From the NCBI GenBank assembly GCA_017542475.1, contig JAFXXD010000008.1, forward strand, positions 1 to 64,000: DNA of 64,000 nt, given 5' to 3'. The stretch is from Ruminococcus sp. GTDB lineage: Bacteria > Bacillota > Clostridia > Oscillospirales > Ruminococcaceae. This document shows positions 1-64,000 of this stretch, one piece after another (the first letter of the stretch is position 1; every line of letters starts with the position of its first letter). The translations under genes and the position numbers were made by a program. The notes under the pieces were generated by a model. The model searched no databases, had not been told where the DNA came from, and saw only the letters and a program-made list of their open reading frames with translations.

Positions 1-113
1 AGTGAATAGTGAATAGTGAAAAGTGAATAATTATGGTATCGGCTTCGCCGATAATATTTAAAATTGTCCGCGTAGGCGGACACCGCAATTATTCATTATT
101 CATTATTCTTTCT
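1..113. repeat. AT-rich palindromic miniature element
   Basis: The left end repeats the word GTGAATA about three times and the right end carries its complement (ATTCATTATTC), so the ends form a large imperfect inverted repeat. Two GC hairpins sit inside, TATCGGCTTCGCCGATA (about 37-53) and a TGTCCGC/GCGGACA stem (about 66-80). No coding frame is credible. It resembles the element at 26009-26105 in design. Confidence 0.5.
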
Positions 114-127
114 TCTTTATTCATTTA

Positions 128-150
128 GACAGCGTGTATATCACGCTGTC
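128..150. other. Stem-loop upstream of hup
   Basis: A perfect 9-bp stem (GACAGCGTG / CACGCTGTC) with a TATAT loop. No U-run follows, so it is not a clear terminator. The rest of 114-303 shows no gene or recognisable RNA; minus-strand ORFs across it lack ribosome binding sites. Confidence 0.35.
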
Positions 151-303
151 GCTCATGGTTGTATAAGGCTGACAAAAACGGCGTGCCTCCGACGTTTCGG
201 AGCCTTCGTAACGGTAAATAGCCAATTTCTATGGTCGATTTGGATAAAAAGCAGCCTGCATTCAGCGTAGAATCGGTCGAAATGTCTTTTTTTCGCAAAT
301 TCC

Positions 304-332
304 TTGACAAAACGAAACAAAAGGTATATAAT
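304..332 (+). promoter_or_regulatory. SigmaA promoter of hup
   Basis: TTGACA at 304-309 and TATAAT at 327-332, exactly 17 bases apart: a full consensus housekeeping promoter about 35 bases ahead of the HU start codon. This fits a strongly expressed nucleoid protein. Confidence 0.85.
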
Positions 333-367
333 GCATATATAAAATTTATAAAATGGAGGATACAGAT

Positions 368-643
368 ATGACAAAAACTGAACTTATCAGTGTTGTTGCT
401 GAAAAGACTGACTTCACAAAGAAGAACGCAGAGGCTGCTGTAAACGCAGTTATCGCTGCTATCACAGAATCTCTCGCAGGCGGCGAGAAGGTTTCTATCG
501 TTGGCTTCGGTACTTTCGAGGTTCGCGACAGAAAGGCTAAGCAGGTCATCAACCCCCAGACCAAGAAGATGATGACTGCTCCCGCTTCAAAGGCTCCTGC
601 TTTCAAGGCTGGTCAGGCTCTCAAGAACGCTGTTAACAAGTAA
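368..643 (+). CDS. hup: HU family DNA-binding protein
   Basis: Small basic nucleoid protein of 91 residues, the normal HU length, which binds and bends DNA as a dimer. The N-terminal helices (MTKTELISVVAEKTD) and the family signature region GFGTFEVRDRKAKQVINPQT (about residues 46-65) are intact; this beta-arm inserts in the DNA minor groove. The start at 368 is chosen because GGAGG at 355-359 lies eight bases ahead; an in-frame ATG at 353 overlaps that site. A consensus promoter stands at 304-332. The next gene begins 20 bases after the stop, so the two are probably cotranscribed. Confidence 0.95.
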   Translation: MTKTELISVVAEKTDFTKKNAEAAVNAVIAAITESLAGGEKVSIVGFGTFEVRDRKAKQVINPQTKKMMTAPASKAPAFKAGQALKNAVNK

Positions 644-663
644 TCTAAACGGAGGTAATTATC

Positions 664-1071
664 ATGGCTGATGTTAAGAAGACCGTAGACGCAGCTGCAG
701 AGGTCAAGGCTACTGAGAAGGCTGCTGAGAAGAAGGTAGCTGAGAAGAAGGCTCCCGCTGCTAAGAAGGCTGCTGCTTCCAAGAAGACTGCTGCCAAGAA
801 GGCTGCTGCTCCTAAGAAGGCTGCTGCTCCCAAGAAGGCTGCCGCTCCCAAGAAGGCTGCTGCTCCCAAGAAGACTGCTGCCAAGAAGGCTGCTGAGAAC
901 GTATTCGTTGAGTACCGCGGCAAGCAGATCACTTCCGCTGATCTAATCGCTAAGGCAAAGAAGTTCTCGGGAGTTAAGTCTCCCAAGGTCGTTAACGTAT
1001 ACGTTAAGGCTGAGGAGAACAAGGTTTACTATGTTGTTGATGACAACGCAGGCAGCTTTGATCTCGTTTGA
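664..1071 (+). CDS. DUF6465 family protein with histone-H1-like Lys/Ala/Pro tail
   Basis: 135-residue protein. Residues about 1-78 are almost entirely Lys, Ala and Pro in repeats of the type KKAAAPKKAAAPKK, like eukaryotic histone H1 tails and bacterial HU/H1-like proteins. Residues about 79-135 (VFVEYRGKQIT to SFDLV) form a small conserved domain that I match to DUF6465 of Clostridia. Function is not established; DNA or RNA compaction is inferred from the tail and from lying directly downstream of HU. GGAGG at 651-655 supports the start. The repeat codons are nearly identical, which favours length variation between strains. A terminator follows at 1089. Confidence 0.85.
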   Translation: MADVKKTVDAAAEVKATEKAAEKKVAEKKAPAAKKAAASKKTAAKKAAAPKKAAAPKKAAAPKKAAAPKKTAAKKAAENVFVEYRGKQITSADLIAKAKKFSGVKSPKVVNVYVKAEENKVYYVVDDNAGSFDLV

Positions 1072-1088
1072 TTTCACTTGATAGAAAA

Positions 1089-1122
1089 AGAGAGCTGTAC
1101 GGTTTCGTACAGCTCTTTTTGT
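1089..1122 (+). terminator. Terminator of hup-DUF6465
   Basis: AGAGCTGTAC / GTACAGCTCT perfect stem with a short loop, followed by a T-run. Confidence 0.85.
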
Positions 1123-1131
1123 TTTTTCGGT

Positions 1132-1363
1132 TGTAGGGGCGCATTCCGCGGGACGTCGGAGACGGCGTCCCCTACATTCGGTTTTTGGCGGTTTGTCGTT
1201 ATAATGACGGGCGGATAATATCCGCCCCTACGCATTTTTGTAGGGACGCGCATTGCGCGTCCGCCGGTTCTTTGTAAAATCGCGGACGACCAATGGTCGT
1301 CCCTACATTTGTTTCGGGTGGTTTGTCGGTATAATGGCGGGCGGCGGAACGCCGCCCCTACAG
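1132..1363. repeat. Array of modular TGTAGGG palindromes
   Basis: Several short palindromic units, each with a GTAGGGG/CCCCTAC-type end and a different core: CGCATTCCGCGGG/GACGGCGTCC (1134-1173), GCGGATAATATCCGC (1211-1225), GACGCGCATTGCGCGTC (1245-1261), GGACGACCAATGGTCGTCC (1284-1302), GGCGGCGGAACGCCGCC (1340-1356). The spacer word GGTTTGTCGxTATAATG recurs between units. Related units recur across the window (7048, 22696, 24391, 27976, 30142, 35300, 51773). No coding potential. Confidence 0.75.
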
Positions 1364-1375
1364 TCTGAGTTCTGC

Positions 1376-1505
1376 AAAAAAAGCTGTCGGTTTTAGTGTG
1401 CTTCCCTTAGCGGAATTTGTGGGCTACCGTGCCGTAAACTAACGGCACATAATCGGTGACCTGCGAATCCGCCCAAGGGGGCTCCCCTTTCCGACAGCTT
1501 TTTGT
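1376..1505. repeat. 130-base hairpin element at regulator 3' end
   Basis: The ends AAAAAAAGCTGTCGG (1376-1390) and CCGACAGCTTTTTG (1491-1504) are complementary. Inner pairs continue: CCCTT with AAGGG, GCGGA with TCCGC, TACCG with CGGT, and GTGCCGT/ACGGCAC at the tip. The whole stretch can fold to one long interrupted hairpin ending in a U-run on either strand. It touches the stop codon of the minus-strand regulator, so it may act as its terminator. It could also be a miniature mobile element or a small RNA; I do not recognise 6S or SRP RNA motifs. Confidence 0.6.
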
Positions 1506-1506
1506 T

Positions 1507-3687
1507 TTAGTATTGTATGCTCACTCGGTACTGTATCGGCGTCATTCCTACGACCATACTGAATTGCCTCAGGAAGTATTTGCTGTCGAGATAGCCGCAT
1601 TTCTCGGATATCTCGATGACGTTCAGCGTCGTGGTCGCGAGGTAATACTTCGCCTTCGCTATACGCGCGATGATACATTCCTTGTGGAAGCTGATACCGA
1701 AGCACTGCTTGAACACGCTCCTCAGGTAGCCCGTGCTTCCGGGGAAGAGGTCGTGCAGTGATTCGCTGTCGAAGGTCTCGGTCGGGCGGGTGTAGACATA
1801 TGTACGTATCTCCGCCATTTCCTTGTAGTGGCTGATGACCTTCTTCTCGTCGAGCAGCTTCGCCTTGATGTCTGCCTCGGCGGAGCAGAGGTCGTATATC
1901 TCCTTGTACGGTATGCCCGAGCACTGCTCGCACACGCACACGAACGAGTCCGAGCCGTAATAGCCCATATACTTCCTGTGCTGGAGCAGTATCGCGGAGA
2001 CGCAGTCGGCAAGGAGCTCGGGAGGAGCGTTTCGCTGTACCACGCAGACGAGCGTGTTGTCGTTGATGCGTCCGCATATATCGTGGTTTCCGCAGAACTC
2101 GTCGAGCGCACGCGACGCGTCGAGGACGGCTTTTATCCTGTCGTCGGTGTTCTCGATGGACATACTCTCCTCCGAAAGCCCTATCCTCAGCATTATAAAG
2201 TAGAGCTCCTTGTTGCCGTGCAGAACCGCCGAATTATAGGACTTTTCCAGTCCTGCGGCGTTGTACATACCCGTGAGGGTGTCGCGCTGCTCGGAGAGGT
2301 TCTGACAGCTCGTGAGGTAGCGGATATCGTTCTTCATCCGCAGGAATTCGAGACATATCGAGACTGACTTTATCCAGTTGCGGAAGATGTCGTCGTAGGT
2401 ATCGGGGCGGTCGTAGCGTATTATAATGTGTCCGAACATACGCTGACCGAAGAATATCGGGTTGAAGTAGTAGACTGCGGGAGTCTGACAGCGCGAGAAT
2501 ATCTCGCCGAAGTCAAAGCGGTGCACCTCGAAGGGGGAATTGTCGAGCCACGGCATAACGTCGCGGCAGGTCATAACGTCGGACACCTCCGCCATCGGGT
2601 CGTACCAGTTCGATTGCAGGCACAGCACCACGTTGTAGGCGTCGCGTATGAGCCAGTGGAATTTTCCCAGTATCTGCACGAATTCGTCGAGGTTCTTGCT
2701 CTCGGTTATCTCCTGATCGAGCGAGCTGAAGAGGTTCCACGCCTCATAGTCGGTCTTGACCTTGACGTTGTCGAGCTCCACGAAATATTCGTTGACATCC
2801 TTTCCGCAGGGACAGCTGTCGCCGAGAATGAATCTGCCCTTGGGAGGCGTGAATTCGGGCTCGCTGATACCCTCGAGCCTGTCGTGTATCATCTCGACCG
2901 CGCATCTGCCGAGGTCGGCGCGGTTGCGCTGGTAGGTCGTGAGCAGAGGGTAGTGCATCAGCCGCTTGTTTATGTATTCGTAGCCGATGACCGATACGTC
3001 CTCGGGCACGCGGATATTATTCCGCCTGAAGCCGTCGAGCAGACCGTATGCCATATAGTCGTTGGCGCACGCGACTGCCTGCGGGAGCGGAAGAAGTCCG
3101 TCGGCGTATTTCTGCGCAAGGTCCTCGCCCGATGTCATCCAGAAGTCGCCGTAATACACCTTCTTCTCGTCAACGGGGATACCGTGCCTGCGGAGCGAAC
3201 GCCTGTAGCCCTCGGCGCGCTTCCGTGAGAGTTCGAGGTAGTCGTTGCCCGAGAGGTAGTCTATATTCGACAGCCCGTGCCTGTCGATGAGGTGGTCGAT
3301 TATTGCCTCGGTGTCGTCCTCGTCGCTCGTATTGAGAAATGTGAACTTTGAGTCCCTGAACTCCTCGAGGTGGGCGCCGAGAACTATCATCGGCACGTCC
3401 TTAGTGAGCATCGAATTCGCGATGGCTTCGCGTATCTGCTCGTTCACGAACGATTCGGAAATGAGTATCACAGCCGATATCTGCTCCGACTGCACGAGCT
3501 CGTATATCCTGTTCTCGCACTGGAGGGAGTTCACGCTGATATTCGGGTTGTATATGTTTGAGAGCACAGCAGTATCGTAGCCGTACTCCTGCGCCTTTTC
3601 GACGATGCCGTGCAGTATCTGTCTCTGCTCGATACTGTTAGCTTCGGCGGCAACGACGCAGATGATAGGTCGTTTAGGTTTATTCAT
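1507..3687 (-). CDS. Sugar-sensing regulator: periplasmic-binding fold + degenerate GGDEF + AraC HTH
   Basis: 726-residue cytoplasmic regulator with no signal peptide. Residues about 5-310 are a LacI-type periplasmic binding fold (PIICVVAAEANS, then ACANDYMAYGLLDGFRRNNIRVPEDVSVIGYE) but with no LacI DNA-binding head. About 340-470 looks GAF-like. About 490-600 follows the GGDEF fold (RDTLTGMYNAAGL) with the catalytic motif replaced by INDNT, so cyclase activity is unlikely. The last ~95 residues are an AraC helix-turn-helix pair (IARIAKAKYYLATTTL, ISEKCGYLDSKYFLRQF). The start is set by GAGGAGGT eight bases ahead of ATG at 3687. It is divergent from the GH30 xylan enzyme, which it probably controls, as XylR-type fusions do. 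A close paralogue lies at 31428. Confidence 0.85.
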   Translation of the reverse strand: MNKPKRPIICVVAAEANSIEQRQILHGIVEKAQEYGYDTAVLSNIYNPNISVNSLQCENRIYELVQSEQISAVILISESFVNEQIREAIANSMLTKDVPMIVLGAHLEEFRDSKFTFLNTSDEDDTEAIIDHLIDRHGLSNIDYLSGNDYLELSRKRAEGYRRSLRRHGIPVDEKKVYYGDFWMTSGEDLAQKYADGLLPLPQAVACANDYMAYGLLDGFRRNNIRVPEDVSVIGYEYINKRLMHYPLLTTYQRNRADLGRCAVEMIHDRLEGISEPEFTPPKGRFILGDSCPCGKDVNEYFVELDNVKVKTDYEAWNLFSSLDQEITESKNLDEFVQILGKFHWLIRDAYNVVLCLQSNWYDPMAEVSDVMTCRDVMPWLDNSPFEVHRFDFGEIFSRCQTPAVYYFNPIFFGQRMFGHIIIRYDRPDTYDDIFRNWIKSVSICLEFLRMKNDIRYLTSCQNLSEQRDTLTGMYNAAGLEKSYNSAVLHGNKELYFIMLRIGLSEESMSIENTDDRIKAVLDASRALDEFCGNHDICGRINDNTLVCVVQRNAPPELLADCVSAILLQHRKYMGYYGSDSFVCVCEQCSGIPYKEIYDLCSAEADIKAKLLDEKKVISHYKEMAEIRTYVYTRPTETFDSESLHDLFPGSTGYLRSVFKQCFGISFHKECIIARIAKAKYYLATTTLNVIEISEKCGYLDSKYFLRQFSMVVGMTPIQYRVSIQY

Positions 3688-3759
3688 TTTACTTGACCTC
3701 CTCGGTCGCTTGTCCACCAATTGCGGAGCATCATCCCATTTGCCACATTTCAACTGTGA

Positions 3760-3775
3760 TTTTGTTCACCTGAAC
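3760..3775. promoter_or_regulatory. Candidate regulator operator 1
   Basis: TTTGTTCACCTGAAC contains the inverted arms GTTCA and TGAAC. It lies about 20-35 bases downstream of the start point predicted from the minus-strand promoter, where a bound regulator could repress its own gene. A related word occurs at 3866. Confidence 0.35.
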
Positions 3776-3801
3776 CGTCATAAATGAATGTGACTATACT
3801 T

Positions 3802-3830
3802 ATTATAGGGTAAGCAGACGTATTTGTCAA
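3802..3830 (-). promoter_or_regulatory. SigmaA promoter of the AraC-type regulator
   Basis: On the minus strand TTGACA (3825-3830) and TATAAT (3802-3807) are separated by exactly 17 bases. It gives a leader of about 105 bases ahead of the start at 3687. Confidence 0.8.
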
Positions 3831-3865
3831 TACTTTTTTGTTACAAAAGCATAAAATGTCAGTGG

Positions 3866-3881
3866 TTTTGTCCACCTTAAC
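3866..3881. promoter_or_regulatory. Candidate regulator operator 2
   Basis: TTTTGTCCACCTTAAC matches the word at 3760 closely and overlaps the inverted pair GTGG-TTTTGT-CCAC. It lies between the divergent promoters, just upstream of the GH30 promoter. Confidence 0.35.
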
Positions 3882-3894
3882 TGCGTATTGTGGG

Positions 3895-3923
3895 TTTACC
3901 GTTTGAGATTATTAACGTATAAT
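3895..3923 (+). promoter_or_regulatory. Probable promoter of the GH30 gene
   Basis: TTTACC (3895-3900), 17 bases, TATAAT (3918-3923). The weak -35 fits an activator-dependent promoter next to the candidate operator at 3866. Confidence 0.5.
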
Positions 3924-4011
3924 GAATATATCATAATTAAAATGCAATTAATATGCAGTATAACATTATATGTCAGGGAAATAGTAATTACTATTTAAGG
4001 AGGAATCAGAA

Positions 4012-6957
4012 ATGAGCAGAATAAGAACGCTCAAATCGGTGCTGGCAGGCATCTGCGCGGGAACAATGGTATTCTCGGCGGGTTCTGTAATTCCTGTGGG
4101 CACACTCACGAAGGAGCTTGACGCGAATGCGGCAGGCGCCTGCACCGTCAACACGAACAAGACATACCAGAGGATACGCGGCTTCGGCGGTATGAACCAC
4201 CCCGAATGGCAGAGCGTAAACCTCACCGCAAACACCACGGGCGATATGACAGCCGAGCAGGTACAGACAGCCTTCGGCAACGGCGCGAATGAGCTCGGAC
4301 TTACCATTCTCCGTATCTTCGTAAGCGACCAGCAGAACGCGTGGAACAACGCTATCCCCACGGCTCAGAGAGCTCAGAAGCTCGGTGCTACGGTATTCGC
4401 CACTCCGTGGAACCCTCCCGCTTCGATGAGAAGCAACGGCTCGGGCGGTCCGAGAGGCGGTCAGTACGTCCTCAACAACGGCGCCGAGGCTAACTACGCA
4501 AAGCACCTCAACGACTTCGTAAAGTTCTGCGAGGGCAAGGGCGTTACCCTTAATTCCGTATCCGTACAGAACGAGCCCGACTGGTCGGGCGAGTGGACAT
4601 ACTGGTCTCCCGACAGAGCGGCTTCCTTCCTTGCAAATTACGGTCCGTCCGTAACGGCGGGCACGAGCGCAAAGATGATGTCGCCCGAGAGCTTCAGCTA
4701 CAGCAAGGACTACTACAACGCTATCCTCAACAATGCCAAGGCATTCGAGAACTGCGATATGTTCGGTACTCACTTCTATGGAACACAGCGCAGTGCTATG
4801 GACTTCCCCGCGCTCGAGCAGTGCGGCAAGGAGATATGGATGACCGAGGTATACGTTCCGAACTCGGATAACAACTCCGCAGACCGCTGGCCCGAGGGCG
4901 TACAGGTCGCTGAGAATATCCATAATGCTCTCGTTGTCGGCAATATGAACGCATACGTATGGTGGTATGTCCGCCGCCAGTACAGCTTCCTCTGGGACAA
5001 CGGCAACATATCCAAGAGAGGCTACGCAATGGCGCAGTTCTCGAAGTGGGTACGCCCCGGAGATGTGCGCGTTGACGCTACAGAGCAGCCCAACACGAAC
5101 ATCCTCGTTTCTGCATACAAGCACAGCGATACTCAGGCTACCATCGTTGCCATCAACAAGGGCAGCGGAGCTGTTAGTCAGGAGTTCCAGCTCAGCGGCA
5201 GAAGCATTTCTGGCATTGACGGCTACAGAACATCAGGCAGCGAGAATATCGCTAAGATAAGCGGTCTTTCGGGCAGCGGCAGCTCGTTCACGGCTCAGCT
5301 TCCCGCAAACAGCGTTTCCACATTCGTTGTTACAATGGCGAGCGACGGCAAGGACCTCCCCGAGGATCCCGATCAGCCCATCGTTCGCGAGCCTATCACT
5401 CCCGACGCTAACGGCTACTACTACCACGACACGTTCGAGGAGAGCTCGGACGAGTGGGAAGGCAGAGGCGGCGCTTCCGTTTCTACGGGCGGCACAGCTT
5501 ACGCAGGCAGCAAGGCTCTGACAGTTTCCGACCGCGGCAGTGCTTGGCACGGCGCAATGAAGACACTTGATTCGCTGACCTTCAAGGCAGGCGAGGAGTA
5601 CAGCTTCAGCGTGGCAGCTTCGGGCTCGGGCAATATGATGCTCTCGCTCCAGTACACAGACGCTTCGGGCGAGACTAAGTACGACCACATCGCAAGCGGC
5701 GAGTCCAGCGGCGACTACGTACAGCTCTCCAACACGAATTACAAGCTCCCTGAGGGCTCGGGATATATCCTCTACGTTGAGACAGAGGAGGGCACATCCG
5801 ACTTCTCCATCGACGAGGCTATCGTTGCTAAGGCAGGCACTAAGATCGATGGTCCTAAGCCCGTTCAGCCCGTCAATGTCATCGCAGGTGATATCAACGG
5901 CGACGAAAAGGTTGACACATTCGACCTCGTGCTCGCAAGAAAGGGCGCAGTAAGCGGTCTTACAGGTACTGCCCTCAAGGCAGGCGACGTCAACGGTGAC
6001 GGTCAGATGACGGTTGCTGACCTCGTTCAGATAAGCGAGTTCGTTCTCGGCAAGAGAAAGAGCTTCGAGAAGGATCCCACAGCTACAACGACTGCTGCAA
6101 CTCAGCAGGTTGTGACCACAACTACTGAGGCTGCTTCGGGCAATCACCTCTCAATGAAGGACTTCACAGCCAAGGTGGCATCAACTATAGCCGAGAAGGA
6201 GCCCGATTCCGCAAATCAGGCTAAGGGCGGCGTTACCTACGGCGAGATTCAGAACAAGACCTATTATTCAAATGTCTGCAAGAGAAACAAGAAGTACAAC
6301 GTTCTCCTGCCTCCCAACTACGATAAGAACAAGAAGTACCCCGTAATGTACATTCTCCACGGCTACTACGAGAACCCCGACAGAATGCTCACAAAGGGCA
6401 ACGCTGAGATGCATACCCGCGAGATGCTCGGCAATGCTATCGCTGAGGGTGCGGCTAAGGAAATGATATGCGTATTCCCCGATGTATACTCAAGCGCTAC
6501 TCAGGACGCAGTTTCGGGTATGGACAACAATAACAACAACGCTTACGACAACTTCATCAATCAGCTCACAAAGGACCTTATGCCCGAGATCGAGAAGAAC
6601 TACAGCGTTCTCACAGGTAAGGACAACACAGCTATCACAGGCTTCTCGATGGGCGGACGCGAGTCTCTCCTCATCGGTATGAAGATGGCTGACCAGATCG
6701 GCTACATCGGTGCTATCTGCCCCGCTCCCGGCGTTACGGGCTCGTTCAAGTGGGACAGCGGCAAGGAGCCCTACTTCCTGATGATAACAGCAGGAAGCAA
6801 CGACCAGACTGTTTACGACAACCCCAAGAACTACCACAACAGCTTCGAGCAGAACGGTGTTCCTCACGTATGGCACTACGTAAACGGCGGTTACCACGGT
6901 GACAACTGCATAAGAGCTCACCTCTACAACTTCTTCCGCATAGCGTTCCAGAACTAA
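4012..6957 (+). CDS. Cellulosomal GH30 xylanase - CBM22 - dockerin - CE1 esterase
   Basis: 981-residue secreted bifunctional enzyme for substituted xylan. Signal peptide about 1-42. GH30 domain about 43-443, subfamily 8-like, with acid/base E188 in QNEP and nucleophile E279 in WMTEV; this subfamily cuts glucuronoxylan. About 465-612 is a CBM22-like xylan-binding module. Type I dockerin about 623-682 with two complete calcium loops (GDINGDEKVDTFDL, GDVNGDGQMTVADL). After a Thr-rich linker, about 745-981 is a CE1 alpha/beta hydrolase of the feruloyl or acetyl xylan esterase type, with S879 in GFSMGG, D931 and H962. The dockerin docks it to a scaffoldin cohesin. AAGGAGG precedes the ATG. It is divergent from the AraC-type regulator and ends at a strong terminator. 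Confidence 0.93.
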   Translation: MSRIRTLKSVLAGICAGTMVFSAGSVIPVGTLTKELDANAAGACTVNTNKTYQRIRGFGGMNHPEWQSVNLTANTTGDMTAEQVQTAFGNGANELGLTILRIFVSDQQNAWNNAIPTAQRAQKLGATVFATPWNPPASMRSNGSGGPRGGQYVLNNGAEANYAKHLNDFVKFCEGKGVTLNSVSVQNEPDWSGEWTYWSPDRAASFLANYGPSVTAGTSAKMMSPESFSYSKDYYNAILNNAKAFENCDMFGTHFYGTQRSAMDFPALEQCGKEIWMTEVYVPNSDNNSADRWPEGVQVAENIHNALVVGNMNAYVWWYVRRQYSFLWDNGNISKRGYAMAQFSKWVRPGDVRVDATEQPNTNILVSAYKHSDTQATIVAINKGSGAVSQEFQLSGRSISGIDGYRTSGSENIAKISGLSGSGSSFTAQLPANSVSTFVVTMASDGKDLPEDPDQPIVREPITPDANGYYYHDTFEESSDEWEGRGGASVSTGGTAYAGSKALTVSDRGSAWHGAMKTLDSLTFKAGEEYSFSVAASGSGNMMLSLQYTDASGETKYDHIASGESSGDYVQLSNTNYKLPEGSGYILYVETEEGTSDFSIDEAIVAKAGTKIDGPKPVQPVNVIAGDINGDEKVDTFDLVLARKGAVSGLTGTALKAGDVNGDGQMTVADLVQISEFVLGKRKSFEKDPTATTTAATQQVVTTTTEAASGNHLSMKDFTAKVASTIAEKEPDSANQAKGGVTYGEIQNKTYYSNVCKRNKKYNVLLPPNYDKNKKYPVMYILHGYYENPDRMLTKGNAEMHTREMLGNAIAEGAAKEMICVFPDVYSSATQDAVSGMDNNNNNAYDNFINQLTKDLMPEIEKNYSVLTGKDNTAITGFSMGGRESLLIGMKMADQIGYIGAICPAPGVTGSFKWDSGKEPYFLMITAGSNDQTVYDNPKNYHNSFEQNGVPHVWHYVNGGYHGDNCIRAHLYNFFRIAFQN

Positions 6958-6984
6958 CGGTAATACTTCCTTTCAGTTCAATAG

Positions 6985-7022
6985 AAATACGGCTGCCGAG
7001 ACTATCTCGGCAGCCGTATTTT
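6985..7022 (+). terminator. Terminator of the GH30 gene
   Basis: AATACGGCTGCCGAG / CTCGGCAGCCGTATT stem with a five-base loop and a short T-run. Confidence 0.85.
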
Positions 7023-7047
7023 GCTGTTGCGTGGATCGTTGCGGAAG

Positions 7048-7072
7048 GACGCCGAGGGCGGCGTCCCCTACA
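7048..7072. repeat. Single TGTAGGG palindrome unit
   Basis: GACGCCGAGGGCGGCGTCCCCTACA, the GACGGCGTCCCC form of the modular repeat also seen at 1132, 24391 and 30142. Confidence 0.6.
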
Positions 7073-7073
7073 G

Positions 7074-7106
7074 AAAATGGCGGACAAATCTGTCCGCCAT
7101 TTTTTT
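7074..7106. terminator. Bidirectional terminator between GH30 and GGDEF/EAL genes
   Basis: AAATGGCGGACA / TGTCCGCCATTT stem with A-run and T-run on either side, so it can end both convergent transcripts. The T-run overlaps the stop codon of the minus-strand gene. Confidence 0.8.
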
Positions 7107-10100
7107 ATTCCTTCGGTTTGTGCGGCTTCCACAGAAGAAAATCGCGGAGCTCGAGAGGCTTGCCGTAGTAGTAGCCCTGAAAGCTCTGTATATTGTACTG
7201 CTGTAGTATATCGCGCATTTCCTCTGTCTCGATACCCTCGACGCAGACCTTCGCTCCGAAGGTGGTGGCTATGCCGGCGAAGGACTTGACGAGCTCGCGC
7301 TCCTTCTCGTCCTCCTCTATTTTCAGCACGAAGCTGCGGTCTATCTTGATGGTGTCGAACGGCAGGTTCTTGACAAGTCCCACCGACGAGAAGCCTGTGC
7401 CGAAGTCGTCGAGCGCTATCTGTATACCGTGCGAGCGGAGGTTGACTATGACGTTCTTGAGCAGGTACATATCAAGCAGTCGGCACCTCTCGGTTATCTC
7501 CATACAGAGGTGGTCGGGCGGGAAGCCCTCCTCCTTCAGCGTGCGGAGCACCATATCCACGAAATCGAGCTTTTCGAGCTGGGTGTAGGAGAGGTTGACG
7601 TTGATGACGAAGTCGGGGTGCTCCTCCATAATAAGCTTTGCGCCGTTTATAGCCGTTCTGAGTATCCACTGTCCGAGCTCGCAGAAGAGCGGGTCTTTTT
7701 CAAGGATAGGTATGAACTGGTCGGGCGGTACCATTCCGAACTCGTCGTTTCTCCATCTGAGCAGAGCCTCCGCGCCGACGAGCTGTTCGGTCTCGGCGTC
7801 AACGACGGGCTGATACAGCAGGAAGAAGCCGCGGTAATTCTGCATTATGGATACGCGTATCTCGTAAAGCTTTTCGAGGCGGTGGCGGTTGTTCTCGGTG
7901 AGGTCGTTGTAGAACTCGACGAGCTCGCCCTGCCTCCTCAGCTTGGACTCGCTGTATGCGAAGATGAGGCAGGCGTAGACGGTCTGGTGGTCTATCTCGT
8001 AGTTGTCCACGCACATCATACCTGCGCTGAGGTCGAGTATCAGCTGTCTGTCATTTATAGTGAAGCCCTTTCGGAAGTACGAGCGCAAATCGTTGTAATT
8101 GTCGCGCATCTCCTCGGCATTCTGAGTCTTTGAGAGGACAGCGAACTTCGTGCCGTCGAGCCTGTAGGCGTTTCCGCTGTTGCCGACGTGCTCGAAGAGG
8201 TATCTGCCGAATCTCTGCAATACGTTGTTGCCGAACTGATAGCCGTAGACTTCGTTTATCTCCGAGAACTTGTTGATGACTATCATACAAACGTTGACCT
8301 TGGTGTGCTTGACCATATTCGACTGGATGTCGTCGAAGAAGCCGTACTGGTTCCTCAGACCCGTCAGCGTGTCGATGTGTCCCTGTATGCCGTGGTTGCG
8401 GATAACTCCACCGAAGTATTCGGGCTTGCCGCTGTCGTCGCGGAGCACTATGCCGCGGCAGGTGCACACGTCGTACTCGCCGTTGCGCTTCATTGCACGG
8501 TACTGCATATCGTGTCCCGAGGCGTTGCCTGCGAAGATATCGGTTATGCCTGCGCGGTAGGCGTTGCGGTCATCGGGGTGGATGCGCTCCTCCCATATGT
8601 CGCCAGCCTCGTACATATACTCCGAGGGCAGCTCGAAGCTGTCCACAGCCGCCTTAGACCAGCGCGAGTAGTTGTATCTCATATCGCAGAGGTAGACATA
8701 TGCGCCCTCGGATACGAGCTCGAAAGCCTCGAAGAGGGCAGCGAGCTTGCGCTTTTCCGATTCGGGTATCTCCACTTCCATTTTATCGCGGATATAGTAT
8801 CCCGATTTCAGGCGGTTCTTGTCCTCGTACATCATAATGTCGGCGCGGCTGAACACGTCCGTGAACTTCTTGTCGGTCTGCGGCTCGTATGTCGCGATGC
8901 CCGACGCCACGACAGGACCGTCCTTCCTGTTGAGGTTATCGTGCACCTGATCGCGCAGACGCTCAAACAGCGTCTCCTTGTTGTGGTAGTCGTCGCTGCC
9001 GAGGTAGGCGACGAACTCGTCGCCGCCGATACGGAATATCGGGCTGTGCGTGAAGACGTTGCATATGAGCCTGCAAGCCGAGCGTATGAGCTCGTCGCCT
9101 GCCTTGTGTCCGAGGGTATCGTTGGTGACTTTAAGTCCGTTTATATCGCACAGCACAAGCGCGAACGGCATATAGCTCGCGCCGTTGTCCATATTCTTCT
9201 GCACGGATTCCTCAAGCTCGTGGTAGGCATTCCTGTTCTTGACGCCCGTGAGCTCGTCGCGGCGCGCCATTTCGTTGGCGTGGCTCAGCGCGAGACCCTT
9301 TTCGTGCTCTCTTCTGACCTCCTCGTCGGTATTCTCGACACCGATGATGAGGTGGAGCCTGTCGCTCGCCCACATCGCGGTCATTCTCGTGTGGTGCACC
9401 ATACCCTTGATGAGCAGGCGGTAGTCCGTGACGAACTGCTTCTTCGTTTCAAGCTCGGATATGAGGTTATCCTTGCTCAGTGCGTCAACTACGCGCTCTC
9501 TGTCCTCGGGGTGGAGGAGCTGAGTTCCGTTCCTTATGACGTCGGCGAAGAAGTCAACGCCGTCCTCCTTTAGCTGAAGGCTGCCGTATATGCTGTTGAA
9601 GATGAACTGGCTGTAGGACGAGTTCCTGCTGTCAACGTAGTAGATGAGGTCGTAGTGCAGGGCGAGGCTCTCGGATATCTGGTCGTATACGACGCGCTCC
9701 TTCTCGAGCTTTTCAGCTTCGAGCCTTGCACGCATCTCCTCGTCGATGTTGATGACGCCGAAGATGAAGAAGTCGCTGGCTTCGCCGAGACCGCGTATCA
9801 GTCTGAGCTTGTGGTAGACGGGCTTGCCGTCTATCATCATACGGTAGACTATGCTCTGCATAGCGCCTTCCTTCAGTCTCGTTACGAGACCCTCCTTTTT
9901 CAGAGCCTCGGTCAGGATCGAGCGGTCGTCCTTATAGACGACTCTCTCGGCGTCGCGGATGAGGTCCTCGAAGAAGCTGCTGCCGCTCTGCTGTATCTTC
10001 AGCGAGTGGAAGCCCGAGTCGTTGGAGTACCAGCGGTATTCGCCCGTGACGGCGTTTACATAGTATACGCTTGTATAGTCGATGAGAAGCGCTTCTGCGA

Positions 10101-10131
10101 TCTTGCTGAATATTTCGTCCTTGTGTTCCAT
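7105..10131 (-). CDS. PAS-GGDEF-PAS-GGDEF-EAL c-di-GMP protein
   Basis: 1008-residue cytoplasmic signalling protein. Two PAS-like sensor segments (about 10-130 and 150-275) lead to a GGDEF domain with intact GGDEF at 369-373. Another PAS segment (about 465-580) precedes a second GGDEF fold whose motif is degraded to RLDGTKF (about 657-663). The C-terminal EAL domain (about 770-1000) keeps EAL 788-790, NVNLS, EITE, DDFGTG, KIDRSF and VEGIE, so phosphodiesterase activity is likely. The protein may both make and degrade cyclic di-GMP, or use the GGDEF part to regulate the EAL part. GGAGGC precedes the ATG, and a consensus promoter is at 10169-10197. Divergent from exopolysaccharide genes. Confidence 0.92.
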   Translation of the reverse strand: MEHKDEIFSKIAEALLIDYTSVYYVNAVTGEYRWYSNDSGFHSLKIQQSGSSFFEDLIRDAERVVYKDDRSILTEALKKEGLVTRLKEGAMQSIVYRMMIDGKPVYHKLRLIRGLGEASDFFIFGVINIDEEMRARLEAEKLEKERVVYDQISESLALHYDLIYYVDSRNSSYSQFIFNSIYGSLQLKEDGVDFFADVIRNGTQLLHPEDRERVVDALSKDNLISELETKKQFVTDYRLLIKGMVHHTRMTAMWASDRLHLIIGVENTDEEVRREHEKGLALSHANEMARRDELTGVKNRNAYHELEESVQKNMDNGASYMPFALVLCDINGLKVTNDTLGHKAGDELIRSACRLICNVFTHSPIFRIGGDEFVAYLGSDDYHNKETLFERLRDQVHDNLNRKDGPVVASGIATYEPQTDKKFTDVFSRADIMMYEDKNRLKSGYYIRDKMEVEIPESEKRKLAALFEAFELVSEGAYVYLCDMRYNYSRWSKAAVDSFELPSEYMYEAGDIWEERIHPDDRNAYRAGITDIFAGNASGHDMQYRAMKRNGEYDVCTCRGIVLRDDSGKPEYFGGVIRNHGIQGHIDTLTGLRNQYGFFDDIQSNMVKHTKVNVCMIVINKFSEINEVYGYQFGNNVLQRFGRYLFEHVGNSGNAYRLDGTKFAVLSKTQNAEEMRDNYNDLRSYFRKGFTINDRQLILDLSAGMMCVDNYEIDHQTVYACLIFAYSESKLRRQGELVEFYNDLTENNRHRLEKLYEIRVSIMQNYRGFFLLYQPVVDAETEQLVGAEALLRWRNDEFGMVPPDQFIPILEKDPLFCELGQWILRTAINGAKLIMEEHPDFVINVNLSYTQLEKLDFVDMVLRTLKEEGFPPDHLCMEITERCRLLDMYLLKNVIVNLRSHGIQIALDDFGTGFSSVGLVKNLPFDTIKIDRSFVLKIEEDEKERELVKSFAGIATTFGAKVCVEGIETEEMRDILQQYNIQSFQGYYYGKPLELRDFLLWKPHKPKE

Positions 10132-10168
10132 AGAGCCGCCTCCGTTTGCTGTTGTGGTTGATAAGTCT

Positions 10169-10197
10169 ATTATACAATTTTTTTAGTATTTTGTCAA
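10169..10197 (-). promoter_or_regulatory. SigmaA promoter of the GGDEF/EAL gene
   Basis: Minus-strand TTGACA (10192-10197), 17 bases, TATAAT (10169-10174). Confidence 0.85.
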
Positions 10198-10259
10198 CAA
10201 TCAATGCTGTTTTATTCATTTTTATCAAAAAGCCCCTGCTTTGTGCCTTCCCTGCGGAC

Positions 10260-10289
10260 TTGACATATACGGGCGGAATGGGATATAAT
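10260..10289 (+). promoter_or_regulatory. SigmaA promoter of the dehydratase gene
   Basis: TTGACA (10260-10265), 18 bases, TATAAT (10284-10289), with a short leader to the start at 10327. Confidence 0.75.
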
Positions 10290-10326
10290 ATATGTACGAA
10301 AAATCGGTTTTTGAGAGGAAAATGTA

Positions 10327-12249
10327 ATGAAAACGGTTTTGCAGAAATTCAAATACCGCAAGATACTTCTGGCAGTTGCCGACGCCTTCATCGTGACGAT
10401 ATCGGCTCTGATTTCAAACAGTATCCTGTCTGCTATGGAGGCGGGCATCGGTCACAGAATGATATTCGCGAACACCTTCGTGTCCGTTATCGCCTGCCTG
10501 CTGGGACTTGCCTTCTTCGGCGCCTATAACAGGCTGTGGCGGTATTTCAATAAAAAGGACTACCTGTCCTGCATATTCGGCGTCCTGTTCGGAACGGTAT
10601 GCTCCTGCGCCGTAAACTATATGATACTTGAGAGAGTGACGCTCGGATATTCCGCGCTCCATACGCTGATAGCCGTCATCGGAGTGTGCGCCTTCCGCTT
10701 CATTTTCAAGAGCACCTTCATCGACCTCATAGACACGGGACGAAATGAGGCAAGATACAAGCGCACTATGATGGTGGGCGGCGGACAGGTGTGCAGTGCA
10801 CTGATAAGCGAGGTCCGCGCAGCAAGGGAGCACCCTGACGAAAAGGGAAGAGAGTCCGCTATTTTCGACCCCGTATGCATAATCGACGCCGACCGAAGCA
10901 GGATAGGTCAGACGATAGAAGATGTGCAGATAGTGGGCGATACCTCCGAGATCAAGCGCTTCGCGAAGGAAATGAAGATAGAGCAGATAGTCTTCTGCAT
11001 ACCGTCGTTCCTTGAGAACGACCGCAAGCGGATACTCGATATGTGCTCGGAGACCAATCTCCCCGTGAAGGTCATACCCTTCATAGGCGACCTCGTGTCC
11101 GACAGCGGGCATAATGTGCTCGGTGCGATACGTGATATCAAGGTCGAGGACCTCCTCGGACGCGACCCCGTGAGCTTCAACAACGATGAGGTGCGCAGCT
11201 TCATCAGCGGCAAGACCTGTATGGTAACGGGCGGAGGCGGCTCGATAGGCTCGGAGCTCGTCCGCCAGATAGCGAAGTACGCTCCGAAGCGCATCATCAT
11301 CATCGACATCTGCGAGAACTACGCCTACGATATCCAGCAGGAGCTCATTATGGACTACGGCGACAGCCTCGACCTCGTGGTGAGGATAGCCTCTGTCCGC
11401 GACTATGACCGCATAGACAAGATATTCGCCGAATTCAAGCCCGATATCGTCTTCCATGCGGCTGCCCACAAGCACGTGCCGCTCATGGAGGAGAGCCCCA
11501 TGGAGGCGATAAAGAACAACGTCGTCGGCACGTTCAATACCGCGACTATCGCCAAGCTGCACGGGACGAAGAAGTTCGTGATGATTTCCACTGACAAGGC
11601 TGTGAATCCCACGAACGTTATGGGTGCCTCCAAGCGCTGCTGCGAGATGATAGTGCAGTACCTCGCTCAGCAGGAGGGCTGCGGCACTGAGTTCGTCACG
11701 ACGCGCTTCGGAAATGTGCTCGGCTCGAACGGCTCGGTCATTCCGAAGTTCAGGAAGCAGATAGAGCAGGGCAAGCCCGTGACCGTCACTCACCCCGATA
11801 TCATACGCTACTTTATGACTATCCCCGAGGCGGTAAGCCTCGTTATGGAGGCGGCTGCCATTGCTCACGGCGGCGAGATATTCGTCCTTGATATGGGCAA
11901 GCCCGTGCGCATAGTGACCCTCGCCGAGAACCTCATACGTATGTACGGCAAGGTGCCCTATGAGGACGTGCCGATAGTGTTCACGGGGCTCCGCAAGGGC
12001 GAGAAGATAAAGGAAGAGCTCCTGATGAACGAGGAGGGCTTGGAGAAGACGCAGAACAAGCTCATTTTCATCGGCAGGCAGAGCGATATCGAGCCCGATA
12101 GCTTCATAGCCGAGCTCGGCAGGCTCCGCGAGGCAGCCGACGAGAACGACGACGCGGCGGCGATAAGTGCGCTCCGCAGAATGGTGCCGACCTTCGTCGA
12201 GCCCGAGGAGTACAACAGCCGATTCATTGCGGACGCTGTATCAGACTGA
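10327..12249 (+). CDS. FlaA1/CapD-type nucleotide-sugar 4,6-dehydratase, membrane-bound
   Basis: 640-residue enzyme of the PglF/CapD/WbpM class, which converts UDP-GlcNAc or similar to a 4-keto-6-deoxy sugar for surface polysaccharide or glycan synthesis. Four membrane helices lie in residues about 15-126. A CoA-binding-like Rossmann segment follows (VGGGQVCS near 150-156). The catalytic short-chain dehydrogenase domain begins at TGGGGSIGSE (301-310, NAD binding) and carries FHAAAHKHVPLMEE and the STDKAVNPTNVMGASKR region that holds the active-site residues. GAGAGGA precedes the ATG. The sugar transferase 455 bases downstream probably works in the same pathway. The exact sugar product cannot be told from sequence. 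Confidence 0.9.
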   Translation: MKTVLQKFKYRKILLAVADAFIVTISALISNSILSAMEAGIGHRMIFANTFVSVIACLLGLAFFGAYNRLWRYFNKKDYLSCIFGVLFGTVCSCAVNYMILERVTLGYSALHTLIAVIGVCAFRFIFKSTFIDLIDTGRNEARYKRTMMVGGGQVCSALISEVRAAREHPDEKGRESAIFDPVCIIDADRSRIGQTIEDVQIVGDTSEIKRFAKEMKIEQIVFCIPSFLENDRKRILDMCSETNLPVKVIPFIGDLVSDSGHNVLGAIRDIKVEDLLGRDPVSFNNDEVRSFISGKTCMVTGGGGSIGSELVRQIAKYAPKRIIIIDICENYAYDIQQELIMDYGDSLDLVVRIASVRDYDRIDKIFAEFKPDIVFHAAAHKHVPLMEESPMEAIKNNVVGTFNTATIAKLHGTKKFVMISTDKAVNPTNVMGASKRCCEMIVQYLAQQEGCGTEFVTTRFGNVLGSNGSVIPKFRKQIEQGKPVTVTHPDIIRYFMTIPEAVSLVMEAAAIAHGGEIFVLDMGKPVRIVTLAENLIRMYGKVPYEDVPIVFTGLRKGEKIKEELLMNEEGLEKTQNKLIFIGRQSDIEPDSFIAELGRLREAADENDDAAAISALRRMVPTFVEPEEYNSRFIADAVSD

Positions 12250-12703
12250 GCTTGTCGGATATTGCGATTGGCACATACGTTCGACAATACGGTGCGTATA
12301 TTGACGACTCCATATTATTATCTGTATTTCCTGACGGTATAGTTTTGTCTGCTATATTGACTGGGTCGTATGTGATGTTTTTGTGAAAAGCGCCAAAAAA
12401 TGCTGTTGATTTCCGATTACCTCTATTTTCCGCTTGATTTTTGTGTTTTATAGGGGTATAATGGTATCGTACACCTTTTGGGTGCGTTTAATTTGAAAAA
12501 CGGTTAAAAATTGAATAATTGGTATTATTACGAGAGGGAATGCAGAATCAGCTTTATTTCGGTGCACAGACGATATTTCTGATAGAAATAATGAGCTTTT
12601 TAGGGTAAGCGGAAACATATCGGCTGTCGAAACAATACTTTTCTGCGAATCATACGTGTAAAGAAATCGACTAAGATTTTTGTAAGTATCGGAGGGTGGA
12701 ACG
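12250..12703 (+). promoter_or_regulatory. Intergenic region with promoter and long leader of the sugar transferase
   Basis: TTGATT (12434-12439), 17 bases, TATAAT (12457-12462) make a good promoter. This leaves an untranslated leader of about 235 bases, long enough for regulation. I see no known riboswitch consensus, strong terminator hairpin or small ORF in it. The part from 12250 to 12433 shows nothing recognisable. Confidence 0.55.
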
Positions 12704-13588
12704 ATGCAAGCAACAGATGTACGTGTAATCAACAATTATTCGGAAGGAGAAGTGATAAAGGACATGTTTGAAATAAAACGCGCAAACGAAATCCTTCTCT
12801 CGGAAAACGATGTAACTCAGGATGTTCTCGATAAGCTCGAAAAGGGCGAGGAGCCCAAGGCTACTATCCCCGCAAAGGGCGTAACAGAGTACCCTATCCT
12901 TAAATTCGACGACCGTGCGCTGACCCTTTTACATATGGGCGTTTCCAATACGCTCAAGTATACTCAGGTCAAGCCAAAGGGAGGCAAGGGCTTCGAGTTC
13001 GTAAAGCGCGCTTTCGATATCGTGGCTTCGGCAGGAGCTCTGACGGTTCTTGCTGTGCCTATGGGTATTTTTGCGCTTATCATATATCTCGACGATAAGG
13101 GAAATCCGTTCTTCTCGCAGGTTCGCCTCACCAAGGACGGCAAGCCCTTCAAGATGTACAAGCTCCGTTCGATGTGTATCGACGCCGAGGCTAAATTTGC
13201 CGAGGTGCAGAAGAAGAACAAGTCCGACGGTCTTGCCTTCAAGGCTGACGATGACCCGAGAATCACGCGTATCGGCAGATTTATCCGTAAGACCTCTATA
13301 GATGAGCTCCCGCAGTTCTTCAACGTTCTGAAGGGCGATATGTCCATTATCGGTCCCAGACCGCCTCTCCCGAGAGAGGTAGTGCTCTATACTCCCGAGC
13401 AGATGGACAGGCTCCTCGTAAAGGGCGGTCTTTCCTGCATCTGCCAGACAGAGGGCCGCAGCGATATGGAGTTCGACAAGTGGGTCGAGGGCGATGTCAA
13501 GTACATAAAGACACGCAGCGCGGGTCTTGACCTCAAGCTGATGTTCAAGACGGCAGCGGCGGTTCTCCTCCGCAAGGGCGCTAAATAA
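12704..13588 (+). CDS. Undecaprenyl-phosphate sugar-1-phosphate transferase
   Basis: 294-residue initiating glycosyl-phosphate transferase (bacterial sugar transferase family, WcaJ/PglC-like). It starts glycan chains by moving sugar-1-phosphate from a nucleotide sugar to undecaprenyl phosphate at the inner membrane face. After a ~100-residue N-terminal part it shows KRAFDIVASAGAL with a hydrophobic re-entrant helix (about 103-127), then KDGKPFKMYKLRSM, the DDDPRITRIGRFIRKTSIDELPQ core and the PRPPLPREV motif. GGAGGG precedes the ATG; a terminator follows. Upstream are a dehydratase and flanking c-di-GMP enzymes, which fits exopolysaccharide control. Confidence 0.9.
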   Translation: MQATDVRVINNYSEGEVIKDMFEIKRANEILLSENDVTQDVLDKLEKGEEPKATIPAKGVTEYPILKFDDRALTLLHMGVSNTLKYTQVKPKGGKGFEFVKRAFDIVASAGALTVLAVPMGIFALIIYLDDKGNPFFSQVRLTKDGKPFKMYKLRSMCIDAEAKFAEVQKKNKSDGLAFKADDDPRITRIGRFIRKTSIDELPQFFNVLKGDMSIIGPRPPLPREVVLYTPEQMDRLLVKGGLSCICQTEGRSDMEFDKWVEGDVKYIKTRSAGLDLKLMFKTAAAVLLRKGAK

Positions 13589-13596
13589 TGAGAATG

Positions 13597-13627
13597 AGCG
13601 GCACTGTTATACGGTGCCGCTTTTTTG
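13597..13627 (+). terminator. Terminator of the sugar transferase
   Basis: GCGGCAC / GTGCCGC stem with a nine-base loop followed by six T. Confidence 0.8.
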
Positions 13628-13670
13628 TTTGCGGATATGGCTGCTCTCCGCATTGTTAAGAATTAATGCC

Positions 13671-13699
13671 TTGACTTTTTGTACTAAATGGGGTAAAAT
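13671..13699 (+). promoter_or_regulatory. Promoter of the sensor diguanylate cyclase
   Basis: TTGACT (13671-13676), 17 bases, TAAAAT (13694-13699), 60 bases ahead of the start codon. Confidence 0.7.
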
Positions 13700-13759
13700 A
13701 TTATTAATATTTTTGCGATTCGGAATAATGCTATCTGAGCGGTATCGGAGGGAATATCA

Positions 13760-15727
13760 ATGACGAATAAGGCTTCGCGCAAGAGACTTGCGCTTATCAT
13801 TTCAGACCCGAGTGCGGATTACTCGCAGGCGGTCATTACAGGCGTCCGCGACCAGTGCGCGAGGTATGACTACGACCTGCTCGTGTTCAGCACGATGGTC
13901 AAGGTCTGCCACCCCGACAAGCACTACCTCGACGGCGAGCTCAATATCTTCAATCTGATAAACTACGATCTGGTGGACGGCGTGCTCGTGGCTTCGCTCG
14001 CGCTGGTCGAGGATCAGGTCAGGAGCGTCATTGAGAAGCTTGAGGCTGATATGCACGAGAAGTGCCGCAAGCCCGTTGTGTCGCTCGACCTCGAATTCGG
14101 CGGCTATCCGACAGTCTTCGTTGACGACAGGATAGCTATCCGAAATGTTGTGAAGCACCTTGTCGGCGAGCACGGCTGCAAAAGGATATACTGCCTCACG
14201 GGTCCGAAGGACTATTCCGTCTCGGAGGGGCGCGCGGAGGCGTTCTGCGAGCAGATGAGGGCTGAGGGTCTCGATGCGTCGCAGGATAACGTGTTCTACG
14301 GCAACTTTTGGTATACGAGCGGCGAGGAGTTCGCCGACCGTATCATCTCGGGCGAGGTCGCTATGCCCGATGCCGTCGTGTGCGCAAACGATTATATGGC
14401 TATCGCCCTTGCAAACCGCCTGATAAGCGGCGGTATAAGGGTGCCCGAGCAGGTGCGCGTCACGGGCTATGACGCCACCAAGGAGGCATTGTTCAACTCC
14501 ATAAGCATTACGACCTATACCCCCGATGTCTACAGTATGGCGGCTTCTGCTGTTAATCTCATTCACGGAAAGATAGAGCCCGATGTCCCCGAGGTCAGGA
14601 TAGAGCAGCTGACTGATTCGGGCGTGCGCACGGGCGTCAGCTGCGGCTGTATACAGAACGCGGACGACCTCCGCCGCCTCTACGGTGCGGGACTGAATCC
14701 GAACGAGCGCATGAAAAATGCCGACGGAAGCCTGACTGTCAACGATATGCAGGGACTTCACGAGAGCTATATGTTCGAGACGCTGTCCGTCGTTCAGGAC
14801 AAGGATAAGATACTTGATACCATAACCGATGTTGCGTATCTGCTCCAGCCGTACCGCCGCTTTTACCTCGTGCTGAGGACTGACTGGAGCGATACCTCAA
14901 AGCACTGTGTGACAGGCTACCCCGACACTATGCGCTGCGTGCTGCGGTGTATACCGCAGAATGAGACCGTGTATGAAAATGAGCCGCGATATTCCGCCGA
15001 TTCCGAGCAGTATGACTTCCCGACGGAGCAGATGCTCCCCGCGCTCGACGAGGAGCGCGACCAGCCTGTGGTGTTCTACTTCCTGCCGTCGCATTTCAGC
15101 GATGATACGATCGGCTTTGCGGTACTGCAAACCGCTATGGACGCCAAGCGCACGGCTGACGAGGTCTCAACGCTGTGGCTGAGAAATGTCAACAACTCGC
15201 TGCATATGGTGAGAGTAGTGAGCAAGCTCATTGATTATTCTGTCCGCGACCCGCTGACGGGTCTGCTTAACAGACGCGGTCTGGAAATGATGTACGACCG
15301 CCGCAAGGAGAGCCTCGGCGCGGACGACAATATCCTGATATGGATGATAGATATGGACGGGCTGAAATACATAAACGACCACTTCGGTCACGAGCACGGC
15401 GATTTCGGTCTGATATCCATTGCGGAGGCGATGAGGACGGTCTCAGGCGAGGACGATATAGTAGTGCGCATCGGCGGCGACGAGTTCGTTATCATTGCCG
15501 CGGGAGCTCTCACAGAGCAGGACGGCAATGCACGTATCAGAGCCTTCGAGCAGACCCTCGCGGACAAGAACTCCTCGCAGGCAGGCAGAGCGTTCGATGT
15601 CTCGGCAAGTATCGGCTGCGTGGTGTTCTCCGCCGCAGAGAAGGACGCGCTCGACGAAAAGCTAAAGGAAGCCGACCGCCTGATGTACGAGTACAAGGCT
15701 GCACATAAGAAGCTGCGAACTGAATAA
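13760..15727 (+). CDS. Periplasmic-binding-fold sensor fused to a diguanylate cyclase
   Basis: 655-residue protein. Residues about 8-295 are a LacI-like periplasmic binding fold (RLALIISDPSADYSQAVI; CANDYMAIALANRLISGGIRVPEQVRVTGYD) without a DNA-binding head and without a signal peptide, so it senses a cytoplasmic ligand, probably a sugar. About 330-470 is GAF-like. The C-terminal domain from RDPLTGLLNRRGLEMM has an intact active site, RIGGDEFVII, so c-di-GMP synthesis is expected. The two paralogues at 1507 and 31428 share the sensor and middle parts but have a degraded GGDEF plus AraC HTH. GGAGGG precedes the ATG. It sits after exopolysaccharide genes. Confidence 0.88.
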   Translation: MTNKASRKRLALIISDPSADYSQAVITGVRDQCARYDYDLLVFSTMVKVCHPDKHYLDGELNIFNLINYDLVDGVLVASLALVEDQVRSVIEKLEADMHEKCRKPVVSLDLEFGGYPTVFVDDRIAIRNVVKHLVGEHGCKRIYCLTGPKDYSVSEGRAEAFCEQMRAEGLDASQDNVFYGNFWYTSGEEFADRIISGEVAMPDAVVCANDYMAIALANRLISGGIRVPEQVRVTGYDATKEALFNSISITTYTPDVYSMAASAVNLIHGKIEPDVPEVRIEQLTDSGVRTGVSCGCIQNADDLRRLYGAGLNPNERMKNADGSLTVNDMQGLHESYMFETLSVVQDKDKILDTITDVAYLLQPYRRFYLVLRTDWSDTSKHCVTGYPDTMRCVLRCIPQNETVYENEPRYSADSEQYDFPTEQMLPALDEERDQPVVFYFLPSHFSDDTIGFAVLQTAMDAKRTADEVSTLWLRNVNNSLHMVRVVSKLIDYSVRDPLTGLLNRRGLEMMYDRRKESLGADDNILIWMIDMDGLKYINDHFGHEHGDFGLISIAEAMRTVSGEDDIVVRIGGDEFVIIAAGALTEQDGNARIRAFEQTLADKNSSQAGRAFDVSASIGCVVFSAAEKDALDEKLKEADRLMYEYKAAHKKLRTE

Positions 15728-15787
15728 TACAAAATGGCAGAGACATAACCGTTATACTCATATTGAAGTAATACGAGAGCTTATTGA

Positions 15788-16052
15788 GGGAAAACCTTTT
15801 GGAAAAGTGTCCCCGCTTACGGCGGCAGTCCCCTCTGTCGCTTCGCGACATCTCCCCGCACTGCGGGGAGTCACCCTCAAACTCCCTTCCTAAAACTTTC
15901 AATTTTAATTTTGCCCCATAGGGTACTCCCGAAAGAATGAAAAAGCGCAAGTTCTCTCGTTTTTGGAGTACCCTATGGGGCAAAAATTTGGACTAAAAGT
16001 CTTTGGAAAAGGGTCTGGGGAAGAACCTTTCCTCAGAAAGGTTCTTCCCCAG
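15788..16052. repeat. Palindrome-rich composite repeat element
   Basis: Contains CTGTCGCTTCGCGACATCTCCCCGC and GGGGAGTCACCC (15836-15875), a perfect 19-bp inverted repeat TTGCCCCATAGGGTACTCC (15911-15929 and 15965-15983) and a 17-bp perfect stem CTGGGGAAGAACCTTTC / GAAAGGTTCTTCCCCAG (16015-16052) with a 4-base loop. No ORF has support. The first module recurs in a diverged form near 22840-22880. The stem at 16015 could also serve as a terminator for genes on either side, but it lacks a U-run. Confidence 0.6.
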
Positions 16053-16115
16053 TAGATCTACATAATACTGCTATATAGGTACGCGGTCATCTCTCCCGCG
16101 GCTCGTATTGCCCGC

Positions 16116-17450
16116 TCAGGCGACGGTGAATTCGTTCTTTGTGCCTTCGACAATGAACTCCTCGGACTTCTTGCCGTTCACGGAAATGGCGACCGTGTCG
16201 CCGACTTTAAGGTCGGGCAGGAACATTACCGCCGACATAAAGTCCTTGTGCGGAGTGAGGCTGCCGACTTCCTTGCCGTTGACGTAGAACGTCAGGTTGG
16301 TGTCAGCAGTGCCGCCGTTCTTGAAGCCGAATCCGACATACGGGCTTGCCGACGTGCTGGGCGCGGTGAACTTATTGCCCGCAGCAAACACAGTACCGCC
16401 CGAATAGTTGAATACCGCCGCATAGATGGAGTGCTTCTCCTCCTTGGTACCGCCCGCGATATGCATTGTTCCGCCGTTGATGTTTATCGTGCCGACCTCG
16501 TCGTCGTCGCCCTTTGCCTTGATGCCGTTGGTGCCGCCGAAAATAGTCACATCGCCGTCATTCATTGTAACGCCGTTGTTCGTGATGATACCCGACTTGC
16601 GCGAATTTATCACGTATGTACCGCTCTCGATGATAACGTCGTCATCGGAGTTGATACCGTGAGCAGCCGTAGCAGTGATATTCAGCGTGCCGTTACCCTT
16701 GAGTCTGACGGTATCGTTCGAGAATATCGCACCTGCCTCCTTATTGCCCTTCTTCTCGCAGTCACTGCTGAGGTAGTTGACCGAGCCGTCCTTGGGCTTG
16801 ATGGTGCAGCGCTTGGCGTCCTCGATATATATAGCGGGAGCAGTCGAATTGGAGATATCCACGCCATTGAGAACAATCGATACATTTTCATCGTCTCCGG
16901 GGACATTCACGCGTATCTGTCCGTCGCTGACAGTTCCCGTGAAGATATAGTCGCCGCCCGTTGTTATCGTCACGGTCTTGCCGTCAACGGTAACACCGCT
17001 TCCGCTTACGGTAGGAGACGAGCCGAGCTTTATCTCACCGTCATAGACCTTCTCGCCCGATTCGGAGGTAGTCTCCTGCGAGGACGAGCCGCCGCCCGAA
17101 GCCGCCTGCGTCGTAGCCGCTCCGCCCGACGAACCGCCCGACGAACCGCCCGAGCTGTTGCCGCCCGCAGCAGTGCTGCCCGAAGCCGAGCTGCCCGCCT
17201 TAGCGGTAGTAGTTGTAGTCTTCGAGGACTTGGTAGTCTTTTCGGTCGTTGTCTTGTCCGACTTCTTGGAGGTCGTGGTCGTGCCCGTACCCGTAGTCGC
17301 GGACTCTCCCGACGCATCGGTCGATGCCTCGGCAGATACAGCGGAGGTGGTATCGGCAGTATCACCGCCGTCAGAGTCGCTTCCGCACGATACGGCAGAG
17401 GTCAGCATAGTAAGTGCAGCTGCAATGGCTGCGAGCTTTCTGTAGTTCAT
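16116..17450 (-). CDS. Carbohydrate-binding domain (DUF4353-like) lipoprotein
   Basis: 444-residue surface lipoprotein. Signal peptide with lipobox ending at Cys22 (LTSAVSCGS). Residues about 25-135 are a low-complexity Ser/Thr/Gly/Lys spacer that would span the wall. From about 135 the protein has a beta-helix-like carbohydrate-binding domain with repeated short strands (GDYIFTGTVSDGQIRVN, VSIVLNGVDISNS, GTLNITATAAHGIN, GTMHIAGG). Binding, not catalysis, is expected. It is the third gene after a VTC-domain protein and a DUF4956 membrane protein; this trio recurs in Clostridia, often with CotH-like proteins, but its function is not established. GGAG precedes the start. Confidence 0.8.
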   Translation of the reverse strand: MNYRKLAAIAAALTMLTSAVSCGSDSDGGDTADTTSAVSAEASTDASGESATTGTGTTTTSKKSDKTTTEKTTKSSKTTTTTAKAGSSASGSTAAGGNSSGGSSGGSSGGAATTQAASGGGSSSQETTSESGEKVYDGEIKLGSSPTVSGSGVTVDGKTVTITTGGDYIFTGTVSDGQIRVNVPGDDENVSIVLNGVDISNSTAPAIYIEDAKRCTIKPKDGSVNYLSSDCEKKGNKEAGAIFSNDTVRLKGNGTLNITATAAHGINSDDDVIIESGTYVINSRKSGIITNNGVTMNDGDVTIFGGTNGIKAKGDDDEVGTININGGTMHIAGGTKEEKHSIYAAVFNYSGGTVFAAGNKFTAPSTSASPYVGFGFKNGGTADTNLTFYVNGKEVGSLTPHKDFMSAVMFLPDLKVGDTVAISVNGKKSEEFIVEGTKNEFTVA

Positions 17451-17557
17451 AGCAATTCTCCTTCATTTATGCACAGATACGGAAATTGTCAGACCCGCCC
17501 AACAGGTCTGACAAGCTCCGCGTAGGGGTTATTATATTTAGGGGGGAGGGTCATTTA

Positions 17558-18295
17558 TCAGGACTCATAAACCTTGTCGTCGTACTTGAAGAATACGAGG
17601 TTGATGGTCATATTGCCGTTGAGAGCACGGAGCTCGTCGATGAATTTCTTCTGGTCGATGTCGTCCTTGACGTCAACGGAGTAGATAAGCTCGAACAGTG
17701 TGCCGAAGTTTGTGGTCTTTACTCTTCTGAGCTTGTGGAATGTCGTGTACTTCTCGAGAACGGGGTCGAACACGCCCTGATAGTCGAGGTTCTCGGGAAT
17801 GGTGATCTTGAGCGTCATATTCTTCGACTTGCTCGCACCGAAGTTCAGCTCGGTGAAGACGAACATCACGATACCGAGAGCGATGAAGAATACGAATGCG
17901 AAGCCGATATAGCCGATACCGCAGGCAACGCCCGTTGCCATTGCGTAGAAGATATAGGCTATATCCTTCGGATCACCCGCGACGCTTCGGAATCGCACAA
18001 GGGTGAACGCACCCGCGAGCGTGAGAGCTCCTGCGGTAGAATTGATAAGGATGAGGATAAGTGCGATTATCGGGGGGAGCATTATCATCGTCATAACGTA
18101 GCTCTGAGCGTAGCCCTCCTTGCGGTGGGTGGCGATATAGATAAGGCTTATGAGGAAGCCGAGCACAAGTGCTGCTCCCACGCAGATGAAGAACTGTCCT
18201 GCTCCGACTGAAGTATCGGACGAAGCACTGGTGAATATAGAGTCATCGTCTATGTCATTGAGGATGTTACCGAATAAACTTACTGCATTCAACAT
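17558..18295 (-). CDS. DUF4956 membrane protein
   Basis: About 245 residues. At least four hydrophobic segments lie in the N-terminal half (FFICVGAALVLGFLISLIYIAT, a proline-rich segment MLPPIIALILILINS, GAFTLVRFRSVAGDPKDIAYIFYAMATGVACG, FAFVFFIALGIVMFVF), followed by a cytoplasmic domain of about 110 residues. The RFRSxxGDP motif typifies DUF4956. ATG at 18295 is preferred because GGAG lies nine bases ahead; a GTG at 18301 overlaps the upstream stop. Tight spacing after the VTC gene shows an operon. Known only as a partner of VTC and surface-carbohydrate proteins; no mechanism is proven. Confidence 0.82.
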   Translation of the reverse strand: MLNAVSLFGNILNDIDDDSIFTSASSDTSVGAGQFFICVGAALVLGFLISLIYIATHRKEGYAQSYVMTMIMLPPIIALILILINSTAGALTLAGAFTLVRFRSVAGDPKDIAYIFYAMATGVACGIGYIGFAFVFFIALGIVMFVFTELNFGASKSKNMTLKITIPENLDYQGVFDPVLEKYTTFHKLRRVKTTNFGTLFELIYSVDVKDDIDQKKFIDELRALNGNMTINLVFFKYDDKVYES

Positions 18296-18297
18296 AC

Positions 18298-19143
18298 TCA
18301 CACACTCCTGTTCATTAAGATATTATTTTTCACAACGGCTATTCCCGAGACGTAGATACGCTCGTTAGCCGAAGCCTGCTCCTGCACGAAGTTGGTATAA
18401 GCCCTGCCGTACTTCGAGAAGCTGGTCTTGTAGATACCGAGCTCCGAGAGCTTGCGCACGAGCCAGTCGGGCATCGCATCGCCGACCTTTATCTCCATAA
18501 GGCGCTGGTCGGGACGGATGATCTGGTTGCCGTAGCTTGCATAGTCGAGCCCGAGGTCATAGCGGCGCTCGGTTATCTTCCTGTCGAAGGTGAGACGGAA
18601 GTCGTTGTTGTCCTTGCCGAAGAACGCCTCGCGCTGGTAGCTGATGTACTGCTTGGGCTGTATCGGGTAGTGGTCGAGGAAGGCGTCAAGCTCGCTGAAC
18701 ACCTGACCCGTTATATACTTCTTAGCCGCGGGCTTTTTGCGTGTGGCGAGGTACTCAGCGCTCTCCGCGAGGGTCATGGAGACGCGCCTTTTAGTAACGA
18801 TACCGCCGATCTTCTTTTTTATCTCAAGGAAAACGAGAGAATCCTCCGACGCAGGTGAATAGTAGCTGCGGAGCCTTATCTTCTCCTTGTAATATGGCTT
18901 TGAGAGGGACTCGCGGATGAGATAGTCGTCGGGGGTATCATAGTATATATTGTATATCCCGTATTCCTTGCCGCCTACGCAATACTTATCGGGCTCCATA
19001 TACTTGTGTATCTCTTCGACGAGGAGCTTATACTGTTCCATATCGAGGAGGAACTTTATCTCTTTCCTTGCAAAGGTATTGATAGCCATATGTCCGTGAA
19101 CACGGCAGCTTCGGGGGACGTGACGGCATCCCTGCCGCTTCAC
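18298..19143 (-). CDS. VTC-domain polyphosphate polymerase-like protein
   Basis: About 281 residues. The VTC fold is a tunnel enzyme domain that in yeast Vtc4 makes polyphosphate from ATP. Basic strand motifs are visible: ARKEIKFLLD, IYYDTPD, EKIRLRSY, FLEIKKKIGGIVTKRRVSM, LTFDRKITER and LMEIKVGDAMPDWL. The start is uncertain: AAAGGAG at 19151-19156 fits the GTG at 19143, while ATG at 19089 begins nearer the conserved domain but lacks a clear ribosome binding site. First gene of a three-gene operon with DUF4956 and a carbohydrate-binding lipoprotein. The bacterial function is unproven. Confidence 0.8.
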   Translation of the reverse strand: MKRQGCRHVPRSCRVHGHMAINTFARKEIKFLLDMEQYKLLVEEIHKYMEPDKYCVGGKEYGIYNIYYDTPDDYLIRESLSKPYYKEKIRLRSYYSPASEDSLVFLEIKKKIGGIVTKRRVSMTLAESAEYLATRKKPAAKKYITGQVFSELDAFLDHYPIQPKQYISYQREAFFGKDNNDFRLTFDRKITERRYDLGLDYASYGNQIIRPDQRLMEIKVGDAMPDWLVRKLSELGIYKTSFSKYGRAYTNFVQEQASANERIYVSGIAVVKNNILMNRSV

Positions 19144-19173
19144 ACTCAACTCCTTTCGTGATTTTCTGATGTT

Positions 19174-19208
19174 ATTATATATTTCCAGTCTTAAAATAGT
19201 CTTAAAGT
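19174..19208 (-). promoter_or_regulatory. VTC operon promoter with direct-repeat operator
   Basis: Minus-strand TATAAT at 19174-19179. In place of a -35 box there is a direct repeat, AGTCTTAAAAT / AGTCTTAAAGT on the plus strand (19187-19197, 19198-19208), 11 bases per unit. This layout is typical of OmpR/PhoB-family activator sites. Confidence 0.5.
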
Positions 19209-19266
19209 ATTACCAAAAATAAGTAAACTCTTAGTAATATTTGTGACAGCTTTGTGGAATCTTGTC

Positions 19267-20388
19267 TCAGTCCCATAAAGGGTTCTCGCACAGGTATCTT
19301 CTCATCTGCACGAGGTCGAACATATCGAGCTTTCCGTCCTCGCAGAAATCGTAATTCTGCCGCGTGTGCTCATCGAAGGGCGATACCTTCTCCCCGAGCA
19401 GGAATCTGCTGAGCAGCACGAGGTCGGACACCCCGTATCTCGGCAGCTGATAAGCCGTGGTAGTAGTTGTTGTCGTTGCAGTGGTCGTCTCGGTTGAAGT
19501 TGCAGTCGTTGCAGTCGTTGTTGTCCCGCTCGCAGCACCGCCGCCGAGGTAGTCCGCGAGGAGTTCGGTCCAGTATTCGCCCATAGCCTTATAGCCGACA
19601 TTATTCGGATGAACGCCGTCGAAGAGCTGTGACTTCACATCTGTTACTGCGGTCTGCACATAGGCGGGACGGATATTCTTATGCGTTGACTGCATCTGCT
19701 TCACGGTCGTCTCAACTATAGTATTGTACTCCGCGACCGCCTTGTGGATATTAGCCTCTGCCGTCGCGTCGTCGTACTGCGTCTGCCAGTCGGCGGAGTG
19801 GCGGTAGTTCGAGAACCAGTCGTACACGCCCTCGCGGTTGGGGTCGAGGTCGGGTATACCCGTAACAAAGAGCGCCGAATCCTCGGGGATATTCTCAAGG
19901 ATATAGGTGATGAGCTCCTCAAGGTCTCCCCTGCTCCCGCTCATATCGTGGTTATCTATTATATTATTCGTACCTATCTGAAGCGTGACGATATCGGGCT
20001 GCTTCTCCTGAAGGCAATTGGTCTGCTGAAGCGTCTCGAGTATTCCGTTCCTGCCGGGATAAGCCTTTATCGAATAGCCGCTGTAGCCCGTATTCTCGTT
20101 GTCGAACTCAAAGCTCTCCCCTGTTGCGCTGTCGGTATAGGTGGGAGCATACCCGCCGTCCTTGCTTCCGACCATATCTATATTGTAGCCCTTTTCGGTC
20201 AGCCCGTGATAGAGGAACTTTCGGTACGAGCCCGCATAATCGGGCACATAGCCGTCGGTGATAGAGTCACCGATACACATTATTTTAATAGTGTCAGTAT
20301 CTCCCGCCACAGAATCAGCACCTCCAAGAAAGGGTATAGAAGCCGCCGCCACGACAGCCGCGGACAAAAAAGCAACGAGCTTATTCAT
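19267..20388 (-). CDS. SGNH (CE3-like) esterase with dockerin
   Basis: 373-residue secreted esterase, probably an acetyl xylan esterase of family CE3. Signal peptide about 1-28. The SGNH motifs are complete: GDSITDG with S42, GTNN, and the catalytic Asp and His in DGVHPN. A Thr-rich linker leads to a C-terminal dockerin. Its second repeat is regular (CEDGKLDMFDLVQMRRYL), but the first repeat (RYGVSDLVLLSRFLLGEK) lacks the Asp-rich calcium loop. The start is set by AGGAG eight bases ahead. It would remove acetyl groups from xylan within the cellulosome, complementing the GH30-CE1 enzyme. Confidence 0.88.
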   Translation of the reverse strand: MNKLVAFLSAAVVAAASIPFLGGADSVAGDTDTIKIMCIGDSITDGYVPDYAGSYRKFLYHGLTEKGYNIDMVGSKDGGYAPTYTDSATGESFEFDNENTGYSGYSIKAYPGRNGILETLQQTNCLQEKQPDIVTLQIGTNNIIDNHDMSGSRGDLEELITYILENIPEDSALFVTGIPDLDPNREGVYDWFSNYRHSADWQTQYDDATAEANIHKAVAEYNTIVETTVKQMQSTHKNIRPAYVQTAVTDVKSQLFDGVHPNNVGYKAMGEYWTELLADYLGGGAASGTTTTATTATSTETTTATTTTTTTAYQLPRYGVSDLVLLSRFLLGEKVSPFDEHTRQNYDFCEDGKLDMFDLVQMRRYLCENPLWD

Positions 20389-20550
20389 TAATTGCGCTCC
20401 TCTCACAAGCAGGCGAAGAAGTATCAAAAGTGTATGCTATCCGCACAAAGCGGCTATAATCCGTATAAAAAATTATTATTTTGCCAACATTAATAATACC
20501 ACAGACTCCCCGCGATGTCAATTAAAACAAGCATTTTAGCTTTAATTAAG

Positions 20551-20580
20551 CAAAAAAGAGTCTCCCGAACGGGAGACTCC
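20551..20580 (-). terminator. Terminator of the pilin-like gene
   Basis: GAGTCTCCCG / CGGGAGACTC nearly perfect palindrome with a six-base T-run on the minus strand. Confidence 0.8.
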
Positions 20581-20597
20581 GCAATTTTTGGTTATCA

Positions 20598-21194
20598 TCA
20601 GTCGTCGGTACCTGTCATCGACTTGTTGACCTGAGTATACAGACACAGCTGAGGAGTTCCCACTCCGCTGCCGCCGTCGCCGACCCAGACCTCTATCATC
20701 GCGTTGCTTTCCTTTCTGTAGCCGATATACCAGCGGTTGTACTTCTCGCCGCCTGCCGCGCTGTACTTTATCCTCATCTTGACATTGCTGTCGGAGGCCT
20801 TGTAGTCAAGCCGCTTGTTCAGGTAGTCGCAGAAGTCCTGCTGATTAGCGTCTATCGGAGTCCAAACCTTGCCCGAGCCGTCCGCGCCGCGTCCGCCGTC
20901 GAGGTATGCCACGAGAACAAGGTCGTAATTGCTGTTGGAGAGCGCATCCTTCTTCTGTAAAACGGTCGCACTGTTGGACTTATTGTAGAAGGATTCGTTT
21001 GCCTCGTCGATCTCGAGTATCATATCGACGACATCGGTATGTATGACTCTCGCGTTTGCAACATCGGCTGCACGCTTCGACTTTTTCACATAGCCGAGCA
21101 TAGTAGGAACAAGTATCGCTGCGAGCACACCTATGATAGCAATTACAACGATGAGCTCGATAAGAGTGAAGCCCTTTAGATTTTTCTTTTTCAT
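20598..21194 (-). CDS. Type IV pilin-like (pseudopilin) protein
   Basis: 198-residue prepilin with class III leader MKKKNLKG followed by FTLIELIVVIAIIGVLAAI; cleavage after Gly8 and methylation of Phe, with Glu at +5, are standard. The rest is a polar globular domain with a predicted surface role. The start gives the usual short basic leader and has GGGGGTG ahead. No assembly ATPase, peptidase or other pilin is nearby. In Ruminococcus, Pil-type proteins have been linked to cellulose adhesion; applying that here is inference. It has its own consensus promoter and terminator. Confidence 0.88.
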   Translation of the reverse strand: MKKKNLKGFTLIELIVVIAIIGVLAAILVPTMLGYVKKSKRAADVANARVIHTDVVDMILEIDEANESFYNKSNSATVLQKKDALSNSNYDLVLVAYLDGGRGADGSGKVWTPIDANQQDFCDYLNKRLDYKASDSNVKMRIKYSAAGGEKYNRWYIGYRKESNAMIEVWVGDGGSGVGTPQLCLYTQVNKSMTGTDD

Positions 21195-21238
21195 AATTGC
21201 ACCCCCAATCATAGTTTAGGATATAATCCTACAGCTAT

Positions 21239-21267
21239 ATTATAATACATTATGTATTGTTTGTCAA
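21239..21267 (-). promoter_or_regulatory. SigmaA promoter of the pilin-like gene
   Basis: Minus-strand TTGACA (21262-21267), 17 bases, TATAAT (21239-21244): full consensus. Confidence 0.85.
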
Positions 21268-21448
21268 TAGGAAATGAACATATTATTGATAAATCGTTAA
21301 GTTCGTTATTGTGATAACTTTGTGCTGTTTACGTTACTTTTTTATTGTGATAGATGTACAATCATTATTTGTCCGAACAGTTTTATGCCTCAAGATTATT
21401 ACAACCTGTAATATATCACTCCTGCAACTCCCGATATCGGCAAAGCTC

Positions 21449-21477
21449 TTGCTATTTCGGCTCATATATGTTATAAT
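21449..21477 (+). promoter_or_regulatory. Promoter of the zinc-ribbon protein gene
   Basis: TTGCTA (21449-21454), 17 bases, TATAAT (21472-21477). Confidence 0.6.
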
Positions 21478-21519
21478 AGGTGTACACGGTATCCGCTGTG
21501 ATATAGGAGGAACTGCAGA

Positions 21520-22488
21520 ATGAAAGATGAACTTATCGCTTCCATCGTCAACTCGGCAATGGGTACAGCGACCAACGTCGTGAATAAGGTTGCCGAGGAC
21601 CACCGCCGCACCCTCGAAAAGGAGGAGGCTATCGCCCGCGAGCAGGAGCAGACTAAGCGCACCATAGCTCAGGAGGAGGAGCGCACCCGCCGTGAATTCG
21701 TGGAAAAAGGTCTCGACAAGAGACACCGCGAGGAGATAAAGGAGCTCCAGCGGAAGCGTCAGGAGAACCCGATAAATACAGCTTGCCCGAGCTGTACGGG
21801 CGTTATGGACGTTGACAGGCACAAGGGACTGATGACCTGCCCGTACTGCGGCAACACCGAGGTGCTCGACCCGATACACTGCTACGACCCCATTCTCGAC
21901 GGCGAGCTCGTAGACCTCAAGCCGAAAGCCGCCGCCCCCGTGCCCGCAGCAAAGCCCGAGCCCGCTTACACTCCCGCGAGCGACATCAGGGAGTCAAAAA
22001 TGCAGAACGGCGTAATAATAGAGAAGTTGAACGTAAGACCGAACAAGTCGTTCAGCTCAGACGCTACGAGCTCGGCAGTACATAACGTAGCGAGAATGGC
22101 AACGGCGGCAGACCTCGCGTCGGTTGACGAGACACCGCTGCTGAATCAGCTCGTTTCCGAGGTGAAGAATCCCGACAAGCCGATAATGGACAAGGTAGCG
22201 TCCGCGGCGAAGCTGGTGGATACAAAACCCGTTGAGACTTTCGTAAAGCACGAGACGCGCGGACTTGTTCTCGCGATAATATCCGCAGTCTGCGGCGTTA
22301 TCGGACTGGTGACCTGCGGCGTGCTGATAGTTCCCGAGGTACTGGGCATCATACTGGGACTGATACCGCTTATCGGCAGGAAGTCGAAATTCGGCACACC
22401 GAGCAAGATAGTCTCGGCGATAGGCGTAGTCGCGAGCCTGTCAGCGTGTGCACTGATACTTGTATCGGCGTTCATACTCAAAAAGTAA
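21520..22488 (+). CDS. Coiled-coil / zinc-ribbon membrane protein of unknown function
   Basis: 322 residues, not recognised as a named family. Residues about 25-88 are a highly charged coiled coil (HRRTLEKEEAIAREQEQTKR). Residues about 90-112 hold a zinc ribbon with two CPxC pairs (CPSC, CPYC). A Pro/Ala linker follows. The C-terminal 85 residues carry two or three hydrophobic helices (LVLAIISAVCGVIGLVTCGVLIV, LGIILGLIPLIG, IGVVASLSACALILVSAFIL), as in DUF4190-type tails. It is likely anchored in the membrane with the ribbon in the cytoplasm. GGAGG precedes the ATG; it is a single-gene unit with its own promoter and terminator. Confidence 0.75.
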   Translation: MKDELIASIVNSAMGTATNVVNKVAEDHRRTLEKEEAIAREQEQTKRTIAQEEERTRREFVEKGLDKRHREEIKELQRKRQENPINTACPSCTGVMDVDRHKGLMTCPYCGNTEVLDPIHCYDPILDGELVDLKPKAAAPVPAAKPEPAYTPASDIRESKMQNGVIIEKLNVRPNKSFSSDATSSAVHNVARMATAADLASVDETPLLNQLVSEVKNPDKPIMDKVASAAKLVDTKPVETFVKHETRGLVLAIISAVCGVIGLVTCGVLIVPEVLGIILGLIPLIGRKSKFGTPSKIVSAIGVVASLSACALILVSAFILKK

Positions 22489-22492
22489 AAGC

Positions 22493-22524
22493 AAAGCTCC
22501 GAACCTCGTGTTCGGAGCTTTTTT
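22493..22524 (+). terminator. Terminator of the zinc-ribbon protein gene
   Basis: AAAGCTCCGAAC / GTTCGGAGCTTT stem with a T-run. Confidence 0.85.
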
Positions 22525-22689
22525 GTATCTTCATACATTGTTACCCGCCGAAAGCAGACTGAGCCGTTTGTACAGACTGAGCGAGCAAAGCGAGCGGGCT
22601 ACGGCGCGGTGTCCGCGCTGCCGATTCGCGCTGTCACTCGTAAACTCGCTCACCGAAATAGACGGCAAGTTTACTGCCGCGAGCCTTAC

Positions 22690-22880
22690 CAAATAGTAGG
22701 GGCGCATTCCGTGCGCCCGCACCCTTTACGCATCAGCACGAATCAACGCTATCTCTGTAGGACGACCATTGGTCGTCCGTTGTTTTGCAGGGATTGCGGA
22801 CGCGCAATGCGCGTCTAACAGCCGCCTATACCCTCTGTCAGCTTCGCTGACATCTCCCTACACTGTAGGGAGTCACCCGA
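22690..22880. repeat. Repeat cluster downstream of thiC
   Basis: Holds modular TGTAGGG palindromes (GTAGGGGCGCATTCCGTGCGCCC, GTAGGACGACCATTGGTCGTCC, GACGCGCAATGCGCGTC) and a CTGTCAGCTTCGCTGACATCTCCC/GGGAGTCACCC module like that at 15836. The stretch 22525-22689 before it is GC-rich with no supported gene. Confidence 0.6.
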
Positions 22881-22895
22881 CGTCCCGCACTGCTC

Positions 22896-24209
22896 TCACT
22901 TCTCAGAACAGAACTCCACCTTTTCTCCGTTGAGGATCATATTGGTAGTACGAACAGCGCACATCTTACCACACATCGAGCAGGTATGGCGCTCGGAAAC
23001 GGGCGTGCTCTCGTAGTAAGCGCGAGCCTTTTCGGGGTCGATACAGATTTTGAACATCTCCTCCCAGTCGAGCTCGTGACGCGCCTTAGCCATACGGTTG
23101 TCGATGTCGCGGGCATTGGGGATACCCTTGGCGATGTCGGCGGCGTGAGCGGCAATCTTGCTCGCCATAATGCCCTCCTTTACGTCAGCCGCGTCGGGCA
23201 GACGGAGGTGCTCGGCGGGAGTAACATAGCAGAGGAAGTCCGCACCGTTAGCCGCGGCGATAGCACCGCCGATAGCAGAGGTGATGTGGTCGTAGCCCGG
23301 AGCTATATCCGTAACGAGAGGTCCGAGCACGTAGAACGGCGCATTGTGGCAGATACGCTTCTGGAGCTTCATATTCGCGGCGATCTCGTTCATAGCCATA
23401 TGTCCCGGACCCTCGACCATTACCTGCACGTCCTTAGCCCAAGCTCTCTCTGTGAGCGCACCGAGCTCGATGAGCTCCGCAATCTGACCCGCATCTGTGG
23501 AGTCGTCGATACAGCCCGGGCGGAGCGCGTCGCCGAGGCTGATAGTAACGTCGAACTCGCGGAGGATATCGAGCACATCGTCGTAGAACTCAAAGAAGGG
23601 GTTCTCGTTGCCCGTCATCATCATCCACGCAAAGAGGAGCGAGCCTCCGCGGGAGACGATGTTCATCTTTCTCTTATCGCGCATAAACGCCTCAACAGCG
23701 CGGCGGTTGATACCAGCGTGAATGGTCATGAAGTCCACGCCCTCCTCAGCGTGAGCACGAACGACCTTGAGGAAGTCCTGCGCGGTAATTTCGAGGAGGT
23801 CCTTTTCGAGGTAGCCGATAGCGTCGTACATCGGCACAGTGCCTATCATAGCAGGCGACTTCTCGACGAGAGCCTTGCGGAAGGTGTTGGTCTTGCCGTA
23901 GTTGCTGAGGTCCATTATAGCCTCCGCGCCGAACTTTATCGCCATATCGACCTTGTCCATCTCCATGTCGTAGTCATTCTTATCGCCCGATATACCGAGG
24001 TTTACGTTTATCTTCGTCCTCATATTCTTACCGATACCCTCGGGAGAAATGGACTTGTGGTTGATGTTGCAGGGGATAGCCACCTCGCCTGTCGCAACGA
24101 GCCCGCGGAGCTTTTCCGCGTCCATGTGCTCCTTTTCGGCGACTATCTTCATTTCGGGAGTGATAATACCCTTCTTGGCGGCTTCCATCTGTGTGCTGTA
24201 TTCTCTCAT
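22896..24209 (-). CDS. thiC: Phosphomethylpyrimidine synthase ThiC
   Basis: 437-residue radical SAM enzyme that turns aminoimidazole ribotide into hydroxymethylpyrimidine phosphate for thiamine. Conserved stretches include [64 protein letters not shown] and [11 protein letters not shown]. The C-terminal CxxCxxxxC iron-sulfur motif is [10 protein letters not shown] near residue 415. The start at 24209 matches the family N terminus with AAAGGA ahead. It is the last thi gene on this strand, separated from thiD by a repeat-filled gap of 344 bases, and has no TPP riboswitch of its own. Confidence 0.97.
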
Positions 24210-24384
24210 TGGTTTAATTCCTTTCAGATTTGATTTTATGTCAGAGCAGACAAACAAGCGCTGCCTGCGGCCTTCCGATTTGTGCAACCATACAAGGTTG
24301 AAAAAATATTTTCTGATAATCAACGGTTTTCCGTTGCAAAAACGCCTTTTCCGCACCCCTTATAGAAACGGTCATCACGCGGAA

Positions 24385-24530
24385 GCATCTGTAGGGGCGG
24401 ATATTATCCGCTCGTGCCACAACCGCACATTTTGCGGCAACCGACTGTAGGGGCGCATTCCGTGCGCCCGCCATTATACCGCTGATCCCACGGCTGCCAC
24501 CTGTAGGGGACGGCGTCCTCGACGTCCCAT
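24385..24530. repeat. TGTAGGG palindrome array between thiD and thiC
   Basis: Three units: GTAGGGGCGGATATTATCCGC (24391-24411), GTAGGGGCGCATTCCGTGCGCCC (24448-24470) and GTAGGGGACGGCGTCCTCGACGTCCC (24502-24527), with the CGGTATAATGGC-like spacer in reverse. The rest of 24210-24553 holds a CAACGGTTTTCCGTTG palindrome (24322-24337) and no gene. Confidence 0.65.
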
Positions 24531-24553
24531 TATCTGAGCTCTCTAATTCCGCA

Positions 24554-25345
24554 TTACGCATTACGAATTGAAAACGCGTGGTCGAGCGGACCGCTCCCCT
24601 TTCCGAGGTCGAGCATAGCCGCAAGCGCACCCGAGATGTACTCCTTCGCCTGCGCTATCGCCTCTTCAAGCGGCAGCCCCTTGGCAAGTCCCGCCGCGAT
24701 AGCGCTCGAAAGCGTGCAGCCCGTGCCGTGGGTGTTCGGGTTGTCGATACGCCGCCCCTCGAACCAATTTGACGTGCCGTCGGGACAGCAGAGGAAATCG
24801 TTGGCGTCATTCGTCGCGTGACCGCCCTTGCAGAGCGTCGCACAGCCGAATTTATCGGTTATCGCCATAGCGGCGGCTTCCATATCGTCCGCGGAGGCTA
24901 TCCTCATGCCCGAAATGAGCTCCGCCTCGGGGATATTCGGCGTGATGACCTCAGCGAGCGGGAAGAGCAGCCTCTTCACCGCTTCATACGCGGAATCGGA
25001 GCTCAGCGCAGAGCCGCTCGTAGCAACGGCAACGGGGTCAACTACGACATTTTCGGCTTCCCAGTAGGCGAGCCTGTCCGCAATGACCTCGGCTATCTCC
25101 GCCGACGAGACCATACCTATCTTGACCGCGTCGGGGCGGATATCGCTGAATACCGCGTCTATCTGCGCCGCGAGGAAATCGGGCGGCGTGTCGAGGACTC
25201 CCGTCACGCCCGTGGTATTCTGCGCCGTCAGAGCCGTTATCGCGCTCATTGCAAAGACGCCGTTCATTGTCATAGTCTTGATGTCGGCTTGTATTCCTGC
25301 TCCGCCCGAGGAGTCGCTTCCCGCGATTGTAAGTGCCTTTTTCAT
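24554..25345 (-). CDS. thiD: Hydroxymethylpyrimidine (phosphate) kinase ThiD
   Basis: 263-residue ribokinase-fold kinase that phosphorylates HMP and HMP-P to HMP-PP. Motifs are TIAGSDSSGGAGIQADIKT at the N terminus, VVDPVAVATSG, TPNIPEAELISG and the catalytic NTHGTGCTLSSAIAAGLAKG. Its ATG overlaps the thiE stop by four bases, indicating translational coupling. The usual family length is 260-270. Confidence 0.96.
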   Translation of the reverse strand: MKKALTIAGSDSSGGAGIQADIKTMTMNGVFAMSAITALTAQNTTGVTGVLDTPPDFLAAQIDAVFSDIRPDAVKIGMVSSAEIAEVIADRLAYWEAENVVVDPVAVATSGSALSSDSAYEAVKRLLFPLAEVITPNIPEAELISGMRIASADDMEAAAMAITDKFGCATLCKGGHATNDANDFLCCPDGTSNWFEGRRIDNPNTHGTGCTLSSAIAAGLAKGLPLEEAIAQAKEYISGALAAMLDLGKGSGPLDHAFSIRNA

Positions 25346-25983
25346 AGCGCAGTCCCCTCCTCTGCCTTTTTTCGGAGCAGCTCTGCCGCCGACTTCACAT
25401 CGTCTGCGGCGAAAACCGCGGAAACTACGGCAATGCCGCGCTGTCCGCAGCCGCTTATCTCACCGACATTTTCCGCCGTGATACCGCCTATCGCGCATAT
25501 CGGGAGCTTCACGCTCTCGGCTATCTCACGCAGATTTTCGGGAGTAATGCGAATGGCATTCTTCTTGGTCGGCGACGGGAAAACAGCTCCCACGCCGAGG
25601 TAATCCGCGCCCGCTTTCTGAGCCGCACGCGCCTGTTCCACGGTCTTTGCGGTCGCGCCGATGATGAAGTCCTCGCCCGCGATGCGCCTTATTTCAGCGA
25701 CGGGAGCGTCCTCAATGCCGACGTGTACTCCGTCCGCACCGCTCAGCATAGCCGCGCGGTAGTCGTCATTGACTATCAGCGGTGCCCCATACCTGTGGCA
25801 TATCGGCACGAGGATTCGCGCTTTTTCGGCGAGCTCGTCCGTATCGAGCTCCTTATCACGTAGCTGTACGCACGTCACGCCGCCCTGTAGTGCGAGCTCA
25901 ACCTGCTCCGCAAGGTCGCGCCCGCGCAGGCAGGCATTATCTGTTATAGCGTAAAGGGTGAGCATTTCGGGTGAAAATCTCAT
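25342..25983 (-). CDS. thiE: Thiamine phosphate synthase ThiE
   Basis: 213-residue TIM-barrel enzyme joining HMP-PP and the thiazole phosphate. Motifs are LYAITD, VQLRDKE, PLIVNDDYRAAMLSGADGVHVG, IIGATAKT, DYLGVGAVFPSPTKK and PICAIGGITAENV, all typical of a functional ThiE. The residues contacting pyrophosphate (Arg, Lys in VQLRDKE; ND in VNDD) are present. GGAG lies ahead of the ATG. It overlaps thiD. Confidence 0.95.
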   Translation of the reverse strand: MRFSPEMLTLYAITDNACLRGRDLAEQVELALQGGVTCVQLRDKELDTDELAEKARILVPICHRYGAPLIVNDDYRAAMLSGADGVHVGIEDAPVAEIRRIAGEDFIIGATAKTVEQARAAQKAGADYLGVGAVFPSPTKKNAIRITPENLREIAESVKLPICAIGGITAENVGEISGCGQRGIAVVSAVFAADDVKSAAELLRKKAEEGTAL

Positions 25984-26008
25984 CTGCTCTCACTCTCCTC
26001 TCATTTTT

Positions 26009-26105
26009 CAGCTGTTAGCCTTTAGCCGTTAGCTTGCGGTGTCGCCTTACGCCGACTTATAAAAATGTGAGCGAAGCGAACTCCATAGCTAATGGCTAAT
26101 GGCTC
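26009..26105. repeat. Miniature palindromic element between tenI and thiE
   Basis: The ends AGCTGTTAGCCTTTAGCCGTTAGCT and AGCTAATGGCTAATGGCT are imperfect inverted copies made of repeated TTAGCC/GGCTAA words, with GTCGCCTTACGCCGAC between them. The design resembles the element at 1-113. Confidence 0.5.
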
Positions 26106-26109
26106 TCAA

Positions 26110-26700
26110 TTAATCTGCAAATTCGCGAAGATATCCGCTCGGCTCGGGACAGATCATCAGCCCGCTCATAACGCAGGCTCCCGCCGCTCCCGCGGCAAGC
26201 ACGGAGCCGTAGTTTTCGGCGCTGATCCCGCCTATTGCGTACACAGGTATGCTCACCGCGGAGCACACCTCCCGCAGGAAGTCAAGTCCGCGCGGAGGAA
26301 GTCCCCGCTTGCAGTCGGTGGCGAAAACGTGTCCCGCCGTGATGTACGCCGCGCCGAGCTCCTGCGCTTTCAGAGCGTCCGCGACTGAGTGACACGAGGC
26401 TCCGATAATGCGGAAGAAAGCCTTTTCCTCGGCGGTGAGCTCCGCCAGTATGTGTAGGGGAAGGTGTATCGCCTCCGCCCCGAGCTCCGCGGCGACATCC
26501 GTGAAGCTGTGAAGTACGCAGGGAACGCCGTGCTCCGCGCATATCTGCATTGCGCTTTCCGCGAGGGTGCGGTACTCCTGCGGAGTGATGTCCTTCTCGC
26601 GGAGTATCACCGCTTTCGGCTTCGCTTCGGCTATTTTTCGCAGCTGCGATGGGAAGTCCTCACACAGCCGCCTGTTCGTCACGCAGATAATGTTATACAT
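26110..26700 (-). CDS. tenI: TenI-like thiazole tautomerase / ThiE paralogue
   Basis: 196-residue TIM barrel related to ThiE but lacking its complete phosphate-binding set: the NDD motif is replaced by LHSFTD and GATAKT-like by GASCHS. GHVFATDCKRGLPPRGLDFLREV and VYAIGGISAENY match TenI, which aromatises the thiazole carboxylate phosphate. It overlaps the thiH 3' end by eight bases. ThiE is present separately, so a helper role is more likely than coupling activity. Confidence 0.85.
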   Translation of the reverse strand: MYNIICVTNRRLCEDFPSQLRKIAEAKPKAVILREKDITPQEYRTLAESAMQICAEHGVPCVLHSFTDVAAELGAEAIHLPLHILAELTAEEKAFFRIIGASCHSVADALKAQELGAAYITAGHVFATDCKRGLPPRGLDFLREVCSAVSIPVYAIGGISAENYGSVLAAGAAGACVMSGLMICPEPSGYLREFAD

Positions 26701-27943
26701 AGAGGTAATCGTTCAGCACGGGCTGCAAGCCCTCGCCCGACATATCGTCGTACATCTTCTTGAGGCTTCTGCCGTCGCTTATCTCGAACTGCTCGTCGCC
26801 CGCCTCGTCGTTTTCCTTGCCTGTGTACTTGCTCTCGTGGTCGCCGATCCCCGTGGAAACTCCCGCGGAAATTTTCGTCGCGGCTATCTTGACAATGCCG
26901 TTGCGGAAGCTCTCGCTCTCGCGCGAGGACACCGTGATACCGCAGAACGGCAGGAATATCCTGTACGCGCACAGCACCTGACAGAGCTGCTTTTCATGGA
27001 CGTCGAGCGGGTTTATCTTCTCGTTGTTGACTATCGGGCGCAGTCTCGGGCACGAGAGAGATATCTCCGCGTGCGGGTACTTGCGCTGTAAATAGTAGAC
27101 GTGGAGCGCACTCGCGAGGGCGTCCTTTCTGAAGTCGGACAGTCCCAGCAAAGCCGAGCACGCTATCCCTCTCATTCCCGCCATAAGTGCCCTCTCCTGC
27201 GCCTCGAAGCGGTACGGGAAAACGCGCTTGTGTCCGAGGAGGTGGAGCTGCTCGTAGCGGTCGCTGTCGTAGGTCTCCTGAAAGACGGTGACGTAATCGA
27301 CGCCGCACTCGTGGAGGTAGCGGTACTCGTCCGTATTCACGGGGTAAATCTCAATGCCGACAAGGCGGAAATACTTCCGCGCAAGCTTGCAAGCCTCGCC
27401 GATGTATTCAACAGGGCTCTGCGTGCGGCTCTCGCCCGTGAGTATCAGTATCTCCTCCATGCCGCTCTCCGAGATGACCTTCATCTCGTGCTCTATCTGC
27501 TCCATCGAGAGCTTCATGCGGCGTATGTCATTGTAGCAGTTGAAGCCGCAGTACACGCAGTAGTTCTCGCAGTAGTTGGCGATATACAGCGGCGTGAACA
27601 GGTAGACCGTGTTGCCGAAGTGCTTCTGCGTTTCAAGGCGTGCACGCTCTGCCATCTGCTCGAGGAAGGGCTCTGCCGCAGGTGACAGGAGAGCCTTGAA
27701 GTCCTCGACCGAGCACGTATCGCGCCTCAGTGCGCGGAGCACGTCCGCAGGCGTGTACCTGCCGTAGTCGTAGCTCTTCATCTCCGATATGACGCGCTCG
27801 CGTATGTCGGAGCTTATCTGCTCCATTCCCTCCATATACTGCATATGGTCGGTGCGCGAGGACGGGTCGTTCTCCAAGCGGTGCTTCTTTTCAAGTGCGG
27901 CTTCGGACAGCTTATCCGAATCCACAAAGTAGTTGTTGTCCAT
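26693..27943 (-). CDS. thiH: 2-iminoacetate synthase ThiH
   Basis: 416-residue radical SAM enzyme that cleaves tyrosine to dehydroglycine for the thiazole ring under anaerobic conditions. The SAM iron-sulfur motif CENYCVYCGF (CxxxCxxC) is at about residues 124-133; ILTGESR, PVNTDEYRYLHECG, TVFQETYD, GHKRVFPYRFEAQERALMAG and the C-terminal NDYLYV region match ThiH. The N-terminal ~50 residues extend beyond E. coli ThiH (~377). The ribosome binding site is weak (AGAAGG). It is separated from thiG by 286 bases of repeats but probably remains in the operon. Confidence 0.94.
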   Translation of the reverse strand: MDNNYFVDSDKLSEAALEKKHRLENDPSSRTDHMQYMEGMEQISSDIRERVISEMKSYDYGRYTPADVLRALRRDTCSVEDFKALLSPAAEPFLEQMAERARLETQKHFGNTVYLFTPLYIANYCENYCVYCGFNCYNDIRRMKLSMEQIEHEMKVISESGMEEILILTGESRTQSPVEYIGEACKLARKYFRLVGIEIYPVNTDEYRYLHECGVDYVTVFQETYDSDRYEQLHLLGHKRVFPYRFEAQERALMAGMRGIACSALLGLSDFRKDALASALHVYYLQRKYPHAEISLSCPRLRPIVNNEKINPLDVHEKQLCQVLCAYRIFLPFCGITVSSRESESFRNGIVKIAATKISAGVSTGIGDHESKYTGKENDEAGDEQFEISDGRSLKKMYDDMSGEGLQPVLNDYLYV

Positions 27944-27975
27944 TTTCTAACCTTCTTAGATGTGAATAATATCTT

Positions 27976-28229
27976 TGTAGGGGCGGCGTCTCGCCGCCCG
28001 CGCTTCCGTTGCTTTTTCGGGCGCACGGAATGCGCCACTACGGTTCGTTGACGTTGGATTTTTTGTAGGGACGACCATTGGTCGTCCGCAAACTTTAAAT
28101 CGGTTGATGTTTACGTAATTGCGGACGCGCAATGCGCGTCCCTACAGAATGCATCTGTTGATTTGTCGGTATATTGGCGTGCGGCGGAACGCCGCCCCTA
28201 CATCTGAGCTCTGAGTTCTTAGCTCTGCG
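27976..28229. repeat. TGTAGGG palindrome array between thiG and thiH
   Basis: Units: GTAGGGGCGGCGTCTCGCCGCC (27977-27998), CGCACGGAATGCGCCACTAC (28022-28041), GTAGGGACGACCATTGGTCGTCC (28066-28088), GCGGACGCGCAATGCGCGTCCCTACA (28121-28146) and GCGGCGGAACGCCGCCCCTACA (28181-28202). No ORF is supported. The array sits inside the thiamine operon. Confidence 0.7.
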
Positions 28230-29000
28230 TTAGTCGTGCAGGAATCCCGTCAGCGTGTCAGACGGCGAAGCTCCGCGGGTGAGGACGCGTCCGAGTCCCG
28301 CAAGATACGCCTTTCTGCCCGCCTCTATCGCCTGCTTGAAAGCCTCCGCCATTACGGGCAGGTCGCCTGCCGTGGCAAGCGCCGTATTCGACATAACTGC
28401 CGCGGCTCCCATCTCCATTGCCTCGCAAGCCTGCGAGGGTCTGCCTATGCCTGCGTCCACGATTATCGGCAGGTCTATCTCGTCAATGAGTATCTGTATG
28501 AAGTCGCGCGTGGCAAGTCCCTTGTTAGAGCCTATCGGCGACGCAAGAGGCATTACCGAAGCCGCTCCCGCATTCACGAGGTCGCGGGCGGCGTTGAGGT
28601 CGGGGTACATATAGGGCATTACCACGAAGCCCTCCTTCGCGAGTATCTCCGTAGCCTTAATGGTCTCCTGATTGTCGGGCAGCAGATACTTCGTGTCGCG
28701 CATTATCTCTATCTTCACGAAGTCGCCGCAGCCGAGCTCGCGGGCAAGACGTGCGATGCGCACTGCCTCCTCCGCATTTCTCGCGCCAGAGGTGTTCGGC
28801 AGAAGGGTCACGCCCTTGGGTATGTAGTCGAGGATATTCTCGCTCTCGGCTGTGTTCGCGCGGCGCACCGCGAGGGTTATCATCTCCGCGCCCGCGTAGT
28901 TGACCGCTGCCTCTATAAGGCTCAGCGAGTACTTGCCCGAGCCGAGTATGAAGCGGGAGCCGAATTCGCGCCCGCCTATTATGAGCTTGTCGTCTTTCAT
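28230..29000 (-). CDS. thiG: Thiazole synthase ThiG
   Basis: 256-residue TIM barrel that builds the thiazole ring from DXP, dehydroglycine and ThiS thiocarboxylate. Motifs: [17 protein letters not shown], the catalytic-lysine stretch [54 protein letters not shown] and the C-terminal SNTA. GGAG precedes the ATG, 12 bases after thiF. Confidence 0.96.
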
Positions 29001-29012
29001 TGTAAAAACTCC

Positions 29013-29651
29013 TTAAACGTCGTATTCTTGGGCGATTATGCGTATCGCCATATGTGCCTCGTGTGCCGCGCAGACCGCCACTCTCGCCGAAATCAGTCCG
29101 AGACCGTCCGCAACGTCGCTCTCGCCGTCTCCGCAGACGTAGAAGCGCTTCGTCACACGCCGCGTGACTATCCCGTTCGCGGAGGCTGTCCCAGCCATGC
29201 CCGAGCCCGATATCAGGTACTTTTCGGGCAGTCTCTCCAGTACCGTATTCACCAGCATCGCCTTCTGGTCGGCTTTGTCAAATGCCTCGCATATGATGTC
29301 CTCGCCGTGCAGGAGCTCGGGGATATTCTCCTCAGTGAGCTTCACGCAGTCACGGCGGATATCGCAGTACGGCGCTATCCTCGACAGCGTATCGTACAGC
29401 GCGTCGGACTTGTACTGCCCGAGCTGCTCGGGGAAATACTGCTGGCGGTTCAGATTCGAGATGTCCACGCGGTCGAAGTCGAGGATATGCAGCCTGCCGA
29501 CTCCCGCACGCGCAAGGTGTATCGCGATGTTCGAGCCGAGCCCGCCCAGTCCGCACACGGCTACGCTCGCCGCCGCGAGCCTACGCTGGAGCTCCGCCCC
29601 GTGGCGCTCCTCAAGTGCGCGGTACATCTCCTCCCTTGTCGGTATCGCCAT
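29013..29651 (-). CDS. thiF: ThiF sulfur-carrier adenylyltransferase
   Basis: 212-residue ThiF/MoeB/E1-like enzyme that adenylates the ThiS C terminus. VCGLGGLGSNIAIHLARAGVGRLHILDFDRVDISNLNRQQYF shows the nucleotide-binding Rossmann loop and the conserved D and R. SGSGMAGTASAN follows. It starts one base after the thiS stop. It is shorter than MoeB, which is common for anaerobic ThiF. Confidence 0.93.
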   Translation of the reverse strand: MAIPTREEMYRALEERHGAELQRRLAAASVAVCGLGGLGSNIAIHLARAGVGRLHILDFDRVDISNLNRQQYFPEQLGQYKSDALYDTLSRIAPYCDIRRDCVKLTEENIPELLHGEDIICEAFDKADQKAMLVNTVLERLPEKYLISGSGMAGTASANGIVTRRVTKRFYVCGDGESDVADGLGLISARVAVCAAHEAHMAIRIIAQEYDV

Positions 29652-29652
29652 A

Positions 29653-29847
29653 TCAGCCGCCTCCCACGAAGCGGACTACCTCGAGGTGGTCGCCCTCGTA
29701 CAGCACTGTCGTCGCGTACTGAGCCTTAGGCACGATGGACTCGTTGAGCTCCACTGCCACCTTCTGCTCGCCGTAGCCGAGCTCCGCAAGAGCCTCCGAC
29801 ACGGTCTTTCCGCTGAGGTCGTACTCTTTTCCGTTAATTGTCAGCAT
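29653..29847 (-). CDS. thiS: Sulfur carrier protein ThiS
   Basis: 64-residue beta-grasp protein (MLTINGKEYDL..TVSEALAELG..VAVELNESIVPKAQY) ending in Gly-Gly-Gly, whose terminal glycine carries the thiocarboxylate. GGAGG precedes ATG at 29847. It is the first gene after the TPP riboswitch and terminator. Confidence 0.94.
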   Translation of the reverse strand: MLTINGKEYDLSGKTVSEALAELGYGEQKVAVELNESIVPKAQYATTVLYEGDHLEVVRFVGGG

Positions 29848-29861
29848 TTCTGTTCCTCCCA

Positions 29862-29893
29862 ACAAAAAAGCGGCGGCTGAATGAAGCCGTCGC
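29862..29893 (-). terminator. Riboswitch expression-platform terminator
   Basis: GCGACGGCT / AGCCGCCGC stem followed by six U in the minus-strand RNA, between the TPP aptamer and thiS. It suggests transcription termination when TPP is bound. Confidence 0.8.
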
Positions 29894-29907
29894 AAATCAA
29901 CATTGTT

Positions 29908-29994
29908 CAGCTCCCTACGTTGGCATTATCCAAATCAGGTAACGGGTCGAAGGTAGCACCTTCCTCTCAGCCTGTCTCACAAGCTCCCCTGCGT
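29908..29994 (-). promoter_or_regulatory. TPP (THI-box) riboswitch
   Basis: Minus-strand RNA shows the conserved aptamer elements in order: GGGGAGC near the 5' end, the pyrimidine sensor GCTGAGAGG, ACCTGATTTGGATAATGCC, then AACGTAGGGA. These match the THI box. It lies between the promoter at 30000-30028 and the thiS gene and would shut off the whole thi operon when thiamine pyrophosphate is plentiful. Confidence 0.96.
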
Positions 29995-29999
29995 TTTTT

Positions 30000-30028
30000 A
30001 TTATAGCACAGTCTGCTGAAAATTGCAA
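30000..30028 (-). promoter_or_regulatory. Promoter of the thi operon
   Basis: Minus-strand TTGCAA (30023-30028), 17 bases, TATAAT (30000-30005), just upstream of the TPP aptamer. Confidence 0.75.
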
Positions 30029-30141
30029 GCTTTTTTTGCCGCGCGGAGATAACTTCCGCTCCGAACAGACTACAGCGCGAAACCGAAAGTTTCGCGTGGG
30101 AGATATTCATAACGCCAGTTTATCGCCGCGATTGATAGCTG

Positions 30142-30170
30142 TGTAGGGGACGGCGTCCTCGACGTCCCAC
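30142..30170. repeat. Single TGTAGGG palindrome unit
   Basis: GTGTAGGGGACGGCGTCCTCGACGTCCC, same form as at 24502. Confidence 0.6.
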
Positions 30171-30174
30171 ACAA

Positions 30175-31071
30175 TTACAGCCGTGCCATCAGCTCGTCGA
30201 TAAGCGGCTTCTTCGCGAGCCAGTCCGAGAAGGCTGTCGCTCCGCCGCAGGCTGTACCCAGCTTCAAGGCGTAATCACTGCCCTCGGGCAGTCCCGCCAC
30301 AAAGCCCGCAAGCATCGAGTCGCCCGCGCCGACCGAGTTGACAAGCTCACCTGTGCAGGCTCCGCACCTGTGGAGCTCCCCGCTCTCGTCGAGCAGCAGT
30401 GCTCCCCTCTCAGCCATTGAAACAAGGACGTTCCGTGCGCCCATTTCCTGCAATTTCTTCGCATAGATGGCTATCTCGTCATCGCACTCGAACTCCACGC
30501 CGAACATATCCTCCAGCTCGAAATTGTTCGGCTTGATGAGGAAGGGACGGTATTTCAGCACGTTCAGCAGGAGCTCCCCTGTCGCGTCAACGACTGTGAT
30601 GATGTCCCTGCCCTCGAGCCTGCCGAGTATGCGCTCGTATATGTCAGACGGCAGACTGCTTGGTATGCTGCCCGCAAGTATCAGCGTGTCGCCGCCTTTG
30701 AGGCGGTCGAGCTTCGCGAAGAGCTCCGCTATCGCCTGCTCGTCTATCACGGGTCCCTGACCGTTGAGCTCGGTCTCGGCGTCCGTCTTTATCTTGACAT
30801 TTATGCGGGAATTGCCGCTCTTCAGGCGCACGAAGTCCGCCTCTATGCCCATCGAGCATACCCCGCGCTCGATAGCTATTCCCGTGAAGCCCGCCGTAAA
30901 GCCCAGGACTATCGACTGCACCCCGAGCTCCGCGAGCACCGCCGACACGTTTATCCCCTTGCCGCCGATGTATATCTCCTCGCGTGCCGAGCGGTTCACG
31001 CCGCCCGTTTTCAGCCCGTCTGTGTGGACTACATAATCTATCGCGGGATTGAATGTGACTGTATATACCAT
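30175..31071 (-). CDS. fruK: 1-phosphofructokinase / hexose kinase, PfkB family
   Basis: 298-residue PfkB-family kinase. MVYTVTFNPAIDYVV is the hallmark start of FruK/LacC-type kinases; GGKGINVS, VIDxxxI-type segments, GSIPSSLPSDIY, LIKPNNFELEDMFG and the catalytic VNSVGAGDSMLAGF with its Asp follow. Fructose 1-phosphate is the probable substrate, though tagatose 6-phosphate cannot be excluded. The start at 31071 fits the family and has GGAG ahead. No fructose PTS gene is adjacent. The leader holds three tandem hairpins. Confidence 0.85.
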   Translation of the reverse strand: MVYTVTFNPAIDYVVHTDGLKTGGVNRSAREEIYIGGKGINVSAVLAELGVQSIVLGFTAGFTGIAIERGVCSMGIEADFVRLKSGNSRINVKIKTDAETELNGQGPVIDEQAIAELFAKLDRLKGGDTLILAGSIPSSLPSDIYERILGRLEGRDIITVVDATGELLLNVLKYRPFLIKPNNFELEDMFGVEFECDDEIAIYAKKLQEMGARNVLVSMAERGALLLDESGELHRCGACTGELVNSVGAGDSMLAGFVAGLPEGSDYALKLGTACGGATAFSDWLAKKPLIDELMARL

Positions 31072-31130
31072 ATCATCGCTCCAAAATCTGTTATTAACCG
31101 TACTTGCGGCTCTATGATAATTAATGTAAT

Positions 31131-31209
31131 GCGCAAATTCCATATATTATCAAAGAATTTGCGCACCCCGAACGAAGTTCGGGGCAATAACCGCCTAACG
31201 GCGGTTATT
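31131..31209 (-). promoter_or_regulatory. Three tandem hairpins in the fruK leader
   Basis: AATAACCGCC/GGCGGTTATT (31186-31209), CCCCGAAC/GTTCGGGG (31166-31184) and GCGCAAATTC/GAATTTGCGC (31131-31164) are all perfect stems, almost touching each other, within the RNA made from the promoter at 31222-31250. None is followed by a U-run, so they are not plain terminators. Confidence 0.6.
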
Positions 31210-31221
31210 GAGTACACATTA

Positions 31222-31250
31222 ATTATATCCCGTATAAGCCGATGTGTCAA
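31222..31250 (-). promoter_or_regulatory. SigmaA promoter of fruK
   Basis: Minus-strand TTGACA (31245-31250), 17 bases, TATAAT (31222-31227). Gives a leader of about 145 bases. Confidence 0.85.
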
Positions 31251-31365
31251 GAAAAAGCTCCCTCCGAAAGATACGGAGAGAGCATTGCGGATAATTATAC
31301 ACCATTTCACTCGGAATTGAAACTCATTTTTTGTGTTTTCAGTGGATAAAATTCGGATTTTTCTA

Positions 31366-31394
31366 TTGATTTTTTTGCTCCCGTGTACTATAAT
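31366..31394 (+). promoter_or_regulatory. Promoter of the second AraC-type sensor
   Basis: TTGATT (31366-31371), 17 bases, TATAAT (31389-31394). Confidence 0.75.
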
Positions 31395-31427
31395 GAATGT
31401 AACCACTATATGACACGGGGTGACGCT

Positions 31428-33596
31428 ATGAGTTCAAAACGTCCTATTATCGCCGTTGTTACCGCTCTCGCGAACGGCTTCGCGGAGAAGGAGCTCCTCG
31501 GCGGCATTATTTCCGAAAACAAGAAGAGCGGCTATGCTACGGTCGTTTTCTCGAATATATACAACATCGTACAGCACGACGACGACCTCCTCTGCGAGCG
31601 TAAGATATACGACCTCGTGCGCTCGCCCGATATCAGCGGCATCATCCTCCTGTGCGAGTCCTTCGTCGAGGAGAATATCCGCCGCCATATCGCGGCTGTC
31701 CTCGCGGGGACGGACGTGCCCATTATCGGCATAGGCACGCGGCTTGCGGAGTTCGACTCCCTCGGCTACGATCTCATCAGTACCGACGACAGAGCCGACC
31801 TCGCTCTGCTGACCTCGCACCTCATCGAGGAGCACGGCTTCACCGATATCGACCTGCTAACGGGTATGGAGCAGATAGAGTCCTCGCGTCTGCGTGCAGA
31901 GGGCTATCTCACGGCACTTGAAGCGCACGGCATTGCTCCCGATAAGGACAAGGTGTTCTTCGGCGACTTCTGGTTCACCTCGGGCGAACAGCTCGCAGAC
32001 CGCTATATAAGCCGCGAGCTGAGGCTCCCGCAGGCTGTCATCTGCGCCAACGATATGATGGCTTACGGTATGCTCCGCCGCTTCTCGGAGGCGGGCGTGC
32101 GCGTGCCCGAGCAGGTCACAGTCGTGAGCTATGAATACTCCGATATCAGGATATTCTACACGCCCGCGCTGACCTCATTCCGCAGGGACAGGCACTCGCT
32201 CGGTACCGCCGCAGCAAAGCGTCTGCAAGCCGTTCTTGAGGGCAGGACTCCGCCCGAATTTGTTCCCCCGCAGGGACAGTTCGTGTTCGGCGGGAGCTGT
32301 CCGTGCAGGGCTGACGAGGCGCAGTCGCTCTCGGAGCTCAGAAACGCCGAGCGCCGCAAGAATTTCACCGACCTCAGCCTGTTCAGCACCATGGAGCACA
32401 AGCTCACGCTCTGCCGCGATATGGACGAGTTCATTCAGATAATCCGCGGTCACCAGTGGATGATACAGGACAAGAAGAATATCTACCTCTGCCTCTACTC
32501 AGACTGGAACGAAGCAGATTCGGACAGGTCCGAGATAATGCGCTCGGTGAGTATCCTCAGCGGGGATAAGCCCTTCGAGATGGATCACCTCGACCTGCGT
32601 GCCTTCTTCGAGCGCGACCACGACGCCGCCGTATGCTACCTCAATCCCCTCTTCTCGGGACAGAAGCTATTCGGCTATATGGCGCTGCTCTATGCCTCCG
32701 CCTCGAGCTATGAGGACGTGTACAGGCACTGGCTGAAATCGGTGTCGATAGGTCTGGAGTTCCTCCGCCTCAAAAACGATATCCGCTACCTCATAAGCTG
32801 TCAGAATGTGTCCGAGTACAGGGACACCCTCACGGGTATGAACAACAAAAAGGGTCTGCGCCGCGCTTTTCAGGCAGTGCTCGTGCACGACAACAGAAAG
32901 CTCTGCTTCGTGACGCTCCGTATCGACCTCTTCCCGAAGCAGCTCAACGACGACGAGATACGCCGCAAGACAGACGCCCTCCTCGGCGTGTCGAAGACGA
33001 TAGCGAGGTTCTGCGGAAATCACGATATTTCGGGATATATGGGCGATGATACCTTCGTCTGCATTATCCAGAGCCACGCCGAGCCCGAGGTCATTGCCGA
33101 CCTGCTGACAGCTGTGCTCTTACAGGAAAAAAACTACATCGGCTACGCGGGTACGAGCTCCTTCGCCTGCTGTGCCATTCCCTGCGGGGAGCTGAGCTTC
33201 GATGAGCTCACTGAGCAGAGCTCGGAGCTCATAAAGGCGGAGCACCGCAGGCTCACCGCGCTCCGCAGGAATAAGAACTACGCGGATATGCTCGCCGTGC
33301 GCGACCGTATCTACTCCGCGACCGAGGCGACCTTCGAGCACGACAGCGATAACATCTACACCGACCGCATCGACTTCTTCCGCCGCAACTATAAGAGCTG
33401 CTTCGGCGTCCCATTCCATCAGGACTGCATAAATGCACGTATCGCCAAAGCCAAGTACTACCTCGCGACTACCTCGCTCGGTATCAGCGATATCTCCGAG
33501 AAGTGCGGCTATGTGGACTACAAATACTTCCAGCGCCAGTTTGCGGCGAGCACGGGTCTGCCCGCGCTCCGCTACAGGAACCTCATCAAGAGCTGA
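31428..33596 (+). CDS. Sugar-sensing regulator: periplasmic-binding fold + degenerate GGDEF + AraC HTH
   Basis: 722-residue paralogue of the 1507-3687 protein with the same layout. Residues about 4-310 are the LacI-like binding fold (KRPIIAVVTALANGFAEKELLGGI; CANDMMAYGMLRRFSEAGVRVPEQVTVVSYE). A GAF-like middle follows, then a GGDEF-type fold after RDTLTGMNNKKGL with the catalytic motif changed to GDDTF. The C terminus has the AraC pair (INARIAKAKYYLATTSL, ISEKCGYVDYKYFQRQFAASTG). No signal peptide. The start is set by GGGGTG ahead of ATG at 31428. It lies directly upstream of the GH5-dockerin endoglucanase, in the same direction, and likely regulates it. Confidence 0.85.
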   Translation: MSSKRPIIAVVTALANGFAEKELLGGIISENKKSGYATVVFSNIYNIVQHDDDLLCERKIYDLVRSPDISGIILLCESFVEENIRRHIAAVLAGTDVPIIGIGTRLAEFDSLGYDLISTDDRADLALLTSHLIEEHGFTDIDLLTGMEQIESSRLRAEGYLTALEAHGIAPDKDKVFFGDFWFTSGEQLADRYISRELRLPQAVICANDMMAYGMLRRFSEAGVRVPEQVTVVSYEYSDIRIFYTPALTSFRRDRHSLGTAAAKRLQAVLEGRTPPEFVPPQGQFVFGGSCPCRADEAQSLSELRNAERRKNFTDLSLFSTMEHKLTLCRDMDEFIQIIRGHQWMIQDKKNIYLCLYSDWNEADSDRSEIMRSVSILSGDKPFEMDHLDLRAFFERDHDAAVCYLNPLFSGQKLFGYMALLYASASSYEDVYRHWLKSVSIGLEFLRLKNDIRYLISCQNVSEYRDTLTGMNNKKGLRRAFQAVLVHDNRKLCFVTLRIDLFPKQLNDDEIRRKTDALLGVSKTIARFCGNHDISGYMGDDTFVCIIQSHAEPEVIADLLTAVLLQEKNYIGYAGTSSFACCAIPCGELSFDELTEQSSELIKAEHRRLTALRRNKNYADMLAVRDRIYSATEATFEHDSDNIYTDRIDFFRRNYKSCFGVPFHQDCINARIAKAKYYLATTSLGISDISEKCGYVDYKYFQRQFAASTGLPALRYRNLIKS

Positions 33597-33633
33597 ATGC
33601 ATATTTCGTCCACTGAAATCAAACTTTATGGGT

Positions 33634-33663
33634 TGATAGTATTCCTCCTTGTATTGTATAATA
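33634..33663 (+). promoter_or_regulatory. Promoter of the GH5 gene
   Basis: TTGATA (33634-33639), 18 bases, TATAAT (33658-33663). Confidence 0.65.
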
Positions 33664-33717
33664 CGTACAGTAAATGAGTACGTGAAGTTTATACGTTTCA
33701 AGGAGGAATGATCATTT

Positions 33718-35211
33718 ATGAAGATGAACAGGCTCGTTTCATCCGTAACTGCGGCATTTATGATGCTTTCAGGCATTGCTTCGTCCGCTCCCGCGCCGTC
33801 CTATGCGGCGGGAGAAATGCGCGATATCACAACTATGGAGCTCGTCAGGGATATGGGTATCGGTATCAACCTCGGCAACACCTTCGAGGCGTGCCCCGAC
33901 TGGTACGGCGAGGACTGGATTGCCAAATGGAGCGACGGTAAGCCCAATAACTACGAAACTGCGTGGGGAAGCCCCGTTGTCACAAAGGAAATGATAGAGG
34001 GTATGGCCAAGGAGGGCTTCGGCGTCCTGCGCATACCCGTGGCGTGGTCCAATATGATGGAGCACGACGGCACCTACACCATCAATGCCGAGTACGACGC
34101 GCGTATACACGAGGTCGTTGACTGGACGCTCGAGTGCGGTATGTACTGCATTATCAATATCCACTGGGACGGCGGCTGGGTGAACAAGTTCCCCGACGAC
34201 AAGGAAGAAAGTATGAAGCGCTACTCCCATATGTGGGAACAGATAGCCGAGAGCTTCAGGGACTATGACGACTACCTGATGTTCGAGTCGCAGAATGAGG
34301 AGCTCGGCTGGGAGTCGCTGTGGAACCCGTGGGGCGGTACAGAGGGAAAGGCGGAGTCGTATGCTCTCTGCAATGAGATAAATCAAAAATTCGTTGACGT
34401 GGTAAGAGGCTCGGGCGGAAACAACGCAAAGCGTCATCTGCTGATATCGGGATATAATACGGGATTTGACCGCACCTGCGACCCTCTCTTCAAAATGCCC
34501 AGCGACCCCGCCAACAGAATGGCTGTGTCCGTTCACTACTACACGCCCGCAGGCTTCTGCATTCTCGAGGACAAGGACGAATCATGGGCGAAGGCTCGCA
34601 GTACGTGGGGTACCGACGAAGATTACAATGAGCTCAACGGCTGGATGGATATGATGAAGACCAACTACGTCGATAAGGGCATTCCCGTTATCATCGGCGA
34701 GTACGGCTGTCCCACCAAGGGCAAGGAAGCCGCCTCCGTAAGAAAGTTCATCAGCTCCGTCTGCAAGGCGGCTTACGAGCGCCAGCTCTGCCCCGTGCTC
34801 TGGTCTACTCCCGATTCCACCACCGACGACGGCACCATTATCAAGGGTCACTACGACCGCAAGGCATATAAGCTCGCAGATCAGGAGCTCCAAAAGGAGC
34901 TGTTCGCGATAGGCGGCAAGGAATACTCGCCGCGTGAGGTCGGAACAACCACGACCACAACAGAAACTACAACAACAGAGACTACCACCACTACAGTGAC
35001 TACCGCCACTGAGACTGCTCCCGCGGCTGTAATGGGCGACGTAAACGGCGACGGCAAGCTTGAGGTCGCTGACCTCGTTACCCTCAGCAAATGGCTCCTC
35101 GGAGACAAGGACGCAGACCTCGCAAAGTGGCAGAACGCCGACTTCGACGGCGACGGCAGGATAGATACCTTCGACCTCTGCCTCATGAGAAAAAGCCTTC
35201 TTCTAAAATAG
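33718..35211 (+). CDS. Cellulosomal GH5 endoglucanase with dockerin
   Basis: 497-residue secreted endo-beta-glucanase. Signal peptide about 1-31. GH5 TIM barrel about 35-395: INLGNTFEA, VLRIPVAW, CIINIHWDGGW, the acid/base E194 (QNE), VSVHYYTPAGF, nucleophile E328 (IIGEYG) and LWSTPDS. The barrel resembles subfamily 4, whose members cut cellulose, xyloglucan or mixed glucans. A Thr/Glu linker (about 410-434) leads to a complete type I dockerin (GDVNGDGKLEVADL, ADFDGDGRIDTFDL). GGAGG lies 11 bases ahead of the ATG, somewhat long. It follows the AraC-type sensor but has its own promoter. Confidence 0.92.
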   Translation: MKMNRLVSSVTAAFMMLSGIASSAPAPSYAAGEMRDITTMELVRDMGIGINLGNTFEACPDWYGEDWIAKWSDGKPNNYETAWGSPVVTKEMIEGMAKEGFGVLRIPVAWSNMMEHDGTYTINAEYDARIHEVVDWTLECGMYCIINIHWDGGWVNKFPDDKEESMKRYSHMWEQIAESFRDYDDYLMFESQNEELGWESLWNPWGGTEGKAESYALCNEINQKFVDVVRGSGGNNAKRHLLISGYNTGFDRTCDPLFKMPSDPANRMAVSVHYYTPAGFCILEDKDESWAKARSTWGTDEDYNELNGWMDMMKTNYVDKGIPVIIGEYGCPTKGKEAASVRKFISSVCKAAYERQLCPVLWSTPDSTTDDGTIIKGHYDRKAYKLADQELQKELFAIGGKEYSPREVGTTTTTTETTTTETTTTTVTTATETAPAAVMGDVNGDGKLEVADLVTLSKWLLGDKDADLAKWQNADFDGDGRIDTFDLCLMRKSLLLK

Positions 35212-35229
35212 TAAAATTTCCCCGAAAAG

Positions 35230-35255
35230 ACCGTACCCTTGTGGTACGGTTTTTT
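35230..35255 (+). terminator. Terminator of the GH5 gene
   Basis: ACCGTACC / GGTACGGT stem with a five-base loop and six T. Confidence 0.85.
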
Positions 35256-35299
35256 CATTTGCGGGGATCCCCCCGCACATATAGTTCGGAATGAAAAGT

Positions 35300-35445
35300 T
35301 TTCCGTAGGGGCCGCCTTTGGCGGTCCGCAATTACGGAAATGGCAGGCGATGAAAAATCTGCGGAAGCGCAATGCGCGTCCCTACAGTTCGGTTCAAGCG
35401 GTTTATCGGTTATTTCGCGGGCGGCGAAACGCCGACTCTACAATT
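35300..35445. repeat. TGTAGGG palindrome array upstream of the TIR gene
   Basis: Units GTAGGGGCCGCCTTTGGCGGTCCGC (35306-35330), GCGGAAGCGCAATGCGCGTCCCTACA (about 35360-35386) and GGGCGGCGAAACGCCGACTCTACA (35419-35442), with the GGTTTATCGGT spacer. Some units are decayed. No gene in 35256-35517. Confidence 0.6.
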
Positions 35446-35451
35446 CAGTGC

Positions 35452-35480
35452 TTGCATTTTCGGGGCTAATGTGGTAGAAT
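35452..35480 (+). promoter_or_regulatory. Promoter of the TIR-RyR unit
   Basis: TTGCAT (35452-35457), 17 bases, TAGAAT (35475-35480), 37 bases ahead of the TIR start codon. Confidence 0.65.
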
Positions 35481-35517
35481 TATTGTGTATGTTTAATTTT
35501 CGATAAGGAGAAAGGAT

Positions 35518-38500
35518 ATGGATTACAAGTACAAAGCCTTTATAAGCTACCGCCACCTCGAGCCCGATATGCAGGCGGCGGAGAAATTACAGAAGCTCCT
35601 CGAAAGCTACAAGCCCCCCAAGAACCTCGGCAAGGTCAAGGAAAACTGGCGTATCTTCCGCGATGTGTCGGAGCTGCAGTCGAGCAGCGACCTCAGCGAG
35701 GATATCAAGAACGCTATCGAGACCTCCGAGTATCTCATCGTGATATGCTCGCCGAAATATACCGAGTCGAAGTGGTGTATGCAGGAGCTACAGCGCTTCC
35801 GTGCGCTCCACGACAATACCAATAAGAACATCATCACCCTCCTCGTGAGCGGTGAGCCGCACGAGTCCTTCCCCGAGGAGCTCACCTATACCGAGATGAC
35901 CACCACCAACGAAAAGGGCGAGGAGGTCAAGGTCAAGGTCGAGGTCGAGCCGCTCGCTGCCAATATCAAGGCGGATACGCTCAAGGAGTCGATGAAGAAG
36001 CTCGATACCGAGTACCTGCGTATCGCCGCTCCCCTGCTCGGGTGCGACTTCAACGACCTCTTCCAGCGCGAGAAGCGCCGCGAGGCTGCACGCAGAAGGC
36101 GTATCTTCGGCGGAGTTTCGGGCATACTCTCGCTCATCACCGTGATAAGCGTCGCCTCGGCGGTGACTATCAGCGGCAAGAACGTGAAAATAAAAAAGCA
36201 AAATGAACAGATAAAGGAACAGAACGAGCAGATAGAGGCGAAGAATATCGACCTGCGTATCGAGAACGCGGGTCACCTCGCTGCCGAGTCCGAGAACCTC
36301 TTCAAGGAGAGCAGCCTTATCCCCGCTATTAAGAAGGCGGTGGAGGCTGTGCCGACAGACGATACTCCTGCGCTGCCCGAGGCTGAGTACGCGCTCTCGC
36401 GTGAGCTCGGTATGTTCAAGCACAGCCAGCTCGTGCCGCAGCTCGCACTCAGGCACGAATGTGCGGTAGAGAAGCTCTCGTTTATGGGCGGCGGCAGGTC
36501 CGTAGTAACGCAGGACGCCACGGGTATCTACTTCTGGGACGCCGAAAACGGCAGCCTCATAAAGAAGATAGCGGCGACCGACAGCGAGTTCGTTTCGGAG
36601 ACGGGCGGAAGCTCCAACGAGCTGACGGCTTTCTTCGATGTCAGCCGCGACAAGACTGGCACCTACTACGAGTCTACCGCTACTCCGAGCAGCATCACCT
36701 ATGAGAACAGCTCCGTTTTCAACAAGATCTACACCAACTTCGTGCACTCCGTCGATGACGATGAAGAGGGCACGGGCGGCGACGTTTACGTATACAACTC
36801 CGACAGGACTGTATGGCGTCTCGACGGCGCTACGGGCGAGGTCAAGTGGAAGGCTGAACCCTCCGAGAAGGCGAACACCTACTACAGCGTTAAATTCGAC
36901 GAGAAGTACGTGCTCCGTCTGTATCAGGACAAGAACGTTATGCCGAGCGGTCTTTCCTTCCCCGGCAATGACATCTACCTTGAAATTATCGACCGCGAAA
37001 CAGGTGCGGAGGTCGATTCCGTGAAGGTCACGGACGCTTCAAAGTCCACCTTCGGCTTCCTTATGGATATCTCTGTCCTGACCGTGAATGACGGCGTGCT
37101 CTATGTCTACAGCGAGAACGACAGGGTCGTCAGGGCGTTCGATATAAAGGACCACTCCATCGAGATGAGGAATGAGGTCGAGGTCGGCTTCGCCAACGAC
37201 GGTGGTATCAATAATACCACGTTCAGCTTCGTCGGCGGTGACCCGCTCATTACCGCGTGCAGTGTGCTCGCGTTCGATACAAGGACCTCCTTCACCCGCT
37301 ACGACAGCGAGATGAAGGAGCAGAAGTGGAGCGCGGAGCTCCCGATAAACTATCAGAGCGGCGGCACCGAGTTCCTCATCCCCGCGGGAGATTCGGGCTA
37401 TGACCACGATGTCCTTGCGGTCATGACCAAGTTCTCGCTCTCGTTCATCGACTACGAGGACGGCTCTGTCATCGCTTATATCCCCTTCGACAGCGAGGTC
37501 GTTGACTCGTCGTTCAGCCGCAACGGTCTTGTGATGTTCACCGTCAAGGACGGTGAGGAGTACGTTGTCAGCCTCGGTCACTATACCACGGGCAACAGCT
37601 CCGACAACGCGGCATACAGAGTCCAGAAGATGAACACCGCTGTCTATGTATCCAGCTACAGCCGCGGCAGGTACGCGACCGCCGACAACTACTCCAACAT
37701 CGCGTATATCCAGTACGTCAGCGATAATCCGTCGTACACCGACATCGACGCGGGCGAGTATATGTACGCGCGTGATGTGCTCGCTGTCTCCGAGGACGGA
37801 GCATACGCTGCTGTATCGGCTGCATACTACCCCGACGGCAAGTACACCAACGGCGGCTCCAACGTCGTAAGACACCTCTTCATCTACGACGTGAAGGGTG
37901 AGAAGCTGACCGAGGTCAGCACGCTGAAGGGCTACGAGGTGCACAGCGCGGCTTTCGCCGGTGATACGCTCGTGTTAAACGCCGCCCCCGGCGACAGCTT
38001 TGGCGACGAGATAACAGCGACCGTCGATGCTTCAAGCTGCACATCGGATATCGTCTCCGACGCTCCGCAGGCGCAGCGAAATGGTATGAAGGTAGTCTCC
38101 ACCGATAAGGGCGCGTACTACCTCGCGGATTCGGACAGGAACCTCGTATATGTCACTCCCGACGGCAAGTGCACGCCATGGGCTGTCAAGGACGAGGACA
38201 CCTACAGCCTCGATAAGCAGGTGATCGACGGAATGTATGCCGTTTCCGACAGCAGAGCCGCTATGTATGCGCAGTTCAGCGGCGAGGACGGCAAAAAAGC
38301 CCTCATCGTCCACGATTTCAGCCTCGGTCAGCACGTGACCCTCGAATTCGACCCCGCTGCCGACGAGGGACTTGATGTCCTGCGTATCTTCTGGCAGAAC
38401 AGCGAGACTGTCGGCGTCTTCTTCAGTGACCGCACTGTTTCGCTCTATGACGCCTCCACGGGCAAGCTGAAAAATACCGTATCGCTCAACGGTACAAGTC

Positions 38501-38925
38501 AGGAGCCTGTCTCCGTGATACCGTTCACGTCCAACAGCTTCGCCGTGCTCTGCCGCGACTCGCGCCTCTACGAGATGAACGCCGACGGCTTCACGGGCAG
38601 GAGCTGCCGCCTCGACTTCGCTGACGAGAACGACAACGATATCCGCGAAAGCGACAGCTCGAACGCGGATAAGCTCGATATACAGCCCACCGAAGACGGC
38701 TTCCCCGCCTTTGTCATCTGGAACGGCTCGCAGGCGTGGTATGTCGATGAGGAGAGATTCACCGTAAGATACAGGATAGACGAATTCGCGTGCGCTCCCG
38801 CTACGGGCAGCAGCGTATTTATCAGGGACAAGGACCGCAACAAGATAGGCTTCTTCCCGATATACTCCACTAAGCAGCTGCTCGACGCCGCAAAGGGCTA
38901 CCTCTCGGCTCTCGGAGAAGAGTGA
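35518..38925 (+). CDS. Membrane-anchored TIR domain protein with beta-propeller-like region
   Basis: 1135 residues. The N-terminal TIR domain (about 1-115) opens with YKAFISYRH, then NWRIFRDV, SEYLIVICSPKY and SKWCMQELQRF; E90 sits where the catalytic glutamate of NAD-cleaving TIR domains lies. A conserved post-TIR segment follows (VEPLAANIKADTL, RIAAPLLGCDFNDLFQREKRR, about 144-188). One membrane helix is at about 196-218, then a coiled coil (IKKQNEQIKEQNEQIEAKN). The remaining ~850 residues look like WD40/PQQ-type propeller repeats, with motifs such as GIYFWDAENGSLIKK and VWRLDGATGEVKWKAE, facing outside if the usual topology holds. AAGGAG precedes the ATG. The downstream RyR protein is 12 bases away. 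A defence or stress role is inference. Confidence 0.85.
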   Translation: MDYKYKAFISYRHLEPDMQAAEKLQKLLESYKPPKNLGKVKENWRIFRDVSELQSSSDLSEDIKNAIETSEYLIVICSPKYTESKWCMQELQRFRALHDNTNKNIITLLVSGEPHESFPEELTYTEMTTTNEKGEEVKVKVEVEPLAANIKADTLKESMKKLDTEYLRIAAPLLGCDFNDLFQREKRREAARRRRIFGGVSGILSLITVISVASAVTISGKNVKIKKQNEQIKEQNEQIEAKNIDLRIENAGHLAAESENLFKESSLIPAIKKAVEAVPTDDTPALPEAEYALSRELGMFKHSQLVPQLALRHECAVEKLSFMGGGRSVVTQDATGIYFWDAENGSLIKKIAATDSEFVSETGGSSNELTAFFDVSRDKTGTYYESTATPSSITYENSSVFNKIYTNFVHSVDDDEEGTGGDVYVYNSDRTVWRLDGATGEVKWKAEPSEKANTYYSVKFDEKYVLRLYQDKNVMPSGLSFPGNDIYLEIIDRETGAEVDSVKVTDASKSTFGFLMDISVLTVNDGVLYVYSENDRVVRAFDIKDHSIEMRNEVEVGFANDGGINNTTFSFVGGDPLITACSVLAFDTRTSFTRYDSEMKEQKWSAELPINYQSGGTEFLIPAGDSGYDHDVLAVMTKFSLSFIDYEDGSVIAYIPFDSEVVDSSFSRNGLVMFTVKDGEEYVVSLGHYTTGNSSDNAAYRVQKMNTAVYVSSYSRGRYATADNYSNIAYIQYVSDNPSYTDIDAGEYMYARDVLAVSEDGAYAAVSAAYYPDGKYTNGGSNVVRHLFIYDVKGEKLTEVSTLKGYEVHSAAFAGDTLVLNAAPGDSFGDEITATVDASSCTSDIVSDAPQAQRNGMKVVSTDKGAYYLADSDRNLVYVTPDGKCTPWAVKDEDTYSLDKQVIDGMYAVSDSRAAMYAQFSGEDGKKALIVHDFSLGQHVTLEFDPAADEGLDVLRIFWQNSETVGVFFSDRTVSLYDASTGKLKNTVSLNGTSQEPVSVIPFTSNSFAVLCRDSRLYEMNADGFTGRSCRLDFADENDNDIRESDSSNADKLDIQPTEDGFPAFVIWNGSQAWYVDEERFTVRYRIDEFACAPATGSSVFIRDKDRNKIGFFPIYSTKQLLDAAKGYLSALGEE

Positions 38926-38937
38926 AAGGACAGATAA

Positions 38938-40896
38938 ATGAACAATAACAAGAGCCGCAAAAGAACTACGCGGCTGATATTCCTGCTCGCTGTGCTGTCG
39001 TTCCTAATAGCGACGGCGCAGGGACTTATCTACTACAGAAACTATGAGGCGTTCTTCAAGTATCTGCTCGTGCTGCAGAACAGTATCAACGCCTTCGGCT
39101 TCAAGGCTACCGTCACGCTGAAGGACACTGTCGCCTTCATCAAGGACGACCCGTCACCGCTGCACAAGGGTATCGGCTACGCCTACTGCGTCGCGGTATT
39201 CACCGCTCCGTACTGCACGATATCCTTCATATACAAGTTCCTCGAGAGGCTACTGCGCTTCATCATCTTCTTCCGCAGGAACAGGAACTGCCGCCATATC
39301 GTGGTCTTCGGCTACAACGACGACGTGAAGTCGATGATAAAGAACAATACCTCCGACCCGAAGAAGGTCTGCATCCATATCGTGACCGCAGAGCCCGTCG
39401 CCAGCGAGGAGGTCTACCGCCTCAACAGGTCGGGCTATATCGTCCACTCCGCTGACGTGCTCAAGGCTAAGGAGGCGGAGCTCCCCGCTCTGCTCGCAAA
39501 GACGCACATCGAGGACGCGACAAACATCATCCTCTTCGAGAGCTCGTCGATACGCAATTTCTCGCTGCTCCAGCTCTTCCGCCTCAATGAGAAGGACTCG
39601 CCTGACAGGATAAGGCTCGCAGCAGGGACAAAGGTGTCGTGCAGGTGCGAGGAGGAGGGCATCGGGCGGCTCATCGCCGAATACTACAACAGCGCCGCGG
39701 GCAGCGACGCCTGCTTCGACCTCGAGCTCGTGGGTCTGCCCGAAATGCAGATACACAAGATGTACTCCGACCACCCGCTCCACACGGTATACAGGGGCAC
39801 GGACACGCCGCTCAAGGACTGGAACGTCCACCTGCTCGTGGCGGGCTTCGGTCAGCTCGGTCAGCAGGCGGTATTGCAGGCGATGAACCTCGGCGTCGTG
39901 CACGAGAGCAACCGCATAGTCATCGACGTCTTCGACTGCAATATCAGAACGAAAAAGGCGGTCTTCCTCAATCAGTTCAGCCGAGGGAGCTTCGATATCT
40001 CCGACGATAAGGCTGTGCTGAGAAGCGGAGTCGCCGACGGTCTGCTTGAGATAAACTTCCACGAGCTCAACGTCGCACACGTCGGCTTCTTCGATACCGT
40101 CCGCAGCAGGCTCGGCTCCGAGCCGTATACATACGCGGTCATCGCTCTTGAGAACATCGACCTCTCCGTCAGCTGCGCTATGCAGCTCGAGGAGATATTC
40201 TCCGAGTGCGGGCTCAAGCTCCCGATACTTATGCGTATGGATACCGACCGCAGGCTCGCGGGGTATATCTCCGCCGATGACGGCGCTCTCACGGACGTCT
40301 GCCTCATCGACGACAGGAGCGTCGTGATAACCCTCGATATGATAATCAACCGCGCTATCGACCGCAGCGCCAAGGACTACAACCACTTCTACAACAATAT
40401 CGCGCTCATTACCGCCGATGAAGCGGGCGCGGCAGACAACTCCGAGGACGACCCCGAGCAGGAATGGAACCGCCTGAGGCTGTTCCGCCGCTCGTCAAGC
40501 AAGGCTGCTGCCTACCACGACGAGGTCAAGGACGACATCATCCCCAAGCTCGCAGCCGAAAACGGTACAGAGCTCGCCGACAAGCTCGAGGAGCTCATCG
40601 GCAGGAACGGCTCGCTGATGAGGTATACGGGCTCGGCATGGCAGATGATAGGCTCGGAGGAGGAGCTCCTCGACGCTATGAAGCGCGACAGCTTCGCGTA
40701 TGAGCTCGCGGCTCTCGAGCACAGGCGCTGGTGCTGCTATATGGCTTCCATAGGCTGGCGTGCGGGCGAGCGCAGCGACAAGCTCCGCCGCAATCCCTGC
40801 CTCGTCACTCAGCAGGAGCTTATGGAGAAAATGCCCGAGATGTGCAAGTACGACCTGATGTCCCTTATGGCAAGATACAGGAAAATGAACAACTAA
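38938..40896 (+). CDS. Membrane protein with tandem Rossmann (TrkA-N-like) and RyR domains
   Basis: 652 residues. Two hydrophobic helices (about 12-33 and 80-111) frame the N terminus. A first Rossmann-like domain starts at RHIVVFGYNDDV (119-130), a second at VHLLVAGFGQLGQQ (297-310, GxGxxG), as in tandem RCK/TrkA-N ligand-binding modules. The C-terminal ~60 residues (ELAALEHRRWCCYMASIGWRAG, KLRRNPCLVTQQEL) match the RyR domain named after ryanodine receptors and also found in bacterial nucleotide-signalling conflict proteins. No TVGYG-type potassium filter lies between the helices. It is translated 12 bases after the TIR gene with AAAGGA ahead. A membrane effector gated by a nucleotide-derived ligand is inference. 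Confidence 0.8.
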   Translation: MNNNKSRKRTTRLIFLLAVLSFLIATAQGLIYYRNYEAFFKYLLVLQNSINAFGFKATVTLKDTVAFIKDDPSPLHKGIGYAYCVAVFTAPYCTISFIYKFLERLLRFIIFFRRNRNCRHIVVFGYNDDVKSMIKNNTSDPKKVCIHIVTAEPVASEEVYRLNRSGYIVHSADVLKAKEAELPALLAKTHIEDATNIILFESSSIRNFSLLQLFRLNEKDSPDRIRLAAGTKVSCRCEEEGIGRLIAEYYNSAAGSDACFDLELVGLPEMQIHKMYSDHPLHTVYRGTDTPLKDWNVHLLVAGFGQLGQQAVLQAMNLGVVHESNRIVIDVFDCNIRTKKAVFLNQFSRGSFDISDDKAVLRSGVADGLLEINFHELNVAHVGFFDTVRSRLGSEPYTYAVIALENIDLSVSCAMQLEEIFSECGLKLPILMRMDTDRRLAGYISADDGALTDVCLIDDRSVVITLDMIINRAIDRSAKDYNHFYNNIALITADEAGAADNSEDDPEQEWNRLRLFRRSSSKAAAYHDEVKDDIIPKLAAENGTELADKLEELIGRNGSLMRYTGSAWQMIGSEEELLDAMKRDSFAYELAALEHRRWCCYMASIGWRAGERSDKLRRNPCLVTQQELMEKMPEMCKYDLMSLMARYRKMNN

Positions 40897-40920
40897 AGCC
40901 TCTCGCGGAGGCGTGACGTA

Positions 40921-40960
40921 AAAAAACCGTAAGGGAGCTGTGCTCCCTTACGGTTTTTTC
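40921..40960. terminator. Bidirectional terminator after the TIR-RyR unit
   Basis: CCGTAAGGGAGC / GCTCCCTTACGG stem with a three-base loop, flanked by A6 and T6. It closes the TIR-RyR transcript and that of the convergent lipid kinase. Confidence 0.9.
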
Positions 40961-41908
40961 TTATACCTCCGAAAGATAATTCTCTATCGGGTCGTCGTAT
41001 GCCGGCATACCGCGCTCGCCTATCATAAACGAGATCGCCCTCTGACAGTTGTATACCACGTTCTCAGCCGCATTTCCGCCGTACTCGCCGTCGCGAGTCC
41101 ACGATATCTCCTCGTCGTTCAGCGCCGTGAAGGTTATCCTGTCCGTGCGGAAGAACTTGATGTACTCCTTGTCTATCTCCTCCGATATATTGAGCAGAGA
41201 GTGCACTATCTGCTGGAGCTGCACGATGTTCGAGGGCTTCTTTATCAGCGTGACCTCGAATACTCCGTCGTCAAGATAAAAGTCGTTCATCGAGAGCAGT
41301 CCCGCTACGGACGCGGAATTCGTGACCATTCCGTAGATGAAGTCGTCCTCAATGACGTTGCCGTCGTACTCTATGCGCATCCTCTTCGAGCGGAGAGTGG
41401 TCAGCTGCGTCATTCCGTTGAGCACGTAGGAGATGTGTCCGAACATATTCTTTATCTGCTGTGAGGTCTCGTACGCGACGCTCGTGAAGGCTCCGAATGC
41501 GACGATATACGAGAAGAAGTCGCCGTTGAAGCCGCCTATGTCGCAGGGTGTGGGTGTGCCGTCGGTTATCCATTTCACGGCGTCCATCGTGTTCTTGGGT
41601 ATGCCGAGACTCCGCGCGAAGTCGTTGGTCGAGCCCGCAGGCAGATAGCCTATCGGCACGCGGCTGTGGCTCTTCATCATACCCTGCAGGCACTGGCTCA
41701 GAGTTCCGTCTCCGCCCGCACAGACGATGAGGTCAAACCCGTTCTCGCAGGCGTAATTCGCCGAATCTGCGGCATCTGTACCGCTCTGCGTGATATGCAC
41801 CGTAACCTCGAAGTGCGCTTTATTGAATTCAGCTATTATCTCGCCGAGCTTGTCGCCGATAGTGGCTCTGCCCGCAAGGAGATTGACTATAAAGTATAAT
41901 TTCTGCAT
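40961..41908 (-). CDS. Diacylglycerol kinase family lipid kinase
   Basis: 315 residues. The DAGK catalytic fold shows FIVNLLAGR at the N terminus, VCAGGDGTLSQCLQG (glycine-rich nucleotide loop) and GYLPAGSTNDFARSLGIP, matching YegS/DgkB/BmrU-type kinases that phosphorylate diacylglycerol or related lipids. The start at 41908 gives the family N terminus with GGAG upstream. Substrate not assignable from sequence. It is convergent with the TIR-RyR unit and shares its terminator. Confidence 0.88.
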   Translation of the reverse strand: MQKLYFIVNLLAGRATIGDKLGEIIAEFNKAHFEVTVHITQSGTDAADSANYACENGFDLIVCAGGDGTLSQCLQGMMKSHSRVPIGYLPAGSTNDFARSLGIPKNTMDAVKWITDGTPTPCDIGGFNGDFFSYIVAFGAFTSVAYETSQQIKNMFGHISYVLNGMTQLTTLRSKRMRIEYDGNVIEDDFIYGMVTNSASVAGLLSMNDFYLDDGVFEVTLIKKPSNIVQLQQIVHSLLNISEEIDKEYIKFFRTDRITFTALNDEEISWTRDGEYGGNAAENVVYNCQRAISFMIGERGMPAYDDPIENYLSEV

Positions 41909-41963
41909 AGATTTGTCGCTCCGATGATGAGTTGTTGATTCGCGTCTGTAATGAACTACATTT

Positions 41964-41992
41964 ATTATAGCTTGAACTGCTCTGTTTTTCAA
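41964..41992 (-). promoter_or_regulatory. Promoter of the lipid kinase
   Basis: Minus-strand TTGAAA (41987-41992), 17 bases, TATAAT (41964-41969). Confidence 0.75.
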
Positions 41993-42034
41993 TAGGTAAA
42001 ATATAATTAAAATATAAAAATAAATAAAAAGGTC

Positions 42035-42063
42035 TTGACTTCATCCCCTCTTAGTGATATAAT
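42035..42063 (+). promoter_or_regulatory. Promoter of tRNA-Gln
   Basis: TTGACT (42035-42040), 17 bases, TATAAT (42058-42063). Confidence 0.8.
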
Positions 42064-42088
42064 AATAAAGCTGAATCACCAAATACAC

Positions 42089-42164
42089 TGGGGTGTCGCC
42101 AAGTGGTAAGGCAGCGGACTCTGACTCCGTTATTTCGAGGGTTCAAATCCTTCCACCCCAACCA
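42089..42164 (+). tRNA. tRNA-Gln (CUG)
   Basis: Acceptor TGGGGTG pairs with CACCCCA; the D arm is GCCAAGTGGTAAGGC, the anticodon stem GCGGA/TCCGT with loop CTCTGAC (anticodon CTG), and the T arm GAGGGTTCAAATCCTTC. Discriminator A and an encoded CCA end the gene. It is followed by a terminator and marks the left edge of the putative island. Confidence 0.95.
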
Positions 42165-42182
42165 GCGCCAAGCGGGCGCGCA

Positions 42183-42220
42183 GTTCGCGTTTCACTTCTT
42201 GTGGGACGCGAATTTTTTTT
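42183..42220 (+). terminator. Terminator of tRNA-Gln
   Basis: TTCGCGT / ACGCGAA stem with a TTCACTTCTTGTGGG loop and eight T. It lies within the duplicated segment. Confidence 0.75.
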
Positions 42221-42737
42221 CGCGCTCCATAGTGTATCTAAATCAGTTCACCCTTACATATCGTCATAACAAAATTGATGACATAGTAAAAAAAGCCCGA
42301 AATATCAGGCTTTTTTGCTGCCCAAATCTCGAAAAATTTACTTCGATTTTCATAGATGACATTGGGCTGTTTTAGCCATTTGTAAGGATTTGAACTCTCA
42401 AAAGAGCAGATACAGTCCCCTCCAAAGGTTGAAATACAGGCAAATCTCGATTTTGTCGGTGAAAAATAGTATACAAAGTTTTGGGCTCGGTTTTAGTGGT
42501 TTTCACGAATTGTGGAAACGCTGGAATCGAGTCCTTTTTTGTTTCTTGTCAGCAAAGTGATAGAACGCCTATCAGCGATTTGTGAGCCGTTTTTGACGGC
42601 GACAGCGTCAGAACGTGAAACGATACCACTGAGAGCAGGTAAAGCCGCTGTGAGCGATTTGTGTGCCTGTCAGCCGATACATAGAGAGCAGATCACGCCT
42701 GCTGTCTATGGAAGAAAACTGATAGGAGGAAAAGCGA

Positions 42738-43166
42738 ATGAACAAATTCTATATGAACGGTAAGCTGATACACAAGGCTTCCGATCACAACACCAAACGC
42801 TGTGAGGTCGAGAAATGAGTATTTCTGCCTCACTCCGACTTTGAAAGGCTGAAAGCAAATCCGTATCAGGAGCATGAAGCGATAACAGCAGCCAAAGACC
42901 TTATGTACGCGGACAAGGAGGCTTATCACTGCATAATGCTGCTTGACGAGTATGGCGATGACGTACTGCTCATTGAAGCAGACGGCTTTGACTATCCCCG
43001 TTATTCCATGTTCGTCCCTGATGCAAAGTCTATCTACGAGAGGTACCAGACATCAGAGCCTGAACAGAAACTGCATGATATGATCAAGGATACAGTCGAA
43101 AGAATCGCCGAGTTCGCCCATACAGGCAAAACAGACTTCACATCAGCTGATAATAATAGGCATTAA
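42738..43166 (+). pseudogene. DUF6329-like protein interrupted by an in-frame TGA
   Basis: From ATG 42738, with a strong AGGAGG ahead, the frame reads MNKFYMNGKLIH..RRCEVEK-like sequence for 26 codons, meets TGA at 42816-42818, then continues in the same frame with VFLPHSDFERLKANPYQEHEA and on to DGFDYPRYSMFVPD up to TAA at 43166. The full 142-codon product resembles DUF6329 proteins carried on clostridial mobile elements. The stop probably replaced a GAA codon. A shorter product could start at an internal ATG (42903). Confidence 0.65.
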
Positions 43167-43324
43167 CTAATTGTAGAATGGAAGCAAGCAATGCAAACAG
43201 TACGAGAGACAGACATTACCCATAGCACAGCTTTATCCACTCATAGCTAAATCTTTTTGCTACAGTAAAACTATAGTGCTCAGAATCAAGCAAGAAGCTC
43301 CCCGATATTTCGGGGAGCTTCTCA

Positions 43325-45118
43325 TTATTTCGTAAGCAGTTTTCGCATTGAACAAAGGTCGAATATATCAAGTCTGCCGTCATTGCACAGATCTCCAGCT
43401 TGCCAATTTGAAAGCTTTGCGTCGGGATCTGCAAGAAGCCATTTCTGCAATAGTACCAGGTCGGACACAGTAAAGCTGCCGTCACAGTTGACATCACCTT
43501 CGACATCGGTGATACTGCGATAGCGGAACTGATAGGAACTTGCATCAGGATCCATCAAATCCGTCCATTCGGATTCTTTTGTATACTTGTGCTGCTCGAC
43601 CTTCACTCTGTTCTGATAATCATATGCTTTGTACCAAACCTGACCGCCGTTGCCGCAGACAACTTTATTGCCCGCCTGCGTCTTGGCAAGATAGTAGGGG
43701 TGACCCTCATCATCTCCCTGATCGTAAACGTTCATATCTGCGTTCGGCATGACTATCTCATCATAGCTGCTAAAACGAGAGGTCTTTTCGTAATTGCACT
43801 CACAGGGGAATGAACCGCCGGGGATGCAGTAATGATAGAAGTATTCCTTCACACAAACTCTGGCATCGGAGGTCTCCAGCGGATAATCCTTGTTGGTGTA
43901 GACCCCGCCGGTGTTCTCCCACATCGTCTTGGCAACGCCATTGTCATGCCAATCCTTGCCGGGAGACTCGACTCCGAGCTTTTCATAGCGGTTCTTATAC
44001 TCTGTTATAGTAAGATCGGGATCGTTTTCTTTTGGAACTGCAGAACAATAGGTCCATGTCTGAGCACCGCCAACAACGAAATCGACCGTATCGATAGTTT
44101 GCTTGGAGCCGTTTTCGCGGACTGCATTCAGTACAGCACGGTAATTTCCGTCCTCTAAGGCAGTAACAGCAGAGTTCAGTTCAGCAGTTTTTGTCAGTTC
44201 AAGCGATTCCGATGTACCAAGATCGGTGATCTTCAATACAACTGATTTAGCATTACCATCAAGTGTCCATTTAAAATTCGTCTTGCCTGTACCTGCGTCT
44301 GGTGTCACCAACAGATCGCCTTTTACGGGAGCCTCTTCAACAGTAAAGACCACGCTGTCCGAGAAGGTGAATTTATCATGCGAATTGACTGACGCGATGT
44401 TTGCGAAATACTTTCCTGCCGGCAGAACTATACTGTAGGTAGTTCCGTCTTTATAGCCAAATAGAGTCTTATAGTCTGTTTCTGTTTCGTAGATATAAAT
44501 ACGGATATCATACCACTCTGTATCAGAGCAGGCTGTCCATGTCAGGACCGTATTTGTTTCGGAATTTCCCGCATTAACAGTCAGTGTCGGCTTTGAAGGG
44601 GTCGGAGCGAGCTCATATATGTAGCTGAAGCTGTCAGGGTTCACATTCACACGCCCTCCCGAGCCATACATACTTGTTGCATAGGCAAAATGCAGATGTG
44701 GTCCCGTGCTGTTTCCTGTCGTTCCAAGCTCACCGATCTTTTGTCCCTGTTCTACCCACTGACCGCTTGATACACAGTAGGAATTCAGATGCGCATAGTG
44801 GGAATAATAGCCGTTGCCGTGATCAATAACGACACCGTTGCCGTAGCCGTACCACTTACCTGCTACATCGCCCGTAAATGCACCGACAACAGTTCCCGAC
44901 CGCACCGCACATACATCCATTCCTATCGTGCCGCCGATATCAAGTCCGTCATGACTGGAAGAGTAGTATGTGTTGATCTGGCGCGAGGCAGGAACAGGCC
45001 AGTAGTAGCCATCCACATCCGCAGATGCGAATCTCGCAGGAGTTACCGAGATGATCGTAAACACAGAGAATAATACTGCAATAAGACAACTGATAAGCTT
45101 TGATCTTTTCATTTTCAT
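43325..45118 (-). CDS. M23 family metallopeptidase with C-terminal dockerin
   Basis: 597-residue secreted protein. Signal peptide about 1-33. M23 (LytM) peptidase domain about 38-165 with all zinc and catalytic residues: H56 and D60 (SHDGLDIGG), HYAH at 107-110 and HLH at 141-143. Such enzymes cut peptidoglycan cross-links. The middle has beta-sandwich-like segments (about 175-345) and a Cys-containing region of unknown function. A type I dockerin ends the protein (GDVNCDGSFTVSDL, GDLCNDGRLDIFDL). Dockerin attachment of a wall peptidase is unusual. It lies in the putative island, with codon use more A/T-rich than the other dockerin genes. A weak GGGTG precedes the start. Confidence 0.88.
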   Translation of the reverse strand: MKMKRSKLISCLIAVLFSVFTIISVTPARFASADVDGYYWPVPASRQINTYYSSSHDGLDIGGTIGMDVCAVRSGTVVGAFTGDVAGKWYGYGNGVVIDHGNGYYSHYAHLNSYCVSSGQWVEQGQKIGELGTTGNSTGPHLHFAYATSMYGSGGRVNVNPDSFSYIYELAPTPSKPTLTVNAGNSETNTVLTWTACSDTEWYDIRIYIYETETDYKTLFGYKDGTTYSIVLPAGKYFANIASVNSHDKFTFSDSVVFTVEEAPVKGDLLVTPDAGTGKTNFKWTLDGNAKSVVLKITDLGTSESLELTKTAELNSAVTALEDGNYRAVLNAVRENGSKQTIDTVDFVVGGAQTWTYCSAVPKENDPDLTITEYKNRYEKLGVESPGKDWHDNGVAKTMWENTGGVYTNKDYPLETSDARVCVKEYFYHYCIPGGSFPCECNYEKTSRFSSYDEIVMPNADMNVYDQGDDEGHPYYLAKTQAGNKVVCGNGGQVWYKAYDYQNRVKVEQHKYTKESEWTDLMDPDASSYQFRYRSITDVEGDVNCDGSFTVSDLVLLQKWLLADPDAKLSNWQAGDLCNDGRLDIFDLCSMRKLLTK

Positions 45119-45373
45119 TTACAAACACACCCTTTCAACGTATCAAAGTTAGCTGGCAGAGCGTTGAAGCTCTGCCGCTTTTGCTTATGTTTGGACATTA
45201 TTGTCGATCTGTACTGTCAGGTAACGTTTGTCCCCCTTGTTGGCTTAACAGCAGGATCAATATCCACTATTATTATATCTTCTCCAATGGAACGATACAA
45301 CCCAAGCTGCAGAATTAACACGTTTTGATGTAAAATGTACATTTGAACGGTTCGGCAGAGGTCGGCGGATATC

Positions 45374-45402
45374 TTGCTTTTTTCCTATGTGTATGCTATA
45401 AT
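45374..45402 (+). promoter_or_regulatory. Promoter of the Agr-like two-component pair
   Basis: TTGCTT (45374-45379), 17 bases, TATAAT (45397-45402). The rest of 45119-45509 holds a GGCAGAGC/GCTCTGCC hairpin (about 45155-45177) and no supported gene. Confidence 0.6.
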
Positions 45403-45509
45403 GGATGCGATATCTTTACGCTTTTTCTGAAAGCATATGCAGATACACCGATCGCAGAGCACTTTCTGTGCTCCGACAATTATAGCATTACTGAAGGTGA
45501 GAGATTGCC

Positions 45510-46214
45510 ATGCATTTTTTGGTATGTGACGATGATCCGTCTGATGCGCAGGTACTGTCAGAGCTGCTCCGTCAGCAGATACACGGCTGTAGAGTATCTG
45601 TTGTACATTCAGGTGACGAGGTCATCCCGTTTACGAAAAAGAATACGCTGAATGCGCTGTTTCTGGATATTGAGCTGGCAAATGATATCGGCGGGATAGA
45701 GTTTGCCGCTGAGTTACGAAAAACATATCAGAATATCCCCATCGTTTTTTATACGAGTCATATCCACTACTGTGAGGAGATATTCACGGTTTCGCCTGCT
45801 GCTCTGCTGCTAAAGCCTGCGACGTCGGAGCGAGTACGACGCGTTATGCATATCCTGCAAAATAATGAGACCTCGGGCGGCTGTCTGACGATTTCCAGTA
45901 CAAAAACGTCACTGCGTCAGATCCCTCTTGATCAGATCGCTTACATAGAAAACATTCACCGACATCTGACTGTCTTCGGCACGGACGGACGTGTACTCGC
46001 AGAGTTCTGCGGAAAGAAGCTTACGGAGATCGGGGCTCAGCTCGGTAAAGGCTTCCTGCTGTGTCATCAGAGCATTATTGTCAATATGAGCGAGATCAGC
46101 TCTGTCAGGCGCTATGTGCTGAAGCTTCGCTGCGGAATTGAGCTTCCGATCAGTCAGCGAAGGTTCGGCACTGTACGCAAATGCTGGGGAGAGTATTTGG
46201 GAGAGACGCTATGA
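45510..46214 (+). CDS. LytTR-type response regulator (AgrA-like)
   Basis: 234 residues. Receiver domain about 1-120 with acidic pocket CDDDP and phosphoacceptor D53 in LFLDIEL. The LytTR DNA-binding domain (about 135-234) shows IPLDQIAYIENIHRHLTVFG, FLLCHQSIIVNMSEISSV and LPISQRRF. GAAGGTGA precedes the ATG. The stop overlaps the kinase start by four bases. It probably controls genes in the island such as the neighbouring M23-dockerin or esterase; no agrB or agrD is visible. Confidence 0.9.
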   Translation: MHFLVCDDDPSDAQVLSELLRQQIHGCRVSVVHSGDEVIPFTKKNTLNALFLDIELANDIGGIEFAAELRKTYQNIPIVFYTSHIHYCEEIFTVSPAALLLKPATSERVRRVMHILQNNETSGGCLTISSTKTSLRQIPLDQIAYIENIHRHLTVFGTDGRVLAEFCGKKLTEIGAQLGKGFLLCHQSIIVNMSEISSVRRYVLKLRCGIELPISQRRFGTVRKCWGEYLGETL

Positions 46215-47539
46215 ACCTTACAAGTGAGCTTACCTATTACCTGACACTGTTTGAGCAGATGACCATTTACACCTTTGTATATCATCACATCTGCCGCCCA
46301 AAGAGATCCTACTGGCTGACGGTCGGCTTCTATTTTGCCTGCGTTTCCGCAGTGCATATTCTATTACTGCCGTTCGGAGACGATGCCATGCAAAAGCTAT
46401 TCCCGCATCTTATGCTGATGCTGGCACAGTTCCCGGTGATGCTGCTGTATGAGGAGAGCTGGAAAAAGCGTATACTGCTGCCCATTTTCAATATCGTGAT
46501 ACAGTCTGTCACTGAGGTCATCACCGTATGGATGTTTGCCGCCACGACAGGTACATCCATGTCTTCCTTTGATTATTCCAACGGCGATTACAATAGTACG
46601 ACACTCGCGGGAGCACGGATGTTTTACATTGATGTGATAATGCTCGTAGCTGTTTTATTGATACTGCTGCTCCTTCGTGACCGCACGCTGCTCAGAGATA
46701 TGACACTGATACCAGCCTTTGTCGGTGGACATCTGATTTTTCTGGGTATTTATCTGCGTGTTATCGATCATTCGCTGACGGATGTCGCTGTTCTGCTCCA
46801 GCTCGCATATCAGGTGATGTTCGGAACACTGCTGATACTGCAATACTACGGAGCACTGAAACGCCGCGGACTGCTGGAGGAGGCTGCTGAGGTAAAGGCT
46901 CTTCGTCAGCAAATCGAGAGTAATGAGCAGTATTATCGGCTTGCGGAGAGCAAGTTTGCTGAGGTCTCTAAGCTAAGGCACGATCTGCAGACACAGCTCC
47001 GTACTGTTTCTGTAATGATGCAGGACAGTGAGGGAGAAAAGGCAGCCGACAGGATCATGAAAACACTGTGTGAACGTTTGGAAATGACTAAAACACCTGT
47101 CCTTTGCGAAAATCCCACACTGAACGCTGTACTGAACGTTAAGCTCGGTGATACACGATATAAACAGCTTGTACCCGAGATCGTGCTGAATGACTGCGGA
47201 CATCTTCCGTATGATGATTATGATCTGTGCAGTCTGGTCTCTAATCTGTTTGACAATGCTGCGGAAAGCTGCTTGCGTGAGCCTTGTCCGGAACAGACTG
47301 AACTTACATTGAAGGCAGGGCTCCGAAGCGGCTGTTTCGTTATTCGTTGTGTGAATACCTGTTCGGTGGTGCCTTCTGTCGGAACGACTACGAAAAAAGG
47401 AACAGAACATGGTTACGGTTCGGCGATCATCCGAAGTATCTGCGAGAAATATGACGGCGATTATTCTATCAAATATCGGAACGGACAAGCTGTCGCAACA
47501 GTGATATTGCAGTTGGACGGCAGCTCAAAAGTTAGTTAA
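46211..47539 (+). CDS. GHKL sensor histidine kinase (AgrC-like)
   Basis: 442 residues. Six or so membrane helices in residues about 1-215, a short coiled coil, then a phosphoacceptor region SKLRHDLQTQL and a GHKL ATPase domain with N-box DLCSLVSNLFDNAAESC and G-box KKGTEHGYGSAIIRSI. It is typical of peptide-sensing kinases paired with LytTR regulators. ATG at 46211 overlaps the regulator stop and has GGGAGAG ahead. The ligand is not known. Confidence 0.9.
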   Translation: MNLTSELTYYLTLFEQMTIYTFVYHHICRPKRSYWLTVGFYFACVSAVHILLLPFGDDAMQKLFPHLMLMLAQFPVMLLYEESWKKRILLPIFNIVIQSVTEVITVWMFAATTGTSMSSFDYSNGDYNSTTLAGARMFYIDVIMLVAVLLILLLLRDRTLLRDMTLIPAFVGGHLIFLGIYLRVIDHSLTDVAVLLQLAYQVMFGTLLILQYYGALKRRGLLEEAAEVKALRQQIESNEQYYRLAESKFAEVSKLRHDLQTQLRTVSVMMQDSEGEKAADRIMKTLCERLEMTKTPVLCENPTLNAVLNVKLGDTRYKQLVPEIVLNDCGHLPYDDYDLCSLVSNLFDNAAESCLREPCPEQTELTLKAGLRSGCFVIRCVNTCSVVPSVGTTTKKGTEHGYGSAIIRSICEKYDGDYSIKYRNGQAVATVILQLDGSSKVS

Positions 47540-47596
47540 AGGCCGCAAGAACAGTATACTTTAAGATAAAAGAATAGCCGCATGAATTGGCTCCCC

Positions 47597-47960
47597 TCAG
47601 TTCGTTCGATTGCATAATATTAATTCCTTGCACCAATCCTTGAACTGCATACCCTTCTCAGTAAGATGATAAGTTGTTGCTCGATCGGCTGTATTATAGA
47701 CCGACCGAACTGATTCAGGGTCATGTGCGGTCATATTTCTCACGGAGCTCCATGTTTTTCTGCATCATCGGACTTGGGGAGGCCCTTATACTATGTCTTT
47801 TTCAACGTTCCTGGATAATACCTGATCTTTATGCTCAGCGTAAGTCCTGGAGGATCCACAAAGCAGTGCTGCAGCGCATATAAGAGTTCATCTCTGATTA
47901 TATGTGTTGTAATGTCCTTGATGAAATCTGAGATATATTCTGCGTTGATCAAGATGTATT
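47597..47960 (-). pseudogene. Decayed regulator-like gene
   Basis: Minus-strand frames keep protein-like pieces broken by frameshifts and stops: a 5' piece with EYISDFIKDITTHIIRDELL, then a 45-codon piece at 47597-47734 with TADRATTYHLTEKGMQF, which resembles the wing of a winged-helix (HxlR-like) regulator. No intact start or ribosome binding site remains. Assignment is tentative. The rest of 47540-48136 shows only the esterase promoter. Confidence 0.35.
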
Positions 47961-48029
47961 AAAACCTGCTGTTATCTCAAAATCTCATCATCTTTGCCAT
48001 TTTGTTATAGCTTTCTGCAATATTTTGAT

Positions 48030-48058
48030 TGACTTAAAATTCTGACAGTATTAAAATT
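48030..48058 (+). promoter_or_regulatory. Promoter of the esterase lipoprotein
   Basis: TTGACT (48030-48035), 17 bases, TAAAAT (48053-48058). Confidence 0.6.
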
Positions 48059-48136
48059 GAAGAATAAGAAAAGCGCATAATCTGATAAAATCTTTTTGAA
48101 TAATATCGATGGTGGAATGAGGAGGATGATTCAAAA

Positions 48137-49690
48137 ATGAAAAGAGTAATTGCAATTTTATTATCACTTGCATTTTTTGTTTCAATGTCTGCCTGCGGCA
48201 ACAATGATAGCAGCTCATTATCTGCACAGGAAAAGGCATCTGAGTCTGTTGAAAACATTGAGCCGATACATCTTACAAATAAGATGACCGAAACAGAGCT
48301 ATCCAAAGTGGATAAGCATAGCCTTACACTGCTTGACGCTCCTGAAGCAGCCAAAAAAACATCAACAAATGAACAATCAGGGAATAAAGTGAGAATTGAG
48401 TTTGGACACGTTCCGATAGATGACATAATTTCAGGTCTTGAGTCTGCAAAAGAAGAGCTTACCGACGAAGAATATGGGAAGCTTTATGAAAGATTTGACT
48501 CTTACATTGAAAGTAGTGAAGACTATACATACCCGAAGTATATCTTTGTAGACGGTCAGAATGTTTTTGGTAATGCGCCCATATTGCCCCCAACCTACGA
48601 TGATGGAAAGATAACTGTGACAGATACAAAACACAACAGCGAAACTGACAGTTATGAAACAACAACAAACACCTATGCTGATATGGACGACTACCTTGAT
48701 TGGATACGCTGCAAGTTTAGAGACTGGAACTATCCTGAGGAAGAAATAGAAAAAATAGAAGAAAGAATTCTAATTGCAGACGAAGCATACAGAAATGGTA
48801 ATTATGAAACGCTGCCGGAGGGCTCAGTTGTTTATTCTGAATCGGATCATAGCTATATCATCAGCACTGATGAAAACAAAGATTACCGGAATGAATGGGA
48901 GTTTGATCGTCAGGCTGTTGAAGAAATCAGGGAAAGCATAGATGAGATAGATATATTTGACGAAGAACTTAACAAGAACTTCGTTGTTCATGTGACACTG
49001 CCGCCAGGATATGACAGCAGTAAGGAATATCCTTTAATACTACTCACGGATGGAATCTGGCGTTTCGGCAATACTCCTGAGATGAGAAAAGTTATGGAGG
49101 ACGGGAAATCATCACCTGTAATACTTGTGAGCATATGGTATTCCTACGATGTAGAAGACACGAGTGGAAGTAAGCGCTATAATGATCTTGTGTTAGAACG
49201 CAGCAAATCACTTGATTTCATAACAGACAACCTTATGCCGTATCTTGGTGAGAACTACAAGATCAACTATGCGAATTCAACTCTTTACGGCCATTCTGAT
49301 GGCGGTGTTTTCACTCACTATGCATTGTTCAACTCCGACCTCTACGAAAATCAGCCATTTGGCAATTACATAATCGGCAGTCCTGCTTTCTGGGGACTTT
49401 ATTATGATTATCCTGACCTCGATCCAGAGGAATATGAGAAAGACTACGGATACTTTGACAGAAATGAAAAGCTCATCAAAAGCGTGTTCCTATTTGCCGG
49501 TTCACAGGAAGATCCTGACTATAAAGACAGTTACAACGGACACGACACAACGCTCGAAGGTGTTGCAAAGCTAAAGGAAAGGCTTGAATCGCATGGTGCA
49601 GATCTAACATATAAACTATATGATTCACACCATTATCAGTATATCCCTGAAATGCTGATCGAATATCTGAAAGAAAAGTATCCGTGCTGA
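48137..49690 (+). CDS. Secreted esterase lipoprotein (alpha/beta hydrolase)
   Basis: 517 residues. Lipoprotein signal with lipobox ending at Cys20 (VSMSACGN). Residues about 25-275 are acidic and unassigned. The C-terminal 240 residues are an esterase D / IroE-type alpha/beta hydrolase: VHVTLPPGYDSSKEYPLILLTDG, nucleophile Ser in YGHSDGG, and a His in the final SHHYQYIP. Substrate is unknown; siderophore-ester or polysaccharide-ester hydrolysis are options. GGAGG precedes the ATG. Codon use is clearly more A/T-rich than flanking chromosomal genes. Confidence 0.82.
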   Translation: MKRVIAILLSLAFFVSMSACGNNDSSSLSAQEKASESVENIEPIHLTNKMTETELSKVDKHSLTLLDAPEAAKKTSTNEQSGNKVRIEFGHVPIDDIISGLESAKEELTDEEYGKLYERFDSYIESSEDYTYPKYIFVDGQNVFGNAPILPPTYDDGKITVTDTKHNSETDSYETTTNTYADMDDYLDWIRCKFRDWNYPEEEIEKIEERILIADEAYRNGNYETLPEGSVVYSESDHSYIISTDENKDYRNEWEFDRQAVEEIRESIDEIDIFDEELNKNFVVHVTLPPGYDSSKEYPLILLTDGIWRFGNTPEMRKVMEDGKSSPVILVSIWYSYDVEDTSGSKRYNDLVLERSKSLDFITDNLMPYLGENYKINYANSTLYGHSDGGVFTHYALFNSDLYENQPFGNYIIGSPAFWGLYYDYPDLDPEEYEKDYGYFDRNEKLIKSVFLFAGSQEDPDYKDSYNGHDTTLEGVAKLKERLESHGADLTYKLYDSHHYQYIPEMLIEYLKEKYPC

Positions 49691-49801
49691 TTGATTATCG
49701 AGACCGCAAAGGTTCAGAGTATAGAAGCTTCTAATGAGATTGAAGGTATCTGTACTACAAATACCCGTCTGTTGCAGCTTGTCAAAGACAAAAAAATGAA
49801 T
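49691..49801 (+). pseudogene. Fic domain protein remnant
   Basis: About 37 codons read IIETAKVQSIEASNEIEGI then CTTNTRLLQLV, the usual N-terminal helix of Fic-type AMPylators with the inhibitory-helix-like SNEIEGI motif. The match ends abruptly in repeat sequence and the HPFxxGNGR core is absent. No ATG starts it. It marks a deletion or insertion junction at the island right end. Confidence 0.6.
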
Positions 49802-49851
49802 GTCATCAATTTTGTTAAGCACAGACAGGCGGCGTGTCGCCGCTTCCGATT

Positions 49852-50012
49852 CGCGCTCCACGTATTGTGGAGCGTTAATTATTTCCCGCGTTTCATACTT
49901 ATAATGCAATATGCAGCGTGTCTGCTCTGAGCCGGCGCACGCAGTTCGCGTTTCACTTCTTGTGGAACGCGAATTTTTTTCCGCGCTTCATAGCGTATCT
50001 GAATCGGTTCAC
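49852..50012. repeat. Two more copies of the tRNA-terminator segment
   Basis: 49936-50012 is the good copy of the 42176-42252 segment. 49852-49905 is a more diverged copy (TTCGCGCTCCACGTATTGTGG then CCCGCGTTTCATAC). Neither has tRNA sequence ahead. Confidence 0.6.
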
Positions 50013-50021
50013 ACACAGAAA

Positions 50022-50046
50022 CGCCCGTCACAAAAGTGACGGGCTT
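50022..50046. terminator. Hairpin at the asnB 3' side
   Basis: GCCCGTCAC / GTGACGGGC stem with an AAAA loop. The U-run on the minus strand is weak, so terminator strength is uncertain. Confidence 0.5.
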
Positions 50047-50129
50047 ATTTTATTATGAAACTCGAGCCGTTTTTGCTGCGGACACTTTTTGCGGGAAGGT
50101 GTTGCCAGATACTTTTTACGGCAATAACA

Positions 50130-51707
50130 TCATTCACCGCTCGCGCCGTAGTTCGAGAGCACACGCGCGGACGGGTCGTTGACGTTGCAGCCCTCCCACT
50201 CCTTGTTGGGCATCCAGAAATCTACGACCATTTCGCTGTTGCCGCTGTAGTATTTCTCGAATATCTCGCGGTACAGGAGCGACTCCTTAGTAAAGGGCTT
50301 GGCGTGCGTGAACTTGGTGCATTTCAGCTCGAACTCCTCGTCCGAGTAGAAGCCGTTCGCGTATTCTTTTAGGTAGTCCACCATCGAGTGACCGACCGCG
50401 TCCGAGAACGCCGCCTTTTCGCGGTAGAGGATATCGTGCGGGAGGTAGTCGCCCTCGAAGGCATGACGGAGCAGATACTTGCCCTTGTTGTACTTGTTGA
50501 GCTTCATCTCGGGGTCGATAGCCATAACGTATCTCACGAAGTCAAGGTCGCCGAAGGGCACACGCGCCTCAAGAGAATTTACCGATATACAGCGGTCTGC
50601 GCGGAGCACGTCGTACATATGCAGCTCGCGGACACGCTTCACGGACTCCTGCTGGAAAGCCTCGGCGGAGGGAGCAAAGTCCGTGTACTTGTAGCCGAAG
50701 AGCTCGTCGGATATCTCGCCTGTTAGCAGCACGCGGATATCGGTCTGCTCGTGGATAGCCTTGCAGAGCAGGTACATTCCCATACTTGCGCGGATAGTGG
50801 TTATATCGTATGTTCCGAGGAGGTGGATAACGTCGTCAAGAGCGGCGATAACGTCGTCCTTGGTGATGATGACCTCGGTGTGGTCGCTGCCGATGTAGTC
50901 CGCGACCTGCTTTGCGTATTTGAGGTCGATAGCATCGGTGTTCATGCCGATGGCGAAGGTGCGTATCGGCTTGTCGGACTCGCGCTGTGCGATTGCGCAG
51001 ACGAGCGAGGAATCAAGTCCGCCCGAGAGCAGGAAGCCGACCTTTGCGTCCGCGTCGAGACGCTTCTTTACGCCCGCAACGAGCTTGTCGTGTATGTTTC
51101 TGCACACTGTCTCGATATCGTCGTGAATGACCTTGTCAACGGCGGCGATGTCGCAGTAGCAGTGGAACTCGCCGTCCTTGTAATAATGTCCCGGCGGGAA
51201 GGGCATTACCTTTTTGCAGAGCTTGACGAGGTTCTTCGCCTCACTCGCAAATACCATTGTCCCGTCGGCGGACTTGCCGTAATACAGCGGGCGTATGCCT
51301 ATCGGGTCTCGGGCAGCTATGAACTCTCCCGTTTTGCCGTCGTATATCACGCAGGCGAACTCCGCGTCGAGCTTCGCGAACATATCAGTGCCGTACTCCT
51401 TATACAGCGGCAGGAGTATCTCGCAGTCGCTGTCGCTCTTAAAGGTGCAGCCCTTGGCGATGAGCTCGTCACGCAGCGGGCGGAAGCCGTACAGCTCGCC
51501 GTTGCAGACTGCGAAGTCTCCGTCAAGCTCAAACGGCTGCATTCCCTCGGGAGTGAGTCCCATTATTGAAAGCCGCTGGAAGCCGAGAACTCCGCCTGCG
51601 ACCTCTGTTATCCTCTGGTCATCGGGTCCGCGGGAGACTGTTGCTTTTAGTCCCTCCGCGACCTTTTCCATACCGCCGATTCCGCAGTATGCCATTATCG
51701 TACACAT
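50130..51707 (-). CDS. asnB: Asparagine synthetase B (glutamine-hydrolysing)
   Basis: 525 residues. Class II glutaminase domain with Cys2 as nucleophile after Met removal (MCTIMAY), SRGPDD, NGELYG and the synthetase domain with the PP-loop LLSGGLDSSLVCAIA. It converts aspartate, ATP and glutamine to asparagine. GGAGG precedes the ATG. It is the last gene of the nitrogen-assimilation run on the minus strand, 84 bases after purF; that gap holds one GGCGGATAATATCCGCC repeat unit (51773-51796). Confidence 0.95.
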   Translation of the reverse strand: MCTIMAYCGIGGMEKVAEGLKATVSRGPDDQRITEVAGGVLGFQRLSIMGLTPEGMQPFELDGDFAVCNGELYGFRPLRDELIAKGCTFKSDSDCEILLPLYKEYGTDMFAKLDAEFACVIYDGKTGEFIAARDPIGIRPLYYGKSADGTMVFASEAKNLVKLCKKVMPFPPGHYYKDGEFHCYCDIAAVDKVIHDDIETVCRNIHDKLVAGVKKRLDADAKVGFLLSGGLDSSLVCAIAQRESDKPIRTFAIGMNTDAIDLKYAKQVADYIGSDHTEVIITKDDVIAALDDVIHLLGTYDITTIRASMGMYLLCKAIHEQTDIRVLLTGEISDELFGYKYTDFAPSAEAFQQESVKRVRELHMYDVLRADRCISVNSLEARVPFGDLDFVRYVMAIDPEMKLNKYNKGKYLLRHAFEGDYLPHDILYREKAAFSDAVGHSMVDYLKEYANGFYSDEEFELKCTKFTHAKPFTKESLLYREIFEKYYSGNSEMVVDFWMPNKEWEGCNVNDPSARVLSNYGASGE

Positions 51708-51791
51708 AGTTGATTCCTCCGAATAATAGGTATATCAAGCCTGCACATCGCCATTGATGTGCGGCTTCTATCGGGCGGATAATATCCGCCC

Positions 51792-53213
51792 CTACTTATG
51801 AATTTTCTCATCGAATTTGTTCTTGCTGCCCGCACCCGAAATGTCCACAGGATAATCGCCCGTGAAGCAGCCCTTGCAGTAGCCGAACTTATTGTCCACA
51901 AGCTCGCCGAGACATTCAGCTGGCAGATATGCAAGGCTGTCAGCGCCGATGTACTGCGCTATCTCCTCGGTGGAGCTGCACTTTCCCGCGATGAGGTTCT
52001 CCTCCGAGTCTATGTCCGTGCCGAAGTGGCAGGTGTGCAGGAAGGGCGGCGACGATATACGCACGTGCACCTCTGCTGCTCCCGCATCGCGCAGGAGCTT
52101 CACTATCCTCGCGCTCGTCGTGCCGCGTACTATCGAATCGTCTATCATTATCACGCGCTTGCCCGCGACGCTCTCGCGGACGGCATTGAGCTTTATCTTG
52201 ACCGCATTCTCGCGCTGGTGCTGCTCGGGCTGGATGAAGCTCCGCCCGATGTACTTGTTCTTGATGAAGCCGATACCGTAGGGTATGCCGCTTGCGTTCG
52301 CGTAGCCGAGAGCCGCGTCAAGTCCCGAATCGGGGACGCCGATGACTATATCCGCGTCAACGGGGCTGTGCTTCGCGAGAAGCTCACCCGCTCTCAGACG
52401 CGCGTGATGTACGGAAACTCCCTCTATCACCGAGTCGGGACGAGCAAAGTAGATGTACTCGAAAATGCAGATATTGCGCCTGCTTGTGCAGTTCGTGCGT
52501 ATCGACTGCAAGCCGTCCTGTCCGATGACGACTATCTCTCCCGCCTCGACATCGCGCAGGAACTCCGCTCCCACTGTTTCGAGGGCGCAGGACTCGGAAG
52601 CCACTACGTATGCGCCGTCGTGAGTGCGTCCGATGCACAGCGGGCGGAAGCCGTCGGGGTCGCGGAAGGCTATCAGCTTCGTCGCGGTCATAAGTATGCA
52701 GGAGTAGGCTCCCCTGATGAAGGGCATTGCCCGCTCGACCGCCTGTTCCGTGGACGAGCTTGAAAGTCGCTCGCGCACTATCGAATAGGCTATCGCCTCG
52801 GTGTCCGATGTGCCGTGGAAGATAGCTCCCGACATCTCGAAGGAGCGTCTCAGCTCCGCCGCATTGACAAGGTTGCCGTTGTGGACGAGAGCCATATTGC
52901 CCTTGATGTGGCGTATTACGAGCGGCTGGATATTGTTGTGGTTGTGCCCGCCCGTTGTCGAGTAGCGGACGTGTCCCACAGCCATATTTCCGCTGCCGAG
53001 CTTGTCGAGCTCCCCGCGCGTGAAGACCTCCGAAACAAGCCCGTCAGCTCGCTTGTGTCTGAAAACTCCGTCATCGCAGACAGTTATGCCGCAGCTCTCC
53101 TGACCTCTGTGCTGGAGCGCATACAGCCCGAAATATACCGATGCGGCGACGTCAGAGGTCTTGCTCTCGTATATGCCGAAAACTCCGCATTCCTCGTGGA
53201 TACTGTCAAACAT
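51792..53213 (-). CDS. purF: Amidophosphoribosyltransferase
   Basis: 473 residues. First step of purine synthesis: PRPP plus glutamine to phosphoribosylamine. After a short propeptide (MFDSIHEE) Cys9 is the glutaminase nucleophile (CGVFGIYE). GHVRYSTTG, HNGNL, the PRPP loop VIMIDDSIVRGTTS and the cysteine-containing FGYCKGCFTGDYP region, typical of the iron-sulfur type, are present. It lies 14 bases after the ANTAR gene, in a glutamine-centred operon, away from other purine genes. Confidence 0.95.
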   Translation of the reverse strand: MFDSIHEECGVFGIYESKTSDVAASVYFGLYALQHRGQESCGITVCDDGVFRHKRADGLVSEVFTRGELDKLGSGNMAVGHVRYSTTGGHNHNNIQPLVIRHIKGNMALVHNGNLVNAAELRRSFEMSGAIFHGTSDTEAIAYSIVRERLSSSSTEQAVERAMPFIRGAYSCILMTATKLIAFRDPDGFRPLCIGRTHDGAYVVASESCALETVGAEFLRDVEAGEIVVIGQDGLQSIRTNCTSRRNICIFEYIYFARPDSVIEGVSVHHARLRAGELLAKHSPVDADIVIGVPDSGLDAALGYANASGIPYGIGFIKNKYIGRSFIQPEQHQRENAVKIKLNAVRESVAGKRVIMIDDSIVRGTTSARIVKLLRDAGAAEVHVRISSPPFLHTCHFGTDIDSEENLIAGKCSSTEEIAQYIGADSLAYLPAECLGELVDNKFGYCKGCFTGDYPVDISGAGSKNKFDEKIHK

Positions 53214-53227
53214 TTTCTACGCCTCTC

Positions 53228-53809
53228 TTACAGATATTGCTCGCTCAGCTTATCTATTATCGCCAGTGCCGCAAGGCTCTTTTTCTTGCGCTTGTTCATG
53301 GCGTACTGTTCAAGATAAGCGTGTGCTTCCTCCTCGGTCATACCCTTGTACTGCATCAGCATAAATTTTGCCTTGTCTATCGCCTGTATGTCCTCTATCT
53401 TGGCTTCGAGCCGACGGTTCTCCTCGTACAGCTTCAGCGAGCGGTTCACGGCGATATCAAGCGTTTTCACGAGCTGGTAGAGCAGTGTGCGGCTGAACGG
53501 CTTGCCGACGATGATTATGCCCGTTTTGTCGGCGCGGTCGGCGACCTTTTCCGTCTGCTCGTCCTTTATCATAAAGATGCAGTTGGCGGTGGTGTTCTCG
53601 ATGATGTATTCCGCAAGCTCAAAGCCCGATTCGTCCATAAGCGGCGAGTTTATCACCGCGAGCTCCACGGACGGGTCGGCGTCGAAAACTGTCTTTGCCT
53701 GATAGGCTGATTCAACGAGCTTGGGGGTACAACGGAACGAATCACGGAGGAAATTCACAAGAGCTTCGGAGGCGTTTTTATTACTTGAAACTACAAGAAT
53801 CTTTTCCAA
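53228..53809 (-). CDS. ANTAR-domain RNA-binding antiterminator with pseudo-receiver
   Basis: 193 residues. Residues about 1-115 have a receiver fold, but the phosphoacceptor Asp is Asn54 (AVINSPL) and the acidic pocket is SSN, so control by phosphorylation is unlikely. A coiled coil leads to the ANTAR domain (about 128-190: KAKFMLMQYKGMTEEEAHAYLEQYAMNKRKK). ANTAR proteins bind paired RNA hairpins and prevent termination. It lies between the glutamine synthetase-like gene and purF. The hairpin-plus-U-run leaders of gltB and amt are the obvious candidate targets; this is inference. Confidence 0.9.
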   Translation of the reverse strand: MEKILVVSSNKNASEALVNFLRDSFRCTPKLVESAYQAKTVFDADPSVELAVINSPLMDESGFELAEYIIENTTANCIFMIKDEQTEKVADRADKTGIIIVGKPFSRTLLYQLVKTLDIAVNRSLKLYEENRRLEAKIEDIQAIDKAKFMLMQYKGMTEEEAHAYLEQYAMNKRKKKSLAALAIIDKLSEQYL

Positions 53810-53821
53810 AGCTTACCTCCG

Positions 53822-55099
53822 TCAGAGACTGTAAAAATACTGTTTTTCCTCGAACGCTTCCTTGTCGTAGGCGGAGGAATAACCGCGCCATTCCTCGCGG
53901 CTGTAATCAAGCAGGACCTCGAGTATATTTGCGGGAACGTGCTTCTTCACGAAGTCCGAGCTCTCGGCGCAGGAGACAGCCTCCTCAAGTGTGGAGGGCA
54001 GGCGCTCCGAGCCTGTGTTTTTCTCGGGCAGAGCGAGCTTTTCGGCTATGCCCTCGAGTGCTGAATAAATCAACAGACCGAGCACGAAATACGGGTCGCA
54101 GACACAATCCGCGGCACGGAGCTCGACGGAGGTGTTCTCGCTGTCGGGATTCATACGGATAAGCTGTGAGCCCTCCTCGTCCGACCATATGATATCGCGG
54201 GGAGCTGTGAACTCGCCCAGTCTCGCGTAGGAATTCACGGTCGAATTCGTGAACAGCGTAAACTCGCGGATATGCTTCATTATTCCTGCCGCGGCGCTTC
54301 TGAGAAGGTCGTTGTCGCCTGACTTCGTCTCCTCGAGCATATCGTTGTCGGGGAAGATATTGAAGCTGATATGCATACCGTTTCCGCAGTCATTGCGGAG
54401 CGGCTTGGGCATAAAGCTCGCGTGAACGCCGTGAGTCTCGGCGACCGACTTTACAGCCGACTTGAAGCTGAGGAAAGTATCAGCCGCCTTCAGAGCCGAC
54501 GATGCGTTGAAGTCTATCTCGTGCTGACCGCAGCCGCTCTCGTGGCGCGAGGATATCGGGTGGATACCCATCTGCTCGAGAGTGAGGCATACGTCGCGGC
54601 GTATATTCTCGCCCTTGTCGTCGGGAGCGACATCGCAGTAGCCCGCATAGTCGTGCGGAGTTTTCGTTGGCAGACCGCTGTCGTCCTTGCGGAAAAGAGT
54701 GAACTCGCAGGACGTGCCGAAGCGGAAGCAATAGCCCGCCGCAACGGCTGCCTTCATCGCCTTTTTGAGGAAGTATCTGCCGTCGCCCTCGAAGGGAGTG
54801 CCGTCCTCGTAGCGGATATAGCAGAACATTCTTATAACTCTGCCCTGCTGGGGTCTCCACGGGAGAACGGTCATAGTCTGAGCGTCGGGGAAGAGGAAGA
54901 GGTCCTTGCCGTTTGCAGCCTCAAAGCCCGCTATCTTCTTTGCGGTGATGCGGACTCCGCGCTCGAAGGTGACTGCGAGCTCCGATGAAAGGACGGAGAT
55001 GTTTTTCAGTCTGCCCTTCATATCGCAGAACGTCAGCTTGACGAACTTGACGTCGTTTTCCTCTATATACTGCAATATCTCATTTTCCGAATATATCAT
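53822..55099 (-). CDS. Glutamine synthetase family protein (type I-like, divergent)
   Basis: 425 residues, a little short for GlnA (about 440-470). The beta-grasp domain (VKFVKLTFCDMKGRLKNISV) and catalytic domain are recognisable: CEFTLF, GCGQHEIDF and GNGMHISFNI. Several usual residues differ: GMHVHQS is HISFN, and RSPDxxxNPY is RAADCVCDPY. It may be a true but divergent synthetase or a sensor-like paralogue; gut Clostridia often use GSIII as the main enzyme. It sits 13 bases after gltD and 12 bases before the ANTAR gene. Confidence 0.85.
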   Translation of the reverse strand: MIYSENEILQYIEENDVKFVKLTFCDMKGRLKNISVLSSELAVTFERGVRITAKKIAGFEAANGKDLFLFPDAQTMTVLPWRPQQGRVIRMFCYIRYEDGTPFEGDGRYFLKKAMKAAVAAGYCFRFGTSCEFTLFRKDDSGLPTKTPHDYAGYCDVAPDDKGENIRRDVCLTLEQMGIHPISSRHESGCGQHEIDFNASSALKAADTFLSFKSAVKSVAETHGVHASFMPKPLRNDCGNGMHISFNIFPDNDMLEETKSGDNDLLRSAAAGIMKHIREFTLFTNSTVNSYARLGEFTAPRDIIWSDEEGSQLIRMNPDSENTSVELRAADCVCDPYFVLGLLIYSALEGIAEKLALPEKNTGSERLPSTLEEAVSCAESSDFVKKHVPANILEVLLDYSREEWRGYSSAYDKEAFEEKQYFYSL

Positions 55100-55112
55100 T
55101 TTAGCCTCCGTA

Positions 55113-56597
55113 TCAAAGATTGGTGTAGCCCATCAGGTATTCGTCGACCTCTGCCGCTGCGTCGCGTCCCTCGCGGATAGCGCGTACCACGAGCGACTGT
55201 CCGATGTGCATATCGCCTGCTGTGAATACCTTTTCAACGTCTGTATTGTGCTTGCCGACAGCTGTTTTTACATTAGTGCGCTGGTCGAGCGATACACCGA
55301 AGGCGTCCGCCACATACTGCTGACAGCCGAGGAATCCCGCCGCTATGAGACAGAGCTCGCAGGGGAGCGTTTCCTCGCTGCCCGCTATCTCGTTCATCGT
55401 GCGTCTGCCTGTTTCGGGGTCTGTACCGAATTCGAGCCTGACGGTCTTCACAGCCGAAAGCTTGCCGCTCTCGTCTTTGATGAACTCCTTGACAGTCGTA
55501 CAGTAGATACGCGGGTCGTGACCGAATACCGCGATAGCTTCCTCCTGACCGTAGTCGGTCTTGCAGACTCTCGGGTATTGAGGAAAGGGATTGTTCTCGG
55601 CTCTCTCGTCTGGGAGCTTGGGCATCATTTCGAGCTGTACCACCGACTTGCAGCCGTGGCGTACAGATGTGCCCACGCAGTCATTTCCCGTATCGCCGCC
55701 GCCGATTATGACGATGTTCTTGTCCTTGGCGGAGATGAATTTGCCGTCCCTGAGCTCGGAATCGAGCAGGCTCTTCGTGGTCGCCTTGAGGAAATCCACC
55801 GCGAAGTATATGCCCTCGGCATCACGTCCCTCAGCCCTGATATCACGCGGATTCGATGAGCCGCACGCGAGCACTACTGCGTCAAAGCTGCCGAGTATCT
55901 CCTCAGCGGAAACGTTTTCGCCGACATTGGAATCAGTCCTGAACTCCACGCCCTCAGCCTTCATAAGCTCCACGCGGCGCTCGATGATGTGCTTTTCGAG
56001 CTTCATATTCGGTATGCCGTACATAAGCAGTCCGCCTACACGGTCGGAGCGCTCGAACACAGTCACACTGTGACCGCGCTTGTTGAGCGTATCTGCGGCG
56101 GCAAGTCCCGACGGACCCGAGCCGATGACCGCTACGCGCTTGCCGCTTCTTACAGCGGGTATCTGCGGCTGCATAAGACCATTTGCGAAGCCGAATTCAA
56201 TGATGGAATTCTCGTTCTCCTTCGTGGTCACGGGCGAATCGTAAACTCCGCAGATACAAGCCTTCTCGCACAGTGCGGGACATACTCTCGACGTGAACTC
56301 GGGGAAGTTGTTAGTCATCAGCAGACGGCTCAGCGCCTGCTCCTTCTGACCGTGGTAAAGGAGGTCGTTCCACTCGGGAATGAGGTTGTTGAGCGGGCAG
56401 CCCGATATCATTCCGCATAGCATTTTACCGTTCTGGCAGAAGGGCACTCCGCAGTCCATACAGCGTGAAGCCTGCTCGCGGCGGTGTTCCTCGTCGAGCT
56501 GCACGTGGAACTCGTTGAAGTCCTTGATGCGCTCAAGAGGTTCCTTTGCCGATGTTTCTGTCCTTGCAAATTCAAGAAATCCTGTTGCCTTTCCCAT
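55113..56597 (-). CDS. gltD: Glutamate synthase (NADPH) small subunit
   Basis: 494 residues. N-terminal cysteine-rich iron-sulfur region (CMDCGVPFC, CPLNNLIPEW, CPALCEKACICG), FAD-binding GSGPSGLAAADTLNKRGHSV and NADPH-binding IIGGGDTGNDCVGTSVRHG. It passes electrons to GltB for making glutamate from 2-oxoglutarate and glutamine. It starts three bases after the gltB stop. Confidence 0.96.
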   Translation of the reverse strand: MGKATGFLEFARTETSAKEPLERIKDFNEFHVQLDEEHRREQASRCMDCGVPFCQNGKMLCGMISGCPLNNLIPEWNDLLYHGQKEQALSRLLMTNNFPEFTSRVCPALCEKACICGVYDSPVTTKENENSIIEFGFANGLMQPQIPAVRSGKRVAVIGSGPSGLAAADTLNKRGHSVTVFERSDRVGGLLMYGIPNMKLEKHIIERRVELMKAEGVEFRTDSNVGENVSAEEILGSFDAVVLACGSSNPRDIRAEGRDAEGIYFAVDFLKATTKSLLDSELRDGKFISAKDKNIVIIGGGDTGNDCVGTSVRHGCKSVVQLEMMPKLPDERAENNPFPQYPRVCKTDYGQEEAIAVFGHDPRIYCTTVKEFIKDESGKLSAVKTVRLEFGTDPETGRRTMNEIAGSEETLPCELCLIAAGFLGCQQYVADAFGVSLDQRTNVKTAVGKHNTDVEKVFTAGDMHIGQSLVVRAIREGRDAAAEVDEYLMGYTNL

Positions 56598-56600
56598 AGC

Positions 56601-61136
<4,536 letters not shown>

Positions 61137-61188
61137 ATCATTCACTTGCCTTTCCGACACGGAGCGCCATTGATCCGCATCGCATAAT

Positions 61189-61233
61189 AAAAAAGGACGT
61201 CCATACAGACAGCAAGCCTGTACGAACGTCCTT
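61189..61233 (-). terminator. Start-proximal attenuator hairpin of the glt operon
   Basis: In minus-strand RNA, AAGGACGT pairs with ACGTCCTT and TCGTACAG pairs with CTGTATGG (with G-U pairs), followed by six U. It begins only a few bases after the start point predicted from the promoter at 61247-61275, and about 55 bases before gltB. Such a position suits regulated antitermination. Confidence 0.75.
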
Positions 61234-61246
61234 GTTACTAATGAAC

Positions 61247-61275
61247 ATCTTATCACGTTAAAGCGGAAATGTCAA
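61247..61275 (-). promoter_or_regulatory. SigmaA promoter of the glt operon
   Basis: Minus-strand TTGACA (61270-61275), 17 bases, TAAGAT (61247-61252). Confidence 0.8.
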
Positions 61276-61376
61276 TAGGAAAATCGGGCAATACGGCGCT
61301 TTCGTGAAATTTACACAGTTATTCTCCGCTAACATCAAAGAAAAAATATGCGATACGTCAAATTTGTAAAAAGCTA

Positions 61377-61405
61377 TTGACAAATCTTTCGCAAAGAGCT
61401 ATAAT
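61377..61405 (+). promoter_or_regulatory. SigmaA promoter of amt-PII
   Basis: TTGACA (61377-61382), 17 bases, TATAAT (61400-61405): full consensus. Confidence 0.85.
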
Positions 61406-61420
61406 GGCATTGTAAACAGC

Positions 61421-61525
61421 AAGGGAGCTGAGGACGCTGAGTCCTTGGCTCTTTTTTTGGTTTATAGCGCTAATTCCATACACAAAGGGGTGTATGATGT
61501 CACAGCAGACATCATGCACCCTTTT
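61421..61525 (+). promoter_or_regulatory. Two-hairpin attenuator leader of amt-PII
   Basis: Hairpin 1 (61421-61458): AGGGAGCTGAGGAC pairs with GTCCTTGGCTCTTT and is followed by a U-run, so it can terminate. Hairpin 2 (61484-61525): an 18-bp stem, AAAGGGGTGTATGATGTC with GACATCATGCACCCTTTT, closed by the hexaloop ACAGCA. A at loop position 1 and G at position 4 match the published ANTAR target rule. Both lie ahead of the amt start. Confidence 0.6.
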
Positions 61526-61561
61526 GAATTTTATGCTGTAATTTTTTAAGGAGGAATCCCT

Positions 61562-63370
61562 ATGGACGCTCAGACAATCATATCACAAGTGACTGAGAGC
61601 ACGAACGGCGTAGTATTCGGAGTATGGTTCCTTATAGGCGCAGCTCTCGTATTCTTTATGCAGGCAGGCTTTGCAATGGTGGAGACAGGCTTCACCCGCG
61701 CAAAGAACGCAGGCAACATTATAATGAAAAACCTGATGGACTTCTGTATCGGTACAGTGGTTTTCATCGTTATCGGCTTCGGTCTTCTCTTCGGCGAGGA
61801 CCTCGTAGGCATAATCGGCAAGCCCGGATTTGACATCTTCACTTCCTACGGCTCGTTCGACTGGTCGAACTTCGTGTTCAACCTCGTATTCTGCGCGACT
61901 ACAGCTACCATCGTTTCGGGAGCTATGGCAGAGCGCACAAAGTTCCTTTCCTACTGCGTTTACTCAGCTATCATCAGCGCTGTTGTGTACCCGATAGAGG
62001 CACACTGGGGCTGGGGCGGCGGCTGGCTGGCTCAGTGGGGCTTCCACGATTTCGCTGGTTCGGCTCACATCCATATGGTCGGCGGTATCGCAGCTCTCGT
62101 AGGTGCGGCTATCCTCGGACCGAGAATCGGTAAATTCCACAAGACCAAGGACGGCGAGACCAAGGTAAACGCTATCCCAGGCCACAATCTCACAATTGGC
62201 GCTCTCGGCGTATTCATTCTGTGGTTCGGCTGGTACGGCTTCAACGGTGCGGCTTGCACATCTATCGACCAGCTCGGCTCGGTATTCCTTACAACCACTA
62301 TCGCTCCCGCAGTTGCGACAGTAACTTGTATGATATTCACATGGGTAAAGTACGGCAAGCCCGATGTTTCGATGTGCCTGAACGCTTCGCTCGCAGGACT
62401 TGTAGGTATCACAGCTCCCTGTGACGTAACAGACGCTTTCGGCTCGACAATGGTCGGCATTGTATCAGGTCTGCTCGTTTGCTTCGGCGTATGGTTCCTC
62501 GACTACGTGCTCCACATCGACGACCCTGTCGGCGCGGTTGCAGTTCATATGATGAACGGTATCTGGGGCACTATCGCAGTTGGTCTCTTTGCTAACCCCG
62601 AGGTTCCCGGCTATTCACTCGCTGACCAGAACGGAGACCAGCTCGCAGGTCTGTTCTACGGCGGCGGCTTCGGTCTCCTCGGCAGACAGCTCACGGGCTT
62701 CGCTGCTATCGCACTCTTCACGGCAGTTTCAATGGTAATAGTATTCTTCCTCATCAAGGCGACGATCGGTCTTCGTGCTTCCGAGCAGGAGGAGATCATC
62801 GGTCTCGACGTTACAGAGCACGGACTCATCTCCTCTTACGCTGACTTTGCTCCCGCACTCACAGACGCAGGTATGCACGGCTATACAAAGGACGATGCAA
62901 AGAGCGTGAAGAAGGTCGGTACTCCCGAGGCTCCTGCTGTTACTGTCGATGAGGCGGTAGAGGTGAAGAACTACTCGACACCTTCGCCCGACGGCGCAAC
63001 AAAGCTCACAAACATTGTTGTTATATTCAAGCAGCAGAAGCTTCAGCAGTTCATCGAGGCTATGGAGCACATCGACGTAAAGGGCATCACAGTCACGAAT
63101 GTGCTCGGCTGCGGTATGCAGAACGGACAGAAGAACTACTACCGTGGTGCTACTGTTGAGATGAACCTGCTTCCCAAGGTAAAGGCTGAGATCGCGGTAT
63201 GTGCGGTTCCTGTTGAAAAGGTTGTAGCGGCGGCAAAGGCTGCCCTCTACACAGGCAACTACGGTGACGGCAAGATGTTCATCTACGACATCGAGAACGT
63301 CATCAAGATACGTACAGGCGAGGAAGGCTACAACGCGCTCCACGATTCGGCGGAGTGGGAAAAGGCATAA
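61562..63370 (+). CDS. amt: Ammonium transporter fused to a PII signalling domain
   Basis: 602 residues. Residues about 15-415 are the Amt channel with about eleven membrane helices: GFAMVETGFTRAKNAGNI, the pore-histidine segment YPIEAHWGWGGGW, WFGWYGFNGA and the second pore histidine AVHMMNGIWGT. A linker leads to a PII (GlnB/GlnK) domain at about 480-602: TNIVVIFKQQKL, the T-loop QKNYYRGATVEMNLLPK, and GDGKMFIYDIENVIKIRTGE. PII normally binds Amt from the cytosol; here the regulator is tethered. GGAGG precedes the ATG. Divergent from the glt operon. Confidence 0.94.
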   Translation: MDAQTIISQVTESTNGVVFGVWFLIGAALVFFMQAGFAMVETGFTRAKNAGNIIMKNLMDFCIGTVVFIVIGFGLLFGEDLVGIIGKPGFDIFTSYGSFDWSNFVFNLVFCATTATIVSGAMAERTKFLSYCVYSAIISAVVYPIEAHWGWGGGWLAQWGFHDFAGSAHIHMVGGIAALVGAAILGPRIGKFHKTKDGETKVNAIPGHNLTIGALGVFILWFGWYGFNGAACTSIDQLGSVFLTTTIAPAVATVTCMIFTWVKYGKPDVSMCLNASLAGLVGITAPCDVTDAFGSTMVGIVSGLLVCFGVWFLDYVLHIDDPVGAVAVHMMNGIWGTIAVGLFANPEVPGYSLADQNGDQLAGLFYGGGFGLLGRQLTGFAAIALFTAVSMVIVFFLIKATIGLRASEQEEIIGLDVTEHGLISSYADFAPALTDAGMHGYTKDDAKSVKKVGTPEAPAVTVDEAVEVKNYSTPSPDGATKLTNIVVIFKQQKLQQFIEAMEHIDVKGITVTNVLGCGMQNGQKNYYRGATVEMNLLPKVKAEIAVCAVPVEKVVAAAKAALYTGNYGDGKMFIYDIENVIKIRTGEEGYNALHDSAEWEKA

Positions 63371-63378
63371 GCTGACCA

Positions 63379-63439
63379 AGGCTTCCGCAGACACATCTTA
63401 AAAATCCAGATGAATTCTCCACCGTCTGCGGAATGCCTT
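63379..63439. other. Inverted repeat between amt and pyrG
   Basis: GGC-TT-CCGCAGAC (63378-63391) pairs with GTCTGCGG-AAT-GCC around a ~30-base loop that itself holds CATCT/AGATG. A short T-run follows. It may end the amt transcript or sit in the pyrG leader. Confidence 0.4.
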
Positions 63440-63467
63440 TCTCATAAATGTATTTCAAGGAGCATAA

Positions 63468-64000
<533 letters not shown>

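Follow-up and report, generated by a model that had tools for sequence, protein, structure and literature searches.

A conserved Ruminococcus gene pair joins a TIR-propeller protein to a membrane protein with an RyR domain and suggests an NAD-derived signal that opens a pore

We analyzed a stretch of 64,000 nucleotides from the rumen bacterium Ruminococcus sp. (contig JAFXXD010000008.1, positions 1 to 64,000; here called the window). The ORF list places a pair of genes at 35518 to 38925 (1135 amino acids) and 38938 to 40896 (652 amino acids); all features described below lie on the + strand unless otherwise stated. Gene 1 encodes a TIR-TM-coiled coil-propeller protein (ORF, Pfam, and model), and gene 2 encodes a protein with two predicted TM segments, tandem RCK-like domains, and an RyR domain (ORF, model, and Foldseek). 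The two-gene pair is real, and its makeup suggests a bacterial pathway in which an NAD-derived signal opens a membrane pore. The reading that we favor, and which we put at slightly under an even chance, is a two-gene signaling cassette in which a TIR-made nucleotide binds the RyR domain and gates a pore, likely in defense.

The two genes are separated by a gap of 12 nt (38926 to 38937) with an AAGGA ribosome-binding-like site in the sequence. The initial annotation had placed a strong terminator at 40921 to 40960, and folding against shuffles confirmed a hairpin at 40921 to 40959 with 18 pairs and an energy of -28.2 kcal/mol (z, -7.6), equalled by 0 of 200 shuffles. Since this hairpin lies between convergent genes, it is probably bidirectional, and it was assigned to neither strand. 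It was absent from the list produced by the pattern scan, perhaps because its U run was taken into the stem. A promoter had also been proposed at 35452 to 35480. This candidate gained no support, as the scan found no site there and gave 1 site in the region, elsewhere, versus 2.2 in shuffles.

The domain order first proposed for gene 1 held. Pfam detected TIR_2 (2.1e-15; 57.7 bits, over the cut-off of 28) at about amino acids 5 to 135 (35530 to 35922) and PQQ_2 (1.2e-12; 48.5 bits, cut-off 27.6) in the propeller region at about amino acids 303 to 1116 (36424 to 38865). Hydropathy revealed a single hydrophobic TM stretch at about amino acids 194 to 221, and DSSP of the model gave a helix at 218 to 263, probably a coiled coil, followed by a long beta-strand region; together, the TM helix, placed at about amino acids 196 to 218, and this long helix span 36103 to 36306. 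The TIR part of the model is of low confidence. The Foldseek matches listed for the beta region are WD-propeller proteins, among them the tandem WD protein Utp21, with low TM-scores. The WCxxE glutamate that had been pointed out in the TIR domain, Glu90, is invariant in all 19 aligned sequences, gene 1 included; we take it to be the putative catalytic residue. Within gene 1, identity in the alignment is 0.82 for the TIR domain versus 0.44 to 0.47 for the propeller, its least conserved part. By eye, the N-terminal flank of the TM stretch is the more positively charged, and the propeller, judged from sequence, probably lies outside the membrane.

The pair is conserved beyond this strain, as expected of a self-contained cassette. 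A TIR gene lies directly upstream of gene 2 in 26/26 Ruminococcus-type loci. In a sample of the genus, gene 2 was found in 15 of 60 genomes and gene 1 in 16 of 60, with all 15 common to both, and the co-occurrence check found the genes adjacent in 14 of the 15 genomes having gene 2. The exceptions, one genome with gene 1 and no gene 2 and one in which both genes are unlinked, were counted against our main model. More distant homologues of gene 2 also follow TIR genes: one from a Lachnospiraceae bacterium (32% identical) lies 9 nt downstream of the gene for an unrelated TIR protein, and one from Fusobacterium (21% identical) lies 3 nt downstream of a TIR-propeller gene. The profile of alignment A1, run on 398 genomes of the phylum, recovered the window and two weak partial matches, which were left out of the relatives. 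Comparison by hhalign of A1 with A2 was set aside as circular, because gene 2 is in both alignments; A1 matched the two-sequence alignment A6 weakly (prob 82), from the second Rossmann domain to RyR only, and A7 more strongly, from TM1 to RyR (prob 97.5, E 5.4e-12).

The surroundings of the pair bear on what the cassette is for. Within two ORFs of the pair on either side, the neighbors in Ruminococcus loci are of housekeeping type, and the flanks vary. A PADLOC scan covered 68 of the 87 listed neighbor ORFs at 22 loci with a threshold of 1e-10. On the neighbors, 57 families were matched; among the best 25 of these 57, mad3 was matched by 4 members of the scanned set, mad8 by 2, and each of the other 23 by one, the single-member matches listed being mostly to GajB (UvrD-helicase) models. 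No complete defense system was evident within the two nearest ORFs per side, and PADLOC gave no defense-island signal in the Ruminococcus flanks, a point counted against our main model. Viral carriage of gene 2 was rejected, with no match in the viral_contigs collection (close-relative patterns) or in phages (1e-5). Plasmid carriage was likewise discarded, since the one match in the plasmid collection falls in a 2.1-Mb record that resembles a chromosome. The same chemistry could serve envelope, osmotic, or metabolic stress, for instance ion homeostasis, instead of phage defense, a role to which the housekeeping-type neighbors with no evident defense system among them, the lack of gene 2 homologues in the viral collections, and a propeller probably outside the membrane all point. 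However, the patchy presence in the genus, the varied flanks, and the fast-changing propeller fit a role in conflict, and other RyR loci are accompanied by TIR-NACHT/STAND proteins. We consider the stress role unlikely.

Gene 2 begins with a membrane part (38962 to 39243) defined by hydropathy, alignment A1, and pLDDT: a strong TM1 (amino acids 9 to 34), a conserved loop with LQNSINAFGFKA (about 38 to 70), and a weaker TM2 (about 74 to 102, with the hydrophobic stretch itself at 84 to 102). Of the two TM helices and two Rossmann-like domains initially described, TM1 and both Rossmann-type domains, which were modeled, were upheld, while TM2 was found only as a weak segment. Three observations on the membrane part were counted against our main model: its low model confidence (mean pLDDT, about 43 to 66), the loop motif AFGFKA, which is not kept in Fusobacterium or the other groups, and the lack, by eye, of a canonical K+ selectivity filter of the TxGYG type in alignments A1 and A2. 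The first Rossmann/RCK-like domain spans about amino acids 119 to 290 (39292 to 39807; model and Foldseek), and the second, with GFGQLG in its sequence, spans about 297 to 475 (39826 to 40362). The best Foldseek matches of the model were RCK gating rings: LjCASTOR (9.2e-8), GsuK (4.5e-7), MtDMI1 (1.4e-6), and Slo1 (5.0e-5), with modest TM-scores of 0.31 to 0.45 in the top five rows, which were counted against our main model. Pfam TrkA_N had no match in gene 2 itself, and one relative carries both TrkA_N (1e-14) and RyR (4.1e-18), in agreement with the gating-ring fold. As modeled, the soluble part of gene 2 has a tandem RCK gating-ring-like fold, and the protein is probably multimeric, with an RCK gating ring. 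Because the soluble part folds like the gating ring of a channel, the earlier suggestion that gene 2 acts "perhaps as a channel" is now better supported by the structure model.

RCK/TrkA_N folds bind nucleotides. The RCK domains might themselves be the sensors, responding directly to NAD(H), ATP, or some other nucleotide whose pool the TIR domain alters, and so gate gene 2, with the RyR domain being only structural or dimerizing. The GFGQLG motif kept in the second Rossmann domain and a fold of the RCK/TrkA_N kind agree with such sensing. Against it, no part of gene 2 is better conserved in the alignment than the RyR domain (0.81 versus about 0.68 for RCK), and TIR-linked RyR domains elsewhere are found alone or on other scaffolds. 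Sensing by the RCK domains is quite unlikely.

The C-terminal RyR domain (about amino acids 586 to 652; 40693 to 40893), with EHRRW at 594 to 598, was assigned from Pfam, phmmer, the family profile, and a pocket alignment. Gene 2 itself falls under the Pfam gathering cut-off for RyR (PF02026; E 0.0031, 18.1 bits versus 27.4), a point counted against our main model. The assignment holds through relatives and PDB matches: phmmer with gene 2 found an RyR1 chimera (8.4e-7) and the "Putative ryanodine receptor" 3nrt (0.011), the family profile matched RyR1 at 1.2e-7 and RyR3 at 0.0011, and the RyR scores of relatives reach 65.9 bits, with homologues L046, L051, and L053 over the Pfam cut-off.

Phage RyR domains bind or cleave TIR-made 2'/3'cADPR (2026 preprint, PMC13232231). 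Of the RyDEP ligand residues, H75 and W78 are kept in gene 2, as in 15/15 of the bacterial RyR domains aligned; H100 is replaced by Asn, and the counterpart of D117 is uncertain because of a longer loop, with an ambiguous alignment in which D639 stands 3 columns away. Both of these differences were counted against our main model. The activity of the RyDEP family and the retained His and Trp would also suit an off-switch, in which gene 2 would restrain gene 1 by using its RyR domain to break down or sequester what the TIR makes, as phage RyDEP proteins do. The Asn at H100 and the uncertain catalytic Asp speak against this, and a sponge or hydrolase needs no membrane gating-ring scaffold; we regard the off-switch as improbable.

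The proposal that RyR domains are linked to NAD/ADP-ribose-type systems gained support, as their linkage to TIR is far beyond chance. An RyR gene lies within 3 kb of a TIR gene in 14 of 33 non-window genomes versus 0.17 expected, and TIR is present in 22 of 27 RyR-positive versus 101 of 364 RyR-negative genomes of the class; both statistics ignore shared ancestry. Channel-type RyR proteins outside the family of the window are mostly without a TIR link (2 of 14 genomes linked), which was counted against our main model; in one further genome of those 14, the RyR gene lies beside DUF4062. It is possible, if rather doubtful, that gene 2 is an RCK-ring channel opened by a TIR-made cADPR isomer on its RyR domain, which would make the pair a prokaryotic, immune-type counterpart of cADPR/ryanodine-receptor signaling, and that RyR is a common sensor of TIR signals on many effectors, with channel-like, HD-like, AAA, RelA/SpoT, and stand-alone forms in this wider class. 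That the two proteins, tightly paired and both membrane-bound, form one physical complex with the TIR as scaffold and no diffusible nucleotide is very improbable, given that a TIR protein unrelated to gene 1 can take the partner's place, that the genes can be unlinked, and that the TIR glutamate is invariant.

For the signaling cassette that we favor, we infer the following steps. The propeller of gene 1 would receive a cue, and the TIR domains would cluster and convert NAD+ to a cyclic-ADP-ribose-type nucleotide. This nucleotide would bind the C-terminal RyR domain of a gene 2 multimer with an RCK gating ring. Binding would then switch the two-helix membrane pore of this protein to another state. 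The resulting change in ion flux would arrest or kill the cell, most likely as defense.

In work on animal calcium signaling, it has long been asked whether cADPR-type nucleotides act on RyR domains directly. The question was raised again in PMC13232231. A compact bacterial pair of this kind, an enzyme plus one RyR domain carried by a small gating-ring protein, would allow such action to be tested in vitro. If the favored reading is true, it would add a gated-channel effector to TIR signaling and hint at the origin of the RyR proteins with which phages capture TIR signals.

The initial annotation knew of no characterized system with this exact pair, which fits the literature searched: the matches listed, a scope outside which Burroughs 2015 and Yirmiya 2025 fall, include no bacterial TIR-RyR operon or RCK-RyR protein. 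A preprint about TIR systems may anticipate the present description. Like gene 2 as predicted, SLATT proteins are two-TM proteins beside TIR, and they are predicted to be gated by ADPr derivatives (PMC9503650). The sole SLATT-type trace at our loci is a neighbor with a weak DUF4231 match, below the cut-off, at related locus L048. To our knowledge, SLATT proteins have neither an RCK ring nor an RyR domain. CASTOR/DMI1, GsuK, and Slo1 share with gene 2 a tandem RCK gating-ring fold after TM helices (for CASTOR, PMC6697748); unlike them, gene 2 has a C-terminal RyR domain, a TIR partner, and no K+ filter, and its conduction is predicted.

Thoeris likewise pairs a TIR protein (ThsB) with an effector (ThsA), and its known TIRs produce 2'/3'cADPR or related signals, according to PMC13232231 and PMC11204291. 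In contrast, gene 2 is neither a SIR2-SLOG nor a macro-domain ThsA, and it had no PADLOC or NCBIfam match at 0.01. Gene 1 gave only partial, weak matches to Thoeris models (ThsB, 1.1e-4; ThcB4, 26.3 bits versus a cut-off of 220). PADLOC and NCBIfam thus recognized no ThsB/ThcB with ThsA-type components of Thoeris in the pair.

The RyR domain of gene 2 resembles phage RyDEP in keeping two residues of the cADPR pocket, the His and the Trp, and differs in its Asn for H100 and uncertain Asp. Moreover, RyDEP is a small, soluble counter-defense protein of phages, whereas in gene 2 the domain sits at the end of a 2TM-RCK protein encoded beside a TIR gene. cADPR has been implicated in the regulation of animal ryanodine receptors (PMC13232231). 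Gene 2 differs from these in being bacterial, with two predicted TM segments and an RCK ring, and phmmer and the family profile detected nothing similar outside the RyR domain; it resembles them in carrying a ligand-binding-type RyR (R12) domain on a channel-type membrane protein.

The initial annotation had described a two-gene TIR/RyR membrane cassette, and both genes were found as described: gene 1 (35518-38925, + strand; 1,135 aa), encoding a TIR-TM-coiled coil-propeller protein, and gene 2 (38938-40896, + strand; 652 aa). The pair is conserved beyond this strain. Among 27 related loci, 26 are Ruminococcus-type, and in all 26 a TIR-propeller gene lies directly upstream of gene 2. For the 25 Ruminococcus-type loci with an intact TIR 3' end, the computed gap between the paired genes ranges from -11 to +19 nt (the TIR frame is interrupted in locus L002, locus L005 begins within the TIR gene, and in locus L024 gene 2 is interrupted and also cut by the contig end). 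Judged by eye, the flanks of the pair are mostly unlike among the 22 loci listed, where four groups of 2 to 3 loci have common flanks. The 27th locus (L028, Lachnospiraceae) holds a gene 2 homologue of 32% identity. A different TIR protein (TIR_2, 4.3e-13), with no significant similarity to gene 1, lies 9 nt upstream of it, and a 650-aa protein (P0004) whose C terminus weakly matches RyR (E 0.075) lies downstream. In Fusobacterium vincentii, a TIR-WD propeller protein (35% identity to residues 3-265 of gene 1 across 316 alignment columns) is followed after 3 nt by a gene 2 homologue that aligns over 97% of the query at 21% identity. A 2.1-Mb F. vincentii record, NZ_CP084075.1 (L031), is classed as a plasmid and bears a single annotated feature; it looks chromosomal.

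Gene 2 was present in 2/197 genomes of a family sample and 15/60 of a genus sample, in which 16/60 carried gene 1. All 15 gene 2 genomes also carry gene 1, adjacent in 14. In genome G979, the two genes are on separate contigs, and another TIR gene (L111:3919-5007) adjoins the gene 2 homologue (5154-7175, − strand) convergently. Genome G998 (88% complete) has gene 1 without gene 2 and a different gene next to it. The terminator called after gene 2 (40921-40960) is real, and the promoter proposed 5' of gene 1 (35452-35480) was unsupported by a site scan. Directly upstream of the pair is a dockerin-bearing GH5 cellulase (33718-35211), and downstream a dockerin-bearing M23 peptidase (43325-45118, − strand). 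The window also encodes a Peripla_BP_3 (sugar-binding), GGDEF and AraC-type HTH fusion (31383-33596), whose N terminus is resembled, by eye, by those of 1507-3753 (− strand) and 13760-15727.

The TIR domain of gene 1 scored far above the Pfam cut-off; Pfam also matched a PQQ-type propeller, and a single TM stretch lies near aa 194-221. The structural model displays a long helix and then a long beta-strand region, for which the PDB matches listed were WD-propeller proteins. No TIR structure was among the 50 PDB matches listed for the model, whose confidence is low in the TIR part. An alignment of gene 1 with 18 of the 26 orthologues shows the putative catalytic Glu90 (WCxxE) unchanged in all 19 sequences.

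In gene 2, the first TM stretch is strong and the second weaker. Its model, which has low confidence in the membrane part, contains two Rossmann-type domains, and an RyR domain lies at the C terminus of the protein. The best structural matches were RCK gating rings (LjCASTOR, 9.2e-8; GsuK RCK, 4.5e-7; MtDMI1, 1.4e-6; Slo1, 5.0e-5), with modest TM-scores of 0.31-0.45 in the top five. A relative, L046, matched both TrkA_N (1e-14) and RyR (4.1e-18) in Pfam, and a profile comparison aligned the gene 2 family from TM1 to RyR with A7, a separate group of 2TM-Rossmann-RyR proteins (E 5.4e-12). On this evidence, gene 2 is predicted to have two TM helices, a cytoplasmic part made of tandem RCK-like domains and an RyR tail. 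No canonical K+ filter was visible by eye in two alignments (A1, of the gene 2 family, and A2). The RyR domain claimed for gene 2 was supported by matches to RyR1, RyR3 and a bacterial 'Putative ryanodine receptor' in single-sequence and profile searches of PDB, and by related proteins that pass the Pfam cut-off, but its own score (18.1 bits) falls under that cut-off (27.4).

Mean pairwise identity in gene 1 was 0.82 for the TIR domain, 0.87 between TIR and TM, 0.75 for the TM and 0.44-0.47 for the propeller. In gene 2 (means excluding protein P0005), RyR reached 0.81, the membrane part 0.74 and the Rossmann domains 0.67-0.68. This pattern suggests a constant TIR enzyme and RyR receptor with a changing propeller as the putative input domain.

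RyR matches occurred in 10/398 phylum and 27/391 class genomes, both counts including the window's genome. In the class sample, 22/27 RyR-positive and 101/364 RyR-negative genomes had a TIR_2 match (p 3.9e-8; 1.0e-7 without the window; the test ignores shared ancestry). A TIR_2 match lay within 3 kb of an RyR match in 14 of 33 distinct non-window RyR genomes, versus 0.17 expected (p about 8e-25, again ignoring shared ancestry). In two further genomes, G407 and G528, RyR is near DUF4062, a family reported as TIR-like NADases (PMC13174449).

TIR-linked RyR domains occur on varied scaffolds (stand-alone, a ~575-aa family, AAA and 2TM), which points to RyR as the part answering to TIR. The counter-evidence is that only 2/14 channel-type genomes in the 33-genome set are TIR-linked (G293 and G320), 10 of the 14 being assigned by alignment or Pfam and 4 (L083-L086) by eye, L083 with a sub-threshold TrkA_N match as well. 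One more of the 14, G407, has DUF4062 nearby. Among the other 11, 10 carry TIR elsewhere; two genera account for 8 of these 11 unlinked genomes, and the contigs are in some cases short. The family of about 575-650 aa (L049:6537-8273; L050; L094; L095; P0004 in L028) has a C-terminal RyR and lies directly beside TIR genes. Its N-terminal part looks HD-like by eye, and Pfam matched nothing in it except RyR. At L051:7812-13066 (− strand), 2TM-Rossmann-RyR, TIR and AAA-RyR genes are consecutive, with one TIR between two RyR proteins. Separately, an 864-aa protein at L052:7814-10408 (− strand) combines RelA/SpoT (58.6 bits), a match to prokaryotic TRPM-type SLOG that falls short of the threshold (22 versus 25.4 bits) and a C-terminal RyR (40.3 bits), possibly a nucleotide synthetase with two nucleotide-sensor domains.

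According to a May 2026 preprint (PMC13232231), a phage protein with an RyR domain cleaves 2'- and 3'cADPR, 6/8 of its homologues bind these molecules, and its pocket residues are H75, W78, H100 and D117. In our alignment with this phage family (RyDEP), H75 and W78 were kept in 15/15 chosen bacterial RyR domains. In gene 2, Asn takes the place of H100, as it does in 4/15 aligned domains, and D117 has no certain counterpart, which argues that the gene 2 RyR would be likelier to bind a cADPR isomer than to cleave it. No discussion of bacterial TIR-RyR operons or channel fusions was found in the available text of that preprint, nor any description of an RCK gating ring joined to RyR as an effector in the literature searched; an earlier preprint may describe one. 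A cADPR-gated channel is the inferred mechanism with the best support, and phage defence is a plausible role of the pair. The pair reads as a TIR operon whose effector type combines an RCK gating ring with an RyR domain.
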